Origin: Butyriboletus loyo
Lineage: Eukaryota; Basidiomycota; Agaricomycetes; Boletales; Boletaceae
Length of the DNA: 43,244 nucleotides
Direction: 5' to 3'
Assembly: GCA_038093515.1 (NCBI GenBank)
Contig: JBBPSI010000208.1
Coordinates: 1 to 43,244 of the forward strand
The position numbers and the translations under genes are program-made. Positions 1 to 43,244 of this stretch are shown here, in pieces (positions within the stretch are counted from its first letter, which is position 1; every line of letters begins with the position of its first letter). The notes below the pieces were generated by a model. The model was not told the DNA's origin, ran no database searches, and saw only the letters and a program-made list of their open reading frames with translations.

Positions 1-691
1 GGGGTGGGCATGTTCGCTGGTATCTTTACACAGCCATTCTGGAACAGGTAGCGCTTTCTCTCTCGAACCCTGTAGAAATCGCTCACGAGGCCTCAGTCTC
101 CTCGAACGGGAAGCCATCAGATATGATGGTAACCCGCCACCAGAAGTCCGACTTATCATGGGCCAAGTCGGCGCCATCTTTGTCCCAATCAGTACGTCAT
201 CGATCATCACCTGCACCCCCCTTCCATCGACTTTGATACCCGTTTTTAGGCCTCTTCTGGCTCGCGTTTACCACGTACCCACAGGTACACTGGATTGCAC
301 CCATCATCGCCTCCGTTCCATTTGGCGCGGGCATCTATTTCGTGTTCACATCGACGTTCACTTATCTGGTGGTCGCATACCGTCCGATCGCAGCGTCGGC
401 CATGGCGAGCAACAGTGCGCTGCGATCCGCGTTTGCAGCTGGGTTTCCCCTGTTCGCAGGTGCTATGTATGACCGATTAGGGACCGTCGGGGCGACGGCG
501 TTGTTGGCAGGTCTCACGACAATCATGGCGCCATTACCGTGAGTGTCTGGACCCTTTTTTTTTTTTCTTCTTTTTTTTTTCTTTTGGCAAGTCCGTGGAA
601 GACATCGGACCCTCATTCTGTTTTTCCTAGTTTTATGTTTTATCGTATCGGCGCGCGATTGCGGATGAAATCCAAGTTTGCGGTACATTGA
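1..691 (+). CDS. MFS transporter, 3' part (DHA1-like)
   Basis: This is the C-terminal end of a membrane transporter; the gene starts left of the window. Exons 1-47, 97-191, 250-538 and 631-691 join in frame with GT-AG introns and stop at TGA 689-691. The conceptual protein runs from GVGMFAGIFTQPFWNS through RYDGNPPPEVRL and several hydrophobic helices, then AMYDRLG, and ends KSKFAVH. The layout of a DGNPPPE(V/A)R loop between helices, then PFGAG, then an AMYDRLG loop is typical of fungal 12-TM major facilitator drug/polyamine:H+ antiporters of the DHA1 family. Substrate cannot be told from this part. The family is well supported; the left half is outside the window. Confidence 0.85.
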
Positions 692-1345
692 ACGCCGGAC
701 GGTGTTGTGGCAGCATATGCATATTCTGGACCGTCACCTACAGAGAGAGCTCCGGCGACGAATAGAGTTTCCGGTCATGTTTTTTGGGAACTACGGTGGT
801 GGAGTAGATTATTATAGAGCAGATTGTATATTCACCGGACTGCCTTTTCTGTTTGCGCTACGTAAAGTACTTGCATAACAAACATCGCATGTAGCCTAGC
901 CGAGCCTCAACGCTGGCTTCCCACAGCACCTTACTTAACGTCGGAGGCGAGGATGCTAACACGCGGGGTTATGTATGTATCGGTATCGTAAGACCCAAAG
1001 TTGGGAAATGAGAAACGTTTGGTTGAAATAGGCATAATGTACATCGAGTGCTGTTTGCCTAGGATATGAATAACATAAGAAAGATGATCAGAGTTGAAAA
1101 CGAAACCTGAAAGATCGGTCTTGTACTGAACGAAACGGGGCCTTGTTCGAGGTCTGTCTCCGAGGGAGGGGGGGGGGGGAATCCAACGGGAGAGAACACC
1201 ACGCTGAGTAACAAATCGACAAACAGCGAGCGCATAAAGGGGCAAAACATCCAAAGAGAAGATGTGAAAAAAAAAAAAACGAAACTGAAAGCAGAGATAA
1301 GCGACGACGGGGAGAAAAAAAAAAAAAAGAAGGGTAGCATAGTGA
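692..1345. other. Intergenic region between convergent genes
   Basis: This stretch separates the stops of the MFS gene (+) and the Ser/Pro-rich gene (-), so it should hold both 3' UTRs. It contains a run of about eleven G near 1170 and A-runs of 12-14 nt near 1268 and 1315. I see no coding exon or structured RNA in it. Confidence 0.6.
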
Positions 1346-4318
1346 TCATAGCTCTTCATCGCTCATAGCATAGAGACTTAAGCTGGCCATATCGCCAAGA
1401 TGCAGTTCGTGTTCGGGCCGGAGTTGAAGGCTCGACGGGGATCCTGGGATCTCCGTCATGGAGAAACTGGCGATCGTAGGCGAGATATTCCCGGTTCCAG
1501 ACGAGAAGGAGGACGAATGGTGGGCGTGGGTATGGGCGGTATGTCCAGGCACGACGCTGCAGCTATTGCGACTCGTGTCGCAGAGACTGGAACGTTGTGG
1601 AATACCGCGCGTCAGTGAGGATGGGGAGGGGGGCGTAGACGACCGTCCGGGACGATCGTGCATGGCTTCTTCGAGCATAAGCAGCGACATGTTCTGCGGC
1701 AGATTCGGGAACACAGACGATGTCGTACTCGCACGACGACGACGAGGACGTGGTGCTGCCACTGCCGCTGGCGCCGGCGATTCGCCACGGGAAGGCGATG
1801 CCGCGCGCGACGATTGGGGACTCCGATCCGCAGCAGACATCGCAAGTCCATTTGTATTTGTGTGCGAGAGCGAGCGCTGGATCGTCGGTCGACGTGGGTT
1901 TGCTAATGGTGATGGTAAAAGCACCGGCCGATTGTGGGGGGATCTCGAAAACATCCCTGAAGGTGGCGCGCGCGGTGGTAATACGCCAGAAGCAAACCGG
2001 TGGATTTGTGTCCGCATCTCGTCCAATTCGTCCTCGAGTTCTCGGATGCGATCCCGAAGCTGGAGATTCTCTTCCCGAAGCGTCTTGGTCGTCCTCTGCG
2101 AGTCGGAGAGCGCAGAGAGCAGCGCCTCGGTTTCGAGGTCGTGCTTCTCCTTCATCAACTGGATCGCAGCTTGCTGAGAAGAGGACGTGGCGGATATCGA
2201 GGTCGGCGCAGTGGACCCCGAAAAGGTCGTACGAGGGACAGAAAATGTCGGGCTACCCCGTGTGACGCCGCCTTCTGACGGTGTCATTCCACGAGACACG
2301 CTACCGCTGCGTCCCCACGAGGACGTGGACGCAGCCTCGGAAAAGGCCATCCTGGAAGGCACAAAACGGTCCTCTCGTTCACCATGGGCCCGGAGGGAGG
2401 CGTATCTGCTGGCTCCCTGTGCATGTATGTAAGATACGTCTCTGTCGCCGTCTACGAGACCAGCCGCAGCGAATGCTTTCACTGTTCTAGGTCCAAGCCA
2501 CTCCATAACAGGAGGTCGGTTGGACAGCGAGGACGAGGGCCGTGTCGGAGACGTTGAACCCGATGTGGGGGACAGTCGTGCTTCCTCGACGCTCATGCTT
2601 CGTCTCCGGCTAAGGAACAGGTGTGGCCGTCGCCTTTTGTTGACCTCTAACACGCCACTGAACTCGACACTAGGTTGGCGTGTGGGGTCCGAGGCGGAAC
2701 GGGACGAGAATTGGGATGACGAAGGTTTCCCATTCGGAGATGGCAGAAGCGCGGGGGGCGGGTGCGTCAGGCGAGAATTTCCTGGGGCGTAGGATGATAC
2801 ATGGCGGTTCGGAGTGGCGAGGCGAGGACCAGCAAGTCTGCGGGGTGGCGTATCCGTCGACCCACGGGAGCTTGCGGGTGAGGGTGCCTGGGAAGAGTGT
2901 GTCTGAGATGACAGCGGCGATGGTGGTTGATGTCGCTTCTTAGGTGGGCCACACAACCCTGAGGGCGCCGATGTCCCGTCCGATGAGTCACCCGCGCTAG
3001 GCGGTGCGCTCGTCACTGAACGCATGAGACGCGGGAGTGAGGAAGGTGGTCCTCGTGTAGGGTTTGCACGCGACAATGAGACGGAGCGCCTTGTGGGCGA
3101 CAACTGTACAACAGCGCGAGACACTGACGGAGGGACAACAGTGCCCAGACGAGGGGAGGTTCGCGGTTGGGTCCCGACCCCGTTCGGTGGGCGGAGCGAG
3201 GGCGTAGACATAGGATGGCTAGGGCTTCGCGAAGAGGTTCGGGACGGGAGATGACTGGCGACAAGATTAGGGGTCTGGGATTTGCCATTGATCTTGTTTG
3301 GGCTGAGAAGCTCAGCGAGGTCCGGATCCAGTGCGTCAAAGTCAAGAGCAGCATCAAGATCCTCCTCGCCACCTGCTGCATTTACTGGAGTGTAGGAAAG
3401 TGGGTCGGGGTCATCTGCACCCTCCTCCACCACGACCCCATTCACGCCTTTCAACCATTCACTGCCGGTGGTAGCATCCTCGACCTTTAACGCGTGCATC
3501 ACCTCGGCAGCCAGCTTGGAGGTCGACAGATCGAAAACGGACACTGTTCTCGAATCGGGAGATGGGATCCGACTCTCGTCAAGCTGTTCGAGATTGAATG
3601 GCGACACAAGCGAGCCATCGTCACGATCTCCATGCATCATGTCCCCAAGACACGGTATGTGCTTAGAGATACCCGAGTTTTCAGCCTCGATGATGGTGGA
3701 GAGATCAGCAGCCAATGGTGGGCCAGGCGAGGGCAAAGGGAGGACTAGGATTTAGTCAGAAAAAACGAGCCTCTGAAACGACCAAGAGGAAATACCATAA
3801 CAATCTTCGTTCGTTCGTGACGAGGGACTCAGGTCGGAGGTGGACCTGTTGACATCGCGACTTCGTTTGCGGGACATCATTTCCTCCTCAAAAGCCAGGC
3901 TAGGTCTCGCGATGGCGATGACCGGGCCTTGTTCCGCCTGTTGTGGGCGGGTGTGAGTGGTCGAGTTCTTTCTGTCATGCGTTATCCGTCGCAGAGACCC
4001 GAAATTGACAAAAGATGGCTTCGATGTATGGACGGTACCGGGTGGAGGATTGGATGTCTTGACTGGTGCAAAAGGGAGCAAGTTACGAATCGAACGAAAA
4101 GATGGAATGGAAGAAACGGGGGTCTGTGGCAAAGCCAAGGTGACCGAGGTAGAAGCGGGGCTGGGTTGAGTGGTACTCTCTGACGTGCGACGAAACTGGG
4201 ATACAAGAGACGTTTGAGAAAGTGGAAAAGCGGACGAGATGGAGGTGCGAGAAGGGCGAGGCGTGACGACCGGTATGGACGACTGGGGCGTTAGACGTTG
4301 GACGGAGTGTTCAGCCAT
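1346..4318 (-). CDS. Ser/Pro-rich protein with central coiled coil, function unknown
   Basis: Two exons, 4318-3796 and 3744-1346, are joined across a 51-nt intron with a GTATTT donor, a CTGAC/CTAAA branch region and a TAG acceptor. They give 973 aa. The start is the first ATG of the open frame (MAEHSVQRLT). Most of the chain is low-complexity Ser/Pro/Thr/Arg, so probably disordered. A heptad-rich coiled coil lies at about residues 698-755 (key stretch LREENLQLRDRIRELEDEL). The C-terminus is acidic (ends AMSDEEL). A phosphorylated scaffold or cytoskeleton-linked role would fit but is only inference; I do not recognise the family. The antisense open frames at 1458-2792 are a GC/codon artefact of this biased sequence. 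Confidence 0.75.
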
Positions 4319-5215
4319 GTTGAAACCGAAAAGGCCGAGAAAACTCCAGAATCAGAGGAGCGAGAAAGGGAGGCTGCGTGGAAAGACGAGCATGCAGCGG
4401 AGAAGGCCAGCTTCGCGGTGTCGGAAGAGCCGCAGACTTTCTGGTTGTCCACACAAACTCGCTTTCCTCCGCAGAAACTCGCCGAACTCTGCACACAAAC
4501 TTTCATTGTCACCTGCCTTTTTCGCAGCCGATCAATTAGTGGACACGTGCCACCAAGCTAATCATCGCCTTGGCGATGGTCACTTCATCAGACTCATCAG
4601 GTCTCCTTTCGAGCTCGTTTGTCGATCCCAAAGTCCCCTTGTCGTGACCCAACGTGGATGTCATCCCGGCGTTCGTTTTCCACGACGAAGAACGTCTGGA
4701 AAAAGAAGGGAATAGTCAGTCCAAGTCCAACCCCCACATGGCTCCACTTTAGTAATTCCTCTCATTACATATGAAAAACGCGTGTACGGATTCGGTAGGT
4801 TACCGCTCCAACCACTGGCAAGGGCCCGAGTCGATGGCGTCTTGGCGGACATATTGATCGCTCTCTCGTTCGGGTTATCTTTGACTTGGATACGCACTTC
4901 CTGGGCTCGCGGGCAGAGAACAACGGCCGATGGACAGTGTAACATCATCATTCCCATGCTGAACGTACAGAACAAGTCTCTACAGTACTCACGATCCCCT
5001 CTGACGCTGGTGACACGCCGAAAGAGGCCTGAATCCGAAATCTTTTATGGTACAAAATCAAAATCTCGACGTTCGATCCCCCGCTCTACGAGAAGCCGAT
5101 GCTTTCAGGAAACGCATGAACGGATTATTATATCGAAGAGCAAGTGTAAGGCATTTGACTGAGAAAATAGGAGTGGGGGAAAATGGGGAAAGCGTTGAAG
5201 CTTACGCTTCTCCCC
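4319..5215. other. Upstream region of the coiled-coil gene
   Basis: About 900 bp lie between the start of the Ser/Pro-rich gene and the stop of the carrier gene. No spliced reading frame with recognisable protein character was found. It presumably holds the promoter and 5' UTR of the left gene. An ACGTG core lies near 4544. Confidence 0.5.
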
Positions 5216-6377
5216 TTAGACATTCGAAGGTGCCATCACCAAGGGTGGCAAACGAATGAAGGAGAAGGTTGTCGTCTGGGTCCAGAACATAGACAAAGTA
5301 CCATAGTATGCGCCGAATGCAGCAATGATACCAAAGGCACCGCCAGCCGTTGCCAGGTGGGCGTTACCTAAATTTGTGGGACCGTCATATCAGACATCTC
5401 GTCCGACAAAACTAGAATACTGGAGCCTTACCGGTGAAGGAGTTGGCGGCGAGGCAAGTAAGGGAAACGACGGTAAAGCCGAGCGTGCAGACGATCGGAA
5501 GGGTGGTACGCAAAGCACCAATGCTGTAAACATTGCCAACTTTGAAAAAAGACACACGGGCCCTGCAACCATTTACACTTACGCAAAGACCAAGGTAATC
5601 AAGCTGTAACACGAGAGGTGAATAATTTTCTCTGACGACGCAAGGTATACTTACCTCCAGATGCCCAGGTAAATACCAATCGCGTTGTAAAACTCTTGCG
5701 TTGGGACGCCGTTGACACTATACGCTGCACTGTGACGATTGTCAGTGATGAATACAACCGCAAAATACATCACAGATACCCACGCTATACCGATCTGCGG
5801 CAGGTACAGGGCACCATAACTAAAGTTGAAGCCACCGTAGGTAGTGAAGACAGTACTGGAAGTGAATTATTAAACGTGATCTGAGACAATTTACTGGACT
5901 GTTAACTTACGCGCTGAAGGTGTTGCTGTTTGACAAACGTCAGATCAATCCTCGGTGATGACCTTGAAGCTTACTTACCCAAGGAACATTTCCCACATGC
6001 CGACGAGCGTTTGTGAGATACCCCCGTAGCTATCAAGAACTACGTAAGTGGGCAATTTAAGGGGGAAAACTCCATCAATACATACAACGTTGCAAAGACG
6101 AGAACCAAGTTGGGTGTGTAGACATTACCGGCATGAAGAGTCAGAATCGACGAGCATAAAATAACCGTTCCGTAGGCAAGCATTCCCAGAGGTGCCTACA
6201 AGATCAATCATCTGAGAACCAGGCAAAGATGTCCACTTGGCAAACGCCACGCACGGGGTTGGCATATGTCCTCTGGTACGGTGCCATCTGTGGTGCAGGT
6301 GCAGGTGCAGTGTCCATGTTGACGGTCTGCACGTAGTAGTTGTCCCTAACCTCCTTGTCGGCTGAGTGGGCGGACAT
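5216..6377 (-). CDS. GPR1/FUN34/YaaH family acetate/ammonium carrier
   Basis: Nine exons (6377-6255, 6195-6086, 6029-5979, 5925-5911, 5855-5784, 5729-5655, 5603-5583, 5523-5432, 5367-5216) join in frame to 236 aa. The hydrophilic N-terminus (MSAHSADKEVRD) is followed by the family signature NPAPLG, split by intron 1, then six predicted helices. Family landmarks include FYGGISQTLVGMWEM, GNTFSATVFTTYGGFNFSYGA and a late IGALRTTL helix. Members are plasma-membrane acetate or ammonia transporters (yeast Ady2/Ato, Aspergillus AcpA). The length matches the family. Exon 4 is only 15 nt and exon 7 only 21 nt. The start was chosen as the ATG giving the usual short N-tail; further in-frame sequence continues upstream but looks like leader. 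Confidence 0.93.
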
Positions 6378-8975
6378 CGTGGATAAGCTACTGGATGATG
6401 GAGAAGAAGACGATGGGCCACGCAGACAGGAAACGGGGGCTGATCTGGTGCATCCCCTTCTCTGAAGCTTTATACTCTTCTTCCAGATTAGCAAAGTACG
6501 CGTCCGTAACCCATTCAGGTTGAGAAGGACCGAATGAATGGAAGCGAGCGAAAGCATGTGTCCTTCGAAGTTCGCATGCTCGAACCCGGGTGCTGTCATT
6601 TCAGCACACGGGTGAATCTACGCAAGGCACCAGGTTGTGAGGATTACCAGCCCCAGTTAGCGGTATAGATACCGGTTATCTCCAAGGGGACTATGTGTCA
6701 ACAAAAAAATCGTCGCGGGATAATCGGTGGTGGCGTTGGAGGTTCGAGTCGAGGACCCAACCCACTGCGCAGGTTCTGTACACAGGCCGCTTCTTCTTGG
6801 ATGTCCTGGCTCCAGGGAGATTAGAAACGCAGGTGTGTGTCAGGTCTTCCACCCCATGCGCCAAGTTGGGGGTGGTGTACTATTTCGACCATTTCTGTCG
6901 CGACTCTGATATCAATGTTCGATTGCGCCAAAAATAAAATAACATGGTATGATTGACCTCCGCGAGTGCCAAACTAGGACGTAATTTCCGCCAGGTCGTC
7001 GAACGGCCACGCTGGTGAGAGAAACCTCCTGGGAAATCTTCGACATCAGTTCTGATTTTCCTCACGAGTTCTTCATGTAATCTCACCATTTCATTTCCCC
7101 TTGAATAGAAACAGTCCATCAGACGTCCGTTTTAGAATGCCAACAACATACCTTGGCTAGTACGATAACCGGAAGCATCATGTCAAAACCATGTGCCAGT
7201 GAGTGCGCCAAATCCTAGGAAAGCTGGCGCATTCAACCGGGTCGACCGAAGACAAAAGGGACACGATCTAAATTCAGGTAGTAGTGCGAAAGAACAATAT
7301 AGCGAACAAGGGAAAACATATCGTGGTGACGCGCGATGCGTTCCGAGTCGGGCCGCAGCGGACGCTTGCCTTAATCCAACAAGTGGCGCGTTGACCGACA
7401 AGTGCAGAAATAAATGTGTGGAATGGTCGGACTCGGATATCTAATAGCCATGATATTAGCTTGCATCAAGGAATGTTTGATTTGCTAGAACGAGTGGAAC
7501 CAGTACAACCCGTATATCCCATGCCTTCGTGACTCAAACCATCTCCTCGGATGTCCTTTTAGCTGGGCCAAGACGATGCACTACCACATAATTGTATGGA
7601 GGTCTTGCACAAAGCGCCGAGCACGGAATTTCTCGCCGATTTGGGCCTACCAAGGCGAACCAGAGCAAACGAAAACACCCGCTATCAACGAAGAACTCAA
7701 TGAAGCGAGTCCAAATCCGTCCGTTCTTTCCCGGGATAGTCACATGCTCCCAAATCTATCTGGCCTTGCAACGGACGGCAGCAGCGCATGGACTAAATTC
7801 ACTCACGTATCGCACTCTCACGTTTTAACCGATCACAGGATTCTCGTGGACACAGGAAGGCGGTGTACAGCGATCAAGCACCAAATGTATCGCATTTGAC
7901 CCGTCTGACTCTACAGAGATTCCGGGGAGTATGCGTACCGGGAGGTCGTCGAGGCTGTAAAGGTCGGAGGAAGAGCCTTTCGTTTCATCCATGAATGTTG
8001 ACATGTGCTAAGTGGCGTACACGATGAGCTGAATATTGTCGACGACATCGTGCGCTGAAAATGCCGAAGAAAGCGAGCACTGCTAACAATGGTACCTACT
8101 GCACGGAATCACTTTTTAGGACGAAACGCCTATGGTGCCACCTTATGCATGGAGAGTAAGGTAAATTTAATGTCCAAGGATAGCACTCACCGAGTCACCG
8201 TGCGATAAGGACCATCGTACTTTGGGAGCATGCTTCTCAAGTACTGATTGAATTCAGCATCAGAACTTCCATCACCGGACTTGGAGTATCCTAACTAAAA
8301 TCAGTCTCCTTTCCGTCTTTCCCAAAGATAAGGGAACCTCACCAGGACTGCAGGGAATTTGTTGAGGGCTCTCTCCTCCGAAGATTACTTCAGAGATACT
8401 CAGAAGCTGGTAGGCTCGGACCCCGCCGGGACCAGTCATTCGAATAAAACTGGCATTTCGCTACAAAAAACCCACCCAATAGTGTTCTTTATACCTAGGT
8501 GTTTCGTTTGTACCGATGAAAACCTCGTTGAAAAGGTCGCTTGCAACTTGGCAAGACGGCAGGATCGCGGTAGTGTGGCGGTTGTCTAAGTAAGGGTTGG
8601 CCAAAGTATCAATTAACTAATCGATTGTGCACAGAGCGCGCTACACTGTTTGTACTGAACTCTCTAGTATTTTTCTTATCGTGTAGTATACTAGTAGTAC
8701 AGAAGTGTACCATGCCCGAGTTTGAAAACCTAATCTTGATTTGAGTACAGTAATTGTTTGTAGTTCTGGTACTTATAAGTTAAACTAGTGGTATTAATAT
8801 TTTGGCCTACCCTACCTAGTCGTTACGTTATCAACTTTCCATATTTGAAGTTGAACTTTTGAAGTTGAACGACTGGACCCGATCTCAACGGAGAACCGTC
8901 ACTGAATTGCTGCTTGCACGCGGCCAGTCTGGTTGGCAGCAAAGTTCTACTGGAATCCGTCCCAACAAGTTCTCT
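6378..8975. other. 2.6-kb gene-poor stretch
   Basis: The interval lies between two divergent genes (carrier - and Mpv17 +). Short open frames exist on both strands, but none joins into a recognisable protein. A GGTTCGAGTC near 6741 resembles a pol III B box but has no A box or cloverleaf around it. The part at about 8630-8830 is AT-rich and is probably the Mpv17 promoter. A decayed transposon or a fast-evolving small gene cannot be excluded. Confidence 0.4.
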
Positions 8976-9952
8976 ATGGCCACTTTCTTTCGGATTTACA
9001 AGTTTGTCAAAGGTCCCTACCAGCGTTCTATGTTCGCTCATGCCCGGCGGTTGTAGTGCAGCCTTAATTCAACGGCCTATGATCGTGCAGTCTGCGACTG
9101 CGGCTTTTCTGTTCGGTGCAGGTGATGTAATTGCGCAGCAAGCCATTGAGCGTCAAGGGAAAAAACACGACGTGCGTTGCTATCCGTGTCACCACGACAG
9201 GCGACTAACTTACATAGTTCATGAGGACTGCTCGACTGACTTTTTATGGAGGTGATTGCTTGCACCGTCTGCGCTGATATACGCCATTGATACTGAAATG
9301 TCCCTCAGGTGCCCTCTTTGGTCCTGCGATCACAAAATGGTTCCAGTTTCTCAACCGTATCAAGTTCGCAAGCCCGACGAAGGGCGTGATATATCGTGTG
9401 CGCCTTGTTTGACATCGGCTGGTTGATGGAGCTAACGAACACGGGATCAGGTGTGGCTTGATCAAGCTTTGCTGACTCCGGGTACCGTTTTTTACGATCC
9501 CTCTTTTGCACCTACTCATCGTTGTCAGTTGCTGTGGGGTTTTTCTTTGGTACAATGAGTATCATGGAAGGTAAAGGTATATCCGGTGCGGTGGAACGTA
9601 TCAGCGAGGTAAGCGATGGTCCAGTGTACGTCCGCCTGTCTTGAGTCGCTTATGTCAGCTTCAGAATTACCAGTCGACATTGATCCGTAACTGGTGAGCA
9701 AAGAGCCCACATGTCACCATCCTCTCTCACTCCATGTTTTTAGGACTGTTTTTATCCCGGCGCAAATAATCAACTTTGCGATAGTGCCTCATCATCTCCG
9801 TTTTGGGTTCGTTAGTGTTGTGAGCTTATTTTGGAGTACGTGATCCCGAAGTTTAGGAGTGATTATCTCATTTCGCCCCCACCATAGATACTTATCTCAG
9901 CGCTGTGAATGCCCGAAGACAACAAGCAGACAAGGACAATCACACAGAGTGA
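8976..9952 (+). CDS. Mpv17/PMP22 family membrane protein
   Basis: Nine exons (8976-9001, 9057-9171, 9218-9251, 9309-9397, 9451-9481, 9529-9608, 9659-9693, 9744-9835, 9888-9952) give 188 aa, the normal family length. Landmarks in order: short N-terminal helix (MATFFRIYNAALIQRPM), GAGDVIAQQAIE, ARLTFYGGALFGP, KWFQFLNRI, VWLDQALLTP, EGKGI, the hallmark RNWTVFIPAQIINFAIVP, and SLFWNTYLSAVNA near the end. The family has four membrane helices and acts in mitochondrial inner or peroxisomal membranes (yeast Sym1, mammalian Mpv17, PXMP2). This copy is closer to the Sym1/Mpv17 pattern, but targeting is not shown. All introns are 47-57 nt and phases match. Confidence 0.95.
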
Positions 9953-12900
9953 TTCCTTCCATTATAGACCGCGAGCATCGCGACATTGTATATCTCCTAG
10001 AGGTCGAAGATAACCACATTTCGTGTAACTATCTCCTTTATCAATCTCCAGTAATTTTTGCGGAAACACGTAGGTCAACCGGTCACGATTGTGCCTGACT
10101 TGGACATTCCTAGGATCCGTGGGACAGCTGTCTCGTGCGAACGTGTGCAAATCCCTCATATCAGCGAACCGATCATCTCCCCACGCAACGTAGAAGCTGG
10201 CGATTTTCGCGCTAGAGGGTCAAGCCATACTTCGAAGTCTTTGTTGTCCATTTGGTCACATGGTGCTTTCCAGAAATAATTTTGGTTGACCTTTCTCCTG
10301 CGTTCATGTGCAACCCTGGCCACCAAAATACCACTATCATTCACCAGCGTGGTTTTCCTCACCACGGCCGCTCCGCAGCTACACACGCACAGAAATAGAT
10401 TGATAAGAGCGACGATGTTTCCTACCAACTGCCAGCAACCACACGATTGACCATATGGCGGTCTATGCAGCTAGTATGGTCTCTTCAAGTTACAGAAGGT
10501 GCCTTATTCGTTCGGTGCTAGTTCAAAGTGCAAATAACAAACCACGTATGTCCGAGAAAAACATTCCGAGATGTCGAAGCCACAAAAACGGCGCGAAAGA
10601 AAGCCATTCTTTCACAGAGTCACACAAAGTGATTTCTTGGTCGACAGTGAACCGAGTGGGCGAAGACGAAGAGGGGAGCGAGACGGGACCACTTCTGTTA
10701 TGGTTATGTTCTGAGCGGGTGGGAGGAAGAGCAAGTTGCGGCGAATCAAGCGTCCCTGAACCTGACCCAACGTGTCGGTGAACGAGTGTATGCAGGCCTG
10801 TCGAATCGAGTGCCATATACGAGGCGTGTGGGAGACAGCCCTGCGCTGCTCCGGTCCTTCACAAACGTGCTGTAAAATTGGATATTCATGTGATCCAATC
10901 CACTATCACAGGTGTGCACCTTGGGTTGGCCGCCCAAGTTGAAATCAAAAGTCATGCGATCCACCGGTTCTACTCCCTGCCTTCGGCGATTGCGACTCCT
11001 CAGACGTAGGTAACAGAATGTTGTGTCGACCGAGGGGACTATGAGACACGATTAAATCAATGTGCCCCTGGACTAGTAGAATGGACGATTATGTCGATCG
11101 GCACAGATCAGTCCGAACTCGAAAATGCGCAGATTGGGTGGACCGTTGGGGTTTAACTGTTCGTGCCCCTCAAAATGGTGCACGTCACTCGATAGTGTAG
11201 TCAAGAGTACCTGATATTCAGTTGAAGGAAGACAGGTGAGTGGCGGTGGGCTTCCGTACCTTTTAGCGCAGATGTTATTTGCAACCTGGTCTAGGCTTAC
11301 GAACTCCACGGGCAACCAAGGCCATTCTAGAAACATTTTGGGGGTGTTATATCTGGCTTATGGTTGCGGTCCTGTCGTCGCGAACCGCCCGTATGGGTTT
11401 CTTGCCCCGCAGCAGTATTGTGAACCTGTGACAGGTTCTGTGGCGGACTTCACACCGCATGCAGTGGAGAGAATCACTGCGGCAATAAAATAAGAGACCA
11501 ACAAACACCTACATGCATATATTCTGAGACGAGTCATTCTGTCTCATATGCGGCACTAGACAAATAACATCGAAGAAATGTTACGGGATGTCCTGCGAGT
11601 TAGTTTCCATCGTCAGGAAGTGTGTCGCCAAGTGGATGGGTTACGACGGGCAGTGATTTCGCAACGTAGATTATGCGGGTTGCAAGGACAACCGATGGAC
11701 GTGATGTTATTGGTCTCGGACCTAATACGTACCTGAGGTAGTACATCACTTGACATTCTGTCCGTCGAGCTTCCTCTGATAAATGAAGGGGCTACCATGA
11801 TCGAAATATTGGCGAGTGACCGAAACGTGGGACGAGGTGGTATTATGCTGCCTAAAGTAGTGTCGTCCTCGGCGCCCGAACTTTTCGCTGCCTCACTTGG
11901 ATGCCAATTCGCAGAAAGACCTGTCAAAAGCATCGACGACATCATGCCCTCTAAGCCTACAAAAATCGAAACAGTCACGGGGACTGAAGTGGGGAGATAA
12001 TGATAGTTGCACTGCAGTTGACTAGCCAGTCGAAATACGTACGTTAGTCTTCTCCACTCTGTAGGTGTAACACCGCATCAATTTCGGGCTTGAGCGCAAC
12101 ATCAGAGCCGCGGATACAGGGCAGGGAGTCCACCTTAACGTTGACAGCACATCATCGTTATTTCAATATTCAATTCCGGCGTAAACTCGTTGGGGTGTAA
12201 CGGAACCGTCCAGAGTTCACTGTAAAAGTCAGCCTACATCCGGAAGACGCATATCGCCGGCCTGGGCCTGGCGTGGAGCGCTCAGCTGACATTAATAAGA
12301 ACATATGAAGTTACGTTTCGCGCCTCCTTTAGTAACTCGCTTGAGGATGGCAGGTCCGGGCCGCAAATATCTTCTCCGGGGAGCCGAACGGAAATGCTTC
12401 CTCAGCAGGGATGGAAGACCGAATATTTGGGTAGAAAAGGAACAGTCTCAAGTGCTGACGCGCTATGACAGCAAGCAGGGGCAAGTAATTGCCCAACCGT
12501 ATGGATGGACGATTGAGCAGGAGGGTTTGGGCCCCATTCTGGGACTGGAGACGTATGGCTGACGATGCTATTGGTCCTAGTGAACGATAACCATTCCTCG
12601 CTGGGAACCAGCATGACAGGAAGGAAATGAATCAAAGCAAGGCATCGAATGGTCCTAATTATAAGCCACAAGCACGATCCGCGGGTAGTATTAATAGCTG
12701 TGATCACCACTGGCAGACTAGCCTGTTGCGGCGTCCAGGGATTGGAGAAACGATTTACAAAATTTGTACACGTTACAGCTCCATATTGTGCTATTGACTG
12801 TCTGGACACGCCACAAACACGAAATGGACCGCACGCGACCTGCTCGGGATGCACTGAGGCGTGCCATGGTCGTTGAAAGAAGCAGTGATGATGAGCGCAG

Positions 12901-13204
12901 TTAAAACGGAGAGCCGGGACTACGGAGGCGATGAGGTGAATGGAGGTTGGTCATCACGATGACGCTGGCCCTGTCAAGACGCAACACATAGCCCAGCAAT
13001 TCAACGATCGCACCAGCTCTAAGACCGCCTCGTCGAGTCCCTCCAAGCCCGCAAACCTGCCCCTCGTCACCATCAACGTTACCTGCGCGACAACTCAACA
13101 ACACCGGCAACAAAATACGAACCGCGACTCCGAAACTGTCCGAAGCGTGCGGCCTGGATAACACACCACAGCGCTCAGTATTTCCAACCAGTTGTTCGTC
13201 GCCG
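9953..13204. other. 3.3-kb gene-poor stretch
   Basis: No gene could be supported between the Mpv17 and IML2 genes. Open frames reach about 150 codons (for example minus 12854-12402 and minus 11978-11613) but show no recognisable motif and no convincing splice chain. A minus frame at 10428-10156 begins with a hydrophobic stretch that could be a signal peptide; it cannot be extended convincingly. The IML2 promoter should lie in the last few hundred bases. Confidence 0.4.
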
Positions 13205-15828
13205 ATGGCCATGAACCGCCCACCACCGTTCGTTCCACAGGCGTACGATCCCAGGGATGCGTTGGACGACATCCCTGGGATTCACTGGGCACTTCACGAG
13301 TTCCTTCACTCTCGCATGCTCGAGGCTGAGGAGTATTGTCACCTTGTCGACCCAAACAAGTACGTTGCTACAGCACGTTTGAGCTTTAAAATTGAAAAGC
13401 TCCTCAGGGAGAGACTGTACTTTGCGACCGGCTATGGCCTCATTCAGTGTGTCAAGGGTCTTATGTCATTCGAGGACAAAGTACGTGGCACGTCGGACCT
13501 CCTTCTAGCGTGTTATGGGCACTGACATGCATGTTGCGAATAGGACCTACTTTCAGCTATAGATCACACAAGACATGGCAACTCTATCGCCTCCGCTCAC
13601 CGTAAACCCGCACCATCGTTGGCGGGCCGCCTTGCCAGCTATATCGTTCCTGGGATGAGCAATTCGGGTATAGAATGGATTGCACAAATGACACCGGTTG
13701 AGAGACATGCAGAACTTGTGTACGCTGAAAGCTTGTATGAAAAGGTGTCCGCGTCGCCCCCTCCTACTTATCCAGACATTAATGCGACCATCGGTAGAGT
13801 TTGCTTGGTGTCGTGTACTCTGGAGACTGGCTTGCATTCATCAAAGAAGTGTGAGTATTCCCTTCCTCCAGGTGCGACGACGGCTCAGGTTCGAAATCAT
13901 TTGGTATCTGGTTTTACAGATTGAACATGCGTACCACTATGTCAATATATCGACAACTGGGACGATACCTCGAAGCAGTTGATGCTGCGTATGCTGCTGC
14001 CCATGCGAATGACGACGCGTCAGATAGATTACTTGAGGACCCATCTATTGACGTACATTTTCGTTCGGGCGTGTATCTGGGTGTTGGTATGTCCCACCTC
14101 ATTCTGTCCTTGATGCCCGCGCGGCTCTTGGCGATCGTCGAGTTATTCGGCTATCGAGGCGACCGTAAGGAAGCGTTGAGATTGTTAGATCGAGCAGGTG
14201 GCTGGGATGCTCATGGTGAGAGGAGTGTCATCTCTCAAGGCAAGTCACACGTTGCATCGCGTTAGTGCCTGGTGTTATCATTCACTGAGGCTGACGATCA
14301 CCTAGAGTCTGAAGGCGTCCGCCGTGCGATTTGTGACATGACCCTACTCATATTCCATCTTGTACTATCCGCGTATACCTTTGAAAGCGTCGATGTGGCG
14401 GTGGCTCGGAGAATCGTAGAATGGAATTTGGGGAGATACCCCAATGGTGCACCCAGTGCTTCTGTATACCCCTGCAGAATCGCTAACTTGTGTTCCAGGC
14501 GTGTTTTTCCTCTTCGGCGCTGGTCGCCTTGCGCTTGTGCGCTCGCAGCCTCGGCGGGCTCTCGAGTATTATGCTAGAGCAACGCAAGCGCAAACTCAAT
14601 ACCGTAATATGCACCATATCAGTTGGTGGGAGAGTGCCATTGCCAATTTGGCACTGTGGAATGTTGACACCAGCAAAGGTTGGTGGAACCGCCTGCGTGG
14701 CGAGGCTACGGCAAGTCTAACCTTGCCACTTGGGTGCGTATGAACTCAGCGGACTCTGTAAATAGTGGTCCAAAGCAACTTACGCGTACGGGGAAGCGGC
14801 TTGTCTTGCGACGGTTGGTGACCACGATGGCGCTGCAAAGCTGATGGAGAAAGTATCTGGTCTTAGGCAACGGATCGCCGGGAAGAGCATACCACTTGAG
14901 GTAGGACGTGAGGTTTCCTTAAAGAATCCGTTCCCTGACTTTCTGCATTTTGATCATGTATCGATGGTTCTTGCCAACAGAAATTCGCCGCTCGCAAGGC
15001 ACGCAAGTATTTGGCTCAAAGGAACCGGCTGATCCTACCGGCACTCGAGCTCGCTTATGTGTTTGCTGCCATCGCACATGCTCCCCGCCAAGTCGTACTC
15101 GAGCGCATGATTCCCCATGTCCATCAAGTACTCGAAGAACTAGGCGTACTGGAGATGAACGGTGTCAGTGGAGATACGAATCCAAATGGGCAAAAGAACA
15201 AGCGGGGAAAAACGAGAAGTAAGGTGGAAGGGAAGGAGGGATACTGGGATGATCTATGTTTGGCACGGTTCTTGGAGGGCGTTTGCTGGCGCTTCGTTGC
15301 CTATCCAGTATGTCCACTTGTTTTGTCGACGTTCGCCAAGATCCGCTTTGTAGCTGTTTCGTGAAACTGATACGCTCTATTTCCAGGATCCCGATGCCGA
15401 ACTGGACACAGACGAAAAGGTACCCGTTTCAGTTGAGGAAGCTAGACACAAGGCCGAGTCTGCGTTTGAGGAGGTATTCGATAATGGACCCAGGATAGAG
15501 CTAGACCATTATATCGTTTACTACGCCCGTAGGTCGCTTTTTTTTCGTTTACTTCGACAGATTGACTGAGCGCGCGAGTAGATTTCGAGTACGGGCGGCT
15601 CCTCGCGCGTTCGGGCGACAAGGAGGGTGCCAAAGCCCAATTTGACATGGTACTGAGTGGGAAACCACTCGAGGTCAACGCCGCTGGACGCAAAGGCAAA
15701 TACAGTCTCGAGGTGTGTTCCTTCCGTTGATTGCAAATGGTTTCCCTCCTAATGTAACACCACAGAACGCCCTGTATATCCGGACGCACGGCGCTGTAGA
15801 TGCCCTATTGCAGAATCGACCTCTTTAA
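13205..15828 (+). CDS. IML2: IML2/TTC39-family tetratricopeptide protein
   Basis: Eleven exons (13205-13480, 13544-13744, 13798-13850, 13920-14215, 14306-14446, 14499-14710, 14766-14900, 14981-15307, 15387-15528, 15582-15712, 15766-15828) join in frame to 658 aa. Family features: LLSAIDHTRHGN near the start, SGDWLAFIKE, GVGMSHLILSLMPARLLAIVELFGYRGDR, an FGAGRLALVRSQPRRALEYY TPR-like hairpin, ATWSKATYAYGEA, and KARKYLAQRNRL with LPALELAYVF. Yeast Iml2 is needed for clearing inclusion bodies and is linked to mitochondria and lipid droplets; animal TTC39 proteins share the fold. Intron 6 has a GC donor (ACG|GCAAGT) and TAG acceptor and restores exactly the expected residues. A second in-frame ATG lies two codons downstream of the chosen start. 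Family assignment is firm; function in this fungus is inferred. Confidence 0.92.
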
Positions 15829-17024
15829 ATCGTACTGGTGCCACCTAATTCCTGACTTGACAGATGATCTGTTAATCGTTTACACACATTCCTTTACTGA
15901 TCTATTTACCCGTTCTTGGATTTTGCGATAGTGCTTGCTGTTATCTTTCGTTCGTCGTAGACTGCGCTGCGTGTATGGTTGGGTTGAACGATTTTGAGCG
16001 TGCGGGTTTCATCATTGGGACTATGAATTGAAGAATTCGATAATACCGAGACGGAGCGTCCTAAGTATGTGGTTAGTTGTTGGTTCTACAGCCATCGAAC
16101 CAAGAGACCCCCGCTGTGATGCTTCTTTCCTTAGTACGGCTTCGCTTCGCGAATTCCTTCCTTAGCATAGGCCTCACCCGCAAGTGATTGCAGCTCAGAC
16201 GTTGGACGTTGCACCGTGTCATTCGAGGTCGGACGACATTTATAAACACGAAGACTTGAGTTGAAGTACCTGATTGAAAGCTATCCGTATTGGTGTTGAC
16301 CAGGTCCCCGTTCGCCAACTGCCAAGATTGTCGGTTTGAGTGTTATGTCGGCCTTTCATAGGATGAAACCCCTGCTAACCGTGAGGAAGTCATACCAATT
16401 AGCAGGTGGGTGACCGTAGCCAACTTGAGGGGGCGCACTCGCGGATGAATGTTCTTCAAGGAACCTGGGCCACCATCCAGACGAGTTCTTGGTCACAGTT
16501 CCTTGGTATGCAACCCATATAACTCAGGTATCGGAAATTCACGCACCACTGCTTGTTTCAGCGGCATATTCGTCTCCGCGCCACGTTCATATGATAGAAG
16601 GGCATCAACTCTATAGCGGAATTGCGGATCAAATCAAGGATAGTTTCCAAGTGGCTGACCTAGCAACGCCAGCTTTATTTGACGCTCGGAGAATAGGCAT
16701 GCAATGTAGCCAAGTTATGCCGGACCAAGAAAGTATAGGTATAGACGTGCATGCCGCATACACGCGCTGAATTGATGATCGCGCGATGGTCAGCGAAATC
16801 TACTAGGCTGGTCAGTTCACATCCAAACGTGTTCCTTTACAACTATTAAAACGAATGTTACCACGTTAATGCATCCCTCAGACGACCTTTCGCAATTTGG
16901 ATCGTACACCATGAAGCTCGGAGCGTGTGCAAGTGGACACGACGACGAGGCGGCGCGGGCCGCGTTGACGCGATCTGTCACAGACCACTTACGCGTGACA
17001 CGCGCCATTTAGTGTCACGCCCGC
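15829..17024. other. Intergenic region upstream of MAU2
   Basis: About 1.2 kb without a supportable gene. The largest open frame (16489-16770, +) shows no known motif or splice partners. The last 200 bp before 17025 are GC-rich and probably contain the MAU2 promoter. Confidence 0.45.
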
Positions 17025-19839
17025 ATGATGGACGACCTCAATCATCCTCGCCCACAGAAACGACAGCGCATGGATCATATCGCAGACAGCGCTGAATCAT
17101 CCGCGCCGCCGCCATCGTCTATGTCGTCGCAACCTCCATCGACATTCCGACCCCTACCTCCTCCAGTGCTCCTCCTCGCGCTTCCAGCACTGCTAGCCCA
17201 TCCTCCCAGTCACGAACATTATCCTCTGTCACTGTTTTTATCGTTGAGAGCACTCAGGACGTGTCTCGAACTAAAAGCACTCACACCGGACATCGAATGT
17301 CGCGCTTGGACTAGTCTAGCTGAGGTAGGACTCAGAGTCGTCCATAGCGGTTTCACTACCACTGGGGAGCACGCTTGGGCAAATGGAATTGAAGCGGAAG
17401 TAAGTCATCTATTGAACGAATGCTCTCAGTGCTCATATCCTCCACTCTGCAAGGTTGAGAAAGCGATTGGAAGAGGGGTGCGTTGGATCTCATGTCCTTT
17501 CCCTTGTAAAAAAGCTGATAAAGCCCGTTCTTATAGCTCCTCATAGCGCAAAAGGTGCGAAACTCGTGCATATAACCAGGTTTGTCCCGATATGTTTGCT
17601 GATGGATACTTTGCAGCATCCCTCCCTTCGTCCACTCCGCCACCACCTGTCCCTGCTCAACGCAGCGTTCGCATTCCGAAGTAACAACACGAAGTATGCG
17701 CGTGCATTGCTGCGAAGACTCATAGCATCATTCATGTCCTCTGATTCTCCTTCTGTTGTGTACATGGCTCACTTGGCCCTCATCACGCACCTGACGTCAG
17801 CACAACCCCCTGTGCACGGTGCACCGAATCCTGCTGCTCCCTCAGCTGCTGAACTGCAAGCTGCTCTTACAGCCATCGAAACCCTATCTAGTCTCGCTGC
17901 ACAAAATAGACACTCCGCCATTGAAGATCTGACAGCAGTCCTGCGCGTTAGAGTGTTAGTTGGCGCTGGCCTGTGGGATTTGGTCGGTGATGCACTTTCG
18001 GTTGCAGAAAAGGTCATGCAGCTGGTTTTCCACATGAGGGAGGAGAAACCCGCGAAAGGACAGGAAGGCGAAAAGGCAAAGCAAGACACTGCCGAGGTCC
18101 TAATGAGATCATACTCGATAACGGCGCAGGACGTGCACAGTGGTGCTTCCTCCCAATCCCAGTCTCAATCAAAGGCTGACCCTACCCCTGCTCCCTCTCC
18201 CGCAAAAGAAGGATCATCCGTTCCTAGTCCAAAAGGCACGGATACCCTCACACTTGCGCTTACTGCGCATCTTCTCATTTTAGGTGTTACTTTTCATACA
18301 CACGCGGGTCGTGCGCGTGCTGCTGATACTCGATTGGCCGCCCTACATACTCTCATGGATAGTGGTGCGCTGGTAGGTGGTGCTAATTCAGATGGGCTGG
18401 TGGAAGTATGCCTCATCTTGTCTCCCTGATTACCTACACTAAATTTACAACCAGATTCCCCTTCCAGGACACGATTCCATCTTTCTACAAACAACTCACC
18501 CACACATCTTGTTTCTACTCACTTTTCTTGTCTCTGCTGTCGCGAAACGGGACCCAGTGTCTCGCCGCCCCAAAAAACGAGTGTTTGCAGAATGTGGAGT
18601 TGTACAGTGTCGGGAAGGTCGTCTGGGTAAAGAAGGTTCTATCAGAATAAATGGTATATTTCATTCATTTTCTCAAGTCGCAGGTGACTCAAGTATTGGA
18701 TACTCGTTTCCCCAGTTCCACTGTGGGCGTCTTATGGCGATGTGACTACTGTCGAGCAACACGCCCTCCGAATCGAGGCAGACTTGCTATGCGAACTCGT
18801 TACCGTAAGCATGCTTCATCATCCTGAAGTATATCTCCGTTTTACACCGACACTGTCTAGGTATCAATCCAAAGGGGTGGTTTTGAAGCCGCGGAGAGCG
18901 TGAGTTTGTCCTATTTTCAAGGTATCACGCTATTCAAATTGTTCTTACTAGCATCTCGCTACGCTGATTGCCCATACTCGCACGTACGACTTCTTCCCTG
19001 CTTATGCTGCTCGCATTGCACTTCTTCATGCGCACATTGCACATGCACTTGGCGATACGGAGCGTGCAGGAACATGCTATCGTGTAGCTGCTCACCTCGA
19101 TGGGGCGGGTCCCGTTGGGTCGAGTGTGGCACTCGGAGGGGGCTTCATAGCTGCGGCAGCCCGTGCTGGCGAGGCCCTTCTCCGTATCGGACTCTCTGCT
19201 GTCCAATCGTCGCCTCCTTCCTCTCTTCCTCCTGATGAACAAGCTAACCTGCAACTTGATGTCGCCACCACATCTCTCATCAAGGATGCCCTCGCACGGT
19301 GCTCATCGGGCGCCTCCGCGCCACTACCTGCTCTCGGGGAACTCATTTCGGCTGCGCTTGCACGTTCGCACATCATCCGATCTAAATCGCTTTTGAAGCA
19401 CGCGCTCGAGCTGCTCAGCGCCGCGGGGGATAATCATTTGCGTGCGTTGGTATTGGCTGTCGTGGGCGCGCAATACGTGTATACTGCCCCGGCGCATGCG
19501 ATGGAGGTCCTTGCCGTATGCGAGACGCTCGGTGCCGGCATGGGTGCCAATCCAAAGAAGGCAGAGGAAGGACCCGGAGGAGTCGCGCCGCCGTCCGACG
19601 TGACGCAAACCAAGGACGGCGTTGGTAACGCGCCATTACGATTATGGGTTGGCGAGCGCTTTCTCGGTGCGTATTTCCGCTGACAACCGGAGCGCGATAT
19701 GGATGATTGAGGATACGGTTCCACAGAACTGTTTAAGCGCGCTGGTAAAGAGAATCGGGTTCGCAAACAAGAGGCGTTCAATGCGGTGTACCAGGCGGCC
19801 GTGAACGACTTTGGGACGCATCGTGCGCGACTTTGTTGA
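17025..19839 (+). CDS. MAU2: MAU2/Scc4-type cohesin-loading factor
   Basis: Predicted partner of Scc2/NIPBL in loading cohesin onto chromatin. Exons 17025-17399, 17454-17477, 17537-17554, 17617-18405, 18455-18653, 18716-18804, 18861-18899, 18952-19666 and 19727-19839 give about 786 aa. Supporting blocks are YPLSLFLSLRALRTCLELKA, VEKAIGRGLLIAQKHPSLRP, SLLNAAFAFRSNNTKYARAL, IPLPGHDSIF followed by THPHILFLLTFLVSAVAKRD, PLWASYGD, and a C-terminal LRLWVGERFLELFKRAGKEN helix pair, as in the Cohesin_load family of TPR repeats. Exons 2 and 3 are only 24 and 18 nt. The 3' boundary of the exon starting at 18455 is ambiguous: a donor near 18617 is equally in phase. The N-terminal 60 residues are Pro/Ser-rich. 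Confidence 0.87.
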
Positions 19840-20032
19840 ACCTTTAATAAGTTAGAAGCAATTCCCCGCAGTGCTAATCATCATTATGCATGTAGCCATA
19901 GTTCTCTGTATTTGGACTCTACAGTAACATGGGTCAGTTGACATCTGTAATTTACTAGAGATTTCGCTGTATCACGAGGGACATGTCCCGTTTGACGGAA
20001 CAAAATGCCAACGTCGACGATCTAAACAACCC

Positions 20033-21044
20033 TCACCCGATCTCGATTCCGTCTACTTTGACTGTGATCCGAATGGGAAACGGCGAGATGCCGGTGGCAT
20101 TGGTGATAAGAGGAACAGCTGTGCGACCCTTTTCAGACGAGGTATGGGTGAGCATGACATGAAGGGCTTTGGTGAGGGTGGCGGCGAGGGTGGCGCTGAA
20201 TTCGTGACGGTCTGTGTGTGGCGGAGGTGAGGAAAGTTGTGCGATACACGTCCGAATGCAAACGAGGTGTAAGCACGAATGAAACGGGACGAATGCGCGG
20301 AGGTGTACCTCGATCTGATTTTGGCTGCCTTAGTTCTGCGTTGACGATCCTATTGGGGTGGGTGGGGAATATCGTGGAGTCAAGATCGAATGAGAAATGA
20401 AGGATGCGACGCACCATTGTTCCCATGGAACGTCTTCTTCTCCGACATACACTTGGAACCACGACTTTTTGGGTTTCTTTTCCGAAAAAGTGACCAGGAT
20501 CTGTACATCGTACACACGAAGGATAAGGATGAATCGTGGATTGAAAGCATGCGAGATAGTACCTGTCCACGTTTGCTCGTCCCGCTTTCGATCCCTTTCC
20601 AAAAAACGTCTACTTTCTCGTTGACGAGTTGTTCCATTTCGGGATCTGCGACGCCAGGCTGTGTTGTTGCGGTTCATGTGTGATCCAAAACACGAAGCAG
20701 AATATAGATGTCAGTATCACATCCTAACCAGAACTAGGAAATGTAGGATGAGGTTCGACAGGAACTTTAACGGAAGGGTGGGAAGGATGGTTGGTTGAAG
20801 TACTGACCATAGTGACGTCGAGCACGTCAAATGTCTGAGGTTCGACTGTCCCAAAGAGACGATGGAAGAGGATAGCGTGAAGGATCGCATGCAGGACTTC
20901 TTTGGCGGTCTGTCGTTCGAGGATCTATGCCCAGAGCATGACGATGGGGGACAACAATCGCGTGTAAGGGAAGATCGGGAAACTAGGTAACTCTAGAGGA
21001 CATACCACGTCGATGGACACGGTTGGAAAAGTAGTGTTCATCAT
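20033..21044 (-). CDS. ATG101: ATG101, autophagy initiation complex subunit
   Basis: Six exons (21044-21006, 20924-20808, 20658-20563, 20500-20415, 20349-20309, 20211-20033) give 185 aa, close to the usual HORMA-fold Atg101 length. Diagnostic blocks are LHAILFHRLFGTVEPQTF with VLDVTMPGVADPEME, VTFSEKKPKKSWFQVYVGEE with DVPWEQW, VNAELRQPKSDRDRHEF, and MLTHTSSEKGRTAVPLITN with SPFPIRITVKVDGIEIG at the C-terminus. ATG101 binds ATG13 and stabilises the ULK/Atg1 kinase complex in fungi and animals; S. cerevisiae lacks it. The gene is tail to tail with MAU2, with 193 bp between stops. Two consecutive start ATGs (21044 and 21041) are possible. Confidence 0.95.
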
Positions 21045-22834
21045 GATGGGTTCGGAGAAGGTGGGTTTGGTGGCCTCACTGCCAATGGTGTGAAGGCATA
21101 GGAGATGGTCTAACCTTTCCGACGTCCATTGACAGTCACATTGTTAAGGGATACAAGGCATCGCAAGCGGGCTATTACTGTAAGCTACAAACCTAACAAG
21201 GAGCTGAGGCAGAGACTCTTGAGCCAGATCAGTGCCCAAGTCTTCAGACTATGCCCGCGGCAATTCCCGTCGAGGCGAGAAATGGTAACTTAAATTGACC
21301 GCCCACCAACTGGTTATTAAATCCTCTGTGACGTCTCAAAGTCAAAGCAGAGCTATTGCGTTTGGCAGAAACAACAACAACCGAAGCGTAGGTTCAGGTC
21401 TCAGCGGATGACCCATGGTAGCCCGATCATAAATCCAGAGTCACCAATACGCCCACGAGCATGCCTGGTACTTCACTTTTCTCGTGCCTCTCCGCTACAG
21501 ACCGTATGAATCTCGTAATGGAAATCAGCGTACTGACAATTGTTCACCAGTACGAGCATCGGTGACCAGCAATTTTTTTTTTAAAAGAAAAAGATGAGTA
21601 TTCTCTTGCCACCTGGCGCACTGCTTCTACGATAGCGTCTCATCGCATGAGTGCTCATACCCTTTCCTCATCTCCTCGGTTTGTCACGATCACTATTTCG
21701 GTCGCTCGGCTCTCCAGTCTTCCTGGTACGTACGTTGACATTCTTGGTCGGCGTTAGAGCTGAAATTGAAGCATCAGTTTTAGCTCCGGTAATTGTTCTT
21801 TTGGTTCACGCTCGTTTTCTGGCGTGCACGGGACTTGAATGTGTAATTTCGGACCGTATCATGAAGTTTCGTCCAGGCGCTACACTAATCACGCTTCAGT
21901 GCTCCAACGATGGGGCCATTAACAAGAATACGTCACTTGGACCCCACAAGATTTCTCTACTTCTATCACTGGCAGGAATACATATTGCAGCGTTCGGCAT
22001 GTAGGTACCTCAGCTCACCATTTTTACTCGGGTTCTATGCAATATGAATTAGGCCATCTACTGTACTATGACTTACACTTTTACATGTATCTTGTCAAGT
22101 CCAGCAGGATGCCAGTGTAACAATGCAGCCGGAGTGGGCTAATGTCAAATTGTATCGCATGCATAAATTGAATCTGGCACTGCCATGCAGGTCCTGCATT
22201 GGTTGCGTATTTTCTCGCGATCTCATGGAATGTGGAGCCTCAGGTGATCTCGTTGGCGCCCCGGGCCGGGTTCCTCGCGTCAGGCCCAGCCGAGAAGTTC
22301 TTTACATTACTATATATATGTGTGTATGAACTCAACCGACATCCAGAATCCACCGCCAGCAGTCGTGTTTTTCCCATTATCGACAGTACAATACGAGTAG
22401 TGAAGCTGAGGGTAAGTGCACTCGTACGATACGATACTGACTAGTAATAGGACTTATCAGTCCGTCTCGTGTATCTATACTCGCTTTTAGGCCCGGCCCG
22501 GGCACTACATCTTTGCGGATAAGTTTTCGTGATGTTACACATAATCTCTCATTCGCGGAATTTCTGTTACTGCGATTCCCATCTCCATAACCCTGACTGC
22601 GCTGACACGAAACGCTATCCGGATCACAGTTATCAGGGTTTAATTATCCTCCAATTCCACGTAGAACCCTACTGTGCCATCAATCTGGTGCTGTTTATCT
22701 CCGTATCGACATATTCTCTGACGTAGTCTCTTACACACGACCATTTACAGCTCATTCATAATGGGAGCGCAGGGCTCAGCTTTCATTTTGATCGCCCTTG
22801 CCCGCTGCACCTCCAAGTCAAGCCTCGCCTTTCT
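21045..22834. other. 1.8-kb region, no supportable gene
   Basis: A plus-strand stretch at about 21,640-22,450 has hydrophobic open segments (for example SVLAPVIVLLVHARFLA) separated by plausible GT/AG pairs. I could not build a consistent spliced protein or recognise a family, so it may be a decayed gene. The remainder should include the ATG101 promoter on the left and that of the membrane-protein gene on the right. Confidence 0.35.
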
Positions 22835-24313
22835 ATGGCTTTTTCGGCACTACATACGATCCTTGATGTGACGTCTACCAACTCAACTAATCAAGGCGCT
22901 GAGTCCAGCTCGAACCTCCTCAACGATCGCATCGATTTGATGGCGGCCACGACACTCATTGGATTTACCTACGGCATCATGTCCACCCTTTACTGCATGA
23001 CCACCTATTTCCTCCTCAAGAAGCTGTTTCGGCGCAACACACGATCCGGGTCACATCCACAATCGCTCTCCAAGACCCGAACAGAATGGCGCAAAACACT
23101 TTTTTACATCGTCTACACCTCCATCTTGTTCATTCTGGCGACATTGTATACCGCTGGCAATTCTCAGAACGCAATCGTGGCCTACGTCGATAACAGGTCG
23201 TATTCTGGAGGTCCCTATCAATACTTCATCATGTACATGGCTGGTCAAAATGTTATGGTCATGACCGACATCACCTCTCTGATAATACTTTGGATGACGG
23301 ATGGCCTGATCGTCAGTGTCACTTCTCGTGCACATGTTGGAAAAATGCTGATGTTTAGTATCTATAGCTTTGTAGATTCATCGTGCTTTATCATAATATT
23401 GCATACGCGAGATGGATCATTCCTTTGCCATGTGCAATGTATGTCAGTGTTATTGGTCAGTGAACGATATTTGTCACGGTTGGCCCATCTGACTAGCGTG
23501 GGTTCGCTATAGTGATAAGTGCCCTTGTCTTACAGGGAGAAGTCAGCTTGGGAAAGATATTCTACCTCTCAGAGAACCTGCTGCTCGCTTATTATGCGCT
23601 ATCGTTCCTGCTGAGCGTTATCGCAACAGTGTTGATTGCCGTACGACTGTACTGGCACAAGGTCCAGCTCGAACGTGTGTTTGGTGAGCACCATGATCCG
23701 AACATTGGGGCTGGATCCGCTAACGTGACATCACTCCATTGTTGCTTCGACCCTGCTCCCGTTACGTACATTATTTGATCATCCGTTACTTATCAAGGTC
23801 CAAGAATGGAGTCCCCCTACATGAGTATTGCAGCGATGTTGATCGAATCTGCGGCACTCTATGGGGCATGGTCGCTCATGTTTTTGATTTTGTGTATTAT
23901 ACAGAGTCCAGGACAGATTATCCTCTTGGGGACGATGGCCCAGATTCAGGTGAGCTGCCGCATGGGACAGATTCAATCAATCCAGGAACGCACGTATGCG
24001 AATTGACGAATTTACGCCATAGGTCATTGCACCGCTCTTGATCATACTCCGGATTGCTCGCGGGAAAGCTTGGAATCATGGCAACAGTTTGGACGAGAAC
24101 GACGACGAGGCGGACCAACTTCCTTCGAGTACCATCGGGAGGCTCAGTTTTGGGTCCCGGCCCACCCGTCTTGTGGGTGTGTTTGGCATGGACGATGTTC
24201 ATCCGAGTGCAGTCGCCGGCGGTGGCGGGGTTAAGCACGAAGACGGCAACGTGGTCGAGCTTGGGCTGTATAGCTCTAAGCAGTCGAGCGTCATCGACGA
24301 TGTAAAAGCATGA
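22835..24313 (+). CDS. Seven-helix membrane protein, Agaricomycete type
   Basis: Five exons (22835-23311, 23368-23455, about 23540-23683, 23798-23949, 24023-24313) give about 383 aa. Seven hydrophobic segments are visible, including TLIGFTYGIMSTLYCMTTY, FYIVYTSILFILATLY, ITSLIILWMTDGLI, LLLAYYALSFLLSVIATVLI, and MLIESAALYGAWSLMFLILC. The DGLI-x-CRFIVLYH block after helix 3 and the long Ser/charged cytoplasmic tail are the pattern of large, uncharacterised Agaricomycete integral-membrane families. Function is unknown; a sensory or receptor role is speculation. The acceptor of exon 3 is uncertain (AG at 23534-35 breaks frame, AG at 23538-39 keeps it). Confidence 0.8.
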
Positions 24314-25078
24314 CAGACGAGATAAAGGGAGGAGAAGAGGAAGGAAGACGTGACGCTGCCGAGTCAATGCCCATGAGGACGACGTACCGACATACATACT
24401 ACTTGAAACCAACTTTGAGCATACTTGCCTCGTCTGGAGGCCACTCACTCACTTTGTCTCATTTTTTTCGTCTTTGACGTTGTCGGTTTGTATACCCCTG
24501 TATATATATTGCGGGACGTTGTCGATTTGCCTGTTGTTACCACCATTGTAATGTTAATGTTCCGCCCATTATATAATTATGTTGTAGGACTGAAAGTCTG
24601 AAACACTTTATAATATAACTCGACGACACATCCACATTGACTGCCGGCATAGTACTCCAGGTGCGTTTTCTATTCGGTTGTCTCAGAACGCTCTGTCTCA
24701 CATGACTGGTGAATATCGATAACGGACTCGGAAGTTGCTGATTGTTCGGGGTTCAGTGACTCACCGATGCTTACGGTGGTAGTGATCTCAGTGAATTTAT
24801 CAATCGCTTAACAAACCGATGACTAACTACAAATTACATACATTTTCCTGTCCTTTGGTGGTCGAGCACTAGTATAATTACATAATTCCGAACGTAGTAA
24901 TCCAAATCCCACGGTCGTCGCGCATTCACAGGGTACATCTCGTCATCTTGGCGGTGCAAGTACATACGTACTTCTAAATTGTGAACTTCTGGACCAGACA
25001 CTCAAAATACGAACGACAGGGGAACCGAAACGAAGTGGGCCTATGATAATGAGATCAAACGATATTGAATCGTTCCCT
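24314..25078. other. Intergenic region between convergent genes
   Basis: This stretch should hold the 3' ends of the membrane-protein gene (+) and the thioesterase gene (-). Sequence is AT-rich at 24,480-24,660. No coding or structured feature was seen. Confidence 0.5.
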
Positions 25079-26609
25079 TTAATGCAACGTTTGAGTCCGC
25101 TCCAAGCCCAGCTTGAGCGACTCTAGTATCTCTAAATTCGCCTGGCGCTTCGCTTCGATCGATCCCCCAAGGGCATCTTCCCACCATCGTTCGCCTTCGG
25201 GTACGTCACGCCATTTACCTCGGAGGAACGCACGAAAATTTTCCATGCTTCCATGAGGGGGTACCCGGAGCGATTGAGACTTGATCCAATTTGGCGGGGG
25301 GTCGGCGTGTGAGTACGAGCGCGCGCCCACGCTATCGATGGCGCTGTCACGATCAGTATCACCGTCGTCATATGGTTTCGTGAATCCTTCCGATGCGAGG
25401 ACGACAGCGGGTGGGGCGGTGATACGATCTAATTTGAAACAGACCTGGGACACGGCGACGCAATGCAAGATCGCTCCGTCCGGTTCGACAATAGGGGCTC
25501 GACCCGTACCGCCAAGGCCGTTGGCATTTGTGTGGATGATGGCAGCGACGGCGTGTTCGACGTTGGCGGACCCATTTTGGGAGGGAGGGAACCCATCAAT
25601 GGGAGTGGATGGGGTGCTGGAGTGGGGCGAGGAGTGGGTGGTATGTCGACGGCTTGGACGCGTGACGTAGCGTGCCACGAGGTATAGCTGTAGAAAAAAA
25701 CAAATTATCAGCCTCAGGACTCAAAAGCATCGACGAACTTACCCATTTATGGTCCCAGGAGCCGATCGTGAGGCGGACCTCGTACCGCATTAAGGGTTGG
25801 ATCTCACGAAGGAAGTGATAGTGGGTTGCTGCGGAAGCGAGGAGTCAAGGTCCTCAGTCGGACTTGTCTGGACCAGTGATATGAGGCGCGGACTTACCAC
25901 CGAGGGCCATCTGTCCTCCGCTACGACCGCAGGCGGGGAAACACTTGACCAGTATCATTGCGCGCGCTTTATCGAATGCCTAATTGAAGGACCGGTTGGT
26001 TCACGCTGGGAGGCAAAAGAAAAAAAACGTGCCTTGGCATAACTCGAGTTGCTGAGGTGCATCCCGAACACGTCGAGATCGTCGATACCTGGATAAAAAC
26101 ATTGGATCGCACGAGTCCGCACGGAAATAAATTTGAGAGACGCACTCGCCCATCGCCTGTACACCGCGTCCAATTGGAATGGGTTAGCGCCGACAGGCGA
26201 GAGGTTTTCGCCCCATGTGGTGAGCGCACGCGTTCGTTCCTTCTCGGAGGCAAATACAAGCCTCAAACGCAACGCCAAATAATCCAGTCTCGCCACGAGT
26301 ATGGGCCAGAACACACGAACTGCAGAGAAGGGGGTTGAGCGGGATATCCCCCATATGTCCCACTCCCGGACAGGAAAAAGGCTTGCGGCGAGACTCACTG
26401 TGCCATATGCACGGCAGAGACCCAAAGTTGATGATAAGCAAGACGTAAGCGACATATTTGAGGATGGAAAGTAACCCAGTGCGCGGTGAGCGGTCGAAGA
26501 GAGACTTAAGGCGCGCATTTACTTTCATGAGGTCTCCCCAGCCCCGCACGGGTATGGCGGGTATCTTGGTGGCCAGAGCGACGACACCCCTGGGTGTGTA
26601 TGGTGGCAT
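25079..26609 (-). CDS. THEM6-like hot-dog thioesterase superfamily protein, membrane anchored
   Basis: Six exons (26609-26399, 26319-26146, 26088-26033, 25979-25898, 25828-25743, 25687-25079) give 405 aa. An N-terminal helix LLSILKYVAYVLLIINFG anchors the protein. It is followed by RVFWPILVARLDYLALRL, then the hot-dog core: DDLDVFGMHLSNSSYAKAFD (the THEM6 D-x-N-x-H-x-NNS-like helix entry), THYHFLREIQPLMRYEVRLTI and GSWDHKWLYLVARYVTR. A Ser-rich insertion splits the late strands, and HCVAVSQVCFKLDRITAPPA supplies the last strand. Substrate is unknown. The intron after YAK has a GC donor (AAG|GCACGT), the only choice that keeps frame. The start is the ATG that gives a short cytosolic tail before the helix. 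Confidence 0.85.
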
Positions 26610-28267
26610 TGGAAACTTGTCTTGAGGAGGGTGGTTGCGCAGTCTGACTGAGCCTTGCTTTTGTATCAGCACAAGGCTGTTGGCGTCTAAGTTGATGCCG
26701 GAAGTTTTTCGGTCTAACCGGCCTGATACGCACGATCAACAGAAGTTCAATGGTCAATCAGTTTCAAAAATGTTTCGTTGTTCGCCCGCCCCGCCTCGGA
26801 AGGTAACCAGTACCTTGTAGTATCCCTTAAAGCATCCGTCTCATCGAATCTACAGTTAGTTCCATTTTGTTCAATGGCTCTTGCTGACTCAGATCCGAAA
26901 AGTTGTCTCAAGCCTTGGACCATTTCGCTTTCAACACAACGCTGGGGCCGGTGGCTAAACTAAACAAGTCTCAAGACTCCTGGAACCCGTTGTTCACCTA
27001 AACCTGTCGCCCAGAATGAATCCGCTAGCAGCTGTCATCGCGACTTATACCCTTTTGGGGGGTGGAAATGGAGTCTCATATATCTGATAAGGGACTATCA
27101 ATACCATACTTGCACCGATGCGGGAACCCTATGGGTCGTCGAGTCGTTCTGAAACGCCAGCACACACGACGTGTAATCTTCACTTTGAGTTCACCGCCTC
27201 AACCACGCACGCGAGCACAAACGACGCAGATCAGCACCATGTGTTCCTGGGCCCGATAAATAATCTTGGATTGCTTCGCCAGTGTTCCACTCAAGTATAG
27301 CTTTGGGTTCACCGCAGTTTAACGGACACATACCATTGTTCCTAATCCAATCCCTCTCCGGGGCTCCATGTCCATTGGACTGTACGTGTACTGACTCCAG
27401 TGCCTTGAGCGATAAGATCTTGCTGGGACTCAGATGAGCCGACATGTATGGATACGTACTAGTAAGCTGAATTAGGAACAGTGCTATTTGTCCGATAGAC
27501 CAAAGGTCAAAGTAAACCTCAAACTAAGCGGAAGCGGTCCGACAATTTTGGATTGATCAGTCGTAGCTTGGGCACGATCAAACGGGCATCATTCCTTAGT
27601 GCTGTGCCAGTGGAAATGCCCGCCGCTCTTTGACGTGCGACAGTGAAGCAAAGCGAACAGGAATATGAAAACACAAGAAAAAGTATACTCGGACTGGAAA
27701 CGAGCGGAGGATCTCAAGCCTCGCGGGTAGGATGACCCTGTTCGTTGTCGATATGGGACTTTTACCATACTTGCTCATGAAATGATGCAGGGTTGCAGTG
27801 AATCGAAACTTTTAGCCGAGACTCACCAATCTTGACCAAGGTAAACCAAAGCTATTAGGCCAAAGTTAAAGGCGAAAAACGGCATTTTTGGATCGTACGT
27901 CATTCCTTAGTGCTGCGGAAGCGCCCGCCGTTCTTTTCGTGAGTAACGGAGTAAACCTCAGGCTGGGATAAGTGTCTTCTCAAAACGCCGATTCCGGATA
28001 CCTACTCCCTTGAGTTTGACCATATTTACTGATCAAAAGCATTGGCAAGACATGATCCTGTCCTGTGTGCACAACCATCTATCTGTCTCGACATCTCGTA
28101 GAGTGCTAACCGTTCGGATTGTGCAGGTCATACTGAATGCTCGAGGATATGTTCATCCCACAGCGAGCGCCCCAGAGCCAAAAAAAACGTTGTTCGCAGT
28201 CCTCGACATGAATACAAATCGATAAACATCAAAAGTATCGCAAAACCAAACTTTGGCGATCCTAACC
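26610..28267. other. Region between thioesterase and kinase genes
   Basis: Apart from the kinase-like fragments described separately, I see no gene. Two related short segments beginning ATTCCTTAGTGCTG occur at about 27,590 and 27,901, each followed by a similar GCCCGCCG(C/T)TCTTT stretch. They form a diverged direct repeat about 310 bp apart. Confidence 0.4.
26850..27850 (-). pseudogene. Degenerate protein-kinase-like remnant
   Basis: Short minus-strand fragments recall kinase subdomains but do not join into an open gene. Near 27,830 there is an L-V-K-I-G block before a GTGAGT donor, then SKYGKSPISTTNRVILPARL (27,778-27,710), an activation-loop-like segment. Near 27,510-27,460 there is FDLWSIGQIALFLIQLTS, like subdomain IX. 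Stops and frame changes separate them. It lies just downstream of an intact kinase gene on the same strand, so an old duplicate is possible. The call rests on short motifs only. Confidence 0.3.
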
Positions 28268-31200
28268 TCACATTGCCGTCGGCTTCTGCGCTCCTCGCTC
28301 AAACTGCAATCCCGCTAACATGACTGTGTCACCTACGACATCGTGACCACTCAGCGTGATGCACGACACCTTGCTCGCAAACGTCCCCTGGCCCACATCC
28401 ACCCATCGCACCGGTCCGGCGTTCTCACTCTTGACTGCCCGCTCCATAGTATACATACCCCACGGCTCGCCCTTTTCCCGACCTGCAAACACGTTGAATT
28501 GTCCCCGACCATCGGAATTATTTTCTGACACAAACACCGCCCAATCCGGTGCATCCAGTGTCCCAACCACTGCAGAGGAAAAGCACCTGTCAGGCTCATC
28601 AAATGACCGCACAATGCGTCACTCACCCAGAATCAAGTCTTCTCTTCGAATTGCATGGCACGGCGCGTACACTTCCAGAATGAGGTCCACGTACTGCTTA
28701 AACCACGTCATGGGTGCTTCTGAATGATCCATGTACCGGTGCACCGTCTTTTCCACGCACAAATGCGCAGACGCTTTCCCTTGGACGAGCGGAAACGTAT
28801 ACTGTCGCGCGATTCGTTCCCTAGTCGATTCACCTCGTTAGTACCGGCATGGTCCCCAGGACACGACACGTACGGATGCGACCGATCGCCTCGCGTCTTG
28901 AACGTCAAAAATACGGAAATGGCGTCAAGACCGCGCTGTGCCACACTCCGCTTTCCGTCCTCCCGCTTCTGTACCTCAAACTTGCCATACCCATACATGG
29001 ACGGCAAGTGACGGAGTCGCTCCTCGCAACTCTGGAGAGGGTCAATCGCATTGAACAACGTGATAAACTCGCCCTTGGGCTTGGAAATGTATCCGACTGC
29101 ACCAAGTTCGACGCGCGTCGGGGACCATAGAGGGAGCGTCACTGAGAACCAGGACGTTCTGGTTCAGCATCCCGTACACCTTCAGGGATACAAACTTACG
29201 TGATTTGTGGAATGCATGATTTGACCCCACAAGGAGGCGATAGTTTTCCTCGTTTCTCGTGTCCACATCCAAGTCTTTGGTCGGAGAGGGTGTGGGCGTG
29301 TCTTTATCCTGGTATTCAAAGACACCCGATGGCACTTGCGTCAAGACCATCATGCCCTCTGCGTGGTTGATCCCGTTGAGGTGACCTGGTCCGGGACTGG
29401 TCAACGGCACGTCTGTCATACTGTCCATGTTCTCTTCCTCGACGTCGGTCGTCATACTCTCAGGGGCAGTCTCATACTGTTCGTCCGCAGGTGAAGACTC
29501 TGTCGACGCAAGTGCCGACCCAACATTAATCATTGGGGTCGAAGCACGACGAAATTGAGGGCTACCATGGCTTTGTAGTCTCCAAACTTCTTCTAATGAA
29601 GCCGAAACGCTTGCAAACGATGGCCGATGACTGGGTTCGCGGACCCAACATGAGTGCACTAGATTCGAAACCGCGTTGGCGACCTCCGCAAACCCAGTTA
29701 GCACTGGAATCGGCGGACGCTCGTCCTTGTCTAGAGTGACACCACCATCAATATCGACCGTTAAATTCATCGAGGTTGGGTGCACTCACTCAACACGAGC
29801 TCACGGATAGCGTTGTCGTCCAACGTCGCCCAAGGGAGCTCACCCATTCCGAGTATCTCGACGCAACACATAGCAAACGCGTACACATCCGCAACGTTTG
29901 TCGGCCGGCCATCGCCCATCAGCATCTCTGGGGCCCTCCATCGAATTCTATCTAAGAAGAAATGCGATGTGAGCGCTTGAGCTTCCACACATGTAGACCT
30001 TGTGTCATCAAACCACTCACGCGGCTCGGGCTGCTTGCATGACTGATGCGCTTCCGACTTGATTTCACACTGGCCAAGATCAGAGAGAACACACCGCCCG
30101 TTCTCGTCGACCAGCACGTTCGCCGCCTGTTAAAGAGGGTCAGCCACCGACGCCAAATATGTATAAAAGCTACCCACCCGGAGATCCCCATGCAACACTC
30201 CACATCCGTGCAAATACGCCATTCCCTTGGCAATCTCATAAATACACCTCAACGGATCTACACGCACCGCTGCCTCGTTTCTCACCGCTGCCACCCTCGC
30301 GCACTTGAGCGACGCCACGAGATTGCCTCCACTACAAAACTTGCTCACAAAGAACCACGGCTTCTCCCCCACCGCACTACTTGCACCATACAATGGTAAC
30401 ACGTTCGGATGCTCGAGCGCGTTCCACAGTTCAATGTGGCGCACAAACGCCTCCCGCGATACACTGTGCGACAACACCTTGATTACGACACGTCGTTGGC
30501 GCCAATGGCCAAGATACACATCCGAAAAGAAACCGACGCCAATCTTGCGCGTACGAATAACTTCGTATCTGTCGGTCATGCGTACGTGTGTGCATCAACC
30601 AAGGCCAAAGCGGGGATCACGGTGACATACCTTGTAATCGTCCAACTCGGCAGCTCCGGCGCACCAACCACGCCAGTACCTTCGCCAAGTCCCACCTGCT
30701 CTGCTTCACCCCAAGGTTGCTCCATGACAGCACTCGTCAGCCTCGCCATCGCCTCGATCCCACTCTGCATGAATTTCCTATCGAGTTCGGTATTCCCCAT
30801 ATCCACACCATGCTGCCCGCGTTCCAATGCGATGGGCTCGTTTCCATACTCTCCCATTTCGGTGTTCAACATCCGCCGAAGCGTCTCGGCAGCCTCGGGA
30901 ATCTCTCCTCGCGCGACTTGCAAACAACGAACCATCGCCACGTCATTGTGCGCATCCAACACACTCGCCAACGTCCCTCGAAGGGTAACCTCGTCCGCGG
31001 CCGCATCCACTGAATCTTGGGCCCGGTGTACCTCCACGAGCGCGTGCATGGGAGTTGCTGGATCAGTGGCCACTCTCTCCGTCTTCGTGGTCGTTGTCCT
31101 TGTTGTCCTTGTTTTGGTCTCTGCCACGACAAACGTGGCCCTGGTCGGCGTCGGCGTCGGCGGTGCAGACACAATGGGATCCGTCGCGTCAGACGGACAC

Positions 31201-32323
31201 CCCGTTGACAATATAGACAATGTCGGCGTGTTCTGTCCAAATCCAGATCCAAACCCAGTCGACATCAGCTTTCCCATGATTGACAACGGACCTACAATCG
31301 TCGGTAGTGGTGACTGGATCGGCGGTCCATACGCAGGTGGAGGCGTCAAACAGCCTCCATCGTCACCATCGCTTTCCTGGCCTACAGTTCCATGTGGACG
31401 CCCGTTCATGTTCACCGATGTACCATCCATTGCGAGGCCCAAAGCATTCTCACCCGAGAACCCCGCCACCATATCTTTTCCCCACGGCTGCACTTGCTGC
31501 TCATACATCATTGCATAGTGCCTTTGAATCATCTGATGGTCCAATGACAGCAGCGCCTGCACCTCCTGTGCGAACCGTTTCGACTCGCTCGCCGCCGAGC
31601 ACACCGCGTGATATATGCGGATTTGGATAGAGTTCTGTCGACGCAAAGTCACTGAGCACGCATACAACTAAAAGGAATACGAGACACTTACCCCAAACCT
31701 TGAAGCAGCGTCCGTGATCGCCTCGTTGCACGCTGCAAGCTCCCTCGCAACCTCTTCCCTCCTCACGTACCGCTTCAAAAACGGTCGGTGGAGCTGCGTC
31801 TCGAGAAACGTCCGGATCTGCAAGGCAACGTCAGTCGAGAAAAAAAAGCACAATCCAAGTCCATCCTGACATACCTGGACAAGTGCACCACACAACTGTT
31901 GAACAGGCTCAGCAAGAGCTATGGCAGTCTCCACACCTGCTTCGTCAATCTCGCACCGAACAGAATAGAGGAGCGCCGCACAACGCTCCGCGAGACGCAG
32001 GCAAGAGAGACGGTTTGTCTGTTGAAGCAATGCATCAGAAGGAGAATATTTGCGGGTCTAAACCAACGAGGCACTCACATCGACCTTTTGACATGCGTCC
32101 CAAACGCTCAGCAATGCCTTGGCCGCCTCTTCGAGACCGGGAAGAGGTGCGAGCGAAAAAATGTCTGTGGATATAGAGAGCGTATCCTTGATCACTGGCG
32201 CGAGCTCGTGACCGACAAACTTGGCTAACATAGGTTCAGCAAGGGAACTTGCCCGCAGAATCAGTTCAACAACATACCCGATTCTTTCGCCCTGACGAGT
32301 ACTTCGCCAACAGGCGACAACAT
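28268..32323 (-). CDS. TKL-like protein kinase with MLKL-type N-terminal helical bundle
   Basis: Twelve exons (32323-32278, 32224-32079, 32018-31875, 31817-31692, 31667-30631, 30568-30178, 30126-30021, 29951-29790, 29730-29200, 29141-28883, 28820-28627, 28569-28268) sum to exactly 1147 codons plus stop. Residues about 1-155 (LPGLEEAAKALLSVWDACQ, LAERCAALLYSVRCEIDEAG, IRTFLETQLHRPFLKRYVRR) are amphipathic helices in the manner of the MLKL/HeLo-like bundle frequent in basidiomycete kinases. The kinase spans about 500-770: degenerate G-loop GVGFFSDVYLG, VVIKVL lysine, HGDLRAANVL catalytic loop (non-RD), SDLGQCE in place of DFG, and RWRAPEM. A conserved C-terminal block has VELGAVGYISKPKGEFITLF. 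In the family the bundle can target membranes and drive regulated cell death; that role here is inference. Confidence 0.85.
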
Positions 32324-32647
32324 GGTGATGGTCTTGGCCGGCAAGATAGACGTGATCGCCAACGAAACGTACTATGGCCCCGATCCTCAATGTCCGATAA
32401 AAAGCAACCGCGAAATAGACACACCTTTTCGGCCCTGTTATACCCGTCTCGTTGCGTTTGCGCGTCCGACACATCGCCGTGCTTCGGGCCCATGCGGAAA
32501 AACAGGGATCCATGCTTCGTTCTGTCCTTCTCGTGCGTTTGTGTGGCAGACTGCTTCGAATCCACATCTAGGCGCTCTATGGCTTCCCCTGCCTTGACGT
32601 CACCCGCACGTTCTCCTTCCCGACCGTCTGCATGTACCAACTCACCC

Positions 32648-34484
32648 TTATCGCCATTCTGCACCGAATAGGAAGATTGGCACCCACCGGTACCGTGGCT
32701 CAAATCTTTGCTCTGTTGTTTCATAGTGCTCCCTGAGTTCCTCCGCGCCCAAAAGGTCCTCGAACGGAGCCCCTCGCGCTCCGCTTCCTCGATTCCGATA
32801 CCGAGCGAGCACAAGGAAGGGCAAGTACTTATGTGCGATTGCGACGAGGATACCAAGAGTGATTGTGATTGTGACTGCGATGGGCCAGACAGACACGAGG
32901 CGTACGACGTGGACGAGTGCGTCGACGCATCGCTGAATCGACGACTGCGCCTACCAAGTTGTTCGTGTCCATGCCCGTTATGTCCAGTCACTTGATCTTG
33001 TACGGGCGTCTAATCGGCAAATAATCCGGATCAACAAGTGCCACGAGAACAAGACATGCACTCACTGCTCCATCGGGAATAAACCTATTCGCGTTCCCGG
33101 GTAAATTGACACGATACGAGTGGCGGCGCGTCAAATTGATGACAGACCCCGTCTCGACAGGCGGTGGCCCGAGATCCACTTCACCGTACCCAAAGATATC
33201 ATTTTGTATCCTTGACTTTGTCTCAAGTGCCATGGGCATGGGTACAGCACGAGGGACAGGAATGCCCTCCATCTCGTAGCCAACGTTGGCACCCATCGGC
33301 GCTCGAACAAGGCTAGGCGTCAACGGATCTGCAAAGCCATCACCTACAGCCTTGACGCCATCAAACGACGCACGAATCTCCTCGTCCAGAAACGCGCCAG
33401 GACCAACCCCGCCACGCTCGTAGCGGTCTCGAAACGCTAACGTATTCCAATATTCGGGCTGGGCGGAGCCTGTTCCCATCGCACCGCCGAGCTCACCGTG
33501 GGCGGTGTGGGGATTGGATACCTGGAACTGCTGCACGACACTGTCCCAGTCGTTGACCCAGCCTCTTCGACCACCCCACCAGCGGATCGGGGCTTCGTTC
33601 AGAGGGGTTGAGTTGCCCTCGACCACGGTCGACGTGTCCTGGACAAACGAATGACCGCCAGGCGTGGGACTACCCAGTGTGGACGTGTGAGGACGCGATT
33701 CAGCACCCAGAGAGATACGCCTGCTGCGTGGATCATCTGGAGGGGACGAAACGACCTGTATAGCATACGGGCTCCCAAAGGATTGTTGAATAAGTGATTG
33801 GGTACGAGGATAGCGAGGAGGCGAAGGTATTGTTCGAACGGGGGAGCTTTGAGGAAGATGGAAATGTGATTGAATGGGTTGGGGTGGTGGACGGAGAGGA
33901 CGGGGCTGGAATTGAGAACGAGTCTATGTTGCATGGAGAAATTAGAGTGTGCACACACGGACAAGCAGGGAACAACGTACACTGTGGATTGAGGCAGGCG
34001 AGCCTTGCCTTGGACTGTTGGAAGAAGGCGAGAGGGGATGTGAACTATGGGACATGGAGGACTGAGATGGACCTGCGATGGGAGACGAAGAAAGCAGAGG
34101 AGAGGAGCTGGGGAAGGGTATTCCATGCGCCAACGGACTGTTACTTGGACTGGGATGGTGTGCATACACAGGATGTGGTTGGGTAGTAGTCGTGACGGGG
34201 GAACGCTCAGGGGAGCGAGAGAAGGAAGGAGTGCATGGGCGAGTGACACCAGGAACCAACCGAGGAGAGGTGGACAGTGCCGAGTCGGGACGTTCTCTGA
34301 GAGGAGAGAGTGTGTCAGATATCTCACCGACGAGCGAGTTGCGGGGAGTATGCCCAGAGGGGAGGGTCGGAGAGAACGCGTTGGGAGAGAGACTGAGAGG
34401 AGAAGGAAGACGCGGAGAAGTGCTCTGATAGGAAGTTACGCTCGTCGGGCGGGGCGAGCGCGTGGATGAGACAGGGACGGTCAT
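32648..34484 (-). CDS. Ser/Pro-rich protein with C-terminal membrane anchor
   Basis: Preferred model: exons 34484-33981, 33923-33066 and 32950-32648, 554 aa. The N-terminal 170 residues are Ser/Pro-rich and probably disordered. A middle part holds IRWWGGRRGWVNDWDSVVQQ and a Gly/Met/Pro region. The last exon supplies a helix (VWPIAVTITITLGILVAIAH) and a charged tail with FEDLLGAEELREHYETTEQR. No family is recognised. An alternative acceptor at 33010 gives a 241-codon hydrophilic exon running to 32266, but that would overlap the start of the kinase gene. The two genes lie head to tail, 325 bp apart, and a fusion cannot be fully excluded. Confidence 0.6.
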
Positions 34485-35983
34485 GTAGAATGAAAAGAAT
34501 ACTAGCCATCTCTGACGGGTTTTTATACGCCGAGGAATATATGACGTCGTATTAGTCCGGATGCAAAGTACTACTAGTAGACTGACCGGATTGAAACGCT
34601 GATGCTGACACTGGCACCAATCAAGACAGCGCGTTCACTATCCAGTTAGTACAGGACTCACAGCAAGCTCACCACGAGCGATCGCAGCTGGTTTCGAATG
34701 GGTGTGGCAGATTCAGGTTGGAATTCCGAGTGTCACTCATCAGTTGAGTAGCGACTATTTGGGACAGTCGTTGGCAAAATAACACGGATTGACCTTACCG
34801 TTGATGACACGGATTGACTGTACTGTGGTATGCACCAATAACCCCAATACGGATGTAAGGGTGTTGGCCGAAATGACTCTTATATACTCTCCTCCACGGT
34901 CCTTCCACCGCTCTCCTGTTGATGCTATCTCTAATCGCTGCCCGCCAAAGTGCTGGCCTCCTGCCCCTCCCACTGCCACTCCTCGTACCTCTCCGCACCT
35001 CAGTTACCAACTCGACGTCTGTGACCTTTGAATGTTGGAACATTTGATCCCTCAACCCCAGTGGAAACTTGCTATGCGCAGAGGTCGTCGGGCGGCGCCG
35101 AAGGGTCCGGGTCGGGCGGGGAGCGCGCAGGAGGGTCCTAGATAGCTTAGGCGTCCAATCCGAGCGTTTTTCCCCCGCGAGACGACGAGCAGTGCCGTGG
35201 TGGTGTGTTTGTGAGGTGGTAAGCTTTTGCCAGAGATGCCGAGCGCTTGCCGAAAGAACTGTAAGTCGGCAGTCCAGGACCGTCAATTTTCCAATCAGCT
35301 CACGCCGAGGCCTCGCAGGAGCCAAGCTCTCTCTCCCGCTAAAATGGAGAGCGCCCCTCAGCCCCGTCCGCAAATTGACAGTCCATTGGCTCTTTCGAAC
35401 GTTTTACGGACCGTTTTAACGTCACGTGACGTGCGCGGACCCTGGTCGGTCGGTCGCCGTTCGAACTCGACTCCCCGAAGCGGGCTGCGGGCGGCGCGAA
35501 CGAACGAACACGAGCGTGCCCAACGGACGAACGGAAAGTAGGGATAACACAAAACAACGATAGGGATACACAAAACGACGACTACGAGATGAGGACCAGT
35601 CGGGTGCAGAACAAAGATGGGATGGAGATGGGGCACATGGGGCGGTGTGGATAGCACAGTGTGTGGGTGTGTGTAGACAGGTCTGAAATGTGAAAGGTCA
35701 CTGCATGGCGAAGCAAGAGCTTGAAGGCTTTGCACAGAGGTGCAGATTACACAGGGGTTATGAGCCTGCTTTGGTAGCCAATCCTAGGTAATCTGAACCT
35801 CAGATCTACACCCAAAATGACCCAATCAGGAAATAGGATTTGCTATATGGAAACACCACTCTGAATATGAATATTATCATTGGTATATACTGTAGATCTA
35901 TGAAGATTTGATCAAGTTATGAGAAAAATAGAAATAATATGTATCAATGTATTTTGAGATATTACACTGTTTTCTTAAATACC
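34485..35983. other. Last unique chromosomal DNA before telomeric insertions
   Basis: About 1.5 kb upstream of the anchored protein gene. The part at about 35,060-35,540 is GC-rich with CpG-dense, CT/GA-asymmetric sequence, consistent with a promoter. The final 240 bp (35,740-35,980) are strongly AT-rich. No spliced gene could be supported; the long minus open frame at 35,373-34,795 is Arg-rich and looks like a composition artefact. Confidence 0.5.
35419..35432. promoter_or_regulatory. 14-bp palindrome with E-box core
   Basis: ACGTCACGTGACGT is a perfect palindrome centred on CACGTG, the site bound by bHLH (Cbf1/Pho4-like) and some bZIP factors. It sits about 0.9 kb upstream of the minus-strand gene starting at 34,484. 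Binding is inferred from sequence only. Confidence 0.45.
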
Positions 35984-35994
35984 TTAGGGTTAGG
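35984..35994 (+). repeat. Interstitial telomeric repeat at element junction
   Basis: TTAGGGTTAGG directly follows AT-rich unique DNA and directly precedes the 3' end of the first Penelope-like unit. On the plus strand this is the G-rich strand pointing right, as at a right-hand chromosome end. It is best read as a fossil telomere to which an element was added. Confidence 0.75.
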
Positions 35995-36057
35995 AGGGAG
36001 CAACGACGAGCCGAAGGCGAGGAGTTGCGGTGATTAGTACTGCGTGAGTGGGGATTT

Positions 36058-36140
36058 ACCACAGGTAACAGGACTGAGGGCATCCAAGCCGTCAATCCAT
36101 CCTGTTTCGTCCCCAGCGGGACTCATCAGACCTTGGTGGT
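36058..36140 (-). ncRNA. Hammerhead ribozyme, family 2
   Basis: Read on the minus strand. Core CTGATGA (plus 36129-36123) and GAAA (36108-36105) flank a 5-bp stem II, GTCCC-GCTG-GGGAC. Stem III pairs CAGGA with TCCTG. Cleavage would follow GTT at 36067, and stem I pairs AGGT with ACCT, a bulged G, then ACCA with TGGT. All invariant core bases are present. Stem I is the open stem (type I), as in hammerheads of Penelope-like elements. Confidence 0.9.
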
Positions 36141-36167
36141 AGTGAACGTCAGAAAGCCGACGCACCG

Positions 36168-36175
36168 TTTATATA
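36168..36175 (-). promoter_or_regulatory. TATA box of the family 2 unit
   Basis: Minus-strand TATATAAA lies about 30 nt upstream of the hammerhead stem I. A transcript starting at the usual distance would begin almost at the ribozyme. Confidence 0.5.
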
Positions 36176-36583
36176 TCTAGCGATACGGTGCACGGACCAA
36201 GCATATTATTACGAAGTGTGAGAGAAAGTAAGGACGTATCTGGAGCATTGCGTCATTGCGTGGGATACGGTCTCACGAGAAGACACGGGGACCTGGTTGC
36301 CTGGGTGACAATCAGTTAATTTCCGCTCGCTTACTACGCGGTTCTAGACCTCCGGGCCGACATGCCGTATGACGTCATGATCTAGACCCTCGGCCCCTTC
36401 GGGCCGGCGGTAACCCCCATGCCGGGGGTGGCCGCTTGATAATCCTAACCGAAGTAGCCGGTTCAATAGCCGACCGGTGTTCGGTTGCCTAAAAGGCCGA
36501 GTTGCCGGATGCCGGACTATTCCCACGCCACATCACGTGGTTGGTTCCGCACGGCCCGAAGGCCGGGGGTCCCGGGTATAGCC

Positions 36584-36605
36584 GGTTAGGAGGAAACAAA
36601 AAAGC
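36584..36605 (-). repeat. 22-bp stub of a family 1 element 3' end
   Basis: GGTTAGGAGGAAACAAAAAA plus GC copies only the last bases of the family 1 3' terminus. It is followed at once by GTTAGGTTAGG and a complete unit. It looks like an extremely 5'-truncated insertion buried by the next addition. Confidence 0.6.
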
Positions 36606-36610
36606 GTTAG

Positions 36611-36654
36611 GTTAGGAGGAAACAAAAAATCCGAAGGATTTTTTGTTGGATATG
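36611..36654 (-). repeat. 3'-terminal hairpin motif, copy A
   Basis: GTTAGGAGG then an 11-bp stem with GAA loop (36622-36632 with 36636-36646), then TTGGATATG. The apical pairs are TCC/GGA here but AGC/GCT in the other copies, so both sides of the stem changed together. On the element sense strand the motif closes with CCTCCTAAC. Confidence 0.8.
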
Positions 36655-36678
36655 AAGTTCGAAGTACTGAAGGTCTGC

Positions 36679-36750
36679 AAAAACAGATAACAGTGGGGCG
36701 CATCAGTAGCCTCACACCTGTTTCGTCATATGACTCATCAGATCTGTTTT
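36679..36750 (-). ncRNA. Hammerhead ribozyme, unit A
   Basis: Minus strand: stem I AAAACAGAT pairs with ATCTGTTTT (9 bp). Core CTGATGA, stem II GTC-ATAT-GAC and GAAA follow. Stem III is long and bulged (CAG..TG..GGC with GCC..CA.CTG). Cleavage is predicted after GTT at 36689. All core residues are intact. The distal stem III differs from unit B by paired changes. Confidence 0.92.
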
Positions 36751-36785
36751 GGTCGTCGAATCAGACGATTAGGCACGAACCTTGT

Positions 36786-36791
36786 TTTATA
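36786..36791 (-). promoter_or_regulatory. TATA box, unit A
   Basis: Minus-strand TATAAA is about 40 nt upstream of hammerhead stem I and conserved at the same place in unit B and in the 5' pLTR. Confidence 0.5.
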
Positions 36792-37111
36792 GGCGCAATC
36801 TTGGTCCGTGCGCGTTATCTTGCGATAAGCTGATAGCAAAAATAGAAAGAAGACACGTCACCGGGTGTCCGTCATAGCCGCGTTTCCCTAGCGACATTTA
36901 ATCTCCGTGTGACGTGGGAATGGTACCTTGATCGGGGACCTAGAATTTGATCGCCGCCGTGTGGCGTCTTCTTTTGCTTGACATAACCTAATCTCGTGAG
37001 AAATAAACCTTATCTCGTGAGAATCAAACCTTAATATGGACGGTAATGACCGTGGGACTTGGGCCTAGACCCGGAAGATCCCGTCGGAGTTCAAATCTAG
37101 ATAAGATCCCG

Positions 37112-37155
37112 GTTAGGAGGAAACAAAAAAAGCGAAGCTTTTTTTGTTGGATATG
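37112..37155 (-). repeat. 3'-terminal hairpin motif, copy B
   Basis: Perfect 11-bp stem 37123-37133 with 37137-37147 and a GAA loop, flanked by GTTAGGAGG and TTGGATATG. It is identical to the copy at 42102-42145. The position right after GATATG is the empty site of the group I intron found in that other copy. Confidence 0.85.
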
Positions 37156-37180
37156 AGGTATTGAAAACTGAGAGCTGTAG

Positions 37181-37255
37181 AAAAACAGATAACAGTGGGG
37201 TCTTTACTTAGGACCTCACACCTGTTTCGTCATATGACTCATCAGATCTGTTTTT
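37181..37255 (-). ncRNA. Hammerhead ribozyme, unit B
   Basis: Minus strand: perfect 10-bp stem I (AAAAACAGAT with ATCTGTTTTT), CTGATGA core (37245-37239), stem II GTC-ATAT-GAC, GAAA, and a bulged stem III closing with GGTC/GACC. Cleavage is predicted after GTT at 37191. It is the best preserved of the set and the reference for the deleted copy at 43 kb. Confidence 0.93.
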
Positions 37256-37287
37256 GGTCATCGAACGATCGATGGCACGAACCTTGC

Positions 37288-37293
37288 TTTATA
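37288..37293 (-). promoter_or_regulatory. TATA box, unit B
   Basis: Minus-strand TATAAA starts 38 nt upstream of hammerhead stem I, so transcription would start just ahead of the ribozyme. Conserved in three family 1 units. Confidence 0.55.
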
Positions 37294-37591
37294 GGCGCAA
37301 TCTTGGTCCGTGCGCGTTACCTTGCGATAAGCTGATAGCAAAAATAGAAAGAAGACACGTCACCGGATCTCCGTCTAGCCGCGTTTCCCTAGCGACTTTA
37401 ATCTCCGTGTGACGTGGGAGTGGTTCCTTGATCGGGGACCTGACTCAATTCAGTTTTAATTACCGCCGTGTGGCGTCTTCTTTTGCTTGACGTAACCTTA
37501 TCTCCTGAGAAATTGAACCTTATCTCGTGAGAAGCAAACCTTGTTTGGACGGAGATGACCGTGGGAATGGGGTCTAGACCCGGAGATTCCC

Positions 37592-37646
37592 GTCGGAGTT
37601 TAAACACAGATAAGATCCCGGTTAGATCCGATCTTTAAACTCCGAC
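37592..37646. repeat. 13-bp perfect inverted repeat at the unit B 5' end
   Basis: GTCGGAGTTTAAA (37592-37604) is inverted at 37634-37646, with the GGTTAG unit boundary inside the 29-nt loop. It may mark an inverted junction of the kind common in Penelope-like elements, or a foldback used in transcription. Confidence 0.5.
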
Positions 37647-37780
37647 CCACATGCCGGGGGGGCATCCTCGAAATCGGTATCTTGACCCCAATGCCGGGGG
37701 TACCGGCTATTAGGGTTAGTGTTATCGACCCCCCATGCCGGGGGTTCCGGCTATTAGGGTTAGAGGTTAGGGTTTAGGTT
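37645..37780 (+). repeat. GC-rich minisatellite with telomere-like units
   Basis: Three diverged tandem units of about 43 bp share GACCC..ATGCCGGGGG. The second and third also share CCGGCTATTAGGGTTAG. The third runs on into further TTAGGG-like units to 37780, and another GGTTAGGGTTA lies at 37842. The ATGCCGGGGG motif recurs at 36425 and 42411. It lies downstream of the reverse-transcriptase gene and may be old telomere mixed with element sequence. Confidence 0.6.
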
Positions 37781-38383
37781 ACTGTGTGCAGAGGCACTAT
37801 CAGCTACTGCGTATCGTGGCAGTTAACGTAGTAGAACTCACGGTTAGGGTTATGTTAGAGTTAGCTTAGGCTCCCTAACAACCGAGGTAAGTATGTCATG
37901 TAAGAGCGACATAGAGTCCTACTTACCGCAAGGTAAGCATGGGAAAGCAGCCAGTCCGGTCTTGCGTCGACAGCCAACGGCTGAGACAGTCTAAAACCAG
38001 TGGTTTCACAGAGGGACAAACGAGTCAGAAATACTAACGCCTAGCTCGGCGTAGACTCGCGGTAGACTTACTACAATGGTTGGTTGTAGTCTACGACTTC
38101 GCATTGTTTTCGTACAAGGCTTACTAGCGCATATCCTTTCGTCAACATCATATCCAACAAAAAATCCTTTTCAGGTTCTTTTGTTCCCGCCTAAGCAAGG
38201 ATTAAGGGCATCCGTCAAGTACCGGGGGTCACAGCGTGTTTCTGCGCAAAGACTAATAGCAGTCCTTGGTCGTAGTAAACCTGCCAACGACATAGTTTGT
38301 CTGGTGCAAGTGCTACATAAGTTTCAGACAGCGTGTTCGATCGACCTATTCGTACCGACCGTTAGCCGGGGGTCGTTGAGCAT
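37781..38383. other. Element 3' non-coding region with strong hairpins
   Basis: Between the reverse-transcriptase stop and the minisatellite there is no coding frame. It contains CTTACC-GCAA-GGTAAG (37920-37935), AGCC-AAC-GGCT (37972-37982) and a 7-bp stem ACTACAA/TTGTAGT at 38069-38090 within GTAGAC...GTCTAC. I could not match these to a known ribozyme core. Confidence 0.45.
38149..38195 (+). repeat. Inverted, diverged copy of the element 3' terminus
   Basis: The first 19 nt (CATATCCAACAAAAAATCC) are the exact reverse complement of 36636-36654 in unit A. The rest (TTCAGG..TTTTGTTCCCGCCTAA) is a decayed form of the other half. It points opposite to all other units, tail to tail with the reverse-transcriptase gene. 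Confidence 0.65.
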
Positions 38384-40699
38384 CTAGCGCAATCCTACAC
38401 GAAGTAGGACGTTCGCCATGTCTGTAGTGTCCGTGAAGACTGGGCTTGGAGAGCGACGATGCAAATTGCTCTCGCTGTCGCCACCTAAGTCGATCAGTCG
38501 TCCTGATCGATGGCGATGGAGATTTGTCATGTCTAGAACATCCGGGGGGGCGTCAAGCGAAGTAGGATTGGTTACTTCAGCCCCGACCTGCTCGTCCAGC
38601 TTTTCCAACACCGTGCGTTTCCAAAGACTTGCTAAGTCGTTGACATTGAGTGTCCGTTTTCGAGACACAATGACACGGCGGTCAAGAATACCGATTCTCC
38701 GAATATCCGGGACTACGACCTCGTTACCTTGGTCGTCGGGCAAGAAAATAGTCAACGCCGAAGCGTCGATGTCATCTCCGTAGCCGACCGGTATCGGCGG
38801 GAATTCGCGGTTGAATTCTCTACGCTCGGCTCTGTCGAGCCAAGTGCGCATGTATTCCATCATGGTGTTACCAAGTTCCCATGCGTGAAAGTAATTCCAA
38901 GCAGTATTGTAGTGTGACTTAAGGACCAAGACGTCTTGCGTCTCTCGTTCTTGTTCGCGTATGCTCAAGCGTTGTTCCCATCGCTTGGTATATTGTTCCT
39001 TACGCCAATACGCTACTAACGCCGGTGGATAACCACGTTTGACATACAGTGCAACCAGCGACTGTATGGCCTCCTGGTAGTGTTCGGGTGTACTACTCAA
39101 CGTGGCTAGGCGTGACATCTCACCATAGAACGTTCCTCGTTTGACGTCTAATGGGTGAGCACTTATCCATGGAATTCTTTCCTGGTGGGACCGTGCCTTC
39201 CTATAAGGCAAATGCTGGAGTTTGTTGTGTCCGTCGACGTACAACATCATGTCCAGGAAGGGTTGTGACTTACCGGCCCCCCAGGTTATTTCGCAGTCAT
39301 CGATTCGGACTGTGTCCGAAACAATACGTATAGCTTCGTGTTCACTCGAAGCGTAAACGATTGCCATACAATCGTCGATATATCTACCGTAAAAGGCGAT
39401 ATCGCGGTGTTGTTGGACTTTGTCCCTTCGTTCACAGAACCACCCATACAGGTTAGCGAGGTCTGGTGAATCTGCAACGCCCATAGCAAGGCCATTGAGT
39501 TGGACATAAGTTACACCGTCAAACTGCGTGACGAGCTCAGTATTCCCTACTTCGAGACAATGTTTAAATAGCTGTTGTTCCCTGACTTTATAGCTATCGT
39601 CATGATCGGGTACGTTCCAATAGTGTTCGAAATATAGATCGTACGTTCGATCTAGACACTTCCTAAGTGGAATATTAGGGTAGTACGCGACGACATCACC
39701 GGTAACAATGTATATTTCTCGATGGTGTGTAAGACTGAGCGAGCTCAATTTTATCGCCAGGTCTTTGGTACCATGTATGATGGTTGGCGCCGACATGATG
39801 ATCGGTTTGAGCATTTTAGAAGCGAACTTCGCGGCTGGATTCTGTATAGCCGAGTGACACGGAAGAATGGGACGGAACTTAACGGGTTCCTTATGGATCT
39901 TAGGGATGCCATAAAACCTCGGCACATGGTGTTCTTCACCTTGCTTAGTGACTTTACTTAGTAGGAATTCACTAACAGAGCCGTATTTCCAGTCGAAGTC
40001 TTCTGCTTCTTTAGACAACAAGCGCATTACTGTGCATTTACCGTCGAGAATGCTCTTAGCTTCTGCATTAGTCAAGCGTTGGTATTCGTTGACGTTGCTG
40101 ATACATTCAAGACTTTTACTTAGGATCCAGGTCCTCTCTGACACCGATATGCCAAGGTTCTTATCTGTAGGCGTGATAACGTAGTCGTTATCCAATAAGA
40201 ACTGTCGAATGAGATTAGGCCTTGGACCGAGAGGTTTAAAGGTGTCATCCACGGTGCCATCCGAAGGTATATGGGAGATAGTATCGTGTACATATTTCCG
40301 GCCCTTTCGAATAGCTAATTCGACGTAAAACGGTAATACGGGAGGTTTCTTTCTAGAAGGTTCCCTCACATCGTAGTCAGGATCGTAAGTGGTTCTGTCG
40401 TCTTCGAGCATAAACTTAACGCGCCAACGGAACCGACGAATGAAGTCGGACCATGCGTCTTGTATCAATGACGAGTTACGTGGTTGGTGAAACATATATT
40501 TCATACCAACGCTAAGTTGATGCTCGATCTCTACGGGAATAGAGACCCCTGGACCGACATGAATGTGATCTTTGAACCTGGCAGCCTCCACAATATTAGA
40601 GGGCGTGTTCTTAATCACCAGATCGATCGCAAGAGGTAGAGGAAGGGATAATATTTCGTCAGGAAGCGACGAAGGTACACCGTAAATAAAGGAACGCAT
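38384..40699 (-). CDS. Penelope-like reverse transcriptase, no endonuclease domain
   Basis: 771 aa, no visible intron. Motifs in order: TPTDKNLG (DK at 179-180) of the PLE N-terminal region, FYGIPKIHK (262-270) and FRPILPC, catalytic motif A GDVVAYYPNIP (D335), motif B QLNGLAMGVADSPDLANLYG (400-419), motif C YGRYIDDCMAIV (Asp 442 and 443), then a thumb. The 200-residue C-terminus ends RPS-type basic sequence and has no GIY-YIG or zinc finger, so integration must rely on a free 3' end. PLE reverse transcriptases are the sister group of telomerase. The frame stays open for at least 390 nt upstream of this ATG, through the end of ORF1, so the true N-terminus could be longer or reached by frameshift. 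All catalytic residues are intact. Confidence 0.93.
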   Translation of the reverse strand: MRSFIYGVPSSLPDEILSLPLPLAIDLVIKNTPSNIVEAARFKDHIHVGPGVSIPVEIEHQLSVGMKYMFHQPRNSSLIQDAWSDFIRRFRWRVKFMLEDDRTTYDPDYDVREPSRKKPPVLPFYVELAIRKGRKYVHDTISHIPSDGTVDDTFKPLGPRPNLIRQFLLDNDYVITPTDKNLGISVSERTWILSKSLECISNVNEYQRLTNAEAKSILDGKCTVMRLLSKEAEDFDWKYGSVSEFLLSKVTKQGEEHHVPRFYGIPKIHKEPVKFRPILPCHSAIQNPAAKFASKMLKPIIMSAPTIIHGTKDLAIKLSSLSLTHHREIYIVTGDVVAYYPNIPLRKCLDRTYDLYFEHYWNVPDHDDSYKVREQQLFKHCLEVGNTELVTQFDGVTYVQLNGLAMGVADSPDLANLYGWFCERRDKVQQHRDIAFYGRYIDDCMAIVYASSEHEAIRIVSDTVRIDDCEITWGAGKSQPFLDMMLYVDGHNKLQHLPYRKARSHQERIPWISAHPLDVKRGTFYGEMSRLATLSSTPEHYQEAIQSLVALYVKRGYPPALVAYWRKEQYTKRWEQRLSIREQERETQDVLVLKSHYNTAWNYFHAWELGNTMMEYMRTWLDRAERREFNREFPPIPVGYGDDIDASALTIFLPDDQGNEVVVPDIRRIGILDRRVIVSRKRTLNVNDLASLWKRTVLEKLDEQVGAEVTNPTSLDAPPDVLDMTNLHRHRSGRLIDLGGDSESNLHRRSPSPVFTDTTDMANVLLRVGLR

Positions 40700-40800
40700 A
40701 TTACAAGATATAAATTGTCCTTGTACTAATGTTGACGGTATAGTAGGTACCGAATTGTAAGTGCGACTCTTACAACTGTTTACGAAGACGTTTATAGGGC

Positions 40801-42060
40801 CTACTTGCCCTGTCGTTTTCCCTTTCCAGCTCTTTTCCCCGCTTGAGCAGCCGCCCGTATACCCCTTTGGGCTGCCCTCCGCTGCTTCTGAGCCGGAGGC
40901 GGTACGTATGGGAGGCCCGAAGGTTGTCCTCCACCTCGCGGAGCCGCTTGAGTCCGTTGACCTTGCGTATGTCCGCGACGATGAGCTGCCACAGGTAGTG
41001 AGGCGATGTTCCGAGAGCGTGGACGTTTGTTTCCCCGTGCGCCACGCACATTCGCGCCCACTGAAGACGGAGGTCCCCCGCGATGCTGCTGTCGCTTCTG
41101 GGTAAAATGAAGCTTTAGCATCGAGAAGTCGTTATATGGATGATAACGACTTACCTTTGAAGAACCCTCTTTAGAGCGGCCGGCTCGTCCCCCAAGAGCA
41201 GCGTGAACTGCTTGGTCAACGAGAGATTGGATGGATCTTGTGCCACCCACATCGGCGGGTAACCCACTAGAGTCCCCCATTGCCACATCGGCCTGGGTGT
41301 GTAAACGCCGTTTAGCTTGGAACTTAGAGTCCCTAGCGGCTACGATCGTGTCGATGATGGACATCACGCGATAGGCGTACATGACGATGTCGTCGAGGAG
41401 GGTCTTACCCATAGCCTCATACGACTCGTTCACCCGCCACTCAACGTTGACTACTTTCCCTGCTGCGTCTTTTACAACGCTGGGTAACTTCCTCTCGCGA
41501 GAAAGATACCCCGCCCTGTCAGTGACAAGGGGCGCAAGGATTTCGTACAGAGTCGTTGGTGACAACGCCCCCTCGAGGAACTTGATTTCATCCACTTTGC
41601 AGCGGATGATGTTATCAAGCTGCAGCTTGAGATGGGCTGCATGCGTTTCATTGAGCTTGGCACGTTGTGCCTTGCCCTCAGCGCTTTCCTCGAATGCAGA
41701 GGTAAATTGTACCTCCACACCCTTCTGTGAGAGGAAGGGGGGGATCGTCCCGGCTAATTGATAGCCCCGCCACTTCTCCAAAGTGGCGCGTGCAGTAGCG
41801 AGCTTTTGGGCTGTGCTACCAACCGCGATGAGCGGCTCACGGAGTACGAAGCGGTAATCCGCGGGTACCATAGCGATGACCTCGTCAACCGAGTTCGCAG
41901 CCTGCAACTGGGAGTGACGAGTGACGGAGGAGGGATCAACTGACTTAGCTGTTTCATCCAGCTCCATGGCTCCGAATGCGGCAGCCGCCTGGGACGTCAG
42001 CTGATACTCCGCCTGGTGGAATGGGGAGAGTGCGCGAAGAAGGGCGGCGTTGGACGACAT
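40801..42060 (-). CDS. Element ORF1, basic protein with one retained intron
   Basis: Unspliced frame 419 codons; removing 41154-41098 (GTAAGT donor, GCTAAAG branch-like site, CAG acceptor, 57 nt) leaves 400 aa in the same frame. The intron has no stop, so both forms could be translated. The first ~290 residues are helical with charged heptads (FEESAEGKAQRAKLNETHAA). The C-terminal 90 residues are Arg/Gly/Lys-rich and end AGKRAGKGKRQGK, like a nucleic-acid-binding tail. No homology is recognised; a gag-like RNA-packaging role is inference. The start lies 41 nt downstream of the 3' hairpin of the 5' pLTR. Retained introns are a known PLE trait. Confidence 0.75.
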   Translation of the reverse strand: MSSNAALLRALSPFHQAEYQLTSQAAAAFGAMELDETAKSVDPSSVTRHSQLQAANSVDEVIAMVPADYRFVLREPLIAVGSTAQKLATARATLEKWRGYQLAGTIPPFLSQKGVEVQFTSAFEESAEGKAQRAKLNETHAAHLKLQLDNIIRCKVDEIKFLEGALSPTTLYEILAPLVTDRAGYLSRERKLPSVVKDAAGKVVNVEWRVNESYEAMGKTLLDDIVMYAYRVMSIIDTIVAARDSKFQAKRRLHTQADVAMGDSSGLPADVGGTRSIQSLVDQAVHAALGGRAGRSKEGSSKVSRYHPYNDFSMLKLHFTQKRQQHRGGPPSSVGANVRGARGNKRPRSRNIASLPVAAHRRGHTQGQRTQAAPRGGGQPSGLPYVPPPAQKQRRAAQRGIRAAAQAGKRAGKGKRQGK

Positions 42061-42101
42061 CTTGTGGTGTACGTGTGGGAAGGGTGGAATACCGTAAAAA
42101 T

Positions 42102-42145
42102 GTTAGGAGGAAACAAAAAAAGCGAAGCTTTTTTTGTTGGATATG
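42102..42145 (-). repeat. 3'-terminal hairpin motif, copy C (5' pLTR)
   Basis: Identical in sequence to copy B, with the 11-bp GAA-loop stem at 42113-42123 and 42127-42137. It forms the boundary between the 5' pLTR and ORF1. The group I intron abuts it at 42146. Confidence 0.85.
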
Positions 42146-43051
42146 CTTGCGTCTCCCTTCATTACCTCCGTCTCTGAAAGAGCCGACAATACCATTTTAG
42201 GTCTGGTGGGGACCAGTCCGGTGTCCTTGCGGAACTGCCTTGTCGGTGGAGCTAACCTGGTAGGGATATCTACCGTATTTCCCGTTTGTCCTCATATTAC
42301 CCAAGCTGAATAGTCAGGGGTAGAGGCCAGCGACGGCTTTAACTCTCCACCATCAAAAACAGCCGGGGGTCAAGGGTGTCAGTGGGCGACATGCAAAGCA
42401 ATGCTTAGCCTACATGCCGGGGGGGCCACAAGGGCTTCCCTCTTTATACAGCGCTGAGGGTTCGGGGTGTAGACCAGGAGCTTCGCTTCTCCCATCAGAC
42501 GGTATGGTTACAACCTACACCTTTGCCCAAAGCCGTGACTTTCGCCACTAAAAAGACTATATCTTAAGAGGAGACCCTTTCACCGAAGCTACTAGAGATC
42601 TCCCCCCATCGCCGTCTAGTCGTTGAACGCGCTCCCTCTACCCGAAGGAGGTAGGGACTTCGCTGCTGATTACCCATTTCGCCATTACAGCGTATCCGTC
42701 GGATTATTACCATACCCGGCGTCGAACCGGTGCCTCAAGCCTACTTAGCGCTGTAGCAACAAAGTCCTCTCGGACAGTGCCCAGACCAGTTTCGGCGCCG
42801 ACCATTACTGATCGTAGGCGGTACCTAAGGCTTTAGGGCTTTCCAGAACAATTTGACGATGTTGCCGGGTCTGACATCGACTTGCACGAGGACTATCCCA
42901 CCAAACGGTGAGCTCGTACAAACCCCATTGATCACTCACCAGAATGTCCACCCAAGGTAGCGGCGCATGGTCCGGACTCTAAGTCGAAAAAGAGCGCAGC
43001 AGGAAACTGCAGGTCACTGTGCGCTTGCCCTGTGTATAGACGTGATCATCG
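42146..43051 (-). ncRNA. Group I intron (IC1-like) inside the 5' pLTR
   Basis: Minus strand, 906 nt, no coding frame. Core elements: P with CGTCAAATTG at 42858-42836, GGGTATGGTAATAATCCGACGG-type P5/P6 junction at 42717-42696, Q (GTAATCAGCAGCGAAGTCCC) at 42673-42654, R (GTTCAACGACTAGACGG) at 42628-42612 and S (AAGATATAGTC) at 42565-42555. P7 pairs GACTA with TAGTC. P4 pairs GTT-CTG with CAG-C-AGC, keeping the bulge of the Tetrahymena intron. P9 has a GAAA loop (42548-42535) and P2 is GGTGAG/CTCACC. Comparison with 37146-37165 fixes the ends: exon AATACCT | intron ...CGCAAG | CATATCC, i.e. U before and G at the end as group I requires. The likely guide sequence GGGTGG (42953-42948) pairs with the exon end TACCT. 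Confidence 0.9.
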
Positions 43052-43076
43052 AGGTATTGAAAACTGAGAGCTGTAG

Positions 43077-43119
43077 AAAAACAGATAACAGTGGGGTCTT
43101 TACTTAGGACCTCACACCT
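43077..43119 (-). pseudogene. Hammerhead ribozyme remnant lacking its core
   Basis: The 3' half of stem I (AAAAACAGAT on the plus strand), the cleavage triplet and most of stem III remain. The CTGATGA core, stem II, GAAA and the 5' strand of stem I are missing. Compared with unit B, 61 nt between two ACCT tetranucleotides (37220 and 37281) are lost, a microhomology deletion. It cannot self-cleave. Confidence 0.88.
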
Positions 43120-43122
43120 TGC

Positions 43123-43128
43123 TTTATA
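43123..43128 (-). promoter_or_regulatory. TATA box, 5' pLTR
   Basis: TATAAA is retained beside the deletion. Because 61 nt are gone, a start about 30 nt downstream would now fall inside the hammerhead remnant, and the group I intron would lie in the 5' UTR of the ORF1 transcript. Confidence 0.5.
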
Positions 43129-43244
43129 GGCGCAATCTTGGTCCGTGCGCGTTACCTTGCGATAAGCTGATAGCAAATATAGAAAGAAGACACGTCACCG
43201 GATCTCCGTCTAGCCGCGTTTCCCTAGCGACTTTAATCTCTAGG

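Follow-up and report, generated by a model that had tools for sequence, protein, structure and literature searches.

A group I intron with IC1-like features in the leader of a Penelope-like retroelement of the bolete Butyriboletus loyo

Near one end of the 43,244-base stretch of Butyriboletus loyo DNA analyzed here (the window, on the contig called C208), an insert in the leader of a Penelope-like retroelement raises the question of whether group I ribozymes naturally splice any nuclear transcript besides rRNA. According to excerpts of a 2013 review (PMC3679873), every nuclear group I intron known lies within an rRNA gene. A sequence-only reading had placed a complete group I core in the insert and had proposed a search with the Rfam model, the absence of a covariance-model hit being what would speak against it. 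The search confirmed the core: RF00028 (Intron_gpI) matched over the full model (positions 1–253 of 253) at 42533–42920 on the minus strand with 90.7 bits (E 4.4e-22; gathering score 50 bits), and is the only gathering-level Rfam match within the window. The intron and the parts of its core are listed below.

42146..43051, minus strand: group I intron, 906 nt (nucleotide 1 at 43051, terminal G at 42146), from the internal Rfam match, ends set by empty sites and no difference from a second copy on contig C304
42533..42920, minus strand: catalytic core, P2 to P9, from the RF00028 match
42555..42621, minus strand: P7, the guanosine-site helix, 42617–42621 with 42555–42559 (5/5 standard pairs), with the P3 3' strand and P8 between
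42704..42716, minus strand: GGUAUGGUAAUAA, inside a P5 extension of ∼170 nt, located in the sequence

The elements named in that reading are present, with a 2-nt bulge in P4, R as GTTCAACGACTAGA, S as AAGATATAGTC, an intact P7 (GACUA/UAGUC, all five pairs standard) and a P9 of 5 pairs closed by a GAAA loop; P2 has 7 pairs, P8 has 9, and P3, which forms the pseudoknot with P7, has 7 of 7. The stretch GGUAUGGUAAUAA in the P5 extension is taken here to resemble the A-rich bulge of the Tetrahymena P5abc domain, and this extension suggests that the subgroup may be IC1-like. No structure is assigned to the ∼390 nt downstream of P9. Together with 9 nt of its 5' exon, the intron folds better than 20 of 20 shuffled sequences (z −2.63), and forcing the core helices, with P7 left out as pseudoknotted, costs ∼13 kcal/mol relative to the free fold (−336.5 vs −349.9). 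The two copies of the intron are identical and thus represent a single independent sequence, on which a covariation test is impossible.

The insert interrupts the 5' pseudo-LTR (pLTR) upstream of the element ORF in sense orientation, in agreement with the place in the leader and the strand given by the sequence-only reading. The pLTR sequence recurs at both ends of the element, and intron-free pLTRs provide empty sites for comparison.

43241..43244, minus strand: telomere-like CCTA in place of the CACG of the pLTR, at the point where each of the two intron-bearing contigs ends (pLTR comparison)
43052..43240, minus strand: 5' pLTR segment (upstream exon), minus 61 nt of hammerhead at ∼43116–43119 (pLTR comparison)
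42102..42145, minus strand: pLTR tail (downstream exon), with CATATCC, a hairpin with a UUCG loop and CCTAAC (sequence and pLTR comparison)
37111..37625, minus strand: 3' pLTR unit A, intron-free, with the empty site 37155|37156 and an intact hammerhead at ∼37181–37255 (pLTR comparison)
36610..37116, minus strand: 3' pLTR unit B, intron-free (ACTT|CAT) (pLTR comparison)

In the regions fetched, 26 rows had at most 7 mismatches in 27 nt, and after 4 were set aside as another internal repeat there were 22 intron-free pLTR junctions, 10 of them matching the reference at all 27 nt and 18 reading ACCT|CAT. Among the pLTRs found, the intron occurs only in the 5' ones of C208 and C304. Adjoining this family at window positions ∼35984–36606 is a second one, which bears a hammerhead core of its own and is also seen at L044, L045, L047, L048 and L051. 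The insert has no target duplication, on which ground an ordinary transposon insertion was rejected; a chance covariance-model match was rejected on its E value, and a mitochondrial origin of the intron on the GC content of the insert (0.54).

Comparison with the empty sites supports the ends 42146–43051, and in this the earlier reading was right, the intron-free pLTR junctions being in agreement. One base is common to empty and filled sites, and the comparison allows either U|C...G|C or UC|G...GC|A, fixing the ends to within 1 nt. Unit B, which had been said to define the ends exactly, shares this base too and leaves both choices standing. The choice of U|...G| follows ribozyme logic, since a U.G pair, P9.0 and a terminal G then result. 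The predicted exon pairings with these ends are as follows.

43052..43055, minus strand: 5' exon strand of P1, ACCU, with the U at the splice site; pairs with 42922–42925
42922..42928, minus strand: internal guide AUG+GGGU, with the P10 strand at 42926–42928 and the P1 strand at 42922–42925, directly before P2 (exon pairing)
42143..42145, minus strand: 3' exon CAU, the P10 partner; pairs with AUG of the guide
42147..42148, minus strand: AA before the terminal G; predicted to pair with UU at 42553–42554 (P9.0)

The guide, AUGGGGU, occupies intron nucleotides 124–130. In P1, ACCU would pair with GGGU, the pair at the splice site being U.G, and the helix would continue into the intron with a C-G pair, a G.U pair, one mismatched position and six more pairs; P10 would be CAU/AUG, and P9.0 the UU after P7 with AA, followed by the terminal G. 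When the first 175 nt of the intron were shuffled in 20,000 rounds, a guide this good adjoined P2 in 0.26% of the shuffles and occurred anywhere in those 175 nt in 3.5%. The insertion site is compatible with the guide, though not uniquely so, since other sites fit as well and an alternative guide place at intron nucleotide 99 gives a longer P1, of 5 pairs, lacking P10. Specifically, with wobble allowed, a P1 of at least 4 pairs and a P10 of at least 3 are reached at 12 of the 1239 sites ending in U in the element sequence without the intron, among them the actual site and its 3' pLTR twin, with several others scoring higher; on both strands of the window, 220 of 20,939 sites fit the guide at least as well.

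The host element was assigned from its coding region and its ends.

40801..42060, minus strand: first part of the element ORF, the frame being broken in the window copy (ORF comparison with C304 and C81)
38384..40699, minus strand: reverse transcriptase part of the ORF, 771 aa (416 relatives; conserved alignment motifs)

The frame is single and open in C304 (1225 aa) and in a further full copy on contig C81 (1226 aa), whereas the window copy (38384–42060) has a frame break. The C304 and C81 ORFs differ by 34 silent and 14 changing codons, a ratio that points to purifying selection; many of the differences lie between residues 75 and 158, and this clustering suggests local exchange with a diverged copy. 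Because both have one open frame and mostly silent differences, the element seems to be in working order as judged by sequence. The reverse transcriptase has 416 relatives at E ≤ 0.001, with a best identity of 64% among the 120 listed, where Lentinula edodes is the one organism named and the Pfam entries are PF00078, PF28514 and PF26215; no relatives were found in IMG/VR. In the alignment, IDD is conserved in 12 of 12 members and YIDD in 11 (FIDD in P0058), and GDVV..YPN.P is shared among them; we take these motifs to mark Penelope reverse transcriptases. Pfam detects RVT_1 in 3 of the 12 members and no other family in them, and nothing in the window protein. The GIY-YIG family is absent from all 12 members at E ≤ 0.001 and, at E ≤ 10, from the window protein and the ORF upstream of it. 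We read the element as a probable endonuclease-lacking Penelope-like retroelement. A host gene in the window is 79–80% identical to proteins of Imleria badia, Butyriboletus roseoflavus and Boletus reticuloceps. Imleria is a genus of the Boletaceae, which makes a host from that family probable.

The description of the element as telomeric is likely to hold. The pLTR 3' ends carry a hairpin and CCTAAC(CC), the telomere complement, and the intron-bearing contigs end in telomere-like CCTA, but (TTAGGG)4 was not found in the whole assembly. In telomere-attached Penelope-like elements the telomere complement lies just downstream of the hammerhead, according to excerpts of a published study (PMC6431247). 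A pLTR match lies less than 6 kb from a contig end in 10 of the 14 contigs that have one (binomial 8e-6), a figure to be read with the fact that repeats themselves break contigs. The locus is likely a chromosome end on this sequence evidence. On the reverse strand of the whole assembly there were 16 matches to (GGGATT)4, a reversed word used as a control.

The same intron is present on contig C304 of the same assembly (30.3 Mb, 420 contigs) with an identical RF00028 score. The assembly-wide covariance search scored 26 of 713 candidates, and two intron copies are therefore a lower bound; a DNA search of the assembly with the insert and its 5' flank recovered these two complete copies, and no other fragment of the intron turned up. 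Over window positions 37223–43244 (∼6 kb) the two contigs differ at 3 positions, none of them inside the intron. Their similarity ends at the 3' end of the element (window position 37105), and the 19.9 kb of C304 beyond it share only one 39-bp stretch with the whole window. The third full element copy, on C81, is missing its upstream end. Because C304 differs beyond the 3' end of the element, the intron-bearing element appears to be attached at two places, through either retrotransposition or an exchange involving two chromosome ends.

The reading that we consider probable is that a complete IC1-like intron of the nuclear type entered the leader of this bolete element by reverse splicing, was copied by reverse transcriptase, excises itself and is carried onward. 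The intron would have been reverse-spliced into element RNA at ACCU|CAU and the intron-bearing RNA copied by the element's own reverse transcriptase. Transcribed as part of the element leader, the intron would then fold, bind guanosine at P7, cleave after ACCU and join ACCU to CAUAUCC, an excision restoring the leader AAUACCU-CAUAUCC, and RNAs escaping splicing would carry the intron to new chromosome ends. Transcription, splicing, reverse splicing and carriage by retrotransposition are thus steps that we infer. No homing-endonuclease frame was found in the insert: its longest stop-to-stop frame is 75 aa, and a Pfam search that covered 10 of the 13 frames of at least 40 aa gave no match at E ≤ 1. 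Reverse splicing is the most likely mode of entry because the insert is exact, lies at a guide-paired site with no duplication, and shows no endonuclease frame. A weak point of this sequence-based reading is that P1 has just 4 exon pairs.

The intron is retained in both copies whose 5' part is assembled, in apparent contradiction to a splicing-based reading, as complete splicing should leave retrotransposed copies free of the intron. Since complete splicing would erase the intron in each round, two copies require some unspliced templates or recombination, and an exchange between chromosome ends could have made the two out of one. Alternatively, the inserted intron may no longer splice, or may do so only with host factors since lost, and may be tolerated as an inert passenger in the untranslated leader. 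Its persistence in two copies after copying is consistent with such inertness, as are the free fold, which favors other pairings, the short P1 and the long unassigned region after P9. However, the full core model is matched, P7, P9.0, the terminal G and the exon pairings are intact, and the 16 ATG triplets carried by the insert would be expected to hinder translation if it were retained; loss of splicing is for these reasons considered unlikely.

Entry at the level of DNA, through a homing endonuclease acting in trans or through intron DNA being captured when a break at a chromosome end is repaired, is doubtful to a similar degree. Chromosome ends undergo frequent repair, which would favor this route. 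Excerpts of the 2013 review likewise describe DNA homing as the most efficient route of intron movement (PMC3679873). Against such an entry stand the endonuclease frame that was not found and the exact insertion, lacking any duplication, opposite which the guide can pair. An entry of this kind says nothing against later splicing.

The leader that bears the intron differs from the 3' pLTR copies in one further respect, in that its 5' pLTR is without 61 nt found in them (counterpart ∼37223–37281, junction 43116–43119). The 5' half of a type I hammerhead, namely a stem I strand, CTGATGAG, stem II and GAAAC, lies within these 61 nt, and the hammerhead-less leader reads GCAAGGTGTGAGG. In the intact hammerhead of the 3' pLTR, stem I (AAAAACAGAT/ATCTGTTTTT) is 10 bp long. 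Its core was found at 28 places picked by core motif, 21 in this pLTR family and 7 in the second, with helices judged by eye; among the 21 copies stem III shows compensated changes, likewise by eye. The Rfam hammerhead score is weak (18.9 bits vs a threshold of 48.5, E 3.9). Type I hammerheads occur in Penelope-like elements, as stated in excerpts of a published report (PMC7761336). The gap can be read, in one alignment chosen among a few equivalent ones, as running from GT (CAAG|GTTCGT) to AG (ACAG|GTG), with a branch-point-like CTGAT starting 24 nt from its end. It is possible that a spliceosomal intron was removed here, as the gap looks like one; since AGGT is present at either end, a simple deletion is possible too. 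If the spliceosome did remove it, the copy would have come by way of a spliced RNA.

The absence of the hammerhead core from the intron-bearing 5' pLTR and its presence in the 3' pLTRs might be taken to mean that the group I intron was recruited to take over processing of the leader RNA from the hammerhead. There are just two, nearly identical copies in which this could have happened, and the loss is equally well described as a spliceosomal GT-AG removal or a deletion between the AGGT repeats; such a recruitment is accordingly quite improbable. One kind of leader can bear two unrelated ribozymes, a hammerhead and a group I intron, and possibly also a spliceosomal intron.

A donor for the intron was sought in the rDNA of the same assembly. 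The readable part, 5.8S and the 5' part of LSU on contig C380, does not resemble the intron significantly (best E 1.5). This contig reads N over its first 7,500 bases, and conserved SSU and inner LSU fragments have no match in the assembly. Both intron copies found lie in the Penelope-like pLTR and not in an rRNA gene, a statement to be read with SSU and most of LSU being unreadable in this assembly. From ∼8290 to 17088, C380 has the LSU 5' part followed by DNA with no LSU match that holds a 1695-aa frame; this frame has endonuclease and reverse-transcriptase motifs by eye and is possibly an rDNA-inserted LINE. Pattern scans of IMG/VR and GTDB for relatives of the intron gave seven contigs, only one of which has group I introns by cmscan at gathering level. 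It is IMGVR_UViG_3300035698_008802 (L054), in which region 5345–6268 has tandem group I matches at 5758–6005 (59.0 bits) and 6070–6268 (66.0 bits), together with an HNH-like frame among phage-like genes, by eye.

The wrong joining of an rDNA intron to the pLTR in assembly, a concern raised in the sequence-only reading, is very improbable, because the same two pLTR–intron junctions occur on two contigs with different 3' surroundings, the pLTR exons on either side of the intron pair with its guide and no further intron copy was found in the 30.3-Mb assembly, even though the contig end is rich in repeats, (TTAGGG)4 is lacking from the assembly and an rDNA donor is conceivable where the rDNA is readable only in part.

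Evidence for the full pathway of reverse splicing followed by reverse transcription and integration into rDNA is lacking, according to excerpts of the 2013 review (PMC3679873). An intron inside a retroelement brings a reverse transcriptase along, which makes the RNA pathway of intron movement directly testable, and the present locus may show how group I introns spread through RNA copying. That it records the whole RNA route, from reverse splicing, through copying by the reverse transcriptase of the element and then fixation at the end of a chromosome, to spread outside rDNA with the element as vector, is a tentative proposition to which we assign slightly less than an even chance. In the literature searched, the titles and abstract openings among the matches listed mention neither a nuclear retroelement that holds a group I intron nor, more narrowly, a Penelope-like element with such an intron. 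The novelty claimed for the placement is thus upheld to the extent that these matches and the excerpts of the 2013 review (PMC3679873) name no counterpart.

The element itself is closest to those known as Terminons, endonuclease-lacking Penelope-like elements at chromosome ends, with which it shares reverse transcriptase relatives, hammerhead-bearing pLTRs and a telomere-complementary 3' end. Coprina and Athena are such elements. The 5' end cut short at telomere-like bases is also alike, according to excerpts of published work (PMC6431247). It differs in carrying a group I intron in the leader, a feature reported in none of the matches listed. In a comparable case, Arkhipova and co-workers reportedly observed in 2003 that Penelope and Athena copies multiply while keeping spliceosomal introns; the present element would likewise multiply with a retained intron, theirs being spliceosomal and this one group I. 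Tetrahymena L1925 and fungal rRNA introns are examples of nuclear rDNA introns of subgroup IC1. The present intron has the same core, P7, P9.0, terminal G, U.G pair and P10 as these, and a similar P5abc-like extension. The nuclear rDNA introns sit in rRNA genes, in the excerpts of the review (PMC3679873), whereas the present intron sits in the leader of a retroelement. Part of a group I system is also found in another eukaryotic transposon, the DNA transposon KolobokP, which has a homing-endonuclease gene of likely group I intron origin according to excerpts of its description (PMC9587614); there it is the endonuclease gene that is present, and here the ribozyme, with no endonuclease frame found. 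The intron itself is thus of a known kind, and it is its place that appears new.
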